From Casimicrobium huifangae (GTDB lineage Bacteria > Pseudomonadota > Gammaproteobacteria > Burkholderiales > Casimicrobiaceae), in NCBI RefSeq assembly GCF_009746125.1, contig NZ_CP041352.1, positions 2,278,436-2,342,435 of the forward strand: a stretch of 64,000 bases of DNA. The letters run 5' to 3'. Under the pieces are notes generated by a model. It worked only from the letters and a program-made list of their open reading frames with translations. It made no database searches and was not told where the DNA came from. This document shows, one piece after another, positions 1-64,000 of the stretch. Positions within the stretch are counted from its first letter, which is position 1; every line of letters begins with the position of its first letter. Both the position numbers and the translations under genes were made by a program.

Positions 1-2
1 CG

Positions 3-707
3 CAGCGTGAGTTCGCCGGTAACGTCGCCCATGAGCTGCGCAATCCGCTCGCGGGTATCCGGGCGCTGGCCGAATACGGGATGCGCCAGGACGACCCCGC
101 CGCCTGGCGTCAGCAACTCGCGGCGATCCTTGAGCGCCAGGCCAGTGCAAGCCATCTGATTGACCAGTTGCTGGCCCTGGCATTTGCCGATGAAGCCCGC
201 GACACCCTTGCGGTCGGGCCGGTGGATATTGGCGGCGTCGTCGAACGTAGCGTGCTCGCTGCCTTGCCGCGTATTGATGCCAATCAGGGCGAAATCGTGG
301 TGCACGGGCTGGATGCTCTGGTGCTGGTCGAGGGCAACGAAGGATTGTTGGCCGCCATGCTGACCAATCTGCTCGACAACGCCGCACGACACGCCCGTCC
401 GCCGTCAGGACAGCGGCTGAGCATCGCAATCGTGGTGGAACGCTCGGTTGACGACGGCGAAGCCGTGACGATTGCGGTTGAAGATAACGGCCTTGGGCTT
501 GACCCTGCAACGCTCGAAGCGCGTACCCGCTGGTCGCGCGGCACCGGCGTGGAGGGGGCGCAGGGCAGCACCGGGCTTGGCCTTGCCATCGTTGCCCGCT
601 ATGCGGAACTGCTGGGCAGCAAGCTCACGCTGGCCAACCGGCCAGCGGGCGGGTTGCGGGCTTCAATTCAGTTGCGCCGCGCCGCTTCGGACTCGGTACC
701 AGACTGA
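3..707 (+). CDS. Sensor histidine kinase, C-terminal part (5' end outside window)
   Basis: This is the kinase core of a two-component sensor that would autophosphorylate and pass phosphate to a response regulator. The open frame runs in from the window edge. The H-box FAGNVAHELRNPLAGIRAL contains the phospho-accepting His at about residue 10 of the fragment. The N-box (LTNLLDNAARHA), G1 box (VEDNGLGLDP) and G2 box (GSTGLGLAIVARYAEL) follow in order, so the dimerisation and ATP-binding domains are complete. The sensor and membrane segments lie upstream, outside the window. The family resembles QseC/TctE-type kinases, which is inference because the input domain is not visible. The frame ends in TGA close to a convergent small gene. 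Confidence 0.9.
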   Translation, partial: QREFAGNVAHELRNPLAGIRALAEYGMRQDDPAAWRQQLAAILERQASASHLIDQLLALAFADEARDTLAVGPVDIGGVVERSVLAALPRIDANQGEIVVHGLDALVLVEGNEGLLAAMLTNLLDNAARHARPPSGQRLSIAIVVERSVDDGEAVTIAVEDNGLGLDPATLEARTRWSRGTGVEGAQGSTGLGLAIVARYAELLGSKLTLANRPAGGLRASIQLRRAASDSVPD

Positions 708-716
708 TTGCGCCGC

Positions 717-1118
717 TCAGTGCGCCGGCGCCGAGCCGTCGGGTGAAGACCCGCCGCGACGGGCGCTACGCACCACGAACCAGATAATGAGGCCGAACAG
801 GATGAGCGGCAGCCCGGTGAGCGTGGCGGCGATTCCGAGGGCGACGGAGGTGGCGGCCAGTGCGAACAGTGTGGCCAGTACGGCGATGATGATGGCCAGC
901 GTGATCGCCGCCCAGGCAATGCCGAACTCCAGCGTTCCGGCAGAGAAAACGTTGTTGAGCTCGACGGCGTGATGACCGAATTGCACCTTGGCGCCATGCG
1001 CCGACGGCCAGAGTTGGGCCGCTACCAGCGTCCCGAAGGCGAGGACTGCTGCGACAGCGGCAAGGATGACGATCGACCACATTGCAATGCGGAGCGCGGA
1101 GCGGACACCTGGTTTCAT
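717..1118 (-). CDS. Small membrane protein of unknown function
   Basis: The product has about 133 residues and at least three hydrophobic segments: near residues 10-35, about 65-95 (rich in Ala, Ile and Leu), and about 95-115. It ends in a short basic then Gly/Ser/Pro-rich tail, so it is most likely an inner-membrane protein. A GGGGA ribosome site sits 5-6 bases before the ATG at 1118. The frame stays open far upstream, but that extension overlaps the next gene and has no membrane-protein character. It is convergent with the sensor kinase, with only 9 bases between the stops. I do not recognise a named family. Confidence 0.7.
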   Translation of the reverse strand: MKPGVRSALRIAMWSIVILAAVAAVLAFGTLVAAQLWPSAHGAKVQFGHHAVELNNVFSAGTLEFGIAWAAITLAIIIAVLATLFALAATSVALGIAATLTGLPLILFGLIIWFVVRSARRGGSSPDGSAPAH

Positions 1119-1373
1119 GTTGTTTCCCCAAACGACGATGGCTGGATTGTCAGCCGGCTCCCTGCGCTCCGACACAGCCAGGCGATTGTTTGCGGGTGAA
1201 ACGGACGAAATGCGGGCGGGCAGTGCAATTGGCGACCGTGGGGCTGTCAACCGGCCGCGACAAATGCCGTTAGTTCCGCTACATTGCCCGCGACACCAAA
1301 ATTCGTGGTTGGCGCCGCGCGAGTGGCGTGCAACCGGATATTCATCGTTACCCACCTGGAGAGGAGTCACCGA

Positions 1374-1700
1374 ATGAAACGCATCATCACCGCCATGCTG
1401 GCTGCTGCCGTGCTGGCAAGCCCGCTGTACGCACTGGACGACAAGCAGGCCAAGAAGGATGTCGCTGCAGCGACCAAGGCACCGGAAAAGGCCCCGGCCC
1501 TGATGGACATCAATACTGCAACTGCCAAGCAACTGGCGACGCTCGATGGCATTGGCGATGCACGCTCGGCCGCGATCGTGAAGGGTCGCCCCTACAAGGG
1601 CAAGGATGAACTGGTCGAGAAGAAGATCATCCCGCAGGATGTCTACGACAAGATCAAGGACAAAATCATCGCCAAGCAGGCGCCTGAAAAGAAGAAATAG
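1374..1700 (+). CDS. Periplasmic helix-hairpin-helix protein (ComEA-like domain)
   Basis: This 108-residue protein has an N-terminal signal peptide (MKRIITAMLAAAVLASPLYA) and one helix-hairpin-helix DNA-binding module. The module begins MDINTATAKQLATLDGIGDA and continues through a lysine-rich segment (VKGRPYKGKDELVEKKII). ComEA-type proteins bind double-stranded DNA during uptake, and small one-domain versions like this are common in betaproteobacteria. The tail is very lysine-rich. The start is set by GGAGAGGAG about 8 bases before the ATG. A role in DNA binding outside the inner membrane is likely. A role in transformation is inference. Confidence 0.85.
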   Translation: MKRIITAMLAAAVLASPLYALDDKQAKKDVAAATKAPEKAPALMDINTATAKQLATLDGIGDARSAAIVKGRPYKGKDELVEKKIIPQDVYDKIKDKIIAKQAPEKKK

Positions 1701-1722
1701 CCAGCCACGACGGGGTGATCTC

Positions 1723-1747
1723 GTTTTTCGTGCTATTTGTGGCGCTT
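1723..1747. repeat. 25-bp island-flanking repeat, left copy
   Basis: The reverse complement of this stretch is identical over 25 bases to 28485-28509, and it matches 28570-28594 with two mismatches. It lies just after the helix-hairpin-helix gene. It could be a dispersed chromosomal repeat or the scar of an island boundary. Confidence 0.8.
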
Positions 1748-2038
1748 CATCCTTTGGGGCCAAGAATTGGGCGACGGAACTGGGAGATTTCCGTTCGCTG
1801 AGTGTCGAGTGACGACATCGCGCATGCACTTCGATGCCGCGACGTCTGGCAAAGGTCGATCCGCAGGGGGCGAAACGGTCGGGTTGGCGTGTGCCGTCAA
1901 AACCGCAAAAAGTGAGGCTTCCCGGCACGGCCTGAGTAGTGATCGGATACGCGCCGACTTAGGCTGCCGGTCGATCTCGACTGTTTGACACTCGCCGACG
2001 GATCTCCAGATAACCCGTGTACCCTGGCCGTATATCGC
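1748..2038. other. Intergenic region with no recognised feature
   Basis: This lies between the left 25-bp repeat and the XRE gene stop codon. A long antisense frame runs through it but has no family signature. I see no RNA gene, terminator or repeat beyond the neighbouring 25-bp copy. Confidence 0.5.
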
Positions 2039-2335
2039 TCAGTCGGTGAAGAGCGCGCCCAACTCCGAAGCGACCAATCCTAGCAGCTCCTTCGAGCTAT
2101 CGAGATTGTTGACATCGCAGTAAGCCAACGTCACCAAAGTCAGCGGATGCACTTTGAGCACGGTGGCGAGCTCATCAATTTTCGTGAGGGTCGGATTGCG
2201 CACAGCGCGTTCAACACTACTGACGTAGGTGCGGCTTGACACGAGCGCAAAATCCTCTTGCGTAAGGCCACGCGCGTTGCGTACGGCTTTCAACGCCGAG
2301 TGCAAGTTGTTGCGCGCAGATTTGCTTGACGGCAT
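2039..2335 (-). CDS. XRE-family helix-turn-helix regulator
   Basis: This 98-residue protein is almost entirely a Cro/CI-type DNA-binding domain. The recognition region is about residues 16-66, containing RGLTQEDFALVSSRTYVSS, then ERAVRNPTL and a helix leading to VHPLTLVTLAY. The short C-terminal tail has no obvious second domain. It is divergent from the unknown gene at 2398, and the 62-base gap holds a good -10 sequence flanked by two CTATAG hexamers. Repression of the divergent gene, and perhaps of the nuclease/helicase pair beyond it, is a reasonable inference. Small XRE proteins often sit beside defence genes as regulators. Confidence 0.85.
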   Translation of the reverse strand: MPSSKSARNNLHSALKAVRNARGLTQEDFALVSSRTYVSSVERAVRNPTLTKIDELATVLKVHPLTLVTLAYCDVNNLDSSKELLGLVASELGALFTD

Positions 2336-2359
2336 CCACCAATTAGCTTTGAACGCCTT

Positions 2360-2380
2360 CTATAGGGCTACAATCTATAG
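2360..2380 (+). promoter_or_regulatory. Putative promoter/operator between XRE gene and divergent gene
   Basis: A TACAAT -10 hexamer (2369-2374) lies between two CTATAG sequences (2360-2365 and 2375-2380), each itself a palindrome. The placement suits repression by the adjacent XRE protein. No strong -35 box is visible. Operator function is inferred. Confidence 0.4.
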
Positions 2381-2397
2381 TGTTCAGAAGTAGTGCC

Positions 2398-2865
2398 ATG
2401 TTTCGTACGTCTACCAGCGATCAACATCCAATAACAAGTCTCGTATCGCATAGGGGTGTCGCTTACTGGACGCTCGTCGAGGTCACCATGCAGGTGCCAT
2501 GGTTCCTCGTTCAGATCATGCACCCGGGCGACGATCGAGACGTTGAGCACGAGCCAAAGAAGAGCTTCATCGTGCCTGAAGAACGGGTGTTGGATCTCGT
2601 TCGATTGCAGAACGTCCCGCGCCTCTGGATCGAGTCAATTTCGATCATCTCTCCCGGATACATGAACGGCAGTGCCGGTTGGCAAATGAATCCGCTGGCC
2701 GCGATCTGGACAGCATCGGAGCCTGACGAACCCTCGCATGAAGCGACGCTGTACGAGCTTGACGACGGGCGGCGCTATGTGCAGTCGGCGTTCGGAACCG
2801 CGCTGAAGAGTCTCGTGCAACCGGTGCTCGTCGCCGATTTCCGCCCACGGCGCGCCGCCGCCTAG
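2398..2865 (+). CDS. Hypothetical protein divergent from XRE regulator
   Basis: The product is about 155 residues and soluble, with no signal peptide and no motif I recognise. It has alternating hydrophobic strands (VAYWTLVEVTMQVPWFLVQI) and an Arg/Ala tail. The frame is open from a GTG at 2380, but that codon overlaps the putative operator. The ATG at 2398 is therefore preferred, and a later ATG at 2488 is possible. It lies between a regulator and a probable nuclease/helicase defence pair, so a role as an accessory or toxin component is conceivable. Nothing in the sequence proves it. Confidence 0.55.
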   Translation: MFRTSTSDQHPITSLVSHRGVAYWTLVEVTMQVPWFLVQIMHPGDDRDVEHEPKKSFIVPEERVLDLVRLQNVPRLWIESISIISPGYMNGSAGWQMNPLAAIWTASEPDEPSHEATLYELDDGRRYVQSAFGTALKSLVQPVLVADFRPRRAAA

Positions 2866-3174
2866 ACGAGGCCGGTAACGGCGAACCTCACACCAAGCAG
2901 GGTTGCCGACGGGATAGAAGTCATCCCGCGCTCACGGCGGAGGTCCCGCGCCGCGCTCTTGATACAAGGGTTCGGCTGAATATCAGCCAGACGCGTCGGG
3001 CGCGCGCGAACCGTGGCGACGCCGCTGATAGCTGGAACCACGAATCGATAATCGCTGCCTTTACGTTGATGCGCCTTCGATGGCAGACTTTGAACTCCAC
3101 GCGGAAATGCGATCCGCTAGCTTCAACGCGTGAGCGCACCGCTGCGTGCCACTGAATATTCCTCCGGAGATATG

Positions 3175-5529
3175 GTGAGCGAACCTGCCCCAAAGCCCCC
3201 TTCACAGCCCAACGTCACCCTGAAGTGCATCGAGCTCTGCAGATTTCGCCGACTGGTAAATGCACGGATTGAGGTTGACCGCACAACTACCGTATTGGTT
3301 GGTGCCAACAATAGTGGGAAGACCTCAGCTCTCGAGGCGATACGAAACTTCCTGTTGGCAGGTCAGCACTTTGGGGCGTTCGACTTGAGCCTGGAGCACT
3401 GGCCCGCGCTCAATTCACTCGGCGTGGCTTGGGAGGCGTTGACCGAAGACCCCGCCTCGGCGGCTGCGGACATTGCGAAGTGGGAGGGACAACTCAAAAC
3501 GGTCTTGTCGTGCATGCCTACGCTCGACTTGTGGTTTGAGGCTCAAATGGGTGCGTATGGCGTTGTTGCCCCCTTCATCACTTCGCTGAAGTGGACGGGA
3601 GGTGCGATCGGTGTCCGCCTCCGGCTTGAACCCGCGTCCACCGTCGAAGACCTGCAACGGTTAGCGTGGCGGTATCGTGAAGCGCGCGATCCGGTCAAGG
3701 CGCTCGACAAGAAGGCCCATGCGTGGCCGGTCGACCTCATCGACTATTGGCTACGGCATCCGGCTGACCTCAGCGGTGTCTCGGTCTACAAGCTCGATCC
3801 AGCCCAGGGGCCGCTCACTACGCCGCCTGCCACGGCGCCGCAGGCACTATCGGCGCAGTCGCGGCCGGTCGAACGGTCGAAGCTGTCCAAGCTCCTGCAT
3901 GTGGATTTCGTTGCGGCGCAACGAGGACTTGGCGCGGAAGAGTCCGGCGCCGTCCCGAAGGCCGGCTCGCAGCGCGTCGGAATGTTCTCCAATCAACTGC
4001 TGAAGTACGCCAGGCAGCATCTGAACGTCGCCACCAGCGGTCAGGGAAATCAACCTGAGCTTGTGAGCGCCATCGCCAAGGCTCAAGTCGAGCTCGACGT
4101 GCGCATCAAAACCGCGTTGACACCGTCGATTGAGCACGTGAAGAAGCTCGGCTATCCGAGCCTTCATGATCCGCAAGAGATTCACTTCCGGACACGCATC
4201 CAGACGGGAGACTTGCTCGACCATAGCACCGCAGTGCAGTACCGACTCGATGACGTTCAGAACGACGTCTACCTGCCCGAGTATTCCATCGGCCTGGGCT
4301 ACCAAAATCTCCAGTCACTCAGCTACCAGCTGGTCGCATTTCGTGATGCTCGTCTAAAGCCACCGGAGGGCAGTCCTTCCGCCGTGCATCTTGTGTTGGT
4401 CGAAGAGCCTGAGGCCCATCTACACGTCCAAGTTCAGCGCGTTTTTCCGCAACGTGCGAGCGAGCTAGTTCGTCCGTCTGCTGCAGAGCACGCGCATCTA
4501 GGCGGGCAACTCATCATCAGCACACATGCGAGTCATCTGGCCCATGCGGTGAACTTCGACCAACTGCGCTACGTGCGTCGAATCCGCGCTGCGGCGGGCG
4601 CCATGCCAAGCTCTGACGTCATCAACCTCGCGACCGTGTTTGGAAATGACGTCGACACGCGCATGTTCGCAGAGCGGTACTTCCGCGTGCAACATACCGA
4701 CCTGCTGTTTGCGGATGCTGCGATCTTCGTAGAAGGTGCCGCTGAGCGGATGCTCGTGCCTTTGTTCGTCGAACTCGAGTTCAAGGCACTGGACTCGCGC
4801 TATCTCTCTTTCCTGGAGCTAGGTGGGCGTCACGCCCAGCGCCTGCGTCCTCTGGTCGAACGGCTCGGTATCCCGACGGTTGTCATCACCGACATCGACC
4901 CGATGAAGACGACGACGAGCGCCGATGGAAAGACCAAGTCCACAGCAGCCTCTGCGATCGATGACCCGAAGCTGCTCCACTGCGGGAACGATACGTTGCT
5001 AGGCTGGCATCCCAAGCTCAAGGAATTGCCCCTGCTAGCGGAACCGTCGGACAAGGAACACACCTGGGACGGTGGCAACGGTGGGCGCGTTCGGTTCGCC
5101 TGGCAAGTGCCGATCTCCAAGCCGGGCCCATGGCCGAGTTCCTTTGAGGACAGTTTGATTTTGACGAACCTGACGTGGTTCAAAGCGCTCGGTGCGTCGC
5201 AAGCCAGTAAACCCGCGCCCGGTACACCGGCGCCGCCACAGGCGGTCGGATCGTTGGGGAAGGCTGTCGCGACGGTCCTCGCGCACTCCGACGCGACGCA
5301 ACTTTGCGCAGCGTTGCACGCCATGCTGCGAAAGGACGGCTTTAGCAAAGCGGAATTTGCCACTACGCTGTTTGAGCAGATCAGTTTGGGCGAAAAGGTA
5401 AAGTGCCCTGACTACATTGCGAATGCACTTGCGTGGCTTGAAAAGGAACTGGCGCCACCCGCGAAGCCGCCCGCGCCGTCGAGTCCGAGTGTGGTCGCGG
5501 CGGCGGCGGCAGCGGTACCTGCGGCATGA
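3175..5529 (+). CDS. OLD-family ATP-dependent endonuclease (GajA-like, class 2 OLD)
   Basis: This large protein (about 784 residues) has an N-terminal ABC-type ATPase and a TOPRIM nuclease domain. Walker A is GANNSGKT near residue 43. The signature/Walker B part, LVLVEEPEAHLHVQ, is near residue 405. The TOPRIM glutamate is in AIFVEGAAERMLV (about 515), and the acidic pair is in VITDIDPM (about 570). A Pro/Ala-rich linker and tail follow. Overproducer-of-nuclease proteins paired with a UvrD-like helicase form the class 2 OLD group that includes Gabija GajA, which cuts DNA during phage infection. The GTG at 3175 is 5 bases after GGAG. An ATG at 3172 and a GTG at 3130 are alternatives. It overlaps the helicase gene by 4 bases. 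It is roughly 200 residues longer than the GajA length I remember, so it may be a relative rather than true Gabija. Confidence 0.85.
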   Translation: MSEPAPKPPSQPNVTLKCIELCRFRRLVNARIEVDRTTTVLVGANNSGKTSALEAIRNFLLAGQHFGAFDLSLEHWPALNSLGVAWEALTEDPASAAADIAKWEGQLKTVLSCMPTLDLWFEAQMGAYGVVAPFITSLKWTGGAIGVRLRLEPASTVEDLQRLAWRYREARDPVKALDKKAHAWPVDLIDYWLRHPADLSGVSVYKLDPAQGPLTTPPATAPQALSAQSRPVERSKLSKLLHVDFVAAQRGLGAEESGAVPKAGSQRVGMFSNQLLKYARQHLNVATSGQGNQPELVSAIAKAQVELDVRIKTALTPSIEHVKKLGYPSLHDPQEIHFRTRIQTGDLLDHSTAVQYRLDDVQNDVYLPEYSIGLGYQNLQSLSYQLVAFRDARLKPPEGSPSAVHLVLVEEPEAHLHVQVQRVFPQRASELVRPSAAEHAHLGGQLIISTHASHLAHAVNFDQLRYVRRIRAAAGAMPSSDVINLATVFGNDVDTRMFAERYFRVQHTDLLFADAAIFVEGAAERMLVPLFVELEFKALDSRYLSFLELGGRHAQRLRPLVERLGIPTVVITDIDPMKTTTSADGKTKSTAASAIDDPKLLHCGNDTLLGWHPKLKELPLLAEPSDKEHTWDGGNGGRVRFAWQVPISKPGPWPSSFEDSLILTNLTWFKALGASQASKPAPGTPAPPQAVGSLGKAVATVLAHSDATQLCAALHAMLRKDGFSKAEFATTLFEQISLGEKVKCPDYIANALAWLEKELAPPAKPPAPSSPSVVAAAAAAVPAA

Positions 5530-7514
5530 CCGTCGTTCCCGACATGGATGAAAACGAACGCGACGCAGGTGTTGTCGACGAAATAATCGACTTCGTCGCC
5601 AGCACGCCGCCGAAGAGCTTCTTTCTCTTTGCCGGCGCCGGTTCCGGCAAGACGCGCACGTTGGTAGCAGCGCTTCGTGTACTCACCGGTGTTGAGCCTC
5701 GCGCCCCTGCGCCCGGAGCGGCTCGAGATGAAAACGAACCGAGCGTTCGGTTCGCGCGGAAGCTGCGGGCGCGAGCACAGACTATTCGAGTCATCACCTT
5801 TACCAAGAACGCCGCGTTGGTCGTCACCGGGAGACTCGGGCTCAATGACCTGACGCGGGTGGCCACCATTCACTCCTTTTGCTGGGAGTTAATCGCAGGT
5901 TTCAACGACGACATTCGCGAGGCGCTGCTCGCGTTGAATGCAGAGGCCCTGGCGAAAGCGCGCGCGGCCGCTGACGCTCGCACGCGGGGGCCGACAGCAA
6001 GAGACAACGAAACGATTGCCGAACTGCAGGCCAAAGCGGCATCGATCGAAAAGACGCCGGAGTTCACGTACAGCCCAGACCGCAAACGTCACGGCGACGG
6101 CGCGTTAAACCACTCTCAGGTGTTGAGCGTTACCTCTTGGGCTCTGCGAAACAGACCTACGCTGCGCCAGATTCTGCGAGACCAGCATCCCGTGATTCTG
6201 ATTGATGAGTCACAGGACACCATGAAAAACGTACTGGATGCCTTGCTGGAGGTCGTGGCCGAGGATCCGTCGCGCTTGATGCTAGGGTTGCTCGGGGATC
6301 ACAGACAGCGAATCTACATGGATGGCCATGCTGACCTCGCAAGCGTGGTGCCGTCAAAGTGGGAAACGCCGAAGCTGCAGATGAATCATCGGAGTCAGCG
6401 CCGCATCGTAGATTTGATCAACGATATCTGGGACTCGGAGCTGCAGGGGCGAACACAGTCGAACCAGGCGGTAAGGCAGCACCCTCGCAAGGAGAAGTCC
6501 GGCGGGACCGTTCGCCTCTTTATTGGCGACGCGAAGGCGACGCCGGACGAGAAGTTGCAACGGGAGCACCTCTGCGAGGCGGCGATGGAAGCGGCGACGG
6601 GCGTAGCGGCATGGCGGGCGGGTGATCCGGGGCACCACACACTTGCGCTTGAGCACCGGCTGGTGGCACGGCGGGGCGATTTTCTTGACGCCTTTGATGC
6701 GTTGTCGCTTCTGGATCCGGAAGCGGTTCGACCGGATGCGGGCGGCGAGGCAACGGGGCCTGCCGCTGTGCAAATCCTGCTGCGTGAAATGATCGACTTG
6801 GCCATGTGTGTGGACGAACATGGAATTGCTGCCGACTTCCTTGTCACCGAAGTGATGCACCGCTACGGTCGACTCGTCGAGATGCCCGAGGATGGGGAGA
6901 CTCGATCGCAACTGCTGAACGGCTATCAACGCGCTATCGACGAATTTGCTGCGCTGTGCGGCAAGCCGGGAGTCACCGTTCGGGAGATCCTTGCCCCGAT
7001 TCTCAGGTTTGGCGTGTTCGAAGCCGACAAGCGATTGCGAGACGCGTACGACGTCACCGCACCACCCCCCGAGGCGCCGAAGCCGCGGCAACCGGAGCTT
7101 GTGGAGAATCGAATAGCCCGGGGTTGGCACGGCCTGTTCTTGTGCCCATGGGTGCAGCTACGCCGTTTCAAGGCGTACCTCGCCGGCGAGTCGTCGCTCG
7201 CCACCCACCAGGTGGTCAAGGGCTCCGAATTTGAGCACGTGATGGTTGTGATGGACGATGAGGATGCTGGGGGCTTCCTGTTTGCGTACGACCGCCTGTT
7301 CGGGGCGCCGCCGGGCGACTCGGATATCAGCAACGCGGGCGCGAACAAGGAGACCTCGATCGATCGGACGCTGAGACTTCTCTACGTGACCTGCAGCCGT
7401 GCGAAAGAGAGCTTGGCTTTGGTCCTGTGGGCCCGCGACGCCGATCAGGCGCTTGCGTACGCGAGCAACAGCAAATGGTTTCTGCCCGGGGAAGTTCTGT
7501 CCATGCCTGAATAG
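5526..7514 (+). CDS. UvrD/Rep-like superfamily 1 helicase (GajB-like)
   Basis: This 662-residue SF1 helicase overlaps the OLD nuclease gene (ATGA), so the two are translationally coupled. Walker A is FAGAGSGKT near residue 36, motif II is ILIDESQDT near 224, motif III is LGLLGDHRQRIY, motif V is KGSEFEHVMVVMDDE near 565, and motif VI is LLYVTCSRAKESLALV near 618. There is no nuclease domain. In Gabija the helicase-like subunit assembles with the TOPRIM nuclease and acts in anti-phage defence. The same function is inferred here from pairing and motifs. An unusual acidic/Arg insertion (residues about 50-85) separates motif I from motif Ia. The gene is followed by a broken Tn3 transposase. Confidence 0.85.
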   Translation: MTVVPDMDENERDAGVVDEIIDFVASTPPKSFFLFAGAGSGKTRTLVAALRVLTGVEPRAPAPGAARDENEPSVRFARKLRARAQTIRVITFTKNAALVVTGRLGLNDLTRVATIHSFCWELIAGFNDDIREALLALNAEALAKARAAADARTRGPTARDNETIAELQAKAASIEKTPEFTYSPDRKRHGDGALNHSQVLSVTSWALRNRPTLRQILRDQHPVILIDESQDTMKNVLDALLEVVAEDPSRLMLGLLGDHRQRIYMDGHADLASVVPSKWETPKLQMNHRSQRRIVDLINDIWDSELQGRTQSNQAVRQHPRKEKSGGTVRLFIGDAKATPDEKLQREHLCEAAMEAATGVAAWRAGDPGHHTLALEHRLVARRGDFLDAFDALSLLDPEAVRPDAGGEATGPAAVQILLREMIDLAMCVDEHGIAADFLVTEVMHRYGRLVEMPEDGETRSQLLNGYQRAIDEFAALCGKPGVTVREILAPILRFGVFEADKRLRDAYDVTAPPPEAPKPRQPELVENRIARGWHGLFLCPWVQLRRFKAYLAGESSLATHQVVKGSEFEHVMVVMDDEDAGGFLFAYDRLFGAPPGDSDISNAGANKETSIDRTLRLLYVTCSRAKESLALVLWARDADQALAYASNSKWFLPGEVLSMPE

Positions 7515-7652
7515 GCGGACCTGACGAGACGGCGCGCATCTACGAGACACGCTGCCACTGCAGAGTACGGAACGGATGTTCGAGGAACTACCATAGCGAT
7601 ACCTCGCACGGGGGGCACCTTGCCGCCGAGGGGGAGCGATGGGAGACGGTCT

Positions 7653-9866
7653 ATGTCCACCTACCAGCGACGTTTCGTCGGCGCCGAGCTGCTTCCGCGT
7701 CACCTGTCCGAGTTCGACGTCGAGCAGTTCTTTCGGCTGCTGCCGGACGACGTTTTGGCCATCCGCGATCGTTTTCGTGCGGATCGGCGCCTGGGGCCAG
7801 CACTGCAACTTGTCTTCCTGCGTGCAAGCGGCCGGCCGCTTGATCGGTTCGCTGCGGTGCCAAAACACCTGTTGCGTCACCTCTTTACCGAGCTCGGTCT
7901 CGCTGCGATCAACATCGCATCGCTTCGTACGCTCTACGTGCGGCGCGAAACCCTTTACGACCACCAGAAGTGGGCTCGCGAGCATGCTCAGCTCGACGTT
8001 GCGGACGACGCCGCGACTGCTGAGATCAAAAGCGCGTTGGACGAGTTTGCCCGAGATGCGGCGTCCGTCGACGAATTGGTCGGCTACGCGATGAACTGGC
8101 TCTACGACCGGCGTTTGCTGATACCCGCAGATCGTGTGATGCGCGATTGGTGCCGTCAGTCGTACGCAAGCATTGAGCACGCGGCGTTGAAAATTGTGAA
8201 GGCCGCGATTCCAAAAGGACAACTCGCTTTCCTGAGCCAGACGATGTACGAGGAGCGCGGCGAAACCACCGTGCTTGAATGGCTCAAGTCGCCCATCGGC
8301 CGGCATGGGCCGACCACCCTGACCGACGCGACCGAAAAAATTGTCTACTTGAAGTCGCTGCATGCGCACGAGTGGAAGCTCGACGGCATCACCGTGGCCC
8401 GGCAACGCGCTTACGCCCAGTCACTGAGCGCGCGGCCGCCCTCGGCGTCCAAACGGCGCAAGGACGACGCGCAAGCACTGGAGGTCGTGAGCTTCCTGAG
8501 AGTTACGCTGCTTGAATTGACGGACAGCACGCTTTACGTCGCCTCGAGGCGAATCAGCGATCTGGTGCGTCGCGCAACGAACAAGACGCAGGCGATCCGC
8601 CTGAAGACCGGCAGTCAGTACCGCGAGCAGTTGGTCAGTATCAAGTCGATCATCAGCGGCGAGGATCTGACAGCGCAGCAAAAGCTGGTGGCGATTGACG
8701 CGCTGGTGTCCGCTGACATTGAGGCGGCTGAAGCGAGCCAGGCCGCGATGACCCGGCAAGTCCTCGTGGAGGAGCCGGTCGGCGTGCGCGCGCTGCTGAA
8801 GTCGATGGCAGATCTTGAGATTCGTGGGCACGATCAGGACCGCGAACTGAAGCAGTTGCAGGAGTTACGGCAGCTGCACGACTGCAAGATGCATGAGTTG
8901 CCGACAGACTTTGACAATTCGATCGTGGATCGACGGTGGTTACCCCTTATCGAGTGCAACGATCGCGCGCGCGCAATGCGCGCATTCGAGGCTTGCACCA
9001 TGCTGTCGGTGCGCAAGGGACTCCGCTCAGGCCGGCTGTGGATCGACCATAGTTTCAGTTTCAAGGATCGCGAGCAGATGTTGATCCCGGAGGCGGAGTG
9101 GGCTCGCACGCGGATCCACTATGCCAGTCTGCTCAAGGTTCCATTGAGCGCCGAGGAATATTTGAAGCCGCTGCTCGCCAACATCGAAGCGGGTCTGGCG
9201 AGCGTGGCCGAAGCCCGGGAACTCGGGAAGCTCGATATTGATGACAACGGCGACCTGCATCTTCCAGCGCTGGAGGCGTTGCCGGACGAACCGGGCGCAC
9301 GGCGCACGCGCGACGCAATCTCAACGGCGATCGGCGCGGTTCAATTGCCCGATCTGCTCCTTCAGGCTGACGCGGACGTCAACTTCAGCGAAACGCTGCT
9401 CGGTAGAAAGGCAAGCAGCGTCGACGAACTCATCGCGCTCTATGGCGGCATGATTGCACACGGCACCGAGAACGACGCCAAGGGGGTCGCGGCCATGATC
9501 CCGCAGCTGCAGCCCAGTCAGATCACGGCCGCCATGCGCACGCTCGAAGCGCCCGGTCGACTCCGCCGCGCAAATGAGCGCGTGGTGGAATTCCAGCGGC
9601 AGATTCCGATCGCAGCGCTCTGGGGTCAGGGGGACAAAGCCTCAGCCGACATGATGGCGCTTGACGCCTCTCGCCACCTGTACAACGCGCGCGTCGATCC
9701 CCGGCGCCGCACGTTCGGCGCCGGCATCTACACGCACGTACTGGATCGCTACGGCGTGATCTACGATCAACCGATTGTGCTCAACGAACGCCAAGGGGGT
9801 GCGGCGGTGGAAGGCGTCGAACGGCACAATCAAAGTGGCGAGGATCGCGTCCGCCTTTCGCTACTG
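7653..9866 (+). pseudogene. Tn3-family transposase, C-terminally truncated (outer, older element)
   Basis: The frame starts MSTYQRRFVGAELLPRHLSE after GGGAGA with good spacing and has the DUF4158-type N-terminus and long helical middle of Tn3 transposases. It enters the catalytic domain (WGQGDKASADMMALD carries the first Asp, and IVLNERQGGAAVEGV follows). Homology then stops at RVRLSLLE, just before the expected second Asp region. The break coincides with the first base of the next transposon's inverted repeat at 9867. The frame runs on to a stop at 9986 inside that element, adding about 40 foreign residues. It lacks the second Asp and the catalytic Glu, so it should be inactive. It is not closely similar to the intact transposase at 10398. 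Confidence 0.9.
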
Positions 9867-9912
9867 GAGGGTCGGCCGGGAATCGTGCGAAATCCTCAAA
9901 AAAAACGCTTAG
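9867..9912 (+). repeat. Left terminal inverted repeat of the Tn4651-type transposon
   Basis: It begins GAGGGTCGGCCGGGA and ends in ACGCTTAG, which resembles the inner end of Tn3-family repeats. The first 36 bases match the right end at 32 positions. The inner ten bases match more weakly. The length of 46 bp equals that remembered for Tn4651. Confidence 0.85.
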
Positions 9913-9951
9913 CCGATTGTTCTAAAACAAAAAGTCACTTGGCTGATGCAA

Positions 9952-9971
9952 AGGCCGGTTTTCACCGGCCT
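9952..9971 (-). terminator. Possible terminator after the small Cys/His-rich gene
   Basis: There is a perfect 8-bp stem (AGGCCGGT/ACCGGCCT) with a 4-base loop, 18 bases downstream of the stop at 9990. The U-tract on the minus strand is short (TTT), so termination may be weak. It could stop tnpA-operon read-through. Confidence 0.5.
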
Positions 9972-9989
9972 GTCCTCTTCAACTGAGGC

Positions 9990-10322
9990 TTAGGCTCCGC
10001 AAGCCAGCGCCTTGTTGGCACTGACAAAAACACTGTCAGACTTAGTTTTGTACTCGGCACTCGGCGTTCCATTGTGAGTTTTGCACATTGGAGCGATGAA
10101 ATTGAGCTTCCGAAGCGATTCGTCCTTCATGTTTGGCAAAATGACATGCGCCCCTACCTCAGCGTGGGACTCACATCCTTGCACATGACATTTCGGTGTC
10201 GTGGAAGCCTTCGCAAATTTCTTCCAATGGCCCAGCCAGGAGCCACAACTGCAATTCTTGCCAGAGGTTCCATTCAGATTTTTCATCGTGATGGAGCCAC
10301 TTCCGGTCAGCGTTTTACTCAT
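9990..10322 (-). CDS. Small Cys/His-rich, HNH-like zinc-binding protein
   Basis: The protein has 110 residues and starts MSKTLTGSGSITMKNLNGTS. It has a CSC pair followed by WLGHWKKFA, then CHVQGCESHAEVGAHV and finally APMCKTHNG, a spacing that suggests one zinc site built from Cys and His, like a degenerate HNH fold. The ATG at 10322 has AGGGAG six bases upstream. An upstream ATG at 10328 directly abuts that site and is less likely. The gene sits between the left transposon end and tnpA, on the same strand as tnpA. I half-recognise this as a widespread small family of unknown role. Nuclease activity is not established. Confidence 0.65.
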   Translation of the reverse strand: MSKTLTGSGSITMKNLNGTSGKNCSCGSWLGHWKKFAKASTTPKCHVQGCESHAEVGAHVILPNMKDESLRKLNFIAPMCKTHNGTPSAEYKTKSDSVFVSANKALACGA

Positions 10323-10397
10323 GAACATCTCCCTAAAATGACCACGCACGCGCATGGCAACCCATGATATTGGGATTCCCTCCACAAAATTCAACGG

Positions 10398-13300
10398 TCA
10401 TTCAGTTGGCTTACCCGATTCAACCTCCAGAATTCGGAACCCCTCATCCAGGGCTTCGGCCTTGCGTCGAAAATCCAGCACGTAATCGCCGAAACGATTG
10501 ATGTGCTCCAGCCGGTATGGCGCCAAGCCAGCCAAGACTTCCTGATTGATCACAGCCCCTTCTGCCTGGAGTTGTTTCAGAACGCGGCTCATCCCCACCA
10601 CGTTGTGCAAGATGACCAGGTTGGCGACCAGATGGTTGTATTTGATGATCTTGCGCTGCTCATGGCGCAGGTTTTCGGCAATCACCCCTTCTCCGCCAAA
10701 GAACAGCTTTTTCTCGAAACCGTTGAATTGCTCCGACTTGTTGGTTTCCGCGTGGATGAGTCGGCGCAGTTCGACGTCGCCAACATATTTCAGCAGGAAC
10801 ATGGTTCGGATCACCTTGCCGAGTTCCTTGAAGGCGAAATACAGCTTGTTCTTTCGGCTGTAGGTGCCCAGGCGACGCAGAATAGCCGAGGCCGAAATCT
10901 TCCCGAGCTTGATGGATACCGCCACCCGCAACATGTCCGGCAGATGGGTCTCGATCATCTGCCAGTTGATGTCGTCACTGAACAGCCGGTCGATATGCGT
11001 GAATTTCTTGTTGCTGTCGGGACGGTGGAAGACCAGATCCTTGATGCCACGGATGCGCGGCATCAGCTTGATACCCAAGAGGTGGGAAAGCGCAAACACC
11101 GTGTAGCTCTGGGCCTGGGTATCGCCGTGGATGGTGTCTGGTCGGATATCCGAAGTGTTGGTCATCAGCCCATCAAGGATGTGGGTGCCCTCGTAGGTGC
11201 CGCAGGAAATGAAGTGGCTAAACAGCGCGATGAACTTGTCGGAGACATGGTAATAGCCGATGCCGCCATAACCACCATAGCGGATGTGATGTTCGGAAAT
11301 CAGGTTCTGCTCGTAGAGGTTCCATTTTGTGCCGTCGGCCGAGGCATGCTTGCCTGATCCCCAGTAGCCGGGCAATTCAAACTTGTTGTAGGCATTGATG
11401 ACCTTGACGATGGCTTTTTCCAGCACCTCTTCTGTCACGTACTTGATGTTGAGCCACGCGATCTGCTTGCGGCTCATGCCCCGAATCGATCGTGCTGTCT
11501 GGGTCGGCCCGAGATTGCAGCCATAACAGAACAAGGTGCTGATGACCCGCGGGCGCAATTCCTCGATTCGGCTTTCGGTGCCCATCAAGGGTCGGAAGAG
11601 CTTGTGCAATTGCAGCCAGCGCTCAGTATCGATCAGTACGTCGACGATACTGATGTTCTCCATGTGCTCGGTGATCAACTGGTCGATCGCCTTGATGCCG
11701 GGCGGCGGTTCGCTAGTGGGCGGTTTTTTCAGGATCAGCCGGCCATCGACAATTTCGGCATAAGCATTTTCAGGAAATTCGGCATCGACCGCCTCGGCCG
11801 TCTCCAGCAAAGCCGCTTTCAAGGTCTCGGTGAAGGCTCTGGAATCGGTTTCGACTCCAGTGACCTCGCCATACTGCGCCAATTCGCGATTCAGGGTGTC
11901 GTCGTCAACCAGTTGCTCCCGGTAATCGTCGTAACGCTCGCCATGCTGGATGAACAGGTCACCCGATTTGAGTTCATCGCGGATCGCATACAGGACCGCG
12001 AGTTCGAAGTAACGGCGGTTGATGGCAACGACCTGACCGTCGGCGCGCTCGGTGATGACCAGTTTCCGCCACGTTGTGGGCAGCCACAGAAAATCTTCGT
12101 CGGCATTCAGCCCAACCAAGGATAGCGGAACGATTTCATGCCGGGTGCCGCGTAGCACCTGAAGTGCTTTCATCATCCGCATTAAGGTGTCGTCTTCGCT
12201 ACTGCTCTGCGGATTGACGATTTCGATGCAGTTCAACAACTGGGCGCGAACCATCTTGTAGGGTTGGATGAGGAATGGCAGGTGATTGCGTCCGGCGTAG
12301 GCCATGTGCTCATCGCAGATGGCTACCAGGTCGTCGACCTCGGCGATCAGGCTGCCACCGATGGCTTCCACCCGTTGATGATCCGTCCCGTCGATTTGGT
12401 AGGCCAGCAACATCTCTTTTAACTGGCCGATCAGTCGATCGGTTCGCTGCAGGTGTTCCTGCTGGTATTCGCCCAGTTTGTTGCGCGCCTGATTGTCCAG
12501 GTTTTGAAGCATGCGGACGAACAGGTCGGCCGCATCGTCGAGCGTCTGGGCAAATTGCGAGCGGATGTAGATGACGGCCAGCGCATAGCGCTTCTGGGGC
12601 TTCAGTTCCGCCATTTCTGTCGCATCCAGCGAACGGGCGATGTAGCGGTACTGCTTGAGCTTCGGAACGGGGATGTCGGGCGTTGGCAGTTGGTCAACCA
12701 GCAACTGAAGCCGGCGGATGTGCTGAAGGTAGGAACGGGTTTCCTTGTTGGTCGGTTTTTTCGGTTCCCGTTTGAGCAGGTTCCAGGTGCTGCTGCTCTC
12801 GCCTGACTTGACCTTAAACAGGCCGTCAACCAAAGCTTTCACCTTGGTATCAAGCTGGTCGGCAATGCTCGCAAAATGGACATCATGAATCTTTTCCCGG
12901 GCCTGGATGCCCAACCGATCGAGCGTGGAGAAACCGGGCAACTCGTAGCGATGATGGACCAGTTCTTCAAGCATCACGTTGATGATGTCGGCTACCACAT
13001 GCCGGCTGTCTGCGGCGGTTTCTGCCACGTGCCGCAACCAGGCGCGTCCCTGATCGTCCAGCGGACGAACATTCAGGTAGCGTCGCAAGGCAGTAATCAA
13101 GGTGGTGCGCGCCGTCGTTCGGTCGAACTGCCGAAGCTCATCGCTCCTAGCCGGCCGATACCCCGTTTGGGCCACAATGTGCTGGCGTATCACCGACGGG
13201 ACATCCCTGATGTGGACGAAGTACCCAAGACGCTGAAACAGCTTCAGGTAGATGAATGCTGCCGAGCGGGCAATGGGACGCTTGACGGTTTTGTCAATGA

Positions 13301-13400
13301 ACGCGATTTCATCGGGGGTCAGGGTATAAATCTCGTCGAGATCCTGTGCCGATGGGTCTGCCTTCAGGCGTGGGTACGCGGTCTCGTGAAGTTGGGTCAT
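10398..13400 (-). CDS. tnpA: Tn3-family transposase, Tn4651-like length
   Basis: This 1000-residue replicative transposase forms cointegrates by cutting at the 46-bp terminal repeats. The N-terminal DUF4158-like region (residues about 1-170) and the long helical middle precede the catalytic domain. The first Asp is in GSGKHASADGTKW, the second in TIHGDTQAQSYTVFALS, and the Glu region is IHAETNKSEQFNGFEKKLF. The gene appears intact with no internal stop. The stop of the recombinase gene lies only 6 bases upstream, so the two are probably co-transcribed from a promoter ahead of the AAA ATPase gene. The length matches the roughly 1000 residues of Tn4651 TnpA. Confidence 0.95.
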   Translation of the reverse strand: MTQLHETAYPRLKADPSAQDLDEIYTLTPDEIAFIDKTVKRPIARSAAFIYLKLFQRLGYFVHIRDVPSVIRQHIVAQTGYRPARSDELRQFDRTTARTTLITALRRYLNVRPLDDQGRAWLRHVAETAADSRHVVADIINVMLEELVHHRYELPGFSTLDRLGIQAREKIHDVHFASIADQLDTKVKALVDGLFKVKSGESSSTWNLLKREPKKPTNKETRSYLQHIRRLQLLVDQLPTPDIPVPKLKQYRYIARSLDATEMAELKPQKRYALAVIYIRSQFAQTLDDAADLFVRMLQNLDNQARNKLGEYQQEHLQRTDRLIGQLKEMLLAYQIDGTDHQRVEAIGGSLIAEVDDLVAICDEHMAYAGRNHLPFLIQPYKMVRAQLLNCIEIVNPQSSSEDDTLMRMMKALQVLRGTRHEIVPLSLVGLNADEDFLWLPTTWRKLVITERADGQVVAINRRYFELAVLYAIRDELKSGDLFIQHGERYDDYREQLVDDDTLNRELAQYGEVTGVETDSRAFTETLKAALLETAEAVDAEFPENAYAEIVDGRLILKKPPTSEPPPGIKAIDQLITEHMENISIVDVLIDTERWLQLHKLFRPLMGTESRIEELRPRVISTLFCYGCNLGPTQTARSIRGMSRKQIAWLNIKYVTEEVLEKAIVKVINAYNKFELPGYWGSGKHASADGTKWNLYEQNLISEHHIRYGGYGGIGYYHVSDKFIALFSHFISCGTYEGTHILDGLMTNTSDIRPDTIHGDTQAQSYTVFALSHLLGIKLMPRIRGIKDLVFHRPDSNKKFTHIDRLFSDDINWQMIETHLPDMLRVAVSIKLGKISASAILRRLGTYSRKNKLYFAFKELGKVIRTMFLLKYVGDVELRRLIHAETNKSEQFNGFEKKLFFGGEGVIAENLRHEQRKIIKYNHLVANLVILHNVVGMSRVLKQLQAEGAVINQEVLAGLAPYRLEHINRFGDYVLDFRRKAEALDEGFRILEVESGKPTE

Positions 13401-13406
13401 GCGGGA

Positions 13407-14690
13407 TCAATCCCAATGCCGACCGGTGGCCGGGTCGCGGCAGACCGCCTCCAGAAAACACTCACGGGCATCGGCAACGCGATGGAGTTCATCGAGCAAG
13501 GTGTAGAGATGATCGTCCAAAATATCGGTCGAGGGCGTCGGGACGGCAATCTGATATCGACGGCCCTCCTGGTCCAGGGGCTGTGCCTGAAACCGGGAAA
13601 GGCTGGTACTCGTCATGTCTCGCAGGGCATTGGCGACGGCACGGCGGCTGCCATTGAAGGCTGACAGATCGAGGGAAACCTCGATCGTGGTGAGTGAGAC
13701 CTCGGGCAGGCTGGGCAATTGCGGCGTCGAGGCGGACGATGTTTCCGGTAGCGCCCGATCCAGACCTTGCTCGAAACGTGCTTTCTGGTCGGTGCTGACC
13801 CCATCCAGATAGCGCATGGCGGCCTTCACGTCGCGCCAGCCCACGTAATTCATCAACTCCCGAAGATCCCAACCACTCATCCCGGCCCACTGGGCAAAAC
13901 CGCGGCGTAGCGAGTGGCTGCTGAAGGCTTCGGCATCGGTCACGCCCGCCTGGCTCAATAACTTCCGAAGCATGGGAATGATGCTGCTCGGCGTCAGTTC
14001 AGCCTCGGACAAATGCCCCCAGCGATCAATCTTGCGGAATAGCGGACCCGCCGTCAGTTTGGATAAAGCCAGCCAGTCTTCGACCGCCTCGACGGGGCAC
14101 AGCCGGGACAAGGCTGGGCAGGAGAAGCTTCGCCCTTCGAGATCGCGATCCCCCTTGCTGCGCGGCAAGAAACAGGTCAGCCCTTCGCCGGGCTTGATTT
14201 CAATGAATTCGATGCGAAGATTGGCCAGTTCGTCGGAGCGAAACCCGCGCCAGAATCCGAGGAGAATCAGGGCGCGATCCCGGGTGTGCCGCAGGGCACT
14301 GGCCGAATCTCCCCGGCCGACTGCCGCTGCGGTGGCTGCTACCAGCCAGTCAGTGACGCTGTTCAATAGTTCCAGTTCCAGCGGCTTGGCCCGCTTTTCC
14401 CGGGCAGGATGGAGCGTTCGGATACCTTTGAGCAATTGCCGGATCTTCGGGGCCTTGGTCGGATCCGGAAAGCCATGATCCTGGTGCCAGCGCGACAGCG
14501 CCGCGAGGCGGTGTTTCAGGGTGTTCAGCGACAGGGATTCGGCGTAGGCGGCCAGGTAACGGGCAATCGAATCGATGGTTGCCGGCAACAAGCCTCCCCA
14601 CTCAACCTCGAAGTGCTGGATGGCTGACGCATAGCTGCGTCGGGTGTTGGCCCGTTCGGCCGCATCAAGGTAGAGATCGACCTGGCTCAT
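13407..14690 (-). CDS. tnpS: Tyrosine recombinase (TnpS-like cointegrate resolvase)
   Basis: This 427-residue phage-integrase-family protein has the catalytic set visible. The first Arg is in FWRGFRSDELANLRI, the HxxR box is SSHSLRRGFAQWAG, and the Tyr is in VGWRDVKAAMRYLD. The N-terminal SAM-like core-binding domain covers about residues 5-95. A C-terminal extension of about 110 residues follows the catalytic domain and is not typical of integrases. The ATG at 14690 has AGGGA upstream. The open frame to 14960 only overlaps the subtilase gene. In Tn4651-type transposons such a protein resolves cointegrates together with TnpT. It is tightly linked to tnpA here. The symbol is by analogy. Confidence 0.85.
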   Translation of the reverse strand: MSQVDLYLDAAERANTRRSYASAIQHFEVEWGGLLPATIDSIARYLAAYAESLSLNTLKHRLAALSRWHQDHGFPDPTKAPKIRQLLKGIRTLHPAREKRAKPLELELLNSVTDWLVAATAAAVGRGDSASALRHTRDRALILLGFWRGFRSDELANLRIEFIEIKPGEGLTCFLPRSKGDRDLEGRSFSCPALSRLCPVEAVEDWLALSKLTAGPLFRKIDRWGHLSEAELTPSSIIPMLRKLLSQAGVTDAEAFSSHSLRRGFAQWAGMSGWDLRELMNYVGWRDVKAAMRYLDGVSTDQKARFEQGLDRALPETSSASTPQLPSLPEVSLTTIEVSLDLSAFNGSRRAVANALRDMTSTSLSRFQAQPLDQEGRRYQIAVPTPSTDILDDHLYTLLDELHRVADARECFLEAVCRDPATGRHWD

Positions 14691-14707
14691 TGCATCCCTG
14701 GCTGGAT

Positions 14708-16933
14708 TCAGGTTCGTGCACGCAGCGGCAGCGAGACTTGCGGCTCCAGTGCCTGCAGCACGGCGTGTGCCTTGAGAATGTCTTGGTGCAATTGGGCATG
14801 CTTCGGTGCGTGCACCGTGACCACTAGGGCATAGCGAATGGCGGGCGCTCCGGATGATGCGAGGCCACCGGCCTCGCGAGCGTTGTAATGCACGTCGAAC
14901 ACCGGTTCGAGCAGACTGCTGCCGTAGTAACTGTTTTCCGCATGCAGCACAGTCTCCCACTTGCCCAGATCGGTCCGCAGTTCGGCTTCGGTCCGGAACT
15001 CGGCCGCTGGGAAAAAGCTGACCGACGACGCATTGACGGCACCTGCCTTGCGCTTGCTGCTGTTGGGACGGAAGGTGATACCGAGACCGGCTTTGGTATA
15101 GGCGCCGGCATCCTGCGGATCGACCGGACTGGCATAGCAGAACGTCGCCCGCAAGCGAACCTTGCCTTCCAGTTGGAAAGGCGGCAAAGGAATGGGGGCC
15201 CGCAGGAACTTCCCCGGGCGAAGTTCACCCTGGTAAATGATCCGGGCTTCCCCGTCGCCGCAGGTGATCAACTGGTTCAGATCAGCCGGCACCCGGCCCC
15301 AGCCGACGTGATGGACATCATGCTCGTCCTTCGTTTCGCAGCCGTGGATCAGCAGCGATTTGATGGTCAGCGGATGAACCGCGTCGCCCAGAATGGCGCG
15401 GATGCCGACTGCCGAGCGTAAGGCGAGCGGAGCCGCGAAGCTGGTTCCCAAGGTCGCAGCGAGGTTGGGCCGCGTGCCGGGCGCTGCGACGTGAAAATAT
15501 TCCTTCGGTGCGCCACCGAAAGCAACGACATCCGGTTTCCGGCGCCCCGGGCTGCGACCGGGGCCGGTGGCACTGTAGCTGGCCCGTTTCCAGTCGTTAC
15601 CGGTCCGGTCGGTGGCGCCGACGGACAAGGCGTTGACGCTATCAGAAGGTACTTGGATGCGATTGAGGCTGAGTGCGGCATCACGTTCCCCGTTATTGCC
15701 CACAGCCACCGTCATCAAGGTTTCCCCATCGCTCAGGATGCTGTCGATGACGGCCGTCCAGGCATGGACATCCTGGTCTTCGATCGGCAGGTCAGGCCCG
15801 AGGCTGAGATTGATGAACTGATACTGGCGCGAGAGCAGTACGGTTTCCACATGGCCGAGCGTGCGATACAACTCGTAGGGATCTTCCCCGTCAATTTTTG
15901 CGTCCAGGACACGGTGATGATCGACCGGCGCATAGGGGCGCTCCGCCGTTGCTTCGGGCTCAATCGGCCCGAACAGCACCGCCGAGGTGACGCCCAGTCC
16001 GTGCTCAGTGAAATCGGGTACGTCGCTGGCCTCCTCGTCGGCCAGAAAATAACGGCGGACATAGCTTTCGAGAACGTGTTTTTCCGGTAGGCCACCATCG
16101 AGAATGGCGACCTTGGGCTCGCGGGAGAGCGGTTCTCCACTTGGCAAGGAGAACGACACTGCAAGCGGCATGCTGCGGGTAACCGGACGGGCTGCTCGCA
16201 AATGCGGCATCGGCCGGACGACGCGCGTCAGCGTGAACTGGGCGAGGTTTTCCAGGCCGGTCGCATCCCCTTCGACTGCCACGAAGAGCAGCCGACCGGC
16301 TTCAAACTCGAACTCGCCATTGACCCTGAAGCCGCAGTCCTTGGCGTAGTCGGCAAATAAGGCGCGAACATCCGAGGCATCGCCCTCGGGTGGCAGATGC
16401 AGACCGACCTCGAAAACATGGCCGACATTGGTGCCTTCCAGATGCAGGCGATCCGCTGGGGTCATGGCCGCAAAGGTCTCGATGCGGGCAAATTGCTCGG
16501 CAACTGGCATCTGTTCGTTCAGGCTGCGGGCGAAGGCCGGGAAATTACCCATTGCGGCCCGCGTGCCCGACACGAAGAGTTCCGTCGTCTCCATTTCCGG
16601 TGGTGCTTTCTTCTGGGTCTGGCGACGCGGCTGAATGCGACGGGTGCGCGATCCAACTGACGAGAGTCCCACCTGATCGAGCAGCAGCTTCGGGAAATAC
16701 GACTTGGCCAGATAAGCCGGATGCAATACCAGACGAGCCACCGCCAGATCATCGGCACAAGCCTTCGCTGGGAGCTCCTGGAAAATGCGGTTGGCAGTCT
16801 CGATCTCCGGCACGATGATGCGCTTGGCCTCGGTGAGCGTATAGGGGTGCGCCTTGTCGCCAACCTTCTTCTTGGGCGCTTCGATCGGATAGGTCAGCAA
16901 CTCGGCGCGGCCGATCAGGTATCGCGTGGTCAT
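14708..16933 (-). CDS. ietS: S8 subtilase family serine protease (IetS-like)
   Basis: This 741-residue protein has a long N-terminal region (about 1-275) without a signal peptide, so it is probably cytoplasmic. The subtilase domain has its Asp in KVAILDGGLPEKHV, its His in FTEHGLGVTSAVLFG and its Ser in LGTSFAAPLALRSA. All three catalytic residues are present. A C-terminal beta-rich region follows. Its ATG directly follows the stop codon of the AAA ATPase gene (TAAATG), so the two are co-translated. This ATPase plus subtilase pairing is that of ietAS, described first as a plasmid toxin-antitoxin/incompatibility pair in Agrobacterium and later among anti-phage defence genes. The protease would be the effector. 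Substrate is unknown. Confidence 0.8.
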   Translation of the reverse strand: MTTRYLIGRAELLTYPIEAPKKKVGDKAHPYTLTEAKRIIVPEIETANRIFQELPAKACADDLAVARLVLHPAYLAKSYFPKLLLDQVGLSSVGSRTRRIQPRRQTQKKAPPEMETTELFVSGTRAAMGNFPAFARSLNEQMPVAEQFARIETFAAMTPADRLHLEGTNVGHVFEVGLHLPPEGDASDVRALFADYAKDCGFRVNGEFEFEAGRLLFVAVEGDATGLENLAQFTLTRVVRPMPHLRAARPVTRSMPLAVSFSLPSGEPLSREPKVAILDGGLPEKHVLESYVRRYFLADEEASDVPDFTEHGLGVTSAVLFGPIEPEATAERPYAPVDHHRVLDAKIDGEDPYELYRTLGHVETVLLSRQYQFINLSLGPDLPIEDQDVHAWTAVIDSILSDGETLMTVAVGNNGERDAALSLNRIQVPSDSVNALSVGATDRTGNDWKRASYSATGPGRSPGRRKPDVVAFGGAPKEYFHVAAPGTRPNLAATLGTSFAAPLALRSAVGIRAILGDAVHPLTIKSLLIHGCETKDEHDVHHVGWGRVPADLNQLITCGDGEARIIYQGELRPGKFLRAPIPLPPFQLEGKVRLRATFCYASPVDPQDAGAYTKAGLGITFRPNSSKRKAGAVNASSVSFFPAAEFRTEAELRTDLGKWETVLHAENSYYGSSLLEPVFDVHYNAREAGGLASSGAPAIRYALVVTVHAPKHAQLHQDILKAHAVLQALEPQVSLPLRART

Positions 16934-18106
16934 TTACTTGAGCCCTCTGCCTTTACGGGGGGAAGGCCCCGCGTGTTTGCGAATGGTGTCGCGAGCGACG
17001 CCCGTCATTTGGCTGATCTGCATATGCGTATGTCGCCCCGCCTTGGCCAGCGCAATCGCGAGGTTGAGGCGTTCTGCCTTGCTCAAGGCTTCCTGACGCT
17101 GACCCAGGGCTGATCCGATCAACTGTTCCAGCGGCGCCATCTGTAAGGCATGGCCGCGACGCAAAGCGTTGATGCTGCGCTCCACGTCTGAGAGAGACTG
17201 TCCCTGCAACCCAGCAGCCAGGACATCGATCCAGGACGCGAATAAGGTCAGATCGTCGCCGAGGAATCGCTGGATGGCCGTTGCAATCGCCGCAGCATCC
17301 GGTGCATCGAACTTGAGGACCAGATCGAAACGTCGCCACAAAGCTGGATCAACCAGTTCCGGGTGGTTGGTGGCAGCCAGCAGCAGGCCGGTATCGGGCC
17401 ACTGATCGACTTCCTGGAGCATGACGGTAACCAGGCGCTTCAGTTCGCCAATATCCGACTCGTCGCTGCGCCGCTTGGCGATGGCATCGATCTCGTCGAG
17501 TAGCAGAACGGCAGCGTGTTGTTTGGCATGATCCAAGGCTGCCCGCAGGTTGTTGCCCGTCTTGCCGAGCAGGCTACTCATAACCGCCGTCAGGTCGAGT
17601 ACCCACAGAGGTTTGCCTAAAGCGCTGGCAATCCAGCGGGCCGAGAGTGTCTTGCCGACACCGGGAGGGCCTACCAGGATGGCTGAACGGGTCGGGCTAA
17701 TGCCACGGGCGGCCAACCGCTCACGTTCCTGTCGTTCGCGAATGATGGCACCGATGGCGTCATGAACACTGCCGGGAAGAATCGGTGGAGGCAATCCGAC
17801 GCGGTCATCGAAGACCCGGATCAGCGCCAAACGGGAATCGCCGTCGACGGGTAGCGGTGCCTCGCCGGCGTCCGTTATCGGTGCGCCACGACGCAGGATG
17901 GCGTTACCTGCCGAGCGGGTCTGGGATGCTTTCAGGGACTGATCGAGAAGCGAAGCCAGTTCGGGGCGTTGTTGGCGGTATTTCCGGATGAGCCGCGCCA
18001 GCAGCAGACGGGTATCCTCTTGCGCATCTGAGGCGGCAAGGCGGGCTAAATTGGCGAAATCAATTTCAAGATCGTCAATCTCGCCTTTGTTTGTTTTTGT
18101 TCCCAC
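16934..18106 (-). CDS. ietA: AAA family ATPase (IetA-like)
   Basis: This 390-residue AAA+ protein has Walker A (VGPPGVGKTLSARWIA), Walker B (AVLLLDEIDAIAKRRSD), a sensor-1 stretch (LLLAATNHPELVD) and an arginine-finger-like WRRFD. The C-terminal 30 residues (HMQISQMTGVARDTIRKH) look like a helix-turn-helix, so the protein may also bind DNA. The start is GTG at 18106, with AAGG seven bases upstream. It is first in a run ietA-ietS-tnpS-tnpA. In the known pair the ATPase restrains or activates the protease. Its putative DNA-binding tail and the tandem repeats in the promoter suggest autoregulation, which is inference. Confidence 0.82.
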   Translation of the reverse strand: MGTKTNKGEIDDLEIDFANLARLAASDAQEDTRLLLARLIRKYRQQRPELASLLDQSLKASQTRSAGNAILRRGAPITDAGEAPLPVDGDSRLALIRVFDDRVGLPPPILPGSVHDAIGAIIRERQERERLAARGISPTRSAILVGPPGVGKTLSARWIASALGKPLWVLDLTAVMSSLLGKTGNNLRAALDHAKQHAAVLLLDEIDAIAKRRSDESDIGELKRLVTVMLQEVDQWPDTGLLLAATNHPELVDPALWRRFDLVLKFDAPDAAAIATAIQRFLGDDLTLFASWIDVLAAGLQGQSLSDVERSINALRRGHALQMAPLEQLIGSALGQRQEALSKAERLNLAIALAKAGRHTHMQISQMTGVARDTIRKHAGPSPRKGRGLK

Positions 18107-18127
18107 AAAATTGCCTTATATGGTGCA

Positions 18128-18171
18128 GAATTTTATGGCGAATTTTATGGCGAAAATACATATTTGGTCAA
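18128..18171 (-). promoter_or_regulatory. Putative ietA promoter with 12-bp tandem repeats
   Basis: On the minus strand TTGACC (18166-18171) and TAAAAT (18142-18147) are 18 bases apart, a credible sigma70 promoter. The -10 lies inside one of two adjacent identical 12-bp repeats (gaattttatggc, 18128-18139 and 18140-18151, read on the plus strand). This is a likely operator for the IetA C-terminal helix-turn-helix. Confidence 0.5.
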
Positions 18172-18208
18172 TAAATTGATTGCTCGCCACATGGTCAAGA
18201 TTGCGTTG

Positions 18209-18535
18209 TTAACAACTTTTTCTGCCAGCGTGGCAAGTTGTGCCGTCCGTGTGTGTCAATGCCTGAACACAAGGATCGACGCTCTGCTGGCACCGATCTG
18301 GCTGGACCGCGAGGCTCGTAAGTACGTCACGTGCCGATGTGCTGAGCTTGCCGGTGGTCAGCACGTCACCGCGCCGCTCCGACATGCAGTCTTTCGCGCC
18401 GACGGTCCGCACCTTGACGCCAGCGCATCCAGCACAGAGCGCCGCGATGGCGAGCAACCACAAGTACCTGACGAGGCGCCCACGCCTGTCGAGCAGGCCC
18501 GCGCAGGTCCACGGAGGCCTTTCCAGGTACCTCAT
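18209..18535 (-). pseudogene. Truncated lipoprotein gene at end of efflux operon
   Basis: The start overlaps the stop of the outer-membrane efflux gene by 4 bases, showing it was the next gene of the same operon. The N-terminus has a hydrophobic stretch and lipobox (LAIAALCAGCAGVKV), so it should be a lipoprotein. Only about 100 residues remain, and the last 20 (after about CVQALTHTDG) look like read-through into transposon sequence. N-termini of this kind occur on envelope-anchored alpha/beta hydrolases, but the catalytic part is missing, so the family is a guess. The gene marks the junction where the efflux cassette was joined next to ietA. Confidence 0.55.
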
Positions 18536-20049
18536 TGCGTCGTATCTTCTTCCCGCAATGGCGCATTGCCGATTGCCTTGTTGACGGTCACATAGCGCGT
18601 GTTCAAACGACCTTCGCTACTAACCAGATCGCGACGCGCTTGCAGATAGCTGCGCTGCGCGTCGAGCACAGCGGTGAAATCACTGATTCCGCCGTCGTAG
18701 CGCGCCTGGGCAAGCCGGTAGGCATCGCCGGCCGCGTCGCTGCGGGCTTTGAGTTCCTGAGCCTGCTGTTGTTCGGCGCGGTAGGCGGACAGCGCATCGT
18801 CGATCTCCTGCCAGGCTTTCAGCACGGTTTTCTGGTAATTCACCGCCGCTTCCTGTTGTTGCAGCTCGCGCAATTGCACGGTGGCTGTGCGCCGGCCATG
18901 ATCGAAGATCGGCAGGTTGAGGCTGGGGCCGATCGACCAGGTGCGACTGCCCCAGTCGGAGAATTCGCCACTTAGGTAGGACTCGAACCCGAATTTGGCA
19001 CCAAGCCGGATGCTGGGATACAGATTGGCCTTGGCAATGCCGATGTTGGCGGTGGCGCCGTGCAGGTGCGCTTCGGCGGTGCGGATGTCGGGGCGGCGCA
19101 GCGCCACTTCCGATGGCAGACCGAGGGCGAGGTCGGGCAGCGCAGTCCTGGCGCCGGCATCGCGTGGCACCAGTTCGGCTTGCAGCGCACCCGGGCGCTC
19201 GCCCAGCAGCAGGGCGATCTGGTTGGCGCTGGCGGCTTCCTGTGCCAGCAGCGGCGGCAACTGCGCCTTCAGCGCGGCCAGTTCGGCGCGCTGGCGTTGC
19301 AAGTCGGTGTGATCGAGAACGCCGCCCTCGACACGCGCCTGCAACAGCCCGGCGCGCTCTTCCAGCGCGGCGATATCCTCGCGCATCAAGCGAATCTGCC
19401 GCTGGGCGGTGCGCAGCTCAAAGTAGTTGCGCGCCACGTCGCTGGCCAGGCTGAGGCGGGCCTGGTCGAGCAGTGCAGCCTGCTGGCCGACATCGGCGTC
19501 GGCGGCTTCCACCGAGCGGCGTACGCGGCCCCACAAATCCAGCTCCCACGAAGCGTCGAAACCCGCCTGGTACAGCGTGAACGGCTCGGCCAGCAGCTCG
19601 GTGAGGCGGGGGTCGGCCCCCATGATGCCGAGCATGCGCGTGCTGGCACCGCTCTCGCTCTGGCGCTGGCGGGTGGCGCTGCCGCTGGCGTTGACTTCCG
19701 GCCCGCGCTGCGCGGCCACCGTGCTGCGCTGCGCGCGTGCCTGGGCGAAGTGCAGCGCGGCCGTCTGCAGGTCCGGGCTGGCAGCGAAAGCACGGCGCTG
19801 CAAGGCATTGAGGGTTGCGTCGTCGAAGGCCTGCCACCATATTGCTGGCAATGCCTGGGTAGCTTCGCCCGGGATGCGCAGCGAGGCATCGCCGCTGCGC
19901 CAGCTCGTCCAGTCATCCGGTGCTGCGGGCGTGGGCCTGACGAAATCCGGCCCGACGGCACAACCGGTCAAGGCCAGGGCCAGGGCGAGTGCGGAGGCCG
20001 CCAAGCCGAAGTGCCGTGGTTGAAGAGGGGAGTGTTGGAGGTCAAACAT
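18532..20049 (-). CDS. Outer-membrane efflux lipoprotein, NodT/OprM family
   Basis: This 505-residue TolC-type channel subunit has a signal peptide and lipobox (ALALTGCAVGPDFVRP). The N-terminal family signature CAVGPDFVRPTPAAPDDW and two outer-membrane efflux repeats with long helices (for example YFELRTAQRQIRLMREDIAA and ARYDGGISDFTAVLDAQRSY) are present. It would form the exit duct for the ABC exporter encoded immediately upstream. The gap to the permease stop is 14 bases. Finding a channel gene directly attached to an ABC-2/HlyD set suggests a self-contained tripartite exporter. The substrate is unknown. Confidence 0.92.
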   Translation of the reverse strand: MFDLQHSPLQPRHFGLAASALALALALTGCAVGPDFVRPTPAAPDDWTSWRSGDASLRIPGEATQALPAIWWQAFDDATLNALQRRAFAASPDLQTAALHFAQARAQRSTVAAQRGPEVNASGSATRQRQSESGASTRMLGIMGADPRLTELLAEPFTLYQAGFDASWELDLWGRVRRSVEAADADVGQQAALLDQARLSLASDVARNYFELRTAQRQIRLMREDIAALEERAGLLQARVEGGVLDHTDLQRQRAELAALKAQLPPLLAQEAASANQIALLLGERPGALQAELVPRDAGARTALPDLALGLPSEVALRRPDIRTAEAHLHGATANIGIAKANLYPSIRLGAKFGFESYLSGEFSDWGSRTWSIGPSLNLPIFDHGRRTATVQLRELQQQEAAVNYQKTVLKAWQEIDDALSAYRAEQQQAQELKARSDAAGDAYRLAQARYDGGISDFTAVLDAQRSYLQARRDLVSSEGRLNTRYVTVNKAIGNAPLREEDTTQ

Positions 20050-20063
20050 GCGGATACCTACGA

Positions 20064-21179
20064 TCAGGAAAGCCGGTTGCGGAACAGCCAGGCCGCCAGC
20101 GGCAGCGTGGTGGCGGCCAGCACCAGCAGGGGGATGAATTGGCGCCAGATATCGATGAGGCCTGCGCCTTCGAGATAGACGCGGCGCACGATGTCCATGC
20201 CGAAGCGCAGCGGATTGGCGTAGGTGGCAAGCTGCAGCACCTCAGGCATGTTGCGCACCGGCGTGAACAGGCCGGAGAGCAGCATCAGCGGCATGATCAG
20301 CAGGAAGGTGTAGAGCATCGCCTGTTGCATGGTCAGCGACAGGGCGGATATCGACAGGCCCACGCCAACGGACGCGACGGTGAAGACGATCAGCCCGAAG
20401 TAGAGCAGCCCCACCGAGCCCTGCATCGGGATCTCGAACCAGAAACGGATGATCAGGAAGATGATGGTGGACTGCAGCAGTCCGATCAGGATGGAAGGCA
20501 GCGCCTTGCCGATCAGGATCTGCATCGGGGTGAGCGGCGTCACCAGCAACTGGTCGAAGGTGCCTTGCTCGCGTTCGCGCGCCACCGACAGCGCCGCCAG
20601 CAGCAGGGTCTGCAACATGCTCAGCGCGGCAATCAGTCCAGGCATCATGTTCCAGCGTGACTCCAGGTTGGGGTTGAACCAGGCGCGCCGTTCCACGCGA
20701 ATGCCTGGGGCACCGGTGCCCAGCGAGGCATTGTAGGCGGCCACGATGGCGCCGACGTGGCTGGCGGCCGAACCCGCCGTCGAGGAGTTGCGCCCGTCCA
20801 GAATGAGCTGCAGGGGCGCGGGCTGGCCAGAACCCAGCCGTGCCGCGAAGTCCGGCGGAATACTGAGCACCAGCAAGGCCTTTTCTGCATCGACCATCTC
20901 GGCGATCTGCCGCGGCGAGGTGAGCGTGGCGGCGCGCACGAACACGCCGGTGCCATCGATCCGCGCCAGCAGCTCGGTCGACGCCGCACTGCGGCTTTGA
21001 TCCAGCACGGCATAAGGCACGTGCGTGAGGTCGTAAGTGGCGCCATAGCCATATAGCAGGGCTTGCAGGAAGGCCGGGGCAATCAGCAGCGCACGGCTGG
21101 CCGGCTCCTTGATGAGTGCAAGGAGCTCTTTGCGCACCAAGGCGATGATCTGGGTGAATGTGACAATGAAGGAAGCCAT
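20064..21179 (-). CDS. ABC-2 type transporter permease (YbhR/YbhS-like), second
   Basis: This 371-residue permease has one N-terminal membrane helix (about 23-43), a large periplasmic domain (about 45-180) and five further helices in the C-terminal half, the usual ABC-2 layout. The conserved REREQGTFDQLLVTPLTP segment before the helices is the family signature. The start is the ATG at 21179 (MASFIVTFTQIIALVRKEL). The frame extends further upstream only as overlap with the other permease. It pairs with the gene at 21185, the two giving a heterodimeric pore. Spacing of 5 bases implies one transcript. Confidence 0.9.
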   Translation of the reverse strand: MASFIVTFTQIIALVRKELLALIKEPASRALLIAPAFLQALLYGYGATYDLTHVPYAVLDQSRSAASTELLARIDGTGVFVRAATLTSPRQIAEMVDAEKALLVLSIPPDFAARLGSGQPAPLQLILDGRNSSTAGSAASHVGAIVAAYNASLGTGAPGIRVERRAWFNPNLESRWNMMPGLIAALSMLQTLLLAALSVAREREQGTFDQLLVTPLTPMQILIGKALPSILIGLLQSTIIFLIIRFWFEIPMQGSVGLLYFGLIVFTVASVGVGLSISALSLTMQQAMLYTFLLIMPLMLLSGLFTPVRNMPEVLQLATYANPLRFGMDIVRRVYLEGAGLIDIWRQFIPLLVLAATTLPLAAWLFRNRLS

Positions 21180-21184
21180 GGCTG

Positions 21185-22315
21185 TCAGTCCAGTGACTTG
21201 CGCAGCGTGCGCTGTGTGGCGAACACCAGCACCACGGCGTAGAGGGAAAGGATGGCGACGCTGCGCAGGATGGTCGGCCCATGGTCGCCCGCCAGGAACA
21301 GCGTCTTGATCAGGCCCATGAAATGCGTGGCGGGCAGTAGTTGCGCTACGACCTGGATGACCAGCGGGACGTTGCGCAGGTCGAACACGAAGCCGGAGAG
21401 CATCATGGCCGGCATGAAGCTGACCAGCATGGCCAGCTGGCTGGCCTCGAACTGGTTGCGCGTCTTGCCGGAAATGAACAGCCCCAGCAGCAGCGAGACG
21501 AGCAGGTAAAGCATCGAGGCCAGGCACAGGATGGGCAGGGAGCCGCGCAGTGGCACCTCGAACAGGAAGCGCGCCGCCAGCAGGCACAGCACCAGGTCGA
21601 TGGCACCGACCACCAGGTACGGCGCCAGCTTGGCGAAGATGAGTTCCAGCGGCCGCACGGGTGTGACGAACAGCGACTCCAGCGTGCCGCGCTCCCATTC
21701 GCGCGCGATCAGCAGCGACGTGAGGAAGGCGCCGATCAGCGTTAGCACCAGAACGATCAGTCCGGGCACCAGATACCAGCTGCTGTTGCCGGTTTCGTTG
21801 AACCACATGCGCTGCACCACCTCCACGCGCCCCAGCGCGGGTGGCTTGTTACCAGCACGGTCAACCTGCTTTTGCGCCCAAGTAGCGATGGCGCTGTTGA
21901 CGTAGCCCTCCACGGTCTGCGCGGTGGTCGAGTTGACGCCGTTGAGCACCAGCTGGATGCGGGCATCGCCTGCTGCGAGCCGGCGCGAGAAGTCCTGCGG
22001 CACGCGCACGATGGCGTCCACCTCGCCTGCGCGCAGCAAGCGCTCGGCTTCGGTCATGTGTGTGACCCACACCGGTGAGAGGTAGATCGTTCCCTGGAAA
22101 CCCGCGACCGCCGCGCGCGCATCGGGCGCGCTGTCTTCCAGCACCACCGCGACCGGCGCGTTCTTCACATCGAAAGACAGGCCGTAGCCGAACAGCAGAA
22201 TCAGCGCAATCGGCAGCAGCAGTCCCACCGCCAGGTTGCTCTTGTCGCGCAGCATCTGGCGCACTTCCTTGCGCAGCAGGGCGATGAAACGCCGCATGAA
22301 CTCCGGATGCCTCAT
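21185..22315 (-). CDS. ABC-2 type transporter permease (YbhS/YbhR-like), first
   Basis: This 376-residue ABC-2 permease begins MRHPEFMRRFIALLRKEVRQ. A membrane helix at about 25-45 is followed by a periplasmic domain and five C-terminal helices. The family segment AREWERGTLESLFVTPVRP is present. A second ATG six residues in (MRRFIALL) is an alternative start. The first start overlaps the end of the ATPase gene by 4 bases (ATGA), supporting it. It would combine with its paralogue at 20064 and the double ATPase to export a hydrophobic or toxic compound, by analogy with YbhFSR. Confidence 0.9.
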   Translation of the reverse strand: MRHPEFMRRFIALLRKEVRQMLRDKSNLAVGLLLPIALILLFGYGLSFDVKNAPVAVVLEDSAPDARAAVAGFQGTIYLSPVWVTHMTEAERLLRAGEVDAIVRVPQDFSRRLAAGDARIQLVLNGVNSTTAQTVEGYVNSAIATWAQKQVDRAGNKPPALGRVEVVQRMWFNETGNSSWYLVPGLIVLVLTLIGAFLTSLLIAREWERGTLESLFVTPVRPLELIFAKLAPYLVVGAIDLVLCLLAARFLFEVPLRGSLPILCLASMLYLLVSLLLGLFISGKTRNQFEASQLAMLVSFMPAMMLSGFVFDLRNVPLVIQVVAQLLPATHFMGLIKTLFLAGDHGPTILRSVAILSLYAVVLVFATQRTLRKSLD

Positions 22316-24111
22316 GCGCGGCCTCCCGGGTTCCTGTCCCGGCCGTCGGCGCGACCCTGCTCGACGATGGAAATGAAGGCGCTGTTCATGTCGGTGCCGC
22401 CGTCACCGCCTGCCTGCTCGCGCACCGCCTGCGGCGTGCCAAGCGCCAGCACCTTGCCGGCATCCTGGATGGCGATGCGGTCGCAATACTCGGCCTCTTC
22501 CATGAAGTGCGTGGTGACGATGACCGTCACCCCCGCCTGGGCGAGCGCGGTGATGGTGCGCCAGAAGGCGCGCCGCGCCAGCGGGTCGATGCCGCTGGTG
22601 GGCTCATCGAGGAACAGGATGTCTGGCTCGTGCAGCAGGCCGGTGGCCATGGCCAGGCGCTGCTTGTAGCCACCTGGCAGCAGGCCGCTGATGGCGGTGG
22701 GCTCCAGGCCGAACTGGGCGAGCGTGGCCGCCACTCGCGTGCGCAGCGCCTGGCCGCGCAGCCCATAGGCACCGCCGAAAAATTCCAGGTTCTCGCGCAC
22801 CGTCAGGTTGCCGTAGAGCGCGAACTTTTGCGACACGTAGCCGATGCGCGCCCGTGCCTGGGCGCGCGCCGTGCGCAGATTCATGCCGGCCACTTCCAAA
22901 TGCCCGCTGCTGGCCGGCAGCAGACCGCAGAGCATGCGGAAGGTGGTTGTCTTGCCTGCTCCGTTGGGACCGAGCAGACCGAAGATCTCGCCCCGCGCCA
23001 CATCGAAGGAGGTGCTGGCGACAGCGGTGAAGTCGCCAAACGTGCGTACCAGATCGCGCACCACGATCACCGGCCCGTTCCCATTGCCATTCGAGGACAT
23101 CTGCGGGGACGACGTGGGCGCTCCGGGAGACGATGCCGATACCCGGGTCGTCGACTCCGCGCCCTCGGCATGTTGCTGGCGCAGCATCATCATGAAAGCG
23201 TCTTCGAGTTCTTCCGGGCGCGGCTGGTAGTCGATGTCGCCGAGCAGTCCGTCCAGCACGTGGGTTTCCACCTTGGGCTGGCGGATGAACCACACCGCGC
23301 CGCCTTTGGGCACCGCATCGACGATCAATCGATCGGCGTCGATCAATCGTGCCTGCAGGTCGCGGGCGGGCATACCGGACGGTGGCGTGGCCACATAGGT
23401 CACCCCTCGGGCGCGTTCGCGCAGCGCGCCCGGAGCACCTTCGGCGAGCAGCAGGCCTTTGTGCATCACGAACACCTGGGTGCAGCGCTCGGCCTCGTCC
23501 ATGTAGGCGGTGCTGACGATCACGCTCAGCCTTTCGTCATCGACCAGCTGCTGCACGATCTGCCACAGATCGCGGCGCGACAGCGGATCGACGCCCACGC
23601 TGGGCTCGTCCAGCAGCAGCAAGTCCGGCGAGCGCACCAGCGTGCAGGCCAGACCCAGCTTCTGCTTCATGCCGCCCGAGAGCTTGCCGGCCGGACGTGC
23701 GGTAAAGCGCGCCATGTCGGTCATTTCCAGCATGCGCGCGAAGCGCTCGCGGCGCACTGCCTGCGGCACGCCGTGCAGATCGGCGTAGAGGTCCAGATTT
23801 TCCTGCACGCTCAGGTCTTCGTACAGGCCGAAGCGCTGCGGCATGTAGCTGATGCGGTCCTGCACCGTTTGCGGGTCGTGGGCGACGTCGATGCCCAGCA
23901 CGCGCAATGTCCCCGCATCGGGCTTGAGCAGTCCGGCCATCATGCGCATCAAGGTGGTCTTGCCGGCACCGTCCGGGCCGACCAGGGCCGTCAACTCACC
24001 CGCCCGCACCGTCAGCGACAAGCCGCCCACCGCATGCAAGGGACCGCCGCCCGGCGCCTCGAAGGTCTTGCGCAGCCCATCGGCGACGACCGTCGCGCCG
24101 CCATCGCTCAT
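22312..24111 (-). CDS. Double ABC ATPase (YbhF-like)
   Basis: This 599-residue protein has two complete nucleotide-binding domains. The first has Walker A GPDGAGKTTLMRM near residue 45, signature LSGGMKQKLGLA and Walker B LLLLDEPSVGVDP. The second has Walker A GPNGAGKTTTFRM near 385, signature LPGGYKQRLAMA and Walker B ILFLDEPTSGIDP. The linker (about 300-350) is Ser/Gly-rich. One polypeptide can therefore energise the two ABC-2 permeases. It overlaps the genes on both sides by 4 bases. YbhF of Escherichia coli has the same fused arrangement and is linked to drug and cation tolerance. Confidence 0.93.
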   Translation of the reverse strand: MSDGGATVVADGLRKTFEAPGGGPLHAVGGLSLTVRAGELTALVGPDGAGKTTLMRMMAGLLKPDAGTLRVLGIDVAHDPQTVQDRISYMPQRFGLYEDLSVQENLDLYADLHGVPQAVRRERFARMLEMTDMARFTARPAGKLSGGMKQKLGLACTLVRSPDLLLLDEPSVGVDPLSRRDLWQIVQQLVDDERLSVIVSTAYMDEAERCTQVFVMHKGLLLAEGAPGALRERARGVTYVATPPSGMPARDLQARLIDADRLIVDAVPKGGAVWFIRQPKVETHVLDGLLGDIDYQPRPEELEDAFMMMLRQQHAEGAESTTRVSASSPGAPTSSPQMSSNGNGNGPVIVVRDLVRTFGDFTAVASTSFDVARGEIFGLLGPNGAGKTTTFRMLCGLLPASSGHLEVAGMNLRTARAQARARIGYVSQKFALYGNLTVRENLEFFGGAYGLRGQALRTRVAATLAQFGLEPTAISGLLPGGYKQRLAMATGLLHEPDILFLDEPTSGIDPLARRAFWRTITALAQAGVTVIVTTHFMEEAEYCDRIAIQDAGKVLALGTPQAVREQAGGDGGTDMNSAFISIVEQGRADGRDRNPGGRA

Positions 24112-25109
24112 TGCGCGGTGCCCGCTGTCAGGTGGACGGTGGCCGGCTGCCCCAGGCGCAGCACATCCTGCGGGTCATCGACCAGTACGCGCAGCTCGTA
24201 GAGAAGGCTGGTGCGCAACGCTTCAGTCTGTACCGACTTGGGCGTGAACTCGGCCACCGAGGAGATGTAGCCGATCTTGCCCGCGATGGACTGGCCGGGG
24301 GAGCCATCCGTGGTCACACGTGCCGGCATACCGGGTTTGACCCGACCCAGGTCAGGCTCGCCCACATAGACACGCACCCACTTGGGCTGGGTCAGCGCCA
24401 GGGCCAGCACAGGTTTCTGCGGTGTCGCCATGTCGCCGGGTTCGAGCAGGCGCGAACGCACCACGGCGTCTGCCGGCGCCTTGAGTTGGCCTTGAGCGAT
24501 CTGGTGCTGCAGCAAGGCCAGTTGCGCCTGCGCCGCCTTGAGCTGCGCCTCGGCGCCGGCCACGTCCTCTGCGCGCGGTCCCAGTTCTGTCAGACGCAAG
24601 GCTTCTTGTTGATCCGTCAGCTTGGCCTGGACAACCTGCAGATGGCTTTTGGCGCGGTCCAGATCTTGCGCACTGACACCACGCCCCTGCGTGTTGGCGG
24701 CGATGCCTTGCAAACGTTGCAGATCCTGCTCGGCCTGTGCGGCATCGACCTGGGCTGCAGTCACACGGCTCCTGGCCTGGGCGATTTCCTGCGGCCGTGC
24801 ACCATTGCGCAAACGTTGCAGGGTTTGCTGCTGAACACCAATCTGCGCTTGTGCCTGTTCGGCCTGCAAGGCCAGGGTGCGGGTATCCAGCACTCCCAGC
24901 ACGACTCCTGCGTTCACGCGATCGCCTTCCTCGACGCGCAATTCAGCCACACGGCCACTGCCATCGAAGGCCAACGCAATCTGGCGGATGTCCACGTTGC
25001 CGTGCAGCACCAGCGCATCGTCGTGGCCCTGGTTTCGCTGGTGCATCCACGCCCAAGCACCCAAGGCCAACACAACCAGGAGAACAAGGGCAATGAGCGG
25101 TTTTTTCAT
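24108..25109 (-). CDS. HlyD-type periplasmic adaptor (YbhG-like)
   Basis: This 333-residue membrane fusion protein links the inner-membrane ABC exporter to the outer-membrane channel. An N-terminal membrane anchor (MKKPLIALVLLVVLALGAWA) leads to a biotinyl-lipoyl domain (VEEGDRVNAGVVLGVLD), a long alpha hairpin full of Gln/Ala heptads (about 75-200), the second lipoyl half (APADAVVRSRLLEPGD) and a beta-barrel. The ATG at 25109 is chosen because the extension upstream (MRNTSSPHVP...) is polar and covers the intergenic promoter region. It is first in the efflux operon and divergent from the TetR regulator. Confidence 0.92.
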   Translation of the reverse strand: MKKPLIALVLLVVLALGAWAWMHQRNQGHDDALVLHGNVDIRQIALAFDGSGRVAELRVEEGDRVNAGVVLGVLDTRTLALQAEQAQAQIGVQQQTLQRLRNGARPQEIAQARSRVTAAQVDAAQAEQDLQRLQGIAANTQGRGVSAQDLDRAKSHLQVVQAKLTDQQEALRLTELGPRAEDVAGAEAQLKAAQAQLALLQHQIAQGQLKAPADAVVRSRLLEPGDMATPQKPVLALALTQPKWVRVYVGEPDLGRVKPGMPARVTTDGSPGQSIAGKIGYISSVAEFTPKSVQTEALRTSLLYELRVLVDDPQDVLRLGQPATVHLTAGTAQ

Positions 25110-25224
25110 GATGAATATCCAGAAAGGGACATGAGGGGAGGATGTATTGCGCACCAGATATTAAATTGATTTTAAAGTTAATCTATTCGACAATGCAAGC
25201 CTTATCTACTTTGGAAAACAAGGG
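25110..25224. promoter_or_regulatory. Divergent control region between efflux operon and TetR gene
   Basis: This AT-rich gap contains ATTAA and TTAAT arms separated by 13 A/T-rich bases (around 25160-25182), a possible TetR operator. Both genes start within it, so autoregulated divergent control is likely. Exact -35/-10 boxes are not clear to me. Confidence 0.35.
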
Positions 25225-25887
25225 ATGATCAAACCCGCACGCGGACTTCGTTCGGATGGCGAAGCCACAAAAACACGAATACTGGAGGCTGCAGGTGAGC
25301 TGTTCGCCGAAACGGGCTACGCCGAAACGTCCAACAAGGACATCGCCGCCCGGGCGCAGGTGGATCTGGCTTCCATCAACTATCACTTCGGCAACCGCAG
25401 CGGCCTGTACCAGGCCGTATTGGCAGCGGCCCATGGCCAGCTGCTGGGCATGGCCGACCTGCAGCAACTGGTTGGTAGCGAATCGCCACCAGAATCGAAA
25501 TTGCGTGTGCTGATAGAGCAACTGGTCGCGCAGGCCATGCAAGAACCTCAAGCCTGGCAGCTGCGTGTCCTTGCCAGGGAGGTGTTGGCGCCAAGTTCAC
25601 ATCTGCAGGTGCTGTTCCAGGATGAAGCGCTGCCCAAGATGTTGCTCGTCAAACGACTACTCAGCGAGATTACCGGAATACCTGCAGAAGATCCGGCCGT
25701 GACCCGTTGCCTGATGAACGTGATTACCCCCTGCCTGATGCTGCTGGTCGGCGGGCGCACCTTCCCGGGGCCTTTGAAAGAGGTTTTTCAGATGCCTCCC
25801 CAGATGGTTGCCGACCACCTGTTCCACTTCGCCATGGGCGGGCTGGGTGCGATAGCCCGGGAGTACGCTGAACGGGCAAGAGCCTGA
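25225..25887 (+). CDS. TetR-family regulator, CecR-like (DUF1956 C-terminal domain)
   Basis: This 220-residue repressor has its helix-turn-helix at about residues 15-60 (TRILEAAGELFAETGYAETS and DLASINYHFGNRSGLYQAVL). The C-terminal half has the helical ligand-binding domain typical of the CecR/YbiH group. In Escherichia coli CecR controls the ybhGFSR efflux genes. Here the same type of regulator is divergent from the homologous operon, so the function as its repressor is well supported by context. The inducer cannot be told from sequence. Confidence 0.9.
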   Translation: MIKPARGLRSDGEATKTRILEAAGELFAETGYAETSNKDIAARAQVDLASINYHFGNRSGLYQAVLAAAHGQLLGMADLQQLVGSESPPESKLRVLIEQLVAQAMQEPQAWQLRVLAREVLAPSSHLQVLFQDEALPKMLLVKRLLSEITGIPAEDPAVTRCLMNVITPCLMLLVGGRTFPGPLKEVFQMPPQMVADHLFHFAMGGLGAIAREYAERARA

Positions 25888-26007
25888 GGCAATCTTCAGT
25901 TATCTACGATTCGTACTGCTCCAAGGACAAAATTTCAAAAAATCAGCCATCACACTAAATAATCAACCATTATCACGTCTTAGATTTCGTATATTTAAAA
26001 CATTGCG

Positions 26008-26044
26008 TTGCGTAATCATAGTATGTAATATCATATTACGTAAT
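26008..26044. promoter_or_regulatory. Nested palindromes upstream of tnpT-like gene (possible resolution site or operator)
   Basis: There is a perfect GTAATAT-C-ATATTAC palindrome (26025-26039) and an overlapping ATTACGTAAT palindrome (26035-26044). A wider imperfect pair is TTGCGTAAT (26008) and ATTACGTAA (26035). In Tn4651-type elements the resolution site lies next to tnpT. A tyrosine-recombinase core or KfrA-type operator fits this structure. Confidence 0.45.
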
Positions 26045-26067
26045 ACGGTACGAAATTCGAGGATGCC

Positions 26068-27144
26068 ATGGCCAGAGCCGGAATTTACAAATCAGAAGTC
26101 GTCAGAGCGCGTAACAATCTGTTGGCAATGGGGCGCTACCCATCAATCGATGCCATCCGAGGCGAACTAGGCAATACCGGCTCGAAAGGCACGATCCACC
26201 GCTACTTGAAGGAAATCGAGGAAGAGGAAGGCGGGAGTACCGGCGCTCAGGTTGCCGTCAGCGAAGCCATCCAGGATCTGGCTGGCAGACTCGCTGAGCG
26301 CCTGCATGAAGAAGCTGATCAGCGCTTGGCGGCTCTGACCGACAAGCACAAGGCAGAAATTGCAGCGCTGAACGACAGCATCACCGCATTACGTAACGAA
26401 GCGGAATCCTTCCGCAGTCAGTCTGAGCGTCAGGCCGTGGAATTGGCGGCAGAGAGAGCGGCGCATACCGAAACCCTGTCCACGCTTCAGGAAGAGAGAA
26501 TCGTTCGGGCGCAAATGTCTCAGCGTATCCTGGATATGGAGGGGTTGCTGGCTAAGGAAGATGCGCACCGCGTATCGCTGGAAGAGAAGCACCGGCACGC
26601 CAGAGAGGCGCTGGAGCATTTCCGCACTGCGGCGAAGGAGCAACGGGAGCAAGATCAGCGTCAGTTCGAGCAGCAGATTCAGTTTTTGCAGGGCGAATTG
26701 CGGGCAGTCAAGGAAACAGTGAACGCGAAACAACAGGAACTCATCCGTAGCCACGAGGACAATGCCCGCTTGTCCAGCGAACAGGGCCATCTTCGTGCCG
26801 AATTGCACCGACTTGAAACCGAGATTCGGCCGCTACGTACAGCCCGAGAGCAATTGGCTGTTTCCGAGTTGAAGAATCAACAGTTAGAAGAGCGCCAGGC
26901 ACAGGCTGCAACGCGAGTTGAAGAATTGCTCATCGAGGCCCAGGGCTATGCTCAAAAGCTTGAGGAGTCCACCCATGCCGGCGTTCGCCTAGAGGCTGAA
27001 TTGACCGCAGCGAAAGCCGTGTTAGCGAGCCACGAACAGATCCTGCAAAAGCTCACCGTCAGTCAATCAGCGGCGCCGAAAGTAAGCGGTAAACCTAAGG
27101 GGGGCACCAAGAAGCAGGAGTCACTCTTTGACTCGGGCAAATAA
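26068..27144 (+). CDS. tnpT: KfrA-like coiled-coil DNA-binding protein (TnpT-like)
   Basis: The product has 358 residues. The N-terminal part (about 1-50, with MARAGIYKSEVVRARNNLLA and TGSKGTIHRYLKEIEEE) matches the KfrA_N DNA-binding helix-turn-helix. The remaining 300 residues are a nearly continuous coiled coil rich in Glu, Gln, Arg and Ala, ending in a short basic Gly/Lys tail. GAGG lies five bases before the ATG. TnpT of Tn4651 has this architecture and helps TnpS resolve cointegrates at the resolution site. The recombinase at 13407 and the palindromes just upstream fit that. The cargo genes lie between the two resolution genes here. Confidence 0.75.
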   Translation: MARAGIYKSEVVRARNNLLAMGRYPSIDAIRGELGNTGSKGTIHRYLKEIEEEEGGSTGAQVAVSEAIQDLAGRLAERLHEEADQRLAALTDKHKAEIAALNDSITALRNEAESFRSQSERQAVELAAERAAHTETLSTLQEERIVRAQMSQRILDMEGLLAKEDAHRVSLEEKHRHAREALEHFRTAAKEQREQDQRQFEQQIQFLQGELRAVKETVNAKQQELIRSHEDNARLSSEQGHLRAELHRLETEIRPLRTAREQLAVSELKNQQLEERQAQAATRVEELLIEAQGYAQKLEESTHAGVRLEAELTAAKAVLASHEQILQKLTVSQSAAPKVSGKPKGGTKKQESLFDSGK

Positions 27145-27237
27145 ATCTGGATTGTCAGTTCAGCGGTGGAATTTTTGAACCGGCCAAGTACCATTCTCAG
27201 CAACGAATACGACAGATCGAAAAACGGAGACAACTAC

Positions 27238-28008
27238 ATGGAGTCCAGTGAGTATATTCGACCACCGGGAACTTACTACGACATCATGGCCCATCCGGTC
27301 GACAGGAAACAGGCGATCGAGGTGGCAATCGTTCAGGATCATCGCTTCGCTTTCTTTTATTGGCTCAAGTGGCGTAACAAGCAGCACAATCGTCCCAATC
27401 CGCCAACCCTGATCTCCCTGGACTGGCATCAGGATCTCGCGCAACCTTGCGACCTCGAATGCGAATGGCTCGGTGCGCTTGATACGGCCGACTACAAGGC
27501 TGTCAGTTACTTTTGCTGGGACAGGCTACATGTCCTAAACGATGGACATATCCTGGCTGCCGCCTATCTCAACCTGATTGGCGATATCCACGTGGTACAG
27601 AAGCAGCGTGACGAATGCCCGGAGGATTTCGTTGATATCGAAGGGCGAAAGCACGTAGTTCGCTGTTATGAATCGGTGGAGCAACTGACCGAGGCAGTCT
27701 CAGGGCAGGAATACGATTCGGTTATCCTCGATATCGATCTCGATTACTTCACTGAAAGCCCGGACCCATGCGGGGGAGGCGACAAGCTTAAACTGGTCGA
27801 GCAAGCCGAGATCCAAGCCTGCCTGGATCAAAAAGGATTGCTCATGTCTTGGGTTTTGCCACGAATGGCAGGAATGACCATCGCGACTGAACCAGAGTTC
27901 TGTGGCGGGATAATGAATTCGAACTACTTGTTCAATGTCGTGTGCGGCACGTTGTTTGATCCGCCGCTGTTGAGTCACAAGGCTGGTTGGCGCCATCAAT
28001 CGAAATAG
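27238..28008 (+). CDS. UPF0489 family protein
   Basis: This 256-residue protein shows two features of UPF0489 (the family of human C5orf22), whose fold is thought to be arginase-like. One is the DWHQD motif (LISLDWHQDLAQPCDLECEW) and the other is ILDIDLDYFTES. His and Asp residues in these motifs suggest metal binding. The ATG at 27238 follows GGAG with 8-base spacing. A GTG at 27166 gives a 24-residue extension with no ribosome site. It is the last gene before the right transposon end, co-directional with tnpT. Enzyme activity is unknown. Confidence 0.75.
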   Translation: MESSEYIRPPGTYYDIMAHPVDRKQAIEVAIVQDHRFAFFYWLKWRNKQHNRPNPPTLISLDWHQDLAQPCDLECEWLGALDTADYKAVSYFCWDRLHVLNDGHILAAAYLNLIGDIHVVQKQRDECPEDFVDIEGRKHVVRCYESVEQLTEAVSGQEYDSVILDIDLDYFTESPDPCGGGDKLKLVEQAEIQACLDQKGLLMSWVLPRMAGMTIATEPEFCGGIMNSNYLFNVVCGTLFDPPLLSHKAGWRHQSK

Positions 28009-28041
28009 CTGCCGCTGATTTTCCTGCGCTAAATCTGGCGG

Positions 28042-28087
28042 TTAGCTGTGGTTTTCGAGGATTTCACATGAATCCCGGCCGACCCTC
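28042..28087 (-). repeat. Right terminal inverted repeat of the Tn4651-type transposon
   Basis: The reverse complement starts GAGGGTCGGCCGGGA, identical to the left end for 15 bases. It then differs by single substitutions, including the shared GAAATCCTC block. It ends 79 bases past the UPF0489 stop. Confidence 0.85.
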
Positions 28088-28513
28088 AAAGAGGCGTCGC
28101 TACGCGTTGAGCTGCGAGAAAGTACGGAGCGTCTCGAGGGCGTTCAGAAGCACGTCATGCTCCAGGTCGCCGACGCTCGCGAACTGCAGCGTCGTGCGGA
28201 AGATCAGGCCGCGAGAGCCAACCATCGCGGCGACAAGCTTGCCACCGACCTGGAATCGCTGCGAGGGCAACTCGCTGAGGTCCTTCCGGCGCACGAGAGA
28301 GCCTTGGCGAGCTTGGCCGAAGCTTCCGGCGAAGTCAGCGGATTGCGGAAGGAGCGGGACGGACTGAAGGAAACGCTGGCAAGAACGACGGGCCAGCTCG
28401 ATGCCGCCACAACCCAATTCACGGTCTTGACCGCGCGAATTGCAGACCGGCAAATACCTGGTTCAGGCGCCCGGAAAAAACGCCAAGCGCCACAAATAGC
28501 ACGAAAAACATAA
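28088..28513 (+). pseudogene. KfrA-like coiled-coil gene, 5' end lost at transposon boundary
   Basis: An open frame crosses the transposon end and encodes a Glu/Arg/Leu-rich coiled coil (VELRESTERLEGVQKHV, then ELQRRAEDQAARANHRGD and GLKETLARTTGQLD). This is the C-terminal half of a KfrA-type protein. Its N-terminal DNA-binding domain is absent because the inverted repeat ends here. The first in-frame ATG (28157) is only internal. The last 20 or so residues overlap the 25-bp repeat at 28485, so the natural C-terminus may also be altered. It is a second, distinct KfrA-like gene, probably from the older element represented on the left by the broken transposase. Confidence 0.7.
28485..28509. repeat. 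25-bp island-flanking repeat, right copy A
   Basis: It is identical to the reverse complement of 1723-1747. It lies at the 3' end of the broken KfrA-like gene. Confidence 0.8.
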
Positions 28514-28569
28514 AAACCGAAAAAAGCACGATTTTCTAAGTTATTGATATCGCTTCGCTTTTTTTGGCC

Positions 28570-28594
28570 AAGCGCCACAACTAACACGAAAAAC
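28570..28594. repeat. 25-bp island-flanking repeat, right copy B
   Basis: This is in the same orientation as copy A, 85 bases further on, with two mismatches. Between the copies is an A/T-rich stretch with no gene. Confidence 0.75.
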
Positions 28595-28620
28595 AAAAAC
28601 ACCCCACGACGCAAACTGGC

Positions 28621-28648
28621 AAAACGCCCGGCTGGCCCGGGCGTTTTT
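28621..28648 (+). terminator. Strong intrinsic terminator
   Basis: An 11-bp perfect stem (AAAACGCCCGG/CCGGGCGTTTT) with a 5-base loop and a T-run can work in both directions. No complete gene ends just before it. It may have belonged to a gene removed by the island. Confidence 0.85.
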
Positions 28649-28831
28649 CTATTCGGGTCAACGAATCTTTACGTCGCGGAAATCGCGGCTTGACTTGTGC
28701 TGCCTGCAGTTCAACTGTGGCCGCTGAAGCTTACCCCCAGCGCTGCAGTCACCCGGCGCCGTTTCCTCGAATGACCTCTGTGCGGCGCCGGTTGCCCCCG
28801 TACGAACGAAGGCACGAAGGAACCGCCGCTA

Positions 28832-29050
28832 TTGCCGGCTCTGCCATTACCTGCAGCATCGCTGTCGTCGCGGGCGACCCAGGCAGTGACCAACGCTCAG
28901 GCCGTCCGACGGGCTCCGCCACCCGAGGCGCTTGCGGCCTGCGAGGGCAGGGTGGCGGGTGACGATGTCAGCATCACGCGGCCCGATGGCCGAACCATCT
29001 CCGGCTCCTGTCAGCTCACGTTCTGTTCCGACGCCTCGCCGGTACAGTGA
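28832..29050 (+). CDS. Small protein, possible secreted family
   Basis: This 72-residue frame starts at TTG. The C-terminal part has two cysteines and a pattern (PPPEALAACEGRVAGDDVS, then GRTISGSCQLTFC) like small exported Cys-containing proteins seen in many proteobacteria. The N-terminus (LPALPLPAASLSSRATQA) is only weakly signal-peptide-like, and no ribosome site is clear. It could be a real gene whose 5' part was misplaced, or a remnant. No other gene is apparent between the terminator at 28648 and cmk. Confidence 0.35.
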   Translation: MPALPLPAASLSSRATQAVTNAQAVRRAPPPEALAACEGRVAGDDVSITRPDGRTISGSCQLTFCSDASPVQ

Positions 29051-29347
29051 CGCCAGACCAGGTCGGCCGACGGGCGACGCAATGAGCGGTCGGCCTCACG
29101 CCGGACGTCGTCGGATTGGCCACAGATGCGACCGGCACCGATGCCTAAAATGCTGCATGGCGACAAAATCGTACGCAAGCGGCGGCAAGGAGAGGCGAGC
29201 CCCTCCAGTTTTGAGTATCAACTTTCCATGGAAAGGCCCATCCGATAAGGGCGTAGTGAACGAAGTAGCAAGAAGTCGACTATCAGCTGAAACTGCACTC
29301 CGTGCCGCATCCGGTTGTGGTTCTCCGCCTCAAGGTGTACTGGCGTG

Positions 29348-30103
29348 ATGACTCCCGTAATCACGATCGACGGCCCGGTTGCGTCGGGCAAGGGTACCGT
29401 CGCCCGCCACGTCGCTGAAGCGTTGGGATTTCATCTGCTCGACTCCGGCGCGATTTATCGTGCCCATGCACTGGCCTGTCTTGACCGCAATATTGAATTC
29501 AATGAAATCAATGTGTTGGAAGAACAAGCTCGGGCACTTTCTCTGAAATTTGTTGGCTCCCAAGTGTGGGTTGATGGGCGCGATGCCACCGCCTTGGTGC
29601 GCTCGGAAGCGGTCGGTATGGCGGCGTCAACGCTGTCGGCGATCCCCGAGGTGAGGGCAGCGCTGCTGCAGCGTCAACGCGACTTCGCCCAGGCACCTGG
29701 ATTGGTTGCGGACGGGCGAGATATGGGCACCGTGGTGTTCACCGACGCCGCGCTGAAGATCTACCTCACGACTACCGCCGAGGTTCGGGCCGCGCGCCGC
29801 GTTGGGCAGGTCGCTGCACAGCGCCAGCGGGATGCCGCCGATTCGCAAGCTAAACAGTTGATTGCAAAGGGAAATTCGGCTAACATTGCAAGTTCGCCCG
29901 AATCCCTTGAGCAAGACGTTGACCCGGAGCTCGCGAGGTCAGTCGAAGCGCAGATCAGGCAGCGCGACGCGCAGGATAAAACCCGCGCAGTTGCGCCGCT
30001 CCGGCCCGCGCCCGACGCCATCGTGATTGACAACGCCGCCCACCGGCCTGAACAGACGGTAGACGCGGTGCTGGCACTCTGGGCGTTGCGACAGTTGCGA
30101 TAG
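29348..30103 (+). CDS. cmk: Cytidylate kinase
   Basis: This 251-residue kinase phosphorylates CMP and dCMP with ATP. The P-loop is DGPVASGKGTVARHVAEAL at about residues 7-25, followed by HLLDSGAIYRAHAL. The base-recognition region VADGRDMGTVVF is at about 120-130. The ATG at 29348 gives the normal N-terminus MTPVITIDGP. The gene precedes rpsA as in most proteobacteria. It is slightly longer than the usual 220-230 residues because of a segment after residue 180. Upstream aroA, usual in betaproteobacteria, is not present, and the island lies there instead. Confidence 0.95.
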   Translation: MTPVITIDGPVASGKGTVARHVAEALGFHLLDSGAIYRAHALACLDRNIEFNEINVLEEQARALSLKFVGSQVWVDGRDATALVRSEAVGMAASTLSAIPEVRAALLQRQRDFAQAPGLVADGRDMGTVVFTDAALKIYLTTTAEVRAARRVGQVAAQRQRDAADSQAKQLIAKGNSANIASSPESLEQDVDPELARSVEAQIRQRDAQDKTRAVAPLRPAPDAIVIDNAAHRPEQTVDAVLALWALRQLR

Positions 30104-30343
30104 GCACCGCGCCGTAGGTCAACTCTGGTTGGTCGGCGGCTGCTGGTGACTCGCAATATCGCAACTTGAACAGCGCCGGTACAAGGGGATTCAGCGAAAA
30201 CGTTACGGCCGTGCTTTTGGCTGCTGTCCTGTGTTTTCGGTGCGCTTGCGCGCCGGCACAGGGGCTGAAAAGCATGTTTTTCAATCACTTAACCTCTATG
30301 TCGTGGCAATGGTGCCGTGGCGAGAGCAAACCGAAAGTTCTTA

Positions 30344-32041
30344 ATGTCTACTGCAAACGAATCCTTTGCCCAGCTATTTGAAGAAAGCCTTGCCCGCAAG
30401 GAAATGCGTCTGGGTGAAGTCATCACCGCCGAGGTGGTGCGTGTTGACTACAACGTTGTTGTCGTCAACGCCGGCCTGAAATCGGAGGCCTATGTTCCGA
30501 TCGAAGAATTCAAGAATGATCGCGGCGAAGTTGAAGTCAAGGCCGGCGATCTGATCCAGGTCGCCATCGAGGCGCTGGAAAACGGCTACGGCGAAACCCG
30601 CCTGTCGCGCGACAAGGCGAAGCGTCTGGCCTCGTGGTACTTCCTCGAGAACGCCATGAACCAGGGCGACATCGTCTCCGGCATGGTGGTCGGCAAGGTC
30701 AAGGGCGGCCTGACCGTCATGACGCACGGCGTACGCGCCTTCCTGCCGGGCTCGCTGGTTGACATGCGTCCGATCAAGGACACCTCGCCGTACGAAGGCA
30801 AGGAACTCGAGTTCAAGGTCATCAAGCTCGACAAGAAGCGCAACAACGTGGTGGTCAGCCGCCGCGCCGTGCTCGAAGTGTCGATGGGCGCTGAGCGCGA
30901 GAAGCTGCTGTCGACGCTGGCCGAAGGCGCCACCGTCAGCGGTACCGTCAAGAACATCACCGACTACGGCGCGTTCGTGGACCTCGGTGGCATCGATGGC
31001 CTGCTGCACATCACCGATCTGGCCTGGCGTCGTGTCAAGCATCCGTCAGAAGTCCTCACCGTTGGCCAGGAAGTCACGGCGAAAGTGCTCAAGTTCGACC
31101 AGGAAAAGAATCGCGTCTCGCTCGGCCTCAAGCAACTGGGCGACGATCCGTGGGTCGGTCTGGCTCGCCGCTACCCGCAGGGCACCCGCCTGTTCGGCAA
31201 GGTCACCAACATCACCGACTACGGTGCATTCGTTGAGATCGACGCTGGCATCGAAGGCCTGGTGCACGTGTCCGAGATGGACTGGACCAACAAGAACGTA
31301 AGCCCGTCGAAGGTCGTCTCGCTCGGCGACGAAGTCGAAGTGATGATCCTCGAAATCGACGAAGACCGTCGTCGCATCTCGCTTGGCATCAAACAGTGCC
31401 AACCGAATCCGTGGGACGAATTTGCCGCCAACTACAAGAAGGGCGACAAGGTCTCCGGTGCCATCAAGTCGATCACCGACTTCGGCGTCTTCATCGGCCT
31501 GCCGGGTGGCATCGATGGTCTCATCCATCTGTCCGACCTGTCGTGGACGATCGCCGGCGAACAAGCCGTGCGTGACTTCAAGAAGGGCCAGGAAGTGGAA
31601 GCTGCCGTTCTCGGCATTGATGTCGAGCGTGAGCGTATCTCGCTGGGCATCAAGCAGCTCGACGGCGATCCGTTCAACAACTACATCGCCCTGAATGACA
31701 AGGGTGCCATCGTGACCGGCACGGTGAAGAGCGCGGAGCCGAAGGGCGCCGTGATCCAGCTGGCCGACGACGTCGAAGGCTACCTGCGTGCTTCGGAAGT
31801 TTCGCGTGAACGCGTCGAAGACATCCGCAGCCACGTCAAGGAAGGCGATACGGTCGAAGTGATGATCATCAATGTCGATCGCAAGACCCGCAACATCAGC
31901 CTGTCGATCAAGGCCAAGGATTCCGCCGAGGAAGCCGAAGCCGTGCGTCAGCACTCGCGTGACGACAACGCAGGCAATGCCGGTCTGGCTGGCCTCGGGG
32001 CGCTGCTGAAGGCGAAGCAGGACGGCAACAAGGCAGAATAG
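30344..32041 (+). CDS. rpsA: Small ribosomal subunit protein bS1
   Basis: The product has 565 residues with six S1 RNA-binding repeats. Each is marked by a [20 protein letters not shown]-type motif (full repeats near residues 190, 275, 362 and 450) plus the two shorter N-terminal ones. S1 recruits mRNA to the 30S subunit. The ATG at 30344 gives the standard [16 protein letters not shown] start. The upstream 240 bases are untranslated, and S1 leaders in other bacteria are autoregulatory. It is co-directional with cmk and ihfB. Confidence 0.97.
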
Positions 32042-32107
32042 GCTCAAGCATTTAGTTTGCACACGCGTTCGGCGGTAGCACGTCGCGGAAGAGGAGAGGG
32101 GTAGGCC

Positions 32108-32437
32108 ATGACACGATCAAGCCTGGTAGCGCGCCTGTCAGCGCGCTTCCCTCACCTCATGGCGCGCGACACCGAACTGGCGGTGAGGCTGATTCTTGAT
32201 GCCATCGGGGACGCCCTCGCTGAGGGTTCCCGGGTTGAGGTGCGTGGTTTCGGCAGCTTCGCGCTGTCGTACCGCCCGCCACGGGTTGGACGTAACCCGA
32301 AGTCGGGAGACCAGGTGGTCGTCCCGGCCAAACACGTTCCACACTTCAAGGCTGGCAAGGAGCTGCGCGAGCGTGTCGATCAGCTCGGCACGCTTCCGGA
32401 TGGCAGTCTTGGCATTCCGCCAGCGGTGAATGTCTAG
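32108..32437 (+). CDS. ihfB: Integration host factor subunit beta
   Basis: This 109-residue HU/IHF-fold protein starts [17 protein letters not shown] and has the conserved loop [20 protein letters not shown] that inserts Pro into the DNA minor groove. IHF bends DNA at specific sites and is needed for recombination, transposition and many promoters. The gene lies directly after rpsA, its normal place. The C-terminal tail (about 95-109) is slightly longer than in Escherichia coli. A GGAAGAGGAGAGGGG purine tract precedes the ATG. Confidence 0.97.
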
Positions 32438-32517
32438 CCGCGTACCCGACCTGAGGGGCGGACCGCCCAAGTTCGGTCGCGCTTGTTCCTCCCACCTACT
32501 GAAATCTGGAGCATCCG

Positions 32518-33678
32518 GTGGACTTTGAAGCCTGGTGGCTGCTAGTACCGTTGGGCTGCTTTGCGCTCGGCTGGTTTGCCGCACGTGTCGACATTCGCTA
32601 TGTTCTGCGCGATGCCCGTGCCCTGCCTTCGGCGTATTTCCGGGGACTCAACTTTCTCCTGCGCGAACAACATGATCGTGCAGTGGAAAGTTTTGTCGAT
32701 GTCTCCCGTCGTGATCCACATGCACTCGATTTGCAGCTCGCGTTGGGCAGTCTGTTTCGCCGACAGGGCCGGATCGGCGAAGCGACCGGTATTCACCAGG
32801 GGCTTGTTGATCGCCACGACTTGCCAAAAGAGAAGCGTGAGCTGGCACTGTTCGAGCTGGCTCAGGACTTTCATGCGGCCGGCCTCTTTGATCGCGCCGA
32901 GTCCGTCTATGAGCAGCTGACTGGAACTTCCTTCGAGGCGGAGGCGGTGACCCGGCTGGCATCGGTATTGGAGCAGGAGAAAGCCTGGCAACGTGCAATA
33001 GCGGCGCGCGAACGCATCCAACGCATCAGCGGTGAACCGCAGGGACGGTTCATTGCCCAGTATCACTGCGAGCTGGCGGAAGTGGCGCTTGCCGAGGGCA
33101 AAGACGAGCAGATTGCACAGCATCTCGCGGCAGCTAGCGAAAACAATCGCAACAATGCCAGGGTGCCGCTCATCGCATTCCGTAGCGCAATCAAGCGCGG
33201 CAACAGTGAGGCGGCGAAGACTGCGCTCGCGGAGATTTTGCGTACACGCGCTGATTTGTCAGTGCTGGTCGCTGACGACGTTGTGAATCTCTACCAGTCG
33301 CTTGGCTCACCGGGTACGGGAGTTGAGCAACTGGCACTGGCTCAGCAGGCAGCGCCGACCTCGCTTGGCCTGTCGAGGCTGGTTGACGCATCACTCAAGA
33401 TTGAGGGCCGCGACGCTGCGGTCGCCCGATTGAAGCGCGAATTGACAGCGCAGCCGTCAGCCCGCCAGGCCAGCCGTCTGCTTGAACTGGAGAGCAGCCG
33501 CTACGATGGCGAAGCAGCCGAGACGATGAAGGGGATCGCCCAATTGCTGTTGCGTGCAACCGATCGGACGCCCGGTTTTCATTGCACCCATTGTGGCTTC
33601 CGCGCGCCCCGGTACTACTGGAAATGCCCTGGCTGCAACGAATGGGAGAGCTTTTGTGCGACCCCTCTAGGCCAATGA
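32518..33678 (+). CDS. lapB: Lipopolysaccharide assembly protein LapB
   Basis: This 386-residue protein regulates LPS synthesis by controlling LpxC turnover. It starts at GTG 32518, then has a single membrane anchor (WWLLVPLGCFALGWFAARVD), nine or so TPR-like helical repeats (about 45-340) and a rubredoxin-type zinc ribbon at the C-terminus (CTHCGFRAPRYYWKCPGCNEWES, four Cys). It is downstream of ihfB. The small lapA gene that usually sits between them is missing in this window, and the gap is only 80 bases. Confidence 0.95.
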   Translation: MDFEAWWLLVPLGCFALGWFAARVDIRYVLRDARALPSAYFRGLNFLLREQHDRAVESFVDVSRRDPHALDLQLALGSLFRRQGRIGEATGIHQGLVDRHDLPKEKRELALFELAQDFHAAGLFDRAESVYEQLTGTSFEAEAVTRLASVLEQEKAWQRAIAARERIQRISGEPQGRFIAQYHCELAEVALAEGKDEQIAQHLAAASENNRNNARVPLIAFRSAIKRGNSEAAKTALAEILRTRADLSVLVADDVVNLYQSLGSPGTGVEQLALAQQAAPTSLGLSRLVDASLKIEGRDAAVARLKRELTAQPSARQASRLLELESSRYDGEAAETMKGIAQLLLRATDRTPGFHCTHCGFRAPRYYWKCPGCNEWESFCATPLGQ

Positions 33679-33733
33679 CCATCAGCGTTCGCCCGTCCTC
33701 TCCAACACTCAACGAAAACAATAAGTTCTACCA

Positions 33734-35071
33734 ATGAAAATCTCCGTATACGGTGCCGGTTACGTCGGACTCGTTCAGGCCAGTTGCCTGGCCAATCTTG
33801 GTCACGATGTCGTCTGCGCGGAGCTGAGCGTTAGTCGCCTTGCGGCGCTGGCTCAAGGCAAGACGCCGTTTTACGAACCCGGCATGGATGAGTTGCTGAC
33901 TGGGGAACTGGCCAGCGGTCGCTTGCGTTTCACCAGCGACCCGGCCGTTGCCGCCGCGCACGGCGAAGTCCAATTCCTCGCGGTAGGCACCCCGCCGCTC
34001 GCCGACGGGTCGAGCGATCTGTCCTATCTGCTCGCAGCCGCCGACACCATTGGCGCCAACGCGCCCGACGATGCGCTGATCGTCACCAAGTCGACAGTGC
34101 CGGTCGGCACCGGCAAGAAAGTCGCAGCTCAACTGCGTTCGGCGGCCCTCAAGGCCGGCCGCAGCGCGAGTTTCCGCGTGGCATCGAACCCGGAGTTTCT
34201 CGCCGAAGGGCGGGCATTGCCTGATTTCATGGAGCCGCAGCGGACTGTATTTGGGGTAGCCGACGCCAAGGCCGAAGCCCAATTGCGTGAGGTATACGCA
34301 CCGCTCAAACTGGGGAATGACCGCACGCTGGTGATGTCAGTGGAATCGGCTGAACTTGCCAAGTACGCCGCCAACGCCATGCTGGCGGTGCGAATTTCGT
34401 TCATGAACGAGCTGGCCAATCTCGCAGATGCCACCGGCGCCTGTATCGACTCTGTGCGCGAGGCAATGTCGCTGGACGAGCGGGTAGGGCGCAAGTTCCT
34501 CAATTCCGGCTGCGGCTACGGCGGTTCCTGCTTTCCAAAGGATGTCACCTCACTGGTGAAGCAGGGCGAAATGGCCGGTACCGTCATGCGTATCGCTGAC
34601 GCCGCCTCCGAAATCAACATCCGCCAGCGGGTGGCGATGGCAGACCGCATCATTTCGCTGTTCCAGTCCCGCGGCAAAGCGCCTGTTGGCTGCGTCGTGG
34701 CACTGTGGGGTATGGCATTCAAGCCAGACACCGATGACGTTCGTGAAGCACCTGCCGTTTTGATGGCTGAACGCCTTCTTCAGGCAGGCTTTGCGGTCCG
34801 CGCCTATGATCCGCAAGCGAGCGAAACCGGCGCAGCCGAATTGGCGAAGTACACCAACTTCTCGGTGGCATCGACAGCGATGGAAGCGTTGGCTGATGCC
34901 GACGTTCTGCTGATCGCCACTGAATGGAAGGAGTTCGGCCAGGTGGCGCCAGCCGATGTCGCCCGGTTCATGCGCGCTCCGGTGGTGTTTGACGGGCGCA
35001 GTGTGTTTAATGTCGCAGCCGCGAGAGCCGCCGGATTGGACTATCACGCCTTCGGACGCGAGCACGCGTAG
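33734..35071 (+). CDS. ugd: UDP-glucose 6-dehydrogenase
   Basis: This 445-residue enzyme oxidises UDP-glucose to UDP-glucuronate with NAD. The Rossmann motif is GAGYVGLVQASCLANLGH at about residues 8-25. The catalytic Cys is in LNSGCGYGGSCFPKDV at about 256-271. A C-terminal UDP-binding domain (WGMAFKPDTDDVREAP) follows. It sits 55 bases after lapB in a likely cell-surface polysaccharide context. The product feeds capsule or LPS modification. The length is normal for the bacterial family. Confidence 0.95.
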   Translation: MKISVYGAGYVGLVQASCLANLGHDVVCAELSVSRLAALAQGKTPFYEPGMDELLTGELASGRLRFTSDPAVAAAHGEVQFLAVGTPPLADGSSDLSYLLAAADTIGANAPDDALIVTKSTVPVGTGKKVAAQLRSAALKAGRSASFRVASNPEFLAEGRALPDFMEPQRTVFGVADAKAEAQLREVYAPLKLGNDRTLVMSVESAELAKYAANAMLAVRISFMNELANLADATGACIDSVREAMSLDERVGRKFLNSGCGYGGSCFPKDVTSLVKQGEMAGTVMRIADAASEINIRQRVAMADRIISLFQSRGKAPVGCVVALWGMAFKPDTDDVREAPAVLMAERLLQAGFAVRAYDPQASETGAAELAKYTNFSVASTAMEALADADVLLIATEWKEFGQVAPADVARFMRAPVVFDGRSVFNVAAARAAGLDYHAFGREHA

Positions 35072-35201
35072 CAGGGCACGCGTAGCGGGCTGCATCAAAA
35101 CTACCAACGTATCGGTCGCGCATGGTCGTTGTGCAGTCGCGATACTTTTCGAGTGATATCTGATATTGTCCTCGCAAGCCATTGAATAATCGAGTTTAAT
35201 C

Positions 35202-36578
35202 ATCGCCAAGCAAAAGCTGGAATATGTCTGCCGCGAGTGCGGAACGGCTGCTGCAAAGTGGCAGGGACAGTGCTCCGGCTGTGGCGCCTGGAATACGCTG
35301 GAAGAGGCGGTCAGCCAGCCGCCACGCCACACCAGGGGAGGCAGCCCGGTACCGGCTTCCTCCGCGATCAAGCTCTCCGACGTACGCCAGGAAGCAACAC
35401 TGCGCTGGAGCTCCGGCCTTTCTGAGTTCGATCGCGCACTCGGTGGCGGCGTGGTACCTGGCGGCGTGACGCTGATCGGTGGTGATCCAGGTATCGGCAA
35501 GTCGACACTGACCTTGCAGGCGATTGCCTCGCTTGCCAGGAATCACGTCACCCTGTACGTGTCCGGCGAGGAGTCAGTTGCCCAGGTAGCTGCCCGAGCC
35601 AGTCGCTTGGGGCTCGATCTGTCAAGCATCGTCATGGTCGCCGAGACGTCATTGGACGCCATCATCGCCCACATCGAAGCTCGTCGACCGCACGTTGTTG
35701 TTATCGACTCCATCCAGACCCTGTTCAGCGAGGCGTTTTCATCAGCACCGGGCTCTGTCGTTCAGGTCCGCGAGTGCGCTGCGGAGCTAACCCGTCTTGC
35801 CAAGCGCAATGGCGTAGCCACTTTGCTGGTCGGACACGTCACCAAAGAAGGCTCGATTGCCGGCCCCCGTGTGCTTGAGCATCTGGTCGATACGGTTATT
35901 TACTTCGAAGGCGAGCCGGGATCGAATCTCCGCATCATTCGCGCGCTGAAAAATCGCTTTGGTGCCGCCAACGAAATTGGGGTGTTCGCGATGCTGGAGG
36001 ACGGCCTGCGCGAAGTTGCCAATCCGTCGGCGTTGTTCCTGGCTCGCGGAGATGAGATCGCAGCAGGCAACGTTGTGTTTGCCTCAATTGAGGGATCGCG
36101 CCCGCTGCTGGTGCAAGTCCAAGCCTTGGTAGACCGGGCGGCGGCCAACCCGCGACGCGTTTGCACGGGCTTCGATAGCCAGCGGCTGGCGATGCTTCTG
36201 GCGGTAATGAACCGGCATTTGGGCTGTCAGCTGGGTGGGTTTGACGTCTTTATCAATGTCGTGGGTGGCCTGCGGATTGACGAACCCGCCGCCGATCTCG
36301 CCATCGTTGTTGCCATTTGGTCTTCGTTGACTGGATCTGTCGTACCAGCCGGCACGGCAGTGTTTGGCGAAGTTGGCCTTGGCGGCGAAGTTCGTCCGGT
36401 GGTCGGCAGTGCATTGCGAGTTGGTGAAGCCTCCAAGCTGGGGTTCTCACGTGTTGTTGGCCCCCCGGTGAATCGGCAGGCCAGAGAGCTGGCCGCGGAA
36501 GGCTTGCTTGATTCGGTGACCAAAGTGTCGGCTGCGATCGAATCGGTCGCTGGACGTACGACAAGTACACGCAATTGA
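35202..36578 (+). CDS. radA: DNA repair protein RadA (start codon uncertain)
   Basis: This RecA-related branch-migration protein begins with a zinc finger (EYVCRECGTAAAKWQGQCSG; the pairs CREC and CSGC). Walker A is GGDPGIGKSTL and Walker B is VVVIDSIQTLF, and the KNRFG motif (LKNRFGAANEIGVF) follows. The C-terminal LonC-like domain contains AADLAIVVAIWSS. The frame opens after a TAA at 35187 and has no ATG, GTG or TTG before the finger. The only candidates are ATC at 35199/35202 or CTG at 35217. The first ordinary start (GTG 35451) would delete the finger, so a rare start, a mutation or a base error is implied. The rest is intact. Confidence 0.85.
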   Translation: MAKQKLEYVCRECGTAAAKWQGQCSGCGAWNTLEEAVSQPPRHTRGGSPVPASSAIKLSDVRQEATLRWSSGLSEFDRALGGGVVPGGVTLIGGDPGIGKSTLTLQAIASLARNHVTLYVSGEESVAQVAARASRLGLDLSSIVMVAETSLDAIIAHIEARRPHVVVIDSIQTLFSEAFSSAPGSVVQVRECAAELTRLAKRNGVATLLVGHVTKEGSIAGPRVLEHLVDTVIYFEGEPGSNLRIIRALKNRFGAANEIGVFAMLEDGLREVANPSALFLARGDEIAAGNVVFASIEGSRPLLVQVQALVDRAAANPRRVCTGFDSQRLAMLLAVMNRHLGCQLGGFDVFINVVGGLRIDEPAADLAIVVAIWSSLTGSVVPAGTAVFGEVGLGGEVRPVVGSALRVGEASKLGFSRVVGPPVNRQARELAAEGLLDSVTKVSAAIESVAGRTTSTRN

Positions 36579-36721
36579 TTGGGAATTTATATTATGTTAA
36601 ACACAGGTCAACGCATCTTCAATGGTTGGTTGGTATCGTTTCACGCATAACTCCCACTGCCTATCCGGGTATCCTCGCAGTAGCATTCATCAGAGTCCGT
36701 ACGCAGTAAACGCATCACAAT

Positions 36722-38116
36722 ATGGCGCCACCAAACAAGATCGAAGAGTTGGCAAAGCCGCTGCGCGATGCAACGCAGGCGCTGACGCCCGGCGACTTTG
36801 AAACGGCGACGAAGCTGCTCGCCGACCCGCTCTGGGACTCACTCGAAGCGCACTACTGGAATGCGTCGCACCCGCTGCCGGTGGGCGCCCGTCAAGCGCT
36901 GGAGTGCTACCTGCACCTTGCCAAGACGATGTGGCATAAGGCCGGGCTGGGCCAATCCCATCCAATGGCGCTGTACAAAACAACATTGCTGTCGACAACC
37001 GCCATTCAGACTGCACTTCGCATCCTCGCCCGCATTTATGCTGGCTGCAATCTTGGTTACTGCGCCCCGCCCCACGGCTTTTGGCGTGCCGTGTATGCCC
37101 TCACCGGCTTCATCGTTTCGGAGCGATTCACCGACAAGCAGGCTCGCGCGAGCCTGCAACAGCAGTCGCTGCAACTTTGGTTGATGGCCTGGCTCAATCC
37201 ACTGTCGCTGGCGCCCGGACGTCTTCCTGTTGCCGTCCGGCTGGTTGGCATACTGTCCAAAACGTGCAGTTACACGATGGCCTCGCCAACGCATGCCGGC
37301 TCTGGCCTCGCCGCCGCAGACCTCATGAGCGACGCACCACCGATGCCCTTTGCGCGCGTGCCTGCCATGTGGGAGCCAGTCGCCCCACTTTATATCAACG
37401 CCCAGGACGCGGCATTCACGATTCGCGAGTTGGCGACCCCGCCATCGCGTAACGCGCCTAGCGATGTGTATGAATCGCTGTTGCAATCGGCGCTACAAGT
37501 CGGTCTGACCACGCAGGAAATGCAGGATTTCGTGCGCCGGGCGATGCGGGAATTTGGTTACAGCAACGCTCGCGCAATCCCGAGAGTTGGACGGCAGGAC
37601 AACATCAAGGTGGTCGCTGGATTCATCGACTGCTGGAGTGCGCTGCAGTCCCAGTACAAAACCAGCCCGGGTGCGCCGGGGTACACCGCCTGCTCCGCCG
37701 TCGTCGTCAATCACAGTGATGGCGGTTTTCTATTGCGGTTTGATCTGACGCAGCCCCTGCTGTCGGTAGGGACGCTGATCTGCCTTCGTGGTAGCGACGC
37801 TGAGCCGTGGACCGTAGGAGCGATCCGCTGGCTTGAGGACAACGATGGCGTGGTCATGGCTGGCTGCGAAGTGCTGTGCAATTTCGCAGAGGCCCGAATC
37901 GCTCAGTCAGAAGACCTTGGCAACCATAGCCCCATCATCACCTACCAGAAAAAGGACGTTACGCAGATACTGTCGCCGTTCGGACAGAGCGAACCAACCG
38001 GAGTGTCGCAGTACTACGTTGACGGCGCGTGCTGGGTGGTTGCGGTGGCAGCGGAAATCGGAGAAGACTGGCAGTTGAAAACTATGCTCGACGTTACCAA
38101 TGAGGCCAGCAACTAG
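36722..38116 (+). CDS. PilZ-like domain protein of unknown partner
   Basis: This 464-residue protein has an all-helical N-terminal part (about 1-310) and a C-terminal beta-barrel-like segment (about 315-400). That segment (NHSDGGFLLRFD, then VGTLICLRG and WTVGAIRWLED) resembles atypical PilZ domains that bind cyclic di-GMP. No signal peptide is present. The classical RxxxR motif is not clear, so ligand binding is uncertain. It lies between radA and the minor-pilin operon, and such proteins are often found near radA in betaproteobacteria. A link to pilus or surface control is inference. Confidence 0.5.
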   Translation: MAPPNKIEELAKPLRDATQALTPGDFETATKLLADPLWDSLEAHYWNASHPLPVGARQALECYLHLAKTMWHKAGLGQSHPMALYKTTLLSTTAIQTALRILARIYAGCNLGYCAPPHGFWRAVYALTGFIVSERFTDKQARASLQQQSLQLWLMAWLNPLSLAPGRLPVAVRLVGILSKTCSYTMASPTHAGSGLAAADLMSDAPPMPFARVPAMWEPVAPLYINAQDAAFTIRELATPPSRNAPSDVYESLLQSALQVGLTTQEMQDFVRRAMREFGYSNARAIPRVGRQDNIKVVAGFIDCWSALQSQYKTSPGAPGYTACSAVVVNHSDGGFLLRFDLTQPLLSVGTLICLRGSDAEPWTVGAIRWLEDNDGVVMAGCEVLCNFAEARIAQSEDLGNHSPIITYQKKDVTQILSPFGQSEPTGVSQYYVDGACWVVAVAAEIGEDWQLKTMLDVTNEASN

Positions 38117-38297
38117 TACTAGGTTTTTTATTAGCCTAGGCAGGGTCCGCCCGTCGCATCATATTTGCCGCACGTCGCCTGGGCAGTATGTCGACTCGTT
38201 AGCACAATACACTTGTCAAACTCAAAGAACTGCGGCAAACCTGTGGTTTTGCTTAGAACTGTTGTCTAAGACGCAAGCTCTGCCGATATAGCCGTTC

Positions 38298-38903
38298 ATG
38301 CATCATCAACCCTCCAAATTTGGCGTGCTCACTACCGATCGTTGCCGCGGATTTACCATTATCGAATTGATGGTTACGGTGGCAGTGATTGCTATTCTCG
38401 CTGCAGTTGCCACGCCTTCGTTAAGACAGTTTCTGGTTCGAAATGCGTTCGAAAGCACTGCTCTAGACCTCCGCGGTGCCGTAGCTAGAGCACGAGCTGA
38501 AGCAATCGCTCGCGGAGTGGTCGTAACTTTCGCCCCACCGGTAGCGGGGGACTGGATGTCAGGGTACGAGGTTTTTGTCGATCCCTTGCAGAAGGGTAAA
38601 TTCGTCGCCGGAGATACCGTTGGGGGCGGCACTGACGTCCGAACTTCCGAGAAATTGTTTGTCGGAACTACACCATCTAGTCTGTCTCTGGCGTGGCCTG
38701 CAATATCCTCCGACGGCGCATCTTCCGCTCCTAGCTTTCTCTTTGATGCGCAAGGCCGTCCAATTACTTCATCGGGCGCAAAGGGCAATGCGAGCTTGCC
38801 GCTGTGCGCCCCAAGTGCTGTCCTGCCGACCAACAATTGCCGTGAAATCGTTGTAGACGTTGTTGGACGTGTACGTGTCAACGCCTTCACGAAATCAATT
38901 TAG
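38298..38903 (+). CDS. fimT: Minor pseudopilin, FimT/GspH family
   Basis: This 201-residue type IV prepilin-like protein has the cleavage and membrane motif CRG|FTIIELMVTVAVIA, with the Glu at +5, then TPSLRQFLVRNAF. The GspH/FimT C-terminal domain follows. After cleavage by PilD it would enter the pilus assembly as a minor subunit or priming component. It is first of a co-directional set with pilV, pilW, pilX, pilY1 and pilE. FimT-type proteins have been linked to DNA binding in transformation. The symbol is assigned by position and family. Confidence 0.85.
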   Translation: MHHQPSKFGVLTTDRCRGFTIIELMVTVAVIAILAAVATPSLRQFLVRNAFESTALDLRGAVARARAEAIARGVVVTFAPPVAGDWMSGYEVFVDPLQKGKFVAGDTVGGGTDVRTSEKLFVGTTPSSLSLAWPAISSDGASSAPSFLFDAQGRPITSSGAKGNASLPLCAPSAVLPTNNCREIVVDVVGRVRVNAFTKSI

Positions 38904-38913
38904 GTAAAAGACA

Positions 38914-39348
38914 ATGACTGTGTCTCCCAGACAGTCCGGGTTTTCAATGCTTGAGGTTTTGATCAGCATTGTCATTCTTTCTATTGGCGCGCTTGGTGCT
39001 GCTGGAATGCAAGTTAGCGCACTTAAGGATACGGGCAGTGCCAATAACCGCTTTCGGGCGGCGAGTTTGGCAACCGCGATGGCTGACAGCTTGAGAGCCG
39101 ACCGTACCCAAGCAGTAAAGGGAGGCGCGGATTTCACGTCCTCAGTCGCAACCGGTAGTTGCAGCGCGGTGGCGGTACAGCCAGTTAAGCGTTGGCAAAA
39201 TCAGATCGCCTGCGAGCTGCCCGGAGGCAAGGGCGGCGTGGACATCGACTCCTACTGGAAACGGGCAATCATCACAGTTGAGTGGAACGACTCTCGCGGT
39301 ACCCAAGGGCAGATGGCACAGCAGTTTCGCCTGGAGACGCGCCTATGA
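38914..39348 (+). CDS. pilV: Type IV pilus minor pilin PilV
   Basis: This 144-residue prepilin has the motif QSG|FSMLEVLISIVILSIGA. PilV proteins typically show MLEVLI plus a Gly/Ala stretch (GALGAAGMQVSALKD) as seen here. The stop overlaps the start of pilW (ATGA), implying translational coupling. It belongs to the tip or priming complex with PilW, PilX and PilY1. Confidence 0.9.
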   Translation: MTVSPRQSGFSMLEVLISIVILSIGALGAAGMQVSALKDTGSANNRFRAASLATAMADSLRADRTQAVKGGADFTSSVATGSCSAVAVQPVKRWQNQIACELPGGKGGVDIDSYWKRAIITVEWNDSRGTQGQMAQQFRLETRL

Positions 39349-40451
39349 GATCGCCAGCGTCGTCGCGCGTTCGGGGTTTCACGTTAGTCGAGCTGATGGT
39401 AGCAATGGTGTTAGCGTTGCTCATCCTCGCCGCAATCGGCGGGCTCTACGTTTCCACAAAACAGACCTTTCGCGTTCAGGACAACACCTCAGGGATTGAC
39501 GAAGTTCTTCGGGCGATCGAAGAGGACATGTCTCGCGAGATTCGCAAGGCAGGCTACTTTGGATGTTTTCGGTGGAAGCCTGTAACTAGTACGGGAGCGG
39601 GTGACAAGTTCGGCCTCACTGCGAGACTGCCTGTGTCGCAGACCAATAAATATCCGATTCCGATGGATGGAACCTCACCGAAGCTTGGGGAGGACTATGA
39701 CGTCCGGGGAGGCGCATCTACTTCGACAACGGTCGCACCATTGCAATCGACTGTGAATTTGGTGCCCGGGACCGAGTATCTTAGCGTCAGTTACGGGCAA
39801 CCGTTGGCATACCTGTCTTCATCGATGACGACAGGTATCGACAAGTTGATACTAAACAGGAAAATCCCGGTCAAGAACGGTCAGCCTTTGCTGCTCTCCA
39901 ACTGCGACGCAATGACGCTGATGCGCGCGGATCAGGATGGCCCTCGCGATGACATCGCACACGATCCTGCCGCTGGTGACAATGTATCGCTTGGTGATCC
40001 AATTTGGGCGTACACGCTCTTTGCGCAGGGCTCCACGTTGATGTCGTTGCAGTCGTCGGTCTTTTTTCTAGGTCAGAAGAGCGGCGATCCGCCGACGCTT
40101 TATCTGCTGTCGCCTGACGACACGACCAACCCGGCACAACCGTTAGCCGCGAACGTCGAGCAGTTGAATTTTCTCTACGGCGTAGACACTGGGGCCAACT
40201 ATCTGACCTACAAGACAGCTGCGGACGTGGCCGGCGGCGGTGAATGGAAAGCCGTTCGCGCCGTTAAAGTAGGGTTGGTCGTTCGAAGTGCCGATGACAA
40301 TGTGTCCGAAAACGCCGCAAATGCGGGCGTGAATTTTGTCTGGAATGGAGCGGCAGGGCGATACGATGCGAACAACACCGCAACCGATCGACGCATGCGC
40401 AAGGCGCATGTATTTACCGTGGCCATCCGTGGTCGCTCTCCCGCGATTTGA
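39345..40451 (+). CDS. pilW: Type IV pilus minor pilin PilW
   Basis: This 368-residue prepilin has the cleavage motif RG|FTLVELMVAMVLALLILA and then the PilW pattern GGLYVSTKQTFRVQDNTSGI. The remainder is a large soluble domain with several cysteines (CFRWKP, SNCDAM). The ATG at 39345 overlaps the pilV stop. An open extension to 39282 only covers the end of pilV. PilW assembles with PilV and PilX into the pilus priming and tip complex. Confidence 0.9.
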   Translation: MRSPASSRVRGFTLVELMVAMVLALLILAAIGGLYVSTKQTFRVQDNTSGIDEVLRAIEEDMSREIRKAGYFGCFRWKPVTSTGAGDKFGLTARLPVSQTNKYPIPMDGTSPKLGEDYDVRGGASTSTTVAPLQSTVNLVPGTEYLSVSYGQPLAYLSSSMTTGIDKLILNRKIPVKNGQPLLLSNCDAMTLMRADQDGPRDDIAHDPAAGDNVSLGDPIWAYTLFAQGSTLMSLQSSVFFLGQKSGDPPTLYLLSPDDTTNPAQPLAANVEQLNFLYGVDTGANYLTYKTAADVAGGGEWKAVRAVKVGLVVRSADDNVSENAANAGVNFVWNGAAGRYDANNTATDRRMRKAHVFTVAIRGRSPAI

Positions 40452-40465
40452 TATCTGAGGCTTGT

Positions 40466-41074
40466 ATGTCGATGCCGACCGATCCTATCACTTCATCAAA
40501 AATGAAGCGCTGTTTTCAGCACTCGGCCGAGCTGGATAAGCACCGGCAAGGAGGCTTGGTGCTAATCACTGTCGTTCTTCTACTAGTCGTAATCGCCGCG
40601 CTTGGTGCGTCGTCCATGCGTTCGGCGAACATACAGGAGCGTATATCCGGCGTGTTCTATGACAGAGCGGTTGCGTTGGCTTCATCAGAAGCCGCGCTGA
40701 GCGACGGCAAAGAATATCTCTTGCGCCCCGACTTTGAGGCAACCAGCACCGCAAGTAAAGTGCGTGATGGCAGTTTGTTGTACTCGAGTGGCACTGCAGA
40801 CGGCTTTACCGCGCTGTCTTGGGTCGAGGCGAGCACTAATTGGGTCTCCGGGACACTGGCACTTTTGCTCGGTACTTCTGACGGCAATACAGATACTCTG
40901 ACGCGAGTAAAGGCCCAGCCGGCCTATGTCGTTGATCGGTTCCCGGACATGGGGATATCAACAACAACAAAGTTTCAAGTCTTTCGTGTGACTGCACGTG
41001 GCGCGGGCGGGCGTGATGAGAACGCTGTCTACACGCACGTGCTCTCTCGTATGCCTGTTTCGACCGGGAGTTAA
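40466..41074 (+). CDS. pilX: Type IV pilus minor pilin PilX
   Basis: The product has 202 residues. The hydrophobic N-terminal helix (QGGLVLITVVLLLVVIAALGA) lacks the usual Glu at +5, as is typical for PilX, and it is followed by the conserved SMRSANIQERISG. GAGG a few bases ahead of the ATG at 40466 sets the start; a TTG at 40448 overlaps pilW. PilX works with PilY1 at the pilus tip. Confidence 0.88.
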   Translation: MSMPTDPITSSKMKRCFQHSAELDKHRQGGLVLITVVLLLVVIAALGASSMRSANIQERISGVFYDRAVALASSEAALSDGKEYLLRPDFEATSTASKVRDGSLLYSSGTADGFTALSWVEASTNWVSGTLALLLGTSDGNTDTLTRVKAQPAYVVDRFPDMGISTTTKFQVFRVTARGAGGRDENAVYTHVLSRMPVSTGS

Positions 41075-41078
41075 GTGT

Positions 41079-44000
41079 ATGAGTCGCTTTGAATTGCGCG
41101 CTCGCGGTGTGTCTGCATCTTTTGTGTCAATAGCCACAACTGCAATCGTCGCTGCGATGTCGCTGTATTTTGCGCCCAAGCCGACGTACGCGGCATGGCC
41201 TAATCTTCCCACGACACCACTCGCAACGCAGGTTGTCGGCGATCCCAACATGTTGATGACGCTCGACGACTCGGGAAGTATGTCATGGGCGTACGCGCCC
41301 GACAGCATCAGTGGCACAAAAAACCAAGTCTATTTCCTGTCGCCGCGCGTCAACGCGATGGCATATGACCCCTTTGATGTGTATGAGCTGCCTTATGACC
41401 CTGCGATTAATGGCAACCGTCTGACAACATCGTTTACGTCAGCGTATATGAATGGGTTCCACACAGCGCGTGGCACCGTGAATCTCTCGACCTCGTATCG
41501 CCCTGTTTCTGTACTTGATCCGAACAGTTCGGGTTCGATCAGTTACGCGGCAGGTCCAACCGCCACCCCCTTCACCGCGCAGGCGGCGTTTATTTATGCG
41601 TTTTACAACGATCTGAGCCCGAGTAATACCTTGCCCGCGCCGGGCACTGATCCGGTGACTTTCGTTCGTAGAACCACCGTACCTGCTGGTTGCCCAGGAC
41701 TTACCGGGAAGACAACGGCATCGTGCTATATCAAGATCGTCATATCAGGAAATAGCACGCATGAGCAGAATTTCGCGAATTGGTACTCCTTCTATAAAAC
41801 GCGGAATCTGGCAGTGGCGTCTTCGGCGAATATCGCCATGTATGACTTGAATCCGAAATTCCGAGTAGCGTGGCAAACCTTGTCGTCATGTAAGGGGTTC
41901 AACATTTCCGGGTCCTGCAAGGGGTGGGACGGTGTGGCGATTGCAAACAGTTTGCGGCCAATATCGAACACGACACAAAAGCAAAATCTTTACAAATTCC
42001 TCTCGCGCCTGCCCGCCTCCAGTAACACACCGCTGCGTAGCGCCGTTCAGCGAGCCGGAACGTTCATCACAACGACCGGGATCGAAAGCCCCCGGGCCAA
42101 TCAACTCGGCCTCTCCGAGAGTGGGCCAGGTAGCGCACCTATCAGCGCCTGTCGGGCCAACTTTCACGTCTTGTTGACGGACGGTATTTGGAACAACAAC
42201 GAAAGCATCACGGTCGGCAACGTCGACAACACCAGCGTCGGTTCGCTGCCGGATGGTAAGGCTTACTCGCCTCAGTCTCCCTATAAGGATTCGAATAGCA
42301 ATTCGATTGCCGACCTCGCATTTCAGCAATGGGCCAACGATGCGCAAACCGGCCTTGCAAATTCGATTACGCCCTACTATCCTGATTCAAGCAATAAGAA
42401 CTACTGGGATCCTCGTAACGACCCTGCCACTTGGCAGCATATGAATACCTACGCGATCGGTCTGGGTTTGAATGGCTTCCTGAACGGCACTGTCGATGGT
42501 ACTGCTGGATATCTACCACTTTGGGGCGGTAACATGTATGCGGGCGATTACAACGCGCTTGCTGCAGGGACGGTTGCTTGGCCCAAGACTCAGGACGACT
42601 CGGCAGGTAATGTCGCCGACTTGTGGCACGCTGCCATTAACGGTCGAGGCGTGTTTTTTGGCGCTGACTCGCCGTCTGCTGTCAAGGAAGCATTCCGTTC
42701 CATTTTCGCCCGAGCCAACAATCAAGTGACGAGCGGCGGCCAAGTGACAGGGACAAGTCGCCGGGTGTCTGCGGGATCGCAAACATTTGATGTCGCCTAC
42801 ACACCATCCGACTGGTATTCGACCATCACTGCATATGGCGTCTATTCCGATGGTACGCGTGGTCTTTCGCAATGGACGACTGACGCAACGTTGCTGTCCG
42901 ACTCGCCGTCGCGCAATCTTTACACATGGGATTCTTCTACTGGAGCGGCTCGCTCGTTTGCTTGGACTTCGTTCACAACCACAGAAAAAGCCTCGTTCTT
43001 CGGAACTACCGCCATCCCGGCTGGTGATCAAGATCTTCTGAATTACCTGAGAGGCAACAGAAGTCAGGAAAGTATCAAGTTCCGGCGTCGAGTGCAGTTA
43101 CTCGGTGATGTTGTGGGGTCGGATCTCCTCGCCTCGGCGAAAACTGATCAGGGCTACCAGTTTCTGCCGTCAGCTGCAGGAGGAAGCTCTTACGCTGCTT
43201 TTGTGAACACGAAGAAAAGCGTTATCTTTGTCGGAGCGAATGATGGCATGTTGCACGGTTTCTCGATCACGGGGCAGGAACTGTTTGGTTATTTCCCCGG
43301 TGCCGTGCTCACCAAACTCAAGGATTTGGCCAAGAGTCCGCTCGTGCGTCAACCTCTCGTCGATGGCCCATTGACGCTCGGTGACGCCTATCTTGGTGGA
43401 GCTTGGAAGACTTTGCTGATCGCCGGTCTTGGCGCAGGTGGCAAGTCCGTAGTCGGGCTTGACGTGACCAACATCACACAGTCCTCCGGATCGGGGACCT
43501 TCACGGCCAGTAATATTTTGTTCGAAGTTACCGACGCAGACATGGGGTACAGCTACGCCAAGCCTGTTGTCGGTCGAACAGCAAAGGGCGACTGGGTGGC
43601 GATCTGGGGCAACGGCTATGGCGGAGCTACAGGTCGGGCCGTGCTGTTTGTCTACAACCTCACCACAAAGACGCTCTCGAAAGTCGATACCGGCGTTGGC
43701 AGCCTGACGGTGGGCAGCGAAAATGGTCTCGGATCTCCCGTTGGCGTTGAATTCTCCTCGGGCAATATCGTAGGAGTGTACGCCGGGGACTATCAAGGCA
43801 ATCTGTGGAAGTTCGTGCTCGGAAGTACCGGCACTTTTAGTGCTGCGGCGGGTTCAACTCCGTTTTTCCGGGCTACGGACGCGGGCGGTGTTCGTCAGCC
43901 GATTACTGCCGCGCCCGAAGCGTTGTTGCACCCAGCCGGCGGCACAATTGTTTTGTTTGGGACAGGTAAGTTCTTCGAATCCCAAGATCGCACCACGCGT

Positions 44001-44720
44001 GACGTCAATACTTTTTATGCAGTACGTGATCAAGGCAAGACTGGCATGTTGACGCGCAGCAATTTGGTCGCACAAACCATCACGGCGGGCACTACAGCGG
44101 GCTCCGCGTTGCGCGCCATGTCCACGAACACTGTGGACTACTCGTTGAAAGCCGGATGGTTTGTTGATCTCGCGACCACCCTCGCTTCAGGCGGGGCCTC
44201 AGGTGAAAGAGTCGTTGCAAAGCCGATCCTGCTGAATGATCTCACCGTATTTGCCACCTACACACCGGGGGAAAACGAGTGTGAAGGAGCAGGCACCAGC
44301 TACATGATGTTTGTGAATGCCTTCACGGGTGGCAATCAGTCGCCAGTATTTGATTCTTCGGGCGATGGTGCGATCGATAACGCCGACAAGCCAGCCTCCG
44401 GCAACAACTACGCCGGAATCAAGGTCGCTGACGCGGGCGGCACGTTATCAAGTCCAATTGGTAGTTTAGTCGGACTTCAGCCGCTAGGCATTAAAGGAAC
44501 GCCCGCCGCCGGGCAGACATGCGGCACGCAAGGCAATGCTCCCTGCCCTGGCCCCAATCCAGCTCCGGGCTGTATGGCAGGCCTCATAGTTAAGGGCGGT
44601 ACTTGCCAACCTCCGTCCTGTCAGCGCGGAAACGTGTGGGCGCAGGCCGCAAGCACTGGCGCTTGTTTGATCTCGCCAGAGGCCAAGTACCCGCGCTGGA
44701 TGGAGTTGAAATGGAAGTGA
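41079..44720 (+). CDS. pilY1: Type IV pilus tip protein PilY1
   Basis: This 1213-residue exported protein has a signal peptide (about 1-38, ending KPTYA). An early MIDAS-like sequence (MTLDDSGSMSWA) suggests a von Willebrand A-type region. The C-terminal half forms the PilY1 beta-propeller, including VIFVGANDGMLHGF and later repeat strands. A calcium-site-like loop DSSGDGAIDNAD lies near residues 1091-1102. PilY1 sits at the pilus tip and helps pilus extension, adhesion and surface sensing. The ATG at 41079 is 4 bases after the pilX stop. It is coupled to pilE downstream. Confidence 0.93.
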   Translation: MSRFELRARGVSASFVSIATTAIVAAMSLYFAPKPTYAAWPNLPTTPLATQVVGDPNMLMTLDDSGSMSWAYAPDSISGTKNQVYFLSPRVNAMAYDPFDVYELPYDPAINGNRLTTSFTSAYMNGFHTARGTVNLSTSYRPVSVLDPNSSGSISYAAGPTATPFTAQAAFIYAFYNDLSPSNTLPAPGTDPVTFVRRTTVPAGCPGLTGKTTASCYIKIVISGNSTHEQNFANWYSFYKTRNLAVASSANIAMYDLNPKFRVAWQTLSSCKGFNISGSCKGWDGVAIANSLRPISNTTQKQNLYKFLSRLPASSNTPLRSAVQRAGTFITTTGIESPRANQLGLSESGPGSAPISACRANFHVLLTDGIWNNNESITVGNVDNTSVGSLPDGKAYSPQSPYKDSNSNSIADLAFQQWANDAQTGLANSITPYYPDSSNKNYWDPRNDPATWQHMNTYAIGLGLNGFLNGTVDGTAGYLPLWGGNMYAGDYNALAAGTVAWPKTQDDSAGNVADLWHAAINGRGVFFGADSPSAVKEAFRSIFARANNQVTSGGQVTGTSRRVSAGSQTFDVAYTPSDWYSTITAYGVYSDGTRGLSQWTTDATLLSDSPSRNLYTWDSSTGAARSFAWTSFTTTEKASFFGTTAIPAGDQDLLNYLRGNRSQESIKFRRRVQLLGDVVGSDLLASAKTDQGYQFLPSAAGGSSYAAFVNTKKSVIFVGANDGMLHGFSITGQELFGYFPGAVLTKLKDLAKSPLVRQPLVDGPLTLGDAYLGGAWKTLLIAGLGAGGKSVVGLDVTNITQSSGSGTFTASNILFEVTDADMGYSYAKPVVGRTAKGDWVAIWGNGYGGATGRAVLFVYNLTTKTLSKVDTGVGSLTVGSENGLGSPVGVEFSSGNIVGVYAGDYQGNLWKFVLGSTGTFSAAAGSTPFFRATDAGGVRQPITAAPEALLHPAGGTIVLFGTGKFFESQDRTTRDVNTFYAVRDQGKTGMLTRSNLVAQTITAGTTAGSALRAMSTNTVDYSLKAGWFVDLATTLASGGASGERVVAKPILLNDLTVFATYTPGENECEGAGTSYMMFVNAFTGGNQSPVFDSSGDGAIDNADKPASGNNYAGIKVADAGGTLSSPIGSLVGLQPLGIKGTPAAGQTCGTQGNAPCPGPNPAPGCMAGLIVKGGTCQPPSCQRGNVWAQAASTGACLISPEAKYPRWMELKWK

Positions 44721-45121
44721 TGCGCAATTCCAATGATCGGCGTGTCGATGGCTTTACGCTGATCGAGATGCTCATCACGGTGGCGATCGTTGCAATTCTG
44801 GCCGCGGTCGCCTATCCGTCCTATACGGAGTACACGAGACGCTCCGAGCGAGCGAACGCCAGGGCAGCATTGACGAACGCAGTCCAGTGGATGGAACGCC
44901 AATTCACCGCCAACAACACGTACCCAACTACGGTGGGCACGAGCTTTGACACGAGCAAGTACAGTGTCGCTGTCTCGGCAAGTACGGCGACAAGCTTCAC
45001 ATTGCAGGCGTCACCCGTATCTCCATGGTCAGATCCGAAGTGTGCGACGTTGACGGTTACTAACCTGTCGGCAAAATCAGCAACAGGATCAGAGGGTGGT
45101 ACGTACTGCTGGAGCAAGTAG
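44711..45121 (+). CDS. pilE: Type IV pilin-like protein PilE (minor pilin)
   Basis: This 136-residue prepilin has the motif DG|FTLIEMLITVAIVAILA and then AYPSYTEYTRRSERANARAA. A short C-terminal domain carries two cysteines (DPKCATLT and GGTYCWSK), giving the classic disulphide-bounded loop. The ATG at 44711 has GGAG five bases upstream and overlaps pilY1; an ATG at 44720 is an alternative. Gene position after pilY1 matches the minor pilin PilE rather than the main pilin. Confidence 0.9.
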   Translation: MEVMRNSNDRRVDGFTLIEMLITVAIVAILAAVAYPSYTEYTRRSERANARAALTNAVQWMERQFTANNTYPTTVGTSFDTSKYSVAVSASTATSFTLQASPVSPWSDPKCATLTVTNLSAKSATGSEGGTYCWSK

Positions 45122-45145
45122 TCGTTCCCCTGCCCTGCTAGCCCG

Positions 45146-46159
45146 TTACAGTTCCGTGTCTCTAGCGTAAGAAACTGGTTTGATATCAGCATCAAGACCG
45201 TGGGGCAACCTGAAAGATACCTGCTCGGACTCGCCCGTACCAAGCTGTACACCGTCAAAGCCCCATTCGGCTAGTCTTGCAAGCACTGCAGCTACCAAAT
45301 GTTCAGGCGTGGACGCACCCGCTGTGACTCCCACCTTGGCGTGCGTGCCGAACCACATTTGGTCAAGTTCGTTTTCGTCATCCACCAGATAAGCACGGTC
45401 CCCCAGCCGCTCAGCGACCTCCCGCAGCCGGTTGGCGTTGGAGCTTGCCTTGGAGCCGACAACGATAAACACATCAACGTCGGGGGCAATCTGCTTGACT
45501 GCGTTCTGCCGGTTGGTGGTCGCGTAGCAGATGTCGTCCTTGCGCGGCGGACGGATTGCCGGAAACGCAACCTTTAGCGCTTCAACAACGCGGGCGGTGT
45601 CGTCAACCGACAGCGTGGTTTGAGTGACGAACGCCAGTTTTGAAGGGTCCCGCACCTTACCTGACGCTGCCAGTTGCTGCACGTCCGCCTCGTCCTCTAC
45701 CAGATAGATCCCCTCGGTCGCCTGCCCCATGGTGCCTTCGACCTCGGGGTGACCTTCATGGCCGATCATGATGATTTCCACGCCGTCGCGCCGCAGCTTG
45801 GCGACCTCAACGTGCACTTTGGTGACCAGCGGACAGGTGGCGTCAAACACACGAAATTTGCGCTCGGCGGCTTCGGCCTGTAACGCCTTGGACACACCGT
45901 GCGCCGAGTAGATGACGACAGCACCACCGGGCAGATCGGGAATGTCTTTCAACTCCTCGACAAAGATTGCCCCCCTCGCCTTCAGATCGTCAACGACGTG
46001 CTTGTTGTGCACCACCTCGTGTCGCACATAGATGGGAGCCCCAAATTTCTCCAGCGCACGCTCGACGATGGCGATGGCGCGATCAACGCCCGCGCAAAAG
46101 CCGCGCGGGTTGGCAAGGATGACGGACTTCGGTTGAAAAGTGACAGGTGCTGCGTTCAT
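45146..46159 (-). CDS. ispH: 4-hydroxy-3-methylbut-2-enyl diphosphate reductase
   Basis: This 337-residue iron-sulfur enzyme does the last step of the MEP isoprenoid pathway, giving IPP and DMAPP. The three cluster cysteines are in [28 protein letters not shown] and [14 protein letters not shown]. The His-containing motif YSAHGVSK and [12 protein letters not shown] are also present. It is last of the ribF-ileS-lspA-ispH group on the minus strand. The fkpB gene often found between lspA and ispH is not present. Confidence 0.97.
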
Positions 46160-46248
46160 GGCCTAATTTTGCCGTGTTTGGCGAGCACTCGACTACACGG
46201 GCATGCGCCGATGCGAGGACGGCCTCTCGATCAGCAGGCAATCGTCAA

Positions 46249-46746
46249 TCAAGCCTGGCCGTTGCCCTGCCCCGGTCGCGCCGCAAAAAATGCGGACCAC
46301 AACATCAGCACGGCGCCAATGCTGATGGCGCTATCGGCAACGTTGAAGGCCGGGTAGTACCAGTTCCACGGTGCCCAGTAGACCAGTACGAAATCGATAA
46401 CCTTGCCGAGCCAAAGCCTGTCGATCACGTTACCCAGTGCACCGCCGATGATCAGCGCCAACGCGAGCTGGATCCGCACATCATGCTCGCGCTGTAGCCA
46501 ACGCCAGCACCACGCACTGACGACGATAGCCAGCGCCACAAAGAACCAGCGCTGCCAGCCACCGGCCGTTGCCAGAAAGCTGAACGCAGCACCGGTGTTG
46601 TAGGTCAGTATCCAGTCAAAGAACGGCAGCACATTGACGCGCTCGCCAGGCTGGAACTGCGTGTGGAAGTACGCCTTGGTGATCTGGTCGAGGCAGATCA
46701 CCAGCAGGATGACGCCGAGCCAGCGGCGGGCTAGAACTGCGCTCAC
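46249..46746 (-). CDS. lspA: Lipoprotein signal peptidase
   Basis: This 165-residue inner-membrane aspartic protease cleaves prolipoprotein signal peptides. Four hydrophobic helices are visible. The conserved blocks are TYNTGAAFSFL, GALGNVIDRLWLGKVIDF and AFNVADSAISIG, giving the catalytic Asp pair. The GTG start at 46746 follows GGGAGG by six bases; an upstream in-frame ATG would add only 7 residues before it. It lies downstream of ileS and upstream of ispH. Confidence 0.95.
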   Translation of the reverse strand: MSAVLARRWLGVILLVICLDQITKAYFHTQFQPGERVNVLPFFDWILTYNTGAAFSFLATAGGWQRWFFVALAIVVSAWCWRWLQREHDVRIQLALALIIGGALGNVIDRLWLGKVIDFVLVYWAPWNWYYPAFNVADSAISIGAVLMLWSAFFAARPGQGNGQA

Positions 46747-46910
46747 TGTGTGCCTCCCGGCCAGCAACTTTTCTGTGAAATGACGCCAGAATGCGGCCTA
46801 AGCGCGAAAAATGGCAGTTGTCGACTTTCAGCTAATTTGTCGCATAGCCCAGATTGAATGGGCGTTTGAGTCAAAAGCTGATGGCGCTCACGTCTCGTTC
46901 CAACCGTAGA

Positions 46911-47000
46911 GTGGGCAACTCGTTGCCCAGGCGTTTGCCGGTCGACACAGCCCACGAATTTCGCCTTGTCTTGACGCGTGGGCAGCAGAGCTGCCCACGC
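46911..47000. repeat. REP-like hairpin pair
   Basis: There are two related hairpins. TGGGCAAC-TC-GTTGCCCA lies at 46912-46929. A perfect 11-bp stem, GCGTGGGCAGC/GCTGCCCACGC, with a 3-base loop lies at 46976-47000. The shared GTGGGCA/TGCCCAC arms suggest a dispersed palindromic repeat. It sits between ileS and lspA. Confidence 0.65.
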
Positions 47001-47056
47001 TACGGCGACTGTGCACGCTACGTAGACACCGGCGTCGACACCGCCGACACCCACGA

Positions 47057-49879
47057 TCACGCGAACGCCCTCGTCTCGCCGGCGCCGTAAAGATTGCTGA
47101 TGCAGCGTGCGCAGAGGCCGGAGTGCGTTGCGTCTGTCCCGACGTCACTTCGGTAGTGCCAGCAGCGCTCGCACTTGGTTGCGGCACTAGGAGCAACACT
47201 AACGCTCAACACGTCTCCTTGCTTGACCGTAGCCTGCGACGTGATGAACACAAACTTGAGGTCATCGCCCAATCGCGCGAGTTCTGCTGCAAGGTCAGCA
47301 GGCGCCTCAACAATGATTTCGGCTTGCAGGCTGGAGCCCACACCGCCCGATTCACGCACTGCTTCGATCGCCTTAGTTGCCGCAGCCCGTACTTCGCGCA
47401 GCTTCGCCCAGCGCGCCAGCAGCGCGGCCTCGTCAGCCACTTCCGGCAACGGCTGGTTGTAAAGCTCGAAAAACACGCTCGCTTCGGTTACGTCGCGGCC
47501 CGGATTGAGCGTTGCCCACACCTCCTCCGCAGTGAACGACAGCACCGGCGCCATTAGCGTCACGAGCTGACGAGTGATCATCGCCAGCGCGGTTTGCGCC
47601 GAGCGGCGCGCCTTGCTGTTGACGCCGCAGGTGTACAGGCGGTCCTTCAGCACATCGAGGTAGAAGCTGCCGAGGTCGTCGGAGCAGAAACTCATCAACT
47701 GCTGCATCACGACATGGAACTCGTACCGCTCGTACGCGGCCACGCATTCGCGCGCCATCGCGCGGGTCATCGCGATGGCGTAGCGGTCGATCTCGCTCAT
47801 CTCGGCCAGCGGCAGCGCGTGCTTCGTCGCGTCGAAATCGGACGTATTGGCCAGCAGGAAACGCACCGTGTTGCGTACGCGGCGATAGGTATCGGTCACC
47901 CGCTTGAGGATTTCATCCGACAGTGCCAGTTCGCCCGAGTAATCAGTGGCCGCGACCCACAGGCGCAGAATTTCCGCGCCGAGCGTGTCCGACACCTTCT
48001 GCGGCGCCACCACATTGCCGAGCGATTTGCTCATCTTGCGGCCGGTGCCGTCGACCACAAAACCGTGCGTCAGTAACGCGTCATATGGCGCGCGGCCGTT
48101 GATCATGCAGCTCGTCAGCAGGCTCGAATGGAACCAGCCGCGATGCTGGTCGGAGCCTTCGAGATACATGTCGGCCGGAAACCTGCTCTGCGCGACGTGC
48201 GAGCCGCGCAACACGGTCTCGTGTGTGGTGCCCGAGTCGAACCAGACGTCAAGCGTATCGGGGTTCTTGACGTAATCCTTCGCTTCGTCACCCAGCAGCT
48301 CGGCCGCATCCAGCGTTTGCCACGCCTCGATGCCACCCTGCTCCACGCGCTTGGCCACGGCTTCCAGCAATTCACTGGTACGCGGATGCAGAGCACCGGT
48401 TTCACGGTGAACGAAGAACGCCATCGGCACGCCCCACTGCCGCTGGCGCGACAGCGTCCAGTCCGGCCGGTTGGCGATCATGGCGTGCAGGCGTGCCTGG
48501 CCCCAGCCGGGGAAAAACTGTGTGTCCTGCACGGCCTTGAGTGCAGTCTCGCGCAACGTCGCGCCCGCCTTGGGCGTGACGTCCATGCCCGCAAACCACT
48601 GGTTGGTGGCGCGGTAGATGATCGGCGTGCGGTGCCGCCAGCAGTGCATGTAGCTGTGCTGGAACTTCTCTGCCTTGAACAGCGAGCCCTTCTCGCGCAT
48701 GTGCTCAACGATCTTCGGGTTGGCGTCCCAGATCGAGAGGCCACCGAACTCGGGCAGCGTGGCCACGTATTTGCCATCGCCCATCACCGGCGTCAGCACC
48801 TCGTCATCCTTCATGCCGTAAGCTCGGCAGGACTGGAAGTCCTCCACGCCGTAGGCTGGCGCCGAGTGCACGATGCCGGTACCAGTGTCAAGCGTGACGT
48901 AGTCGCCCAGATACACCGGGCTCAAACGGTCGTAGAACGGGTGATGGAAGGCCACGCGCTCCAGCGCCTGCCCCTTGCAGGTGGCGATCACTTTGCCCTG
49001 CAGGTCCCAGTTCTTCAGGCACGCCTCGACACGCTCCTGCGCCAGCAGCAGCAACGGTCGGGCAGCATCGGTCGTCTCGACCAGTGCGTAGTCGAACTCC
49101 GGATGCAGGTTCAGCGCCTGGTTGGCCGGCAGCGTCCACGGCGTAGTGGTCCAGATCACCAGATAGCCCACGTCATGCGGGAGCTTCGGCAAACCGAACG
49201 CCTTGGCCAGCTTGTCGCTTTCAGCAAAACGGAAACCGACGTCGACAGCGAGGTCGGTCTTGTCGTGATATTCGACCTCGGCCTCGGCCAGCGCCGAGCC
49301 GCAGTCGAAGCACCAGTTCACCGGCTTCAGGCCGCGGAACACGTAGCCCGCGTCGTAAATCTTGCGCAGCGCACGGATCTCGTCAGCCTCGTTGCGCGGC
49401 GCCATCGTCAGATACGGGTTCTCCCATTCACCGAGCACGCCCAAGCGCATGAAGTCCTTGCGCTGCTTGTCGATCTGCTCGGTGGCATAGGCACGGCTCT
49501 TCGCCTGCACTTCTTTCGCGGGCAGGCCCTTGCCGAATTTTTTCTCGATCTGGATCTCGATCGGCATGCCGTGGCAATCCCAGCCGGGCACGTAGGTCGC
49601 GTCAAAGCCCGCCATCAGGCGGCTCTTGACCACGATGTCCTTGAGGATCTTGTTGACGGCGTGGCCGATATGGATGTCACCGTTGGCATACGGCGGGCCA
49701 TCATGCAGCACCCAGCGCGGGCGGTTCGCCACTTTGGCGCGGATGGCGTGATAGAGCTTCTTCTCCGTCCACTCGGCGACCCACTTCGGCTCGCGCTTGG
49801 CCAGATCGCCGCGCATCGGGAACGGCGTGTCGAGCATGTTGATCGGGTATTTGGCGGGGGCTTTGGTCTCGCTGGACAT
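47057..49879 (-). CDS. ileS: Isoleucyl-tRNA synthetase
   Basis: This 940-residue class I synthetase has the HIGH box [11 protein letters not shown] near residue 70 and the KMSKS box [11 protein letters not shown] near 613, with the large editing domain between. The C-terminal zinc knuckle has CERCWHYRS and CARC, then ends GAGETRAFA. The ATG at 49879 gives [20 protein letters not shown]. The length is normal. It is co-directional with lspA, ispH, ribF and the GGDEF gene. Confidence 0.98.
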
Positions 49880-50218
49880 AACTATTCAGGTAAGCGGTTG
49901 GTCCCGGAGGCTACCGATGCTGGTCATCGCAACGGCAGTGCCTTGGCAGGCATCATTGAAAGGTTGGCTTGCGCCACATGGCGCCCCCGGGGCGGGGTTC
50001 CCGTGTTTGAGGGAACGATGAATTAGCCGGCTGCGACAAAACAGCGCAGCAGCGTTTCAGCCGCTAATTCGGTAGTGCCGCGTTTGCCGGGCCAGCGTCT
50101 TGGTGACGCACAGGCTGGGCTGGCGAAAGGGTGGGAACCAAGTAGACATCCGCATATTGTCTCGCAATTTGGTGCATACCGCCTTGCAGCGCAACAATTT
50201 GCCCGGCAACGACCCTTT
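49880..50218. other. Intergenic region with no recognised feature
   Basis: This is a gap between the GGDEF gene stop and the ileS start on the minus strand. The ileS leader and promoter should be here. I see no clear T-box, terminator or small gene. Confidence 0.5.
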
Positions 50219-51847
50219 CTACGGCGCAACTGCAACACGGTTGCGCCCACCGCGCTTGGCCCGATACATCGCCAGATCCGCGCGCTCGACCAACTGTCCG
50301 GCGTCGTAGTCGGGCGTGGAGGCGATTCCGGCACTCAAGGTCAACGACAGCTCCGGGGCGATCGTGCCCCAGTTGAATCGGGATACGCGCAGCCGCAGCC
50401 GCTCGCAGATGTCAAAGGCGTCGGCAGGGCCCAGATCCGGCATGACCAGCACAAATTCCTCGCCGCCCGTGCGCGTCACCAGGTCGTCGGTGCGTGTCAG
50501 TTCAGTCAGCAGATCAGCCATTTGCACCAGCACGCGGTCCCCAACTGCATGACCGAAGACGTCATTTACCCGCTTGAAGTGATCGAGGTCGATGACTGCC
50601 ACGCTCAGCGGCGCGCCGATCGACTGCGCGGCGCCGACCAGTTCGGCGAGGTGGGTGTCGAGCGCACGACGGTTGCCGAGGCCGGTCAACTTGTCCTGCA
50701 TCGCGATGCGCTCCAGCACCACGGCGCGTGAGGCGTGTGCCTGTGCAACGCTGTAGGCGCGCTCCAGCACCTTGCGCTGCGACTCGTCAGCCTCCACCCG
50801 GGTCACCAGCAATTCCGAGCGGTCACGCAATTGCTGCATCGAGCGCTGGCTTTCGAGGCGACGGAACGATTCCAGAGCGGCCAACGCGGCAGTGGCATCG
50901 CCCTCACTGCGGTGCACGAGGTAGAGCGCATAGTAAGCGCGCAACTGGGTCGCGATTGGCAATGACTCTGAAGCAAGCAAGCCATGCAACAAGCGGTTGG
51001 CCTCGGCGAACTCGCCACGCGCCAGCAGCCATTCACCAATCGAGCACTCGACCCGTGGCGCGATGGCGCGGTAGCCGCCATCGTTCGCTTTCGCCAGCGC
51101 CTGCTGCAGCAGCGAACCGGCTTCTTCCAGCTCACCCGCGTGCACCAGCAGTTCGCCCAGGTTGCCGAGGGCAAATACGTCGAAATAGGGATCGTTGAGC
51201 GTAGGGGCCAGTTGCAGCACCTCGCGGGCGAGCGGCACGCTGTCATCGAGTGCACGTCGCGCCTCTGCAGCGCCGACACCATCACGAAGCGAGTAGAACT
51301 TGCCGATCAGCACCGCCGCCAGATTGTTGAGCGTAGCGAGCAGCGGATAGGTTTCGCCGTGGCGCCGCGCCAGCGCCAACCCGTCGCGCAACAGCCGTTC
51401 GCCCTGCCACGGATCCCCCGAGCGTTCAAAGCACCCCCCCAGCAGGCTGAACGCCAGTATTCGTCCGCGCTGATCATTCTGCTCGTCGGCCAGACGGTAG
51501 CCTTCGGTCGCATGGCGAATGGCAATGCCAAACTGCCCGGCATCGCAGGCACAAATACCAGCCCAACGCAATGTCTCCGCGTACGCCTCGCTCATGCTGG
51601 CCTTGCGCAGCAACGGCAATGCGGTGTCAGCCATCTCGATCAGTCGCTCGCCAAGCCCCATGCGAAACAGGAAGAAACAGCACAGGTGCGCCGCCGCTGC
51701 GCGGTCGTCGGTGGCGACTGCACCGTCCAATGCTCGCAACGCGATCGTCAGCCCGTCATCAAGCGCCGCGCAGTCGCGCGCCTGCGACAGCAGCGCGGCC
51801 ACGGCGGGCGAGACCGAGTTTGCTGTGGGGGCAATGGGCTGCGGCAT
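50219..51847 (-). CDS. TPR-containing diguanylate cyclase (GGDEF)
   Basis: This 542-residue protein has an N-terminal helical region of tetratricopeptide-like repeats (about 15-350), a linking coiled coil and a C-terminal GGDEF domain. The active-site signature is TGGEEFVLVMP (GGEEF variant), and the domain opens with DKLTGLGNRRALDTHL. It makes cyclic di-GMP from GTP. There are no membrane segments. It lies between ribF (18-base gap) and ileS, two genes normally adjacent. Product inhibition through an RxxD site is not certain from what I see. Confidence 0.9.
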   Translation of the reverse strand: MPQPIAPTANSVSPAVAALLSQARDCAALDDGLTIALRALDGAVATDDRAAAAHLCCFFLFRMGLGERLIEMADTALPLLRKASMSEAYAETLRWAGICACDAGQFGIAIRHATEGYRLADEQNDQRGRILAFSLLGGCFERSGDPWQGERLLRDGLALARRHGETYPLLATLNNLAAVLIGKFYSLRDGVGAAEARRALDDSVPLAREVLQLAPTLNDPYFDVFALGNLGELLVHAGELEEAGSLLQQALAKANDGGYRAIAPRVECSIGEWLLARGEFAEANRLLHGLLASESLPIATQLRAYYALYLVHRSEGDATAALAALESFRRLESQRSMQQLRDRSELLVTRVEADESQRKVLERAYSVAQAHASRAVVLERIAMQDKLTGLGNRRALDTHLAELVGAAQSIGAPLSVAVIDLDHFKRVNDVFGHAVGDRVLVQMADLLTELTRTDDLVTRTGGEEFVLVMPDLGPADAFDICERLRLRVSRFNWGTIAPELSLTLSAGIASTPDYDAGQLVERADLAMYRAKRGGRNRVAVAP

Positions 51848-51865
51848 CTGCGGGGGCCCTGCCAG

Positions 51866-52858
51866 TCAGCCGCCAGCTTTGGCGAACACCGTGCGGACAG
51901 CCGCGATATCCCGATGCATCTGCTCGGTCAGCAACTCAAGGGTCGCAAATTTTTCTTCGGCGCGAATCCGCTGCACAAATTCGACCACGATGCGGCGACC
52001 GTAGAGATCGCCCTGAAAGTCCAGCAGAAATACCTCGAGCAAAGGTTTGCCGTCTTCTTTCACGGTTGGCCGCACCCCGACGCTGGCGGCGCCCGTCACA
52101 GCCTGGACGCCGGCAACATCAACGCCGTAGACGCGGACTGCGTAGACCCCCGAAAGCGGCAGCGGCGCCCACAGCGGCAGGTTGATGGTGGGGAAGCCGA
52201 GCGTGCGGCCCAGCTTGTCGCCATGCGCCACCCGTCCCGAGATTCGATAGGGGCGACCAAGGATGGCGGCTGCCGTCACCACGTCGCCCGATTGCAGCGC
52301 CTCGCGCACCAGCGATGACGAAAAGCGCACATCCATCGCTTTCACTGCGGGCATCACGTAGCACTCGATGCCATTGGCGGTGCACCAGGCATGCAGCGTC
52401 TTGATGTCCCCGGCGCGGCCCTTGCCATACCGGAAGTCGTCGCCGACGATGACCCATTTCGCATTCAGACCGACCTTCAGCACCTGCTGGCAGAAGTCGT
52501 CCGGTGCCATCGCCGCCACCGCCGGGTTGAATCGCAACAGCTGGATATGGGTGATGCCGACCGTCCAGATGCAAAGCAGCTTGTCGCGCAGGCGCTGCAA
52601 GCGCGTGGGCGGCGCTTTGCCGGCAGCTTGTGCGAAATATTCACCCGGCGCTGGCGCAAAGGTCAGCGCGACCGGCTGCAGACTGCGCTGGCGGGCGGCC
52701 TGACAGACCACTTCCAGCATGGCCTGATGACCGCGGTGCACGCCGTCGAAGTTGCCGATGGTGACCGCCGTCCCGGTACCAGCGAAGGCACCCGGTCGAA
52801 TGTCCCGCGCCAGCGTTGGCTTGCGGGGGACAGCAGCGGGCCGTGGGTGCTCAGTCAT
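51866..52858 (-). CDS. ribF: Bifunctional riboflavin kinase/FAD synthetase
   Basis: This 330-residue enzyme converts riboflavin to FMN and then FAD. The N-terminal adenylyltransferase has the nucleotide-binding motif TIGNFDGVHRGHQAML. The region WVIVGDDFRYGKGRAGD and the link FSSSLVREALQSGDV follow. The C-terminal kinase has GHGDKLGRTLGFPT-like sequence (seen as AHGDKLGRTLGFPTINL) and LEVFLLDFQGDLYG. The ATG at 52858 gives MTEHPRPAAVPRKPTLARDI, and the longer frame to 52945 is intergenic. Confidence 0.96.
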   Translation of the reverse strand: MTEHPRPAAVPRKPTLARDIRPGAFAGTGTAVTIGNFDGVHRGHQAMLEVVCQAARQRSLQPVALTFAPAPGEYFAQAAGKAPPTRLQRLRDKLLCIWTVGITHIQLLRFNPAVAAMAPDDFCQQVLKVGLNAKWVIVGDDFRYGKGRAGDIKTLHAWCTANGIECYVMPAVKAMDVRFSSSLVREALQSGDVVTAAAILGRPYRISGRVAHGDKLGRTLGFPTINLPLWAPLPLSGVYAVRVYGVDVAGVQAVTGAASVGVRPTVKEDGKPLLEVFLLDFQGDLYGRRIVVEFVQRIRAEEKFATLELLTEQMHRDIAAVRTVFAKAGG

Positions 52859-53071
52859 GACGTCAATACCATAAGGCCAGGGCGCAAAAGCAATTGATTT
52901 TATTGGATTTTGTGGCGCTGAGAGACGCTTCTCGCCATGCCTCAAGCCGCGTCAGTTTGCTTCGTGGCGGCGTTTTTGCCCGAATGCAGATCGACTTTTG
53001 GCCAAATCACGGCCTGAGCCCTTTTGCGGCGGCGGTTCCATAAGAAAGCTGTCTGCATCTCCGGTGTGACG

Positions 53072-56000
53072 CTATTCGCAGCGTTGCAGCCGGTCGAGCC
53101 ACGGAAAGTACAACGCCGTGACAATGCGCGGTGCTGCGCCGTCAAGCCCGGCAACGCCGGGCTCGCAGCGATCACGGGCGGCGAAAACCTGTCGATAGGC
53201 AGCCAGCTGCGGTGCATACAACTCACATTGGTGCGATACCCAGGCATCAAGCGCTTTCGGATCGGCGGTGTCCAAATCTGCAGGTTCCGCAAACTTGTAG
53301 TCCACGATCCAGCGCTCACCCTCCTCGGTCACGAAGCTGTGATCGACACGGAGACCGGTGGCCTGCCCCGTCGCCGGATCAACGGTGCTCAGACTGAACT
53401 CCTGCACCGACTCGCGGTGCGATGCCCCAAACAGGAAACGAACATTTTCGCGCGTGTGTGCCGTTGCAAACCATCGGACCAGGCGACCCGCCACGCCTTC
53501 GACGGTCACATCCTGATCCGGATCATCGACGGCACCAGCGTCAACGAGCGCACGATGCGCAGCATCTTCCGACGGGCTGAATGCCAAAGCCCCGACGCGC
53601 AAGGCAGCTGCCAGGCCTTCGAACAGCAGATGCCCCACGATGCCGACGGCGCGCGCCAGGCGCCTCGCGGGCTGCGTATCCAGCGCCGCATCGGGGGCGT
53701 CGGCAACGTAGGCCGGCCACGCTACAACGGTCTCGTCGAGCGGTGCGGGCACAGGCCCGCGCGTGAGCGACGCCGCGAGGTGGAGGCGACGATCAACGGC
53801 GCCAGCCTCGGCGGCGGTGGCGGTGGCACCAACGCCTTGTCCAAGCCAGAACGAAAAGCTGCCGTACGGCGGATCGCGGTGCGCCGCCTGGCGGCTGATG
53901 GTGAGCGTGCGCCGGGCGCGGGTCACCGCCACGTAGAGCTGCCTTTTGCTTTCGTCGAGCCGCGACGCCCGATTGAAGCGGGCAAGAAAGTCGTAGACGC
54001 TACCGGCCTCGCGCTTGCGCGTATCGCGCGCAGCGAAGGCATAGCTACGGGCGTCCTGCTCCCGGCCCGGCTGTCCGGGCAGCGCCTGAAAGCGCCAGGC
54101 TGCCAGCGAACGTTGATCGGCGCGCGGCGCGCGATCGCAGCCGACCACAAACACGTGATCCCATTCCAGGCCTTTCGCGCGGTGGATGGTGAGCAGCTCG
54201 ACCGAGCCCTCGCTGGTTTCGCCGGCGTCGGCGGTCGCGGACGCGGACGCGAAGGACTGGCGCTTGCTTTCCATCGACATCAGCAGTGCCTGTCGTGGCG
54301 GCAACAAGCCGTCGGGCGCCAGCTCGGCGAGCCACTCGAAGAATTGCGCCGTGTCTCGCCTCGCCTCGTTGTCGGCGAGTAGTGCGTCGCCGTCAAGCGC
54401 GCACCACACGGCCTCCACCCGCTCGGCAACCCCGGATAGCCACGCGCGCGCCTCGCCAACGCGCAACGCAGCGTGGGCCCGCCTGATCCGCGCCAGTTCG
54501 CCGGCGTCCAGCGATGCTGCCCACTCGCCAGCTAGCAGTGTCCATGCGGGCCGCGCAGGGCTCTCACGCAGCGCCATCGCGAAACGCGACAGACTATCGA
54601 GCGTCAGCCCCACCCACGGTGAGCGCAGCAGCGCGAACAGCGCCAGCCGGTCCCAGGGCGCGGCCACGGCATAGGTCAGCGTCAACAGGTCGCGCACCCG
54701 CTCGCGTGCCGACCACAGCGCAAACTCGTTGGCGCTGAACGGAACGCCACGAGCGCGCAGCGCGGCAATGACGGCGGCGGCATCGCCGCGCGTACGCGCC
54801 AGCACCGCGATGCTCTGCTCCGGCTGGTTCTGGCGCCGCCACGCGATCGCTGCGGCCACCTCTTGCGCCTCCTGCTCGGGGCTGCTCGCTGCGATCTCAC
54901 TCTGGCCCTCGTCGTCACCGCTTGCATGGGTGGCAATCGCGGCGACAAAGGGCACCGGGTCGCGATCGGCGAACAAGCCGCGCGCCCCGCTTGCAAAAGC
55001 GCCGTCCAGCGAGTGATTCACCCAGTCAACGACGGCCGGCTGCGAACGGTAATTGGCATTGAGCGTCACGGCGGTCAAACGCACCCCGCCAACGCCGACG
55101 CGCTGTGCACGCCGAAACAGACTGACGTCAGCATCGCGGAAGAGATAGATGGACTGCATCGGATCGCCCACCAGAAACAGTGTGCGACCATCTCCCGCCG
55201 TCCAGTCGGCGGTGAGCAATGCCAGCAGCTCAAACTGCGCAGGATTGGTGTCTTGCACCTCATCCACCAGCACGTGGCGCAGCTTGGCATCGAGGTTCGC
55301 CATCACATCGGCACGGTTGTCGCGCAATGCGGCCAGCGCCGCCGTCATGATGCCGCTGAAATCGGTAACACCGCGCTCGCGCATCAATGCGACCAGTTCA
55401 ATCGCCGCGTGTCGCAGCAGTACCAGCGTGTCGCGCAATGCGGTCTCGTGTTCGGCCAGCGCAGCGAGTGTGGGCAGATGATCAAGATCGTCGAGGCTTC
55501 GGGCCAGATCGTGCTCGTGCTGCAAGGCTTCGAGCAGCGCCACCATCTGTTCCTTGCGCTGGCGGCGCAATGCGGGGTCGAGATCAGCAAACGCATTGTC
55601 ATCGTGCTTTGGAAAGCCGGCAGTTTTGTTCACGCCGCCTGGCTTGCGCCACGTCCGCTGACCGCTCTCGCCGGTCAGCAGCATTGCGGCCAATGTTTGC
55701 CAGCGCGACAGCGCAGTGAGCGCCGCCGGCAACGGCCAGTGCGCCGAGAGTTGCCGCCGGGCTTCGGCTTGATCAAGCAACTTCGCCTCGCTGCCGGGGC
55801 GATCCCACACGGTGGCGCAGTAGGCAGCCAGTTCCGCAATGTTGCCGTGCCGACCCAACGCGTCGCTGGCACTGACCAGTGCACGCATTGCCGCGTCCGC
55901 CGCGTCGCGCAGGGCTGCGGTCAGCTCGGCGATCGCTTGAGGCGAGGTGTCAATCGCCGCGCCGAGCCATTGGGCGCGTCGCGCCAGCAGGCCTGCGAGC

Positions 56001-56578
56001 AGCTCAACCACGCTGTCAACCTGATTGCCGGCGACGGTCAGTACCCCGCGCACCGCGTCAGCCACTTCAGCAGCACCAAGCGCCCGTGTGGCGGCCTCAC
56101 GATAGAGCGTTTCAGCAGCATCGGTCACGCTTCCGAGCGCCCCCTCCCCGGCCACACGGGATAAATAACTGCGAGCCACGATACGGGCGCAGAAGGCGTC
56201 GAAGGTGTCGATCACCAGGCGATCCGGTTGCTCACGCAAGCGCCAGCCGAGCGCCTGATCACGTGCGAGTACCGGCAAGGCCAATGCCCGTCGCGCCAGT
56301 TCAACGGGACGCATTGATGGTGCAGCAGGCTGCGCTGCCTGCTCCAGCGCGCCAATCAGGCGTTCGCGCATCTCCTGCGCCGCCTTGCGGGTGAAGGTGA
56401 TGGCCAGCACCTCAGCTGGATCATCCACAGTGGCAAGCAACGCCAGCAATCGTTGCACCAGCAGCTCGGTTTTGCCTGACCCCGCCGGCGCCTGAACGAT
56501 GAATGAGCCTTTCGGATCGACCACTCGCTCACGCGCGCGACGGTCGGCGATGAGCGCTTCGTCGGCGTCAGCGCTCAT
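53072..56578 (-). CDS. UvrD-type helicase-nuclease (AddA-like)
   Basis: This SF1 helicase of about 1168 residues has a C-terminal nuclease-like region. Walker A is QAPAGSGKTELLVQRLLALL near residue 28, followed by ITFTRKAAQEMRERL. Motif II is VLVDEVQDTNPAQFELLALL, motif V is TIHRAKGLEWDHVFVVGCDR and motif VI is QLYVAVTRARRTLTIS. The C-terminus has the PD-(D/E)XK-type stretch RWIVDYKFAEP. In AddAB-type complexes this subunit unwinds and cuts broken ends for recombination. GGAG six bases before the ATG at 56578 sets the start. It overlaps the downstream-named partner at 56568 by 11 bases. Confidence 0.88.
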   Translation of the reverse strand: MSADADEALIADRRARERVVDPKGSFIVQAPAGSGKTELLVQRLLALLATVDDPAEVLAITFTRKAAQEMRERLIGALEQAAQPAAPSMRPVELARRALALPVLARDQALGWRLREQPDRLVIDTFDAFCARIVARSYLSRVAGEGALGSVTDAAETLYREAATRALGAAEVADAVRGVLTVAGNQVDSVVELLAGLLARRAQWLGAAIDTSPQAIAELTAALRDAADAAMRALVSASDALGRHGNIAELAAYCATVWDRPGSEAKLLDQAEARRQLSAHWPLPAALTALSRWQTLAAMLLTGESGQRTWRKPGGVNKTAGFPKHDDNAFADLDPALRRQRKEQMVALLEALQHEHDLARSLDDLDHLPTLAALAEHETALRDTLVLLRHAAIELVALMRERGVTDFSGIMTAALAALRDNRADVMANLDAKLRHVLVDEVQDTNPAQFELLALLTADWTAGDGRTLFLVGDPMQSIYLFRDADVSLFRRAQRVGVGGVRLTAVTLNANYRSQPAVVDWVNHSLDGAFASGARGLFADRDPVPFVAAIATHASGDDEGQSEIAASSPEQEAQEVAAAIAWRRQNQPEQSIAVLARTRGDAAAVIAALRARGVPFSANEFALWSARERVRDLLTLTYAVAAPWDRLALFALLRSPWVGLTLDSLSRFAMALRESPARPAWTLLAGEWAASLDAGELARIRRAHAALRVGEARAWLSGVAERVEAVWCALDGDALLADNEARRDTAQFFEWLAELAPDGLLPPRQALLMSMESKRQSFASASATADAGETSEGSVELLTIHRAKGLEWDHVFVVGCDRAPRADQRSLAAWRFQALPGQPGREQDARSYAFAARDTRKREAGSVYDFLARFNRASRLDESKRQLYVAVTRARRTLTISRQAAHRDPPYGSFSFWLGQGVGATATAAEAGAVDRRLHLAASLTRGPVPAPLDETVVAWPAYVADAPDAALDTQPARRLARAVGIVGHLLFEGLAAALRVGALAFSPSEDAAHRALVDAGAVDDPDQDVTVEGVAGRLVRWFATAHTRENVRFLFGASHRESVQEFSLSTVDPATGQATGLRVDHSFVTEEGERWIVDYKFAEPADLDTADPKALDAWVSHQCELYAPQLAAYRQVFAARDRCEPGVAGLDGAAPRIVTALYFPWLDRLQRCE

Positions 56579-59216
56579 CGGAATCTCCATCAGCATCGGT
56601 CAAGGCCGCGGCACCGCCGTCAGCATCATCGCTGCCGCTGAGCGACCATCGCTCGCGGCAGAAGGCGCCATATTCGCAGGTACGACAGGTCAGTTCACCC
56701 TTGATCGGCGCGACATGAGCGACGCCGCGTTGCCATTCGTCGACCAGATCGCCAATCGCCCCTCGCCAGACGTTGAGTGCGTTGTCCCATTGGTCAAGAC
56801 CGTCGTCAGCGCCGCGTTTGCGTTTCGGCAACAGATCATCGTCGTCACCAACACCGATGCAATCGACGCTGTCGTCATTAACCGTGAACCAGGCCACACC
56901 ACGCACGGCCGGCCACTGCGCACCCGCCGCATCTCGCTCGACGTCGTGCATCAGGGCGTAAAGGGGTAGTTGCGGATCCGCCAGACGCCCGGAGTTCTTC
57001 TCCAGCACCCAGTCATTGCGCGTGACTTTGCCGGTCTTGTAGTCAAAGATCACACGCATCGCGCCGTCGTCGTCGATGCGATCGAGTTTTCCTTCAAAGC
57101 GCTGTCCAGCGACCACGGCGGCAACCGGCCGCTCCACCGCGACGATTGTGAAGTCGCCGCGACGCTGGTCACGCTCAATGACACGATCAAGCAACTTCTG
57201 AATGCGGGTCCGCTCGGTGTGCCAGACCGCCTCGGCGATTGTTGGCCGCGCCTTCCTTTCGTCATCAATCAGCGCGTCCAGTCTGGCAATCGCAGCAGCA
57301 CGGGCGTCCGCACCCGCCATACGCGCCATGCCATAACCCGCAAGCACGCCGTGCACCAGATTGCCGCGCACAATCGGTGAGATGCCCACAGCCAGTGTCG
57401 GCCATGGTTGCAGCCCCAGGCGCATTGCCGCCGCGCGGCGCGGACATTGCGCCTGTTCACGCAGCCGGCTGGCACTCAGCGGTCGCACCAGTGAGTCCCG
57501 CTCATTAGCGGAAGGCAACAACTCGTCGTTCATCGTCGCCAGAGACGCAACATTGTGTGACGCCGGTTGCCTTGCAGCAGCCGTCACCGTGGGCCAGCCG
57601 TGCAACATGGGCGAAAGGCCTACCTCGCCATCGTCGTTGCGTTGCGGACAGGAGATGCTCAGGTCACCGATCAGCGTCCGCCAGTTGTGCATCAGTCGCG
57701 CCGAACGTGCCAGCACCTCCGTCCGGGCGCCGAGCCCAACCTGTTGTGCGGACTGCCAGCTACGAGGCAGCAAGGGGTTCGGCGAGAACGCCTCAGGCAG
57801 TACCGTGTCGCTCATCCCGACCAGTCGTGCGCAAGATAGCGGTACACCGGCAGACTCCAGCAGACCGATCACGTGCAACCGGGCCTTACCCGCTTTTGGC
57901 TGGAACACGGCGTCGTCCGCTGCGCGTGTCAGCTCGGACAAAGCCTGCGACCAGTCCAGCGCCGGAAACCAGCGATCGAGGTGCTCCCAGCGCTGCAACA
58001 GCAACAGCCAGGCTTCATCCAGCTGGAACAGATCACTGCGCGGTATCTGCGCTTGCGCGGTCAGTGCGACGACGAATGCGTCAATGCTTCGTCGATGTTC
58101 GCTTCGGCGCTTGCGACGCTTCTGCTCGCTGGTCAGACCGTGCAGCAGCGATTGTGCCGCTGGCGTCAGCGGCCACCCGTCGAGACGCGCATCCGCGATG
58201 CCATGATCGATGTGTTCCTGCAATCGACGATGAACACTGTGGACCATCGCTGCGGCGTTCCCCCAGCGTGGGTGAGTCAACGCCTGTGCCAGACTTTCCA
58301 CCGCCACTGGCCGAACGGTTGCCGCAAGCAACACCAGCAGGGAGCGTACAGCCGGGTACGCCGCCAGCGACTGCCCGAGCGACAGATTGAAGCTATCGTT
58401 GTCTCGCTCCGGCGCCTGCCACCAGTCGACATTGCAGTGCGTGCGCAGGTCGCGTCGCCAGGACTCACGCTCGCTGGCCAAGCCGGGAACGATCAACGTA
58501 ACGTCCTCGCCAGGGCGCGACGCGAGCATCTTGCCAGCCCATTGCAGCGCGCAGTCGCGATCATGGTCAGGATCATGCGTACGTTCGACTGCGGGGCACT
58601 GCTCAGGCACCGGCGGTAGATCGTCAACCTTTGCAATGTCGACACCGAGCGCAGCAATTCGCTGCCAGAGGCGCGCAAGGGCGGGATCAGTAGCGAAACT
58701 CGGCGTCAGGCGAATGTGTGCGGGCAAAAGCGCCCGCCATGCGGGAAAGGTTGCGGCAAGCCGGTCCGGCAACTCGGCGTGAGTCAGCGCCCGATTGGAT
58801 GCCAGCCAGCGCCTAGCGGAGACGCGCATGGACGCGAACCAGGCAACGTTGTCATCAACAGCTTGCGTGGTGGTCGGCAGTGCCGGGCGTGGCAACTGGT
58901 GTCGTTCCGCGAGCAACCACGCCTCTTCGATGAGCGCCACGGCGCCTGCGCACTCACTGGCGAGAAGCCCGGAATGCTCCGAAGCGAGGCGGTACCAGAG
59001 TGCCCGCTGCGCCTCCTGCGGCAACAGTGCTGGTGCGTCAGCGATGAATCCAAACAACGCAGCCCGCTCCCACATGGCTGCAAGCCACGTCTCGGTAGCC
59101 ACACAATCGCGAAATTGGTCGCCACGGGCAACCAGGTGGCGTCGCCAGCCGCGCGCAGCGCGATCACTTGGACAGAGATAAACGGTGTCGGCAGAGTGGT
59201 CGTCGGAATGGCTCAT
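56568..59216 (-). CDS. PD-(D/E)XK nuclease, AddB-like
   Basis: This protein of about 882 residues is translated just before the AddA-like gene and overlaps it. The C-terminal nuclease domain contains VIFDYKTGKVTRND and then LPLYALMHD. Iron-sulfur cysteines are suggested by AQCPRRAAAM before the nuclease core and CRTCEYGAFCRERW after it, the four-Cys layout of AddB. The N-terminal two thirds looks like an inactive helicase with no Walker A. The ATG at 59216 (MSHSDDHSADTVYLCPSDRA) is used; GTG codons just upstream are alternatives. Recombinational repair of double-strand breaks is likely. Confidence 0.85.
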   Translation of the reverse strand: MSHSDDHSADTVYLCPSDRAARGWRRHLVARGDQFRDCVATETWLAAMWERAALFGFIADAPALLPQEAQRALWYRLASEHSGLLASECAGAVALIEEAWLLAERHQLPRPALPTTTQAVDDNVAWFASMRVSARRWLASNRALTHAELPDRLAATFPAWRALLPAHIRLTPSFATDPALARLWQRIAALGVDIAKVDDLPPVPEQCPAVERTHDPDHDRDCALQWAGKMLASRPGEDVTLIVPGLASERESWRRDLRTHCNVDWWQAPERDNDSFNLSLGQSLAAYPAVRSLLVLLAATVRPVAVESLAQALTHPRWGNAAAMVHSVHRRLQEHIDHGIADARLDGWPLTPAAQSLLHGLTSEQKRRKRRSEHRRSIDAFVVALTAQAQIPRSDLFQLDEAWLLLLQRWEHLDRWFPALDWSQALSELTRAADDAVFQPKAGKARLHVIGLLESAGVPLSCARLVGMSDTVLPEAFSPNPLLPRSWQSAQQVGLGARTEVLARSARLMHNWRTLIGDLSISCPQRNDDGEVGLSPMLHGWPTVTAAARQPASHNVASLATMNDELLPSANERDSLVRPLSASRLREQAQCPRRAAAMRLGLQPWPTLAVGISPIVRGNLVHGVLAGYGMARMAGADARAAAIARLDALIDDERKARPTIAEAVWHTERTRIQKLLDRVIERDQRRGDFTIVAVERPVAAVVAGQRFEGKLDRIDDDGAMRVIFDYKTGKVTRNDWVLEKNSGRLADPQLPLYALMHDVERDAAGAQWPAVRGVAWFTVNDDSVDCIGVGDDDDLLPKRKRGADDGLDQWDNALNVWRGAIGDLVDEWQRGVAHVAPIKGELTCRTCEYGAFCRERWSLSGSDDADGGAAALTDADGDSDER

Positions 59217-59314
59217 CACCACCGATTGTTACAAAGCGGAGCGGTCCCACGCACTCGCAATCGGTTCTGCAGTCAGACGGCAGCCGCAACGAACACCAGA
59301 GCAGGCGCGCAGCC

Positions 59315-59995
59315 TCAGCCGCAGAGCCCGACAAAGTGCGTTGCCGTCAGCGCACCGGAGTGCGTACGTGCGCGGAAGCCGGTCGTCGCGGGTGGCACGC
59401 TCCACCAAAAGCTCTCCGGCCCCTGCATGTCAAAGCTGTCGGCAAGGCCCGGCCACGGCAACGACAGCGGGCTCGCACCGGGCGGCAAGGTGACTTCGCC
59501 ATCGGCAGCCGGCGGCTCCTTGTCAAGCTCCGCCACCAGCGCACTGGATAGCGCGGTGTCGACGGCGTCAATGTTCATCCTGGCGCTCTGTGCATCGGCG
59601 ACGACATGCGCCCAGGCGAGGGCAATGGGCGCAGCCCGCGGCAGCAGGCTCATGGCGTTCTTGTCCAGAATCGCCGTGGTGACGAGGAACGGAAAATTTC
59701 TGCCAACGCGATCGCACGAGGGCGCCAGCACACCCAGCTGCCCGATTGGCACACCGGACTGCACCGGCAGCAGAAACGCCCACTTCGGCGTGTTGCCCCA
59801 GAGCGCCCAGCCGGGCGCGGGGTTTCGCTCCTTGAGCACCTCCATGCCAGAGGCGCACCAGCGATCCCAGAACTGCTGCAGGGGATACGGCATGCGCCGT
59901 GAAATGAAATCACCCGCGCCAGGCAGCTTGCCGAAATAGGCAAAGCCAACGTTGGCGGCAGGATCCGTGCTGCTGGGGGCGACTGGCGAGCTCAT
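59315..59995 (-). CDS. tagF: Type VI secretion system protein TagF
   Basis: This 226-residue protein has the TagF/ImpM pattern near the start: AYFGKLPGAGDFISRRM, then FWDRWCASGMEVLKE and WALWGNTPKWAFLLPV, with GVLAPSCDRVGRNFPF. TagF proteins control type VI assembly post-translationally in some bacteria. It follows tssM closely on the minus strand, as usual for the cluster. Confidence 0.92.
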   Translation of the reverse strand: MSSPVAPSSTDPAANVGFAYFGKLPGAGDFISRRMPYPLQQFWDRWCASGMEVLKERNPAPGWALWGNTPKWAFLLPVQSGVPIGQLGVLAPSCDRVGRNFPFLVTTAILDKNAMSLLPRAAPIALAWAHVVADAQSARMNIDAVDTALSSALVAELDKEPPAADGEVTLPPGASPLSLPWPGLADSFDMQGPESFWWSVPPATTGFRARTHSGALTATHFVGLCG

Positions 59996-60004
59996 GCGGT
60001 ATCC

Positions 60005-63000
60005 CTAGCGCCCAGGACACGCAAAACCACGCAGCGCAGGCAGCGTCAGCGGATGGCGGACCGACCGCGCACGCAGCTCGACCCGAATCTCGCGCCCTTC
60101 TGCGTTGAACGTAGCGATGGTGCTGCCGGGTGCCGCGCCCGAGGGGCTGGCATCAAGCAGGCGATGCAACGCCCAGAAGCCGGACTTTTCGACCACTGGT
60201 CGACCGCCCACCGTCAGTCGTACCCGTTCGCTGTTCTTCGGTCCCGGCCAGACGACCCGCTTGCTATCCTCATTGGCCACGACGACGGTGCCATCGGCAT
60301 CCAGTTCCACCCGATCTGTGCCGGACGGCGATGAGCTCACCCGGACATCCAGTTCAAACCCTGGAGCGCCGCGACTGCCGGCAAAAAAAGTCTCGCGAAT
60401 CTCCTCGGCCTGCATGAATCGTCGCAAGTCTTCGGGCCGCCCCGCCGCCGCACCCTCTGGTCCTGCCTTTGCGGCCCAGGGGTTACGCGACTTGTCGACC
60501 GCAGAGGCGATCTGGTCGAACGCCTGCTTCAATGCCCCGGACGGTCCGAACACCTGCGCGAAGTCCTGCGGGAAGGCGTCCTGCTGCGAGCGGCGATCGA
60601 ACGGATAACCTCGTACCACCGCCGGGCAGGTCTGACCCACCGCGCCAGCGGTTTGTGCGGTGGCGTTCTTCAACACCGTCGATTGCGTCAGCTTCGACGC
60701 GCTGCTGGTCAGCCCCTCGACAATCTCCCGCAGTGGCGATGGCAACTGCGCAGCGCGCGCTGCCAGCTTGGCATCGGCTTCCTGCGACCGGCGCGTACTG
60801 CCGCCGGCCAGTGCGGCCTGGTCGTTTCGCAGTGTCAAACCGTAGTCGAGGATTTCGCGGGCAACCTCATCGATGCGACCTTTGCCGGTCGGCAACGCCA
60901 GCTCCTTGAACGGGCGGAACCGTTCCTGCACGATCATTTCCGGGCGGTTGGTGTTGACTGGTGCGTTGGCAAGCGCTGCGGTGGCTGCCGTCACTTCATC
61001 CAGCCCGCGTTTGACCGATTCCTTGATCTGGTTGACGCGATTGCCGGGGCCGGATTCCGTGTTGATCAGGATGGTCTGGGTGGCCACTTCACGCGTCAGT
61101 AGCACCAGCGGCGAATCGGCTGCACCAAGGACGTTGGCCCACTCGATTGTTTCAGTCATGCTGCGCGGCGGTCGCAGCCGGATGTCGTTGAGGAAGTTCT
61201 GCCACTCGTTGGCGAAATCCTGCAGATAGAACTCGCGGATACGGCGGTCCATGCCGCTGGCGTCAAACGCCGCAGTCGCCGCCTTGGTGGCGCTTGCCGT
61301 CGGGTTGCTGCGGCCGAGAATCCACGCCTCTTCCAGACCCAGCCCAGCGCCCCAGTTGGCCAGGCCTTTCAGGAAGTACTCGTTGTAACCCCGCTCGGAG
61401 AAGAAGCCAGGAATGCCGGCACTGCTGAGCGATTTGTTGCTGCGGCGCTCGAACACGGCAGGCGCACGGTCCCCCGCCGCCCGAATGACAGTGAACTCAG
61501 GCAGGTCAATGCCGATCAGTTGCGACTTGATGAAGTTGTAGGCTCGCTTTGCCGGCTCCTGTTGCAGCAGCGTGTCGCGAACCTGCCGAACCAGTTCGGC
61601 ATCCTGCGGGAACGGAGATTTGTAACCGCCAATGCGCAACAGCTCTTCCAGATGACTGAGCAACTGCTTGCGCGATTCGCTGGGGACATCCGGTGGTAAA
61701 CCCGCGAGCCAATCGCCGCCCACGTAGTTTTTGACAAACTCATCCTTGACGCGGCCGCTGTCGTACATCATCAGGTAGGCCTTGAGCGCTTCGTAGCTGG
61801 CCTCGGTCTTGTTGGCAGCAGCTGCCCGCAACCGCGAGTGAACCCGCGCAGCGATTCGCGGCATCAGGCTATCTTCCAGCAGGCGCTGGTAAACGGCTTG
61901 GGCTGCGGTGTCGAGTTTCGGGCCCTGGAACAGACCATAGCGATAACGCCACGGTGGGTTGTCGAAATCGAACTTTGAGCTGTGCGCTGCGTCCCGTGCC
62001 TGATTGAGCGCAGCGAACAGTGCCGGTGCGTCTTCGCTGGGCGCCGGCGAGATTCCGGCGACCGTTTCGCGCAAAGCGTCAGTCTTGGTATTGACCTCGG
62101 CAATGTAGTCACTGTTGTTGCCGTAGCTCATCCACCAGCCAATGTTGGCCCACAGGAACGCGATGCCGCAAGCGGCAATGCCGGCCCAGCGCAGCCACCG
62201 CATGCGCCGCTCCATCGCCATGTTGCGACCGGCAATGAAGTGCTCCTTGAAAATGACTTTCTGCAGCAGGTCCTGCAGAAAGTAGCTTTTGCCGGTGCCT
62301 GCCCCGACTTCCGCAGCACGCACCCGGGCAGCAACGCGGAACGTCCGCTGCATCGCACCGAGGACACGATCAAACGGCGTGCCCTCCTGGGTGCCAGAGG
62401 TGAAGTACACACCGCGCAACATGGGTTGCTCGGAAAATTTTGACTCGCTGAACACTGCCCCGAGCAAGCGCGACAATACGTCGCGAATACCTGCCAGTTG
62501 CTGCGGCAGCGTGTAGGCCAGTGCGCGCCGCGACAGGTCCGGTTCGTCAAGCAGACGTTGCTGCATGCCATCATTCAGACGCTTGTAGAGCAGGTCAAAT
62601 TCGCGTGCGAACGATTCACGCACGGCGATCGGCTCAGTCGCTTTCGGATCGTAGGGAAGCGTGAAGCCCCAGACCTGAGCGCGATCCTCCCGCGTGTAGT
62701 TCAGGAAGTACTCGGAGAACCCGGACAGCAAGTCCGTCTTGGTGACCAGCACGTAGACCGGGAACTGCACGCCGAGACCTTCGCGCAACTCATTCAGACG
62801 GGCCTTCAACGTGGCCGCATGCACTTCCCGCTCCTGCGCGGTCATCTGCAGCAGATCGGCGACCGACACCGTGAGCAGTACGCCGTTCAAAGGCTGCCGC
62901 GGACGGAATTTGCGCAGCAGTGCCAGGAAGCCTTGCCATTCGGCTTTGTCGACGGACTCGTTGCTTTCCTGCGTGGTGTAGCGGCCGGCAGTGTCGATCA

Positions 63001-63586
63001 GCACCGCTTCGTTGGTGAACCACCAGTCGCAGTTGCGGGTGCCGCCGATGCCGCGGATCGCCGCCTTTCCGAATTGCTCGGCCAGCGGGAACGTCAGGCC
63101 GGCATTGACCAGGGCCGTTGTCTTGCCGGAGCCTGGCGCTCCGATAAAGGCATACCAGGGGAGCTGGTAGACATACTGCTTGGACAGACCGGACAGGAAT
63201 CCGCCCTTCTCCGTACTGGTGAAGCGCGTCTTCTTGAGGATGTCGGCGGCATCCTTGAAGCGCTTGTTGAGCTCGGCGACCTCTTCGCTGCCCGCCGCCG
63301 GATCGCCCGGCTTGGCGTTGCTCTGCATCTTCGACAACTGGCTGAGCAGCGCTGCGTTGACATTGCGCTCGCGCCACCACCGCAACAGCACCCGGATCAA
63401 CCAGAGTGCCCAGATGACCCCAATGATGGTCCAGCGCACCCAGGCTGGCGCGAACGGGAAGAAGTCCCGGAGCTGGATGATCGGCGCGATCCACCAGATC
63501 AGCGCCGACAACAGCAACAGCAGCAGGATGGTCAGCGTGGTGCGATTGAACAGCTTGCGAAAGATCATGCGCAGGTAATACATCAT
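60005..63586 (-). CDS. tssM: Type VI secretion system membrane protein TssM (IcmF)
   Basis: This 1193-residue inner-membrane component of the TssJLM complex spans the envelope. Two N-terminal membrane helices (about 17-35 and 50-68) precede a cytoplasmic GTPase-like domain with Walker A FIGAPGSGKTTALVNAG near residue 150. A third helix is near 450 (GIAACGIAFLWANIGWW). The IcmF-related and periplasmic DUF regions follow. It overlaps tssL by 4 bases and precedes tagF. The length is normal for TssM. Confidence 0.96.
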   Translation of the reverse strand: MMYYLRMIFRKLFNRTTLTILLLLLLSALIWWIAPIIQLRDFFPFAPAWVRWTIIGVIWALWLIRVLLRWWRERNVNAALLSQLSKMQSNAKPGDPAAGSEEVAELNKRFKDAADILKKTRFTSTEKGGFLSGLSKQYVYQLPWYAFIGAPGSGKTTALVNAGLTFPLAEQFGKAAIRGIGGTRNCDWWFTNEAVLIDTAGRYTTQESNESVDKAEWQGFLALLRKFRPRQPLNGVLLTVSVADLLQMTAQEREVHAATLKARLNELREGLGVQFPVYVLVTKTDLLSGFSEYFLNYTREDRAQVWGFTLPYDPKATEPIAVRESFAREFDLLYKRLNDGMQQRLLDEPDLSRRALAYTLPQQLAGIRDVLSRLLGAVFSESKFSEQPMLRGVYFTSGTQEGTPFDRVLGAMQRTFRVAARVRAAEVGAGTGKSYFLQDLLQKVIFKEHFIAGRNMAMERRMRWLRWAGIAACGIAFLWANIGWWMSYGNNSDYIAEVNTKTDALRETVAGISPAPSEDAPALFAALNQARDAAHSSKFDFDNPPWRYRYGLFQGPKLDTAAQAVYQRLLEDSLMPRIAARVHSRLRAAAANKTEASYEALKAYLMMYDSGRVKDEFVKNYVGGDWLAGLPPDVPSESRKQLLSHLEELLRIGGYKSPFPQDAELVRQVRDTLLQQEPAKRAYNFIKSQLIGIDLPEFTVIRAAGDRAPAVFERRSNKSLSSAGIPGFFSERGYNEYFLKGLANWGAGLGLEEAWILGRSNPTASATKAATAAFDASGMDRRIREFYLQDFANEWQNFLNDIRLRPPRSMTETIEWANVLGAADSPLVLLTREVATQTILINTESGPGNRVNQIKESVKRGLDEVTAATAALANAPVNTNRPEMIVQERFRPFKELALPTGKGRIDEVAREILDYGLTLRNDQAALAGGSTRRSQEADAKLAARAAQLPSPLREIVEGLTSSASKLTQSTVLKNATAQTAGAVGQTCPAVVRGYPFDRRSQQDAFPQDFAQVFGPSGALKQAFDQIASAVDKSRNPWAAKAGPEGAAAGRPEDLRRFMQAEEIRETFFAGSRGAPGFELDVRVSSSPSGTDRVELDADGTVVVANEDSKRVVWPGPKNSERVRLTVGGRPVVEKSGFWALHRLLDASPSGAAPGSTIATFNAEGREIRVELRARSVRHPLTLPALRGFACPGR

Positions 63587-64000
63587 TGTTTCCCCTGCGC
63601 TGCGTTCAGCTCGCGATCACGCTCCGCTGGTGGTACCAGCAACACCACTTCGACGCGGCGGTTGGCAGCCCTGCCCTCGGGTGTTGCATTGCTCGCCACG
63701 GGCTCTGACTGATCCTTGCCCTGCGCTCTCGTGCGCCGCTTGTCGGTAAGTCGCGAATCGATCATGTCGCGCACCACCTCCGCCCGCGCCTGCGACAATT
63801 CGAAGTTCGACGGGAAGCGCCTGATGCCACGGATGGGTACGTTGTCGGTGTGTCCGGTAATCTGTACCGCGCCTGGAACTGCGTTGAGCGCGTCAGCAAC
63901 GCGCTGTATGACGCTCAGGTAGCGGGGCTTGACATCAATCTGGCCGCTATCGAACATGCCGTCGCCACGCAAGACGATGACGCTGCGGTCTGCATAGTCA
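63583..64000 (-). CDS. tssL: Type VI secretion TssL, OmpA-domain end (5' end outside window)
   Basis: About 139 C-terminal residues are in the window, and the frame is open to the edge. They form an OmpA/MotB-type peptidoglycan-binding domain, with ITGHTDNVPIRG, FELSQARAEVVRDMI and the closing NRRVEVVLLVP. When fused to TssL such domains anchor the T6SS membrane complex to the cell wall. The position upstream of and overlapping tssM supports TssL rather than a separate OmpA protein. The TssL membrane part is outside the window. Confidence 0.88.
   Translation of the reverse strand, partial: DYADRSVIVLRGDGMFDSGQIDVKPRYLSVIQRVADALNAVPGAVQITGHTDNVPIRGIRRFPSNFELSQARAEVVRDMIDSRLTDKRRTRAQGKDQSEPVASNATPEGRAANRRVEVVLLVPPAERDRELNAAQGKQ

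What the first reader, a model, noticed from the sequence alone, without database searches (positions are those of the whole stretch)
10398..18171. IetAS-like defence pair runs into the resolvase and transposase genes as one unit
ietA, ietS, tnpS and tnpA are all on the minus strand with gaps of 0, 17 and 6 bases. A single promoter with 12-bp tandem repeats lies ahead. ATPase/protease activity and transposition may therefore be co-controlled. The pair could act as an addiction or anti-phage device that keeps the transposon, or as a regulator of transposition itself. This coupling is the strongest candidate for a new biological arrangement here.
Basis: partly seen in the sequence, partly recalled or inferred. 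Interest (0 to 1): 0.8.

Follow-up and report, generated by a model that had tools for sequence, protein, structure and literature searches.

The report
Defence pair wired to transposon genes
A jumping gene element carries a toxin/defence gene pair directly in front of its own recombinase and transposase genes with no sign of a second switch, and relatives put other stress-sensing genes in the same spot, which suggests that the cargo may control when the element jumps.

Summary
ietA, ietS, tnpS and tnpA run on the minus strand with gaps of 0, 17 and 6 nt behind one conserved sigma-70-like promoter with a 12-bp direct repeat. They belong to an 18.2-kb Tn3-family transposon of the TnpS/TnpT type (ends at 9867 and 28087). 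The rst core lies by tnpT (25958-25974), about 11 kb from tnpS.

The order is not chance: ietAS precedes tnpS in six further loci, four of them followed by tnpA (whole in two, interrupted or partial in two). On the tnpS tree the label needs five changes; one clade is rejected (p 4.6e-8). IetAS is not essential, however: closely related tnpS-tnpA pairs follow MerR, CusRS, LysR, nrd, rhodanese and other genes. Homology between elements with different cargo mostly starts at the tnpS start codon and, on the other arm, often ends at the rst core.

Best reading: in this clade tnpS-tnpA has lost its own promoter region and is read from the operon joined in front of it. IetAS, with known toxin-antitoxin relatives, is one such driver and probably keeps the element in the cell. 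Co-transcription is inferred, not shown. New variant of a known kind.

The parts
9867..9905 (+). terminal inverted repeat next to tnpA (GAGGGTCGGCCGGGAATCGTGCGAAATCC...)
   Evidence: Pattern match with 0 mismatches; 2 matches in the window, 0.08 expected; 34 of the first 40 bases agree with the other end.
9990..10394 (-). orfX, 134 aa, between tnpA and the end; no Pfam, PADLOC or NCBIfam match
   Evidence: conserved behind tnpA in L011, L012 (split), L014, L015, L050
10398..13400 (-). tnpA, Tn3-family DDE transposase (1000 aa)
   Evidence: Pfam DDE_Tnp_Tn3 8.7e-145, NCBIfam transpos_Tn3 675 bits against cut-off 500
13407..14690 (-). tnpS, tyrosine recombinase (427 aa); homology between elements with different cargo mostly begins at its start codon
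   Evidence: Pfam Phage_integrase; junction analysis
14708..16933 (-). ietS, subtilisin-like S8 protease (741 aa), predicted toxin/effector; D, H and S motifs present
   Evidence: Pfam Peptidase_S8, PADLOC IetS; motifs and dN/dS 0.03-0.05
16934..18106 (-). ietA, AAA+ ATPase (390 aa), predicted antitoxin/partner; C-terminal helix-turn-helix-like segment
   Evidence: Pfam AAA, PADLOC IetA; Walker motifs; C-terminal helices at pLDDT about 76-84 in an otherwise poor model
18131..18154 (-). two tandem copies of TTCGCCATAAAA, overlapping the -10: candidate operator
18142..18171 (-). sigma-70-like promoter of ietA (TTGACC-18-TAAAAT)
   Evidence: a site at the matching place in 6 of 6 ietAS loci examined; cross-element homology begins at -47 to -70 from ietA
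18532..25154 (-). second cargo: outer-membrane efflux protein, two ABC-2 permeases, double ABC ATPase, HlyD adaptor
   Evidence: Pfam
25225..25887 (+). TetR/CecR-type regulator (of the efflux cargo by inference)
   Evidence: Pfam TetR_N, CecR_C
25958..25974 (+). rst core-like site AATAATCAACCATTATC; a frequent border between elements with different cargo
26020..26056 (+). second conserved palindromic block before tnpT (candidate TnpT site/promoter)
26068..27144 (+). tnpT, KfrA_N DNA-binding coiled-coil protein, divergent from tnpS
   Evidence: Pfam KfrA_N; 40% identity to the protein at the TnpT position of TnXax1
27166..28008 (+). hypothetical gene (UPF0489 / peptide-arginase-like, weak)
28049..28087 (-). 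terminal inverted repeat next to tnpT
   Evidence: 3 mismatches to the pattern

Best explanation
This is a TnpS/TnpT-type Tn3-family transposon (9867-28087). Its recombinase-transposase operon (tnpS-tnpA) has been cut off from the ancestral rst/promoter region, which stayed with tnpT at the other arm. It is now read from the promoter of the IetAS pair joined directly in front of tnpS. IetA (AAA+ ATPase, antitoxin-like) and IetS (S8 protease, toxin-like) act as a maintenance/defence module that penalises loss of the element. The 12-bp repeats at the ietA promoter act as an operator, possibly bound by IetA itself, so the state of the module also sets how much TnpS and TnpA is made. In sister elements the same seat is taken by other genes, often stress-sensing regulators (MerR, CusRS, LysR). 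Shown: element ends, gene order, recurrence, conserved promoter, module exchange with borders mostly at the tnpS start codon and often at the rst core, purifying selection on ietAS. Inferred: the shared transcript, the operator, the toxin-antitoxin action in this host, and the effect on transposition.
For: Gaps of 0, 17 and 6 nt. The only minus-strand promoter-like site in 13000-18600 is the one before ietA; no terminator-like site lies in the gaps. Promoter-like sites in the 150 bp before tnpS: 0 of 21 cargo-coupled loci chosen (expected 1.04; not all independent), against 2 of 7 loci with tnpT next to tnpS (expected 0.47). Homology before ietA begins at -47 to -70 and takes in the repeats in 5 loci; a promoter-like site is there in 6 of 6 examined. 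ietAS precedes tnpS in WIN, L012, L022, L029, L030, L054 and L125. The tnpS tree needs 5 changes of the ietAS label and rejects one clade, p 4.6e-8; without the long-branch rows it needs 4 and p is 9e-46. Cross-cargo homology starts between -3 and +18 of the position of the tnpS start codon in 119 of 127 pairs. On the tnpT arm, pairs with L060, L065, L067 or the window stop at -110 to -126, the edge of the rst core, with one exception (L065-window, -158). The nearest upstream gene with a Pfam or record name lies on the tnpS strand in 16 of 16 module types, five of them MerR, CusS or LysR. A MerR stop overlaps the tnpS start as ATGA in L015. dN/dS of ietA and ietS 0.03-0.07. Relatives of the pair are published TA systems.
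Against: No transcript data. The promoter scan is crude: 5 of 7 loci of the classical layout also show no site, so absence of a site says little. Co-orientation with the upstream gene is common in bacteria anyway (general knowledge), and in L038, L043/L044, L045 and L055 the nearest ORF of any kind is an unnamed one on the opposite strand. Some named upstream genes end 148-386 nt away or further (1.2 kb in L043, 0.7 kb in L046), enough room for a separate promoter. A weak terminator-like hairpin lies inside ietS at 15522-15502 (3 sites found in the region, 4.5 expected). On the tnpT arm many pairs share sequence beyond the rst core, to -156 to -216 or over 1 kb, so the core is not the only border. 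The window copy has no 5-bp target duplication, so its present mobility is unproven. NCBIfam's cut-offs for the anti-phage IteA/IteS equivalogs are not reached.
Confidence: 0.6

Rival explanations
1. IetAS is an ordinary passenger that landed in front of tnpS; tnpS-tnpA is expressed mainly from its own weak promoter hidden in the 3' end of ietS (and of whatever cargo is there), so there is no functional coupling.
For: Closely related tnpS-tnpA pairs are widespread behind many unrelated genes. A sigma-70 consensus scan misses other promoter types and found no site in 5 of 7 classical loci either.
Against: Across module types the sequences before the start codon share next to nothing, so no common promoter lies there; a separate hidden promoter would be needed in each module. 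Gaps are about 10-27 nt, or the genes overlap, in several modules. The ietA promoter is conserved among the ietAS loci while the sequence before it is not.
Confidence: 0.3
2. IetAS acts directly on transposition: the protease or ATPase cleaves or remodels TnpA/TnpS, as ClpX does for MuA (recalled), and so regulates it.
For: Tight linkage and repeated re-joining of ietAS with tnpS.
Against: Closely related TnpS/TnpA occur without IetAS, and other ietAS clades at or below 61% identity were not followed by tnpS in the stretches held.
Confidence: 0.07
3. The four-gene order is a chance joining seen only here.
For: The window copy lacks a target duplication and is wedged between pieces of other mobile genes.
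Against: Six further loci with ietAS before tnpS, in several genera; purifying selection on ietAS.
Confidence: 0.03

Closest known systems
Toxin-antitoxin pairs embedded in Tn3-family transposition modules (Lima-Mendez et al. 2020, PMC7157771; abstract and passages read)
   Same: A two-gene maintenance module next to the resolvase gene of a Tn3-family element, suspected of co-expression with tnpA; several independent acquisitions.
   Different: There small type II pairs abut the res site; the single TnpS/TnpT example (TnHdN1.1) has its pair between tnpS and tnpA. Here the pair is AAA+ ATPase/S8 protease, lies upstream of tnpS in the same direction, and is 7.9 kb from the rst core.
IetAS of pTiC58 and SgiAT of SGI1 (Huguet et al. 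2016, PMC5006074; abstract, opening text and one legend read; the pTiC58 paper itself not read)
   Same: AAA+ ATPase antitoxin and S8 protease toxin in one operon, shown in SGI1 to stabilise a mobile element.
   Different: No coupling to a recombinase-transposase operon is described in what I read. The copy here falls below NCBIfam's IteA/IteS cut-offs.
TnXax1 / Tn4651 subgroup of Tn3-family transposons
   Same: TnpA, tyrosine recombinase TnpS, divergent TnpT, rst core, GAGGGT-type ends; tnpA about 60% identical.
   Different: In TnXax1 tnpS and tnpT are neighbours around rst. Here 11 kb of cargo separates tnpS from rst and tnpT.
Mercury transposon Tn501, whose transposition is reported as mercury-inducible by reading from mer into tnpR (recalled; no such statement was seen in the listings)
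   Same: Cargo operon feeding the transposition genes.
   Different: One metal operon with res in front of tnpR; no exchange of unrelated drivers at the recombinase start codon (recalled).

Membership tests
IetAS (PADLOC definition) | AAA ATPase matching IetA next to S8 protease matching IetS | tested here: met
   1.2e-72 and 1.9e-39; adjacent, gap 0
IetAS (PADLOC definition) | NCBIfam anti-phage equivalog cut-offs (IteA 510 bits, IteS 900 bits) | tested here: not met
   211 and 110 bits; so not claimed as that equivalog
IetAS (PADLOC definition) | intact active sites (S8 D/H/S motifs, Walker A/B) | tested here: met
   both proteins in window, L012, L029, L030; IetS motifs also in L022 and L125. 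The script's IetA reading of L022 failed there; its Walker motifs are seen in the alignment
IetAS (PADLOC definition) | anti-phage or toxin-antitoxin activity | not testable with these tools
   needs assays
Tn3 family, TnpS/TnpT (Tn4651/TnXax1) subgroup | Tn3 DDE transposase | tested here: met
Tn3 family, TnpS/TnpT (Tn4651/TnXax1) subgroup | tyrosine recombinase TnpS plus divergent TnpT and rst core | tested here: met
   TnpT by position, KfrA_N domain and 40% identity to the TnXax1 counterpart; rst core by sequence likeness only
Tn3 family, TnpS/TnpT (Tn4651/TnXax1) subgroup | tnpS and tnpT adjacent with rst between them | tested here: not met
   still divergent, but 11.4 kb apart with cargo between; likewise in the three plasmid relatives W01-W03
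Tn3 family, TnpS/TnpT (Tn4651/TnXax1) subgroup | terminal inverted repeats of about 40 bp | tested here: met
   34 of 40
Tn3 family, TnpS/TnpT (Tn4651/TnXax1) subgroup | 5-bp target duplication | tested here: not met
   none in the window copy; AGACA on both sides of the 61.9-kb L012 copy
TA pairs of Tn3 transposition modules (PMC7157771) | pair directly upstream of the resolvase gene | tested here: met
TA pairs of Tn3 transposition modules (PMC7157771) | pair abuts the res/rst site | tested here: not met
   rst core at 25958-25974, 7.9 kb from the ietA start

The most novel reading that the evidence does not exclude
A whole clade of Tn3-family transposons has given up its own recombinase/transposase promoter. 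tnpS-tnpA is instead hitched to the tail of whatever signal-responsive operon is joined at the tnpS start codon (metal sensors MerR and CusRS, LysR regulators, the IetAS toxin-antitoxin/defence pair). The cargo's own stress signal would then set the jumping rate, and elements would swap drivers by recombination at the tnpS start and at the rst core.
Probability: 0.35. Interest if true: 0.8.

Novelty: new variant of a known kind. Interest (0 to 1): 0.62.

Why it matters
Lima-Mendez et al. (PMC7157771) left open whether TA promoters in Tn3 elements drive the transposition genes. Here the natural variants needed for that test exist: closely related tnpS-tnpA units behind a defence pair, metal sensors and a LysR regulator. 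If the coupling is real, phage attack, element loss or metal stress would directly raise transposition, tying defence and resistance spread to the stress that selects for them. The borders at the tnpS start codon and the rst core also give a concrete picture of how such elements trade arms and cargo.

Tried and rejected
A search for inverted repeats around the four genes found no convincing pair; the second end is 18 kb away and was recognised only after comparing with the Azospira plasmid. A serine-resolvase reading of tnpS was rejected by Pfam. A recombination site at the tnpS start itself was considered: no core like the rst core is seen there and third codon positions vary (by eye), so I do not claim one. 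Homologous crossover near the 5' end of tnpS is supported in one case: L022 against L024 has 23 of 150 mismatches in the first 150 nt and 14 of 350 in the next 350 (p 4e-5); against L028 p is 3e-4, against L023 only 0.07 (profile). A recurring Gabija-transposase linkage, as a parallel to the left element, was looked for and not found (27 of 300 genomes with a match, the neighbours not systematically read; no plasmid record covers 80% of the GajB-transposase stretch). A viral-contig search with IetS found no relative. The IetA model was poor (mean pLDDT 47), so no fold search was made. PDB sequence searches: IetA 294 matches, of which the 60 shown are AAA+ ATPases; IetS none. The dN/dS of L022 ietA failed (2 codons aligned). 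Papers: IetAS with Tn3 gave 0 papers; IetAS with transposon gave 8 (listing only, none opened). Listings were seen; passages were opened of PMC7157771, PMC5006074, PMC11878078, PMC6304161 and PMC8562856.
Full report
WHAT IS THERE. Pfam and PADLOC name them AAA ATPase/IetA, S8 protease/IetS, phage-integrase-type tyrosine recombinase and Tn3 DDE transposase. The promoter-like site TTGACC-18-TAAAAT at 18171-18142 is the only minus-strand promoter-like match in 13000-18600 (2 found on both strands, 1.3 expected), and none of the 3 terminator-like matches lies in a junction. The repeat TTCGCCATAAAA x2 is at 18131-18154.

THE WHOLE ELEMENT. A transposon end seen beside the Azospira relative occurs twice in the window, at 9867 (+) and 28087 (-), with 0.08 matches expected; 34 of the first 40 bases of the two ends agree. 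Between them lie orfX, tnpA, tnpS, ietS, ietA, an efflux operon, a TetR-type regulator, a KfrA_N protein and a weakly matched hypothetical gene. The KfrA_N protein stands where TnpT stands in TnXax1 and is 40% identical to it. Before it lie two conserved blocks: an inverted-repeat core AATAATCAACCATTATC (25958-25974) and a second palindromic block (26020-26056). I take the first as the rst core, by likeness. tnpS and tnpT are divergent as in TnXax1, but cargo fills the space between them. On the three plasmid relatives the same gap is about 31 kb (Azospira pAZI09), 8 kb (Variovorax RA8) and 12 kb (X. euvesicatoria) (coordinates). A tnpT relative was found in 17 of 18 genomes or records searched; none in that of L029. 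The L012 copy is 61.9 kb with the 5-bp duplication AGACA; the window copy has none.

DOES THE ORDER RECUR? A scan of 84,980 species genomes with tnpS gave 49 loci. Of these, 44 had a readable tnpS start and at least 300 bp upstream; with the window and four plasmid loci that makes 49. ietAS stood directly before tnpS in 6 of these 49: WIN, L012 (Dechloromonas hortensis), L022 (Azonexus), L029 (Zoogloea oleivorans), L030 (Rhodocyclaceae) and L054 (Dechloromonas). tnpA follows whole in L012 and L022, interrupted in L029 and partial near a contig end in L030; L054 has an interrupted tnpS and no tnpA match on its short contig. A search with IetS itself is not biased towards tnpS. It found matches in 14 of 199 genomes of the family of L012. 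Those at 80% identity or more were L012 and L030 again, L111/L125 (ietAS, then tnpS), L108 (ietAS, then other sequence right after the ietS stop; the first bases of the gap still look like those of L012, and no tnpS match follows) and L114 (the stretch ends inside ietS). IetS relatives at or below 61% identity were not followed by tnpS in the stretches held, usually 1.5 kb. Other searches for IetS: 3 of 149 relatives of the window's genome, its own included; 9 of 369 genomes of its class, its own included, mostly weak partial matches; 43 plasmid records, best identity about 50%, of which two were opened and showed no tnpS-tnpA.

IT IS A SEAT, NOT A FIXED PARTNERSHIP. Before close relatives of tnpS stand other genes: MerR, CusS, LysR, rhodanese with methyltransferase, ribonucleotide reductase genes, HAD hydrolase; in more distant relatives MerR, CobW (twice), MFS, DUF6527, superoxide dismutase, an RND pump and, in L043/L044, a HigB-like toxin with a helix-turn-helix partner. 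The nearest ORF with a Pfam or record name lies on the tnpS strand in 16 of 16 module types, ietAS included; five are MerR, CusS or LysR. The nearest ORF of any kind is an unnamed one on the other strand in L038, L043/L044, L045 and L055. Loci with tnpT directly next to tnpS were not counted. Ends of the named upstream ORFs range from an ATGA overlap with the tnpS start (L015) to 1.2 kb away (L043); most lie within 200 nt. Since neighbouring bacterial genes often share a strand, co-orientation alone is weak evidence.

THE BORDERS. For 127 pairs of loci in different upstream clusters with tnpS alignments of at least 78% identity, homology begins between -3 and +18 of the position of the tnpS start codon in 119. 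Clusters were defined by shared sequence beyond -60, so only starts above -60 were possible; the pile-up near 0 is the finding. Near-copies are counted more than once. On the tnpT arm, pairs with L060, L065, L067 or the window stop at -110 to -126 from the tnpT start, at the outer edge of the rst core, except L065-window (-158); most other pairs share sequence to -156 to -216, and some over more than 1 kb. Two pairs are striking. L060 and L077 are 100.0% identical over 1,233 bp of the tnpT arm, while the tnpS-tnpA arms of L001 and L024 (the same plasmid, and the same genome) are 77.9% identical. L067 and L068 are 99.8% over 1,247 bp, with tnpS-tnpA arms 81.9% identical (L018 against L011). That L077 and L024 are two ends of one element, and likewise L068 and L011, and L067 and L018, is inferred from genome and orientation. 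I infer exchange of arms at rst by the TnpS/TnpT system.

HISTORY OF IETAS IN THE SEAT. On a tree of 35 tnpS sequences (of 49 plus L125; partial rows and some further loci were left out) the ietAS label needs 5 changes, all forced by well-supported branches, and holding the six together is rejected (p-AU 4.6e-8). Without the long-branch rows (23 rows, five with ietAS) it needs 4 changes, again all forced, and p-AU is 9e-46: WIN is sister to nrd-L001, L012 to a MerR element, L022 stands among CusRS elements, L029/L030 apart. Synonymous distances WIN-L012 differ between the genes (ietS 1.05, ietA 0.90, tnpS 0.69, tnpA 0.46), as expected after re-joining. In L012 the sequence before the ietA promoter is a broken remnant of a response-regulator gene like that beside CusS in other elements (91-93% identical over 69 residues); in L029 it is a MerR gene. 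The cassette thus appears to have taken the place of, or slipped in behind, the former driver.

THE SWITCH. Upstream of ietA, homology among WIN, L012, L022, L029 and L030 begins at -47 to -70 and takes in the TTCGCCA repeats and, in the longer alignments, the -35; beyond it the sequences are unrelated, except L029-L030. A promoter-like site is present in 6 of 6 loci examined; L125 keeps one exact TTCGCCA. In the 150 bp before tnpS the same rule finds 0 sites in 21 cargo-coupled loci (1.04 expected) and 2 in 7 classical loci (0.47 expected). That fits loss of the promoter but is weak. The C-terminal residues of IetA (about 341-380) are predicted as three helices with a helix-turn-helix look at pLDDT about 76-84; the rest of the model is poor. 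Binding to the repeats is a guess.

WHAT IETAS DOES. Published relatives: sgiAT of SGI1 is a working TA system that keeps SGI1 when an IncA/C plasmid is present, with 50% and 36% identity to the pTiC58 pair (PMC5006074, abstract and one legend). An AAA-ATPase/subtilisin pair is a working TA system in mycoplasma (PMC8562856, passages). PADLOC and NCBI also list the family as anti-phage. The window pair is under purifying selection (dN/dS 0.03-0.07) with its motifs intact. I therefore take maintenance of the element as its main pay-off, with phage defence possible.

PLACE AMONG KNOWN THINGS. Lima-Mendez et al. (PMC7157771, abstract and passages) describe small type II TA pairs at the res sites of Tn3 elements, with one TnpS/TnpT case (pair between tnpS and tnpA), and ask whether TA promoters might drive tnpA. 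The present layout differs in pair type, position and distance from rst, and shows the seat being shared with metal sensors. The searches for IetAS with Tn3 or transposon gave nothing that joins them in title or shown abstract (the eight papers were not opened). I file it as a new variant of a known kind.

Noticed in passing
3130-7514 (+) and 7653-9866 (+): A Gabija pair (GajA, GajB) stands 138 nt before a second, truncated Tn3-family transposase on the same strand, just outside the left end: another defence pair ahead of a transposase. Linkage elsewhere was looked for and not found. One paper notes IetAS and Gabija together in P. aeruginosa isolates (PMC11878078, passage).
   Followed up: partly
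28088-28500: Outside the right end lies what looks, by eye, like a C-terminal coiled-coil piece of another KfrA/TnpT-like gene, and there is no target duplication, so the element seems wedged into remains of another transposon.
   Followed up: partly
L060/L077 and L067/L068, from about -114/-126 of tnpT: Near-identical tnpT arms (100.0% and 99.8%) end at the rst core beside unrelated cargo, while the other arms are only 78-82% identical: likely natural arm exchange at rst.
   Followed up: yes
L043:6565-8013 and L044: Two Lysobacteraceae elements carry a HigB-like toxin and a helix-turn-helix partner between tnpT and tnpS, on the tnpS strand: a second TA pair in a TnpS/TnpT element (L043 by Pfam; L044 by ORF likeness).
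   Followed up: partly
9990-10394 (-): orfX, 134 aa with Cys/His pairs that look zinc-finger or HNH-like by eye, conserved between tnpA and the end in several elements; no family match.
   Followed up: no
L125:15970-19488: ietAS precedes a tnpS of another lineage, then an HNH-domain ORF, with a transposase on the opposite strand that is 40% identical over part of its length to the truncated one at 7653-9866 of the window.
   Followed up: partly
L050: Paenacidovorax caeni carries tnpA and orfX at 100% and partial tnpS at 98% identity, so this or a very close element is in another genome; its contig begins near the tnpS fragment, so the cargo is not seen.
   Followed up: no
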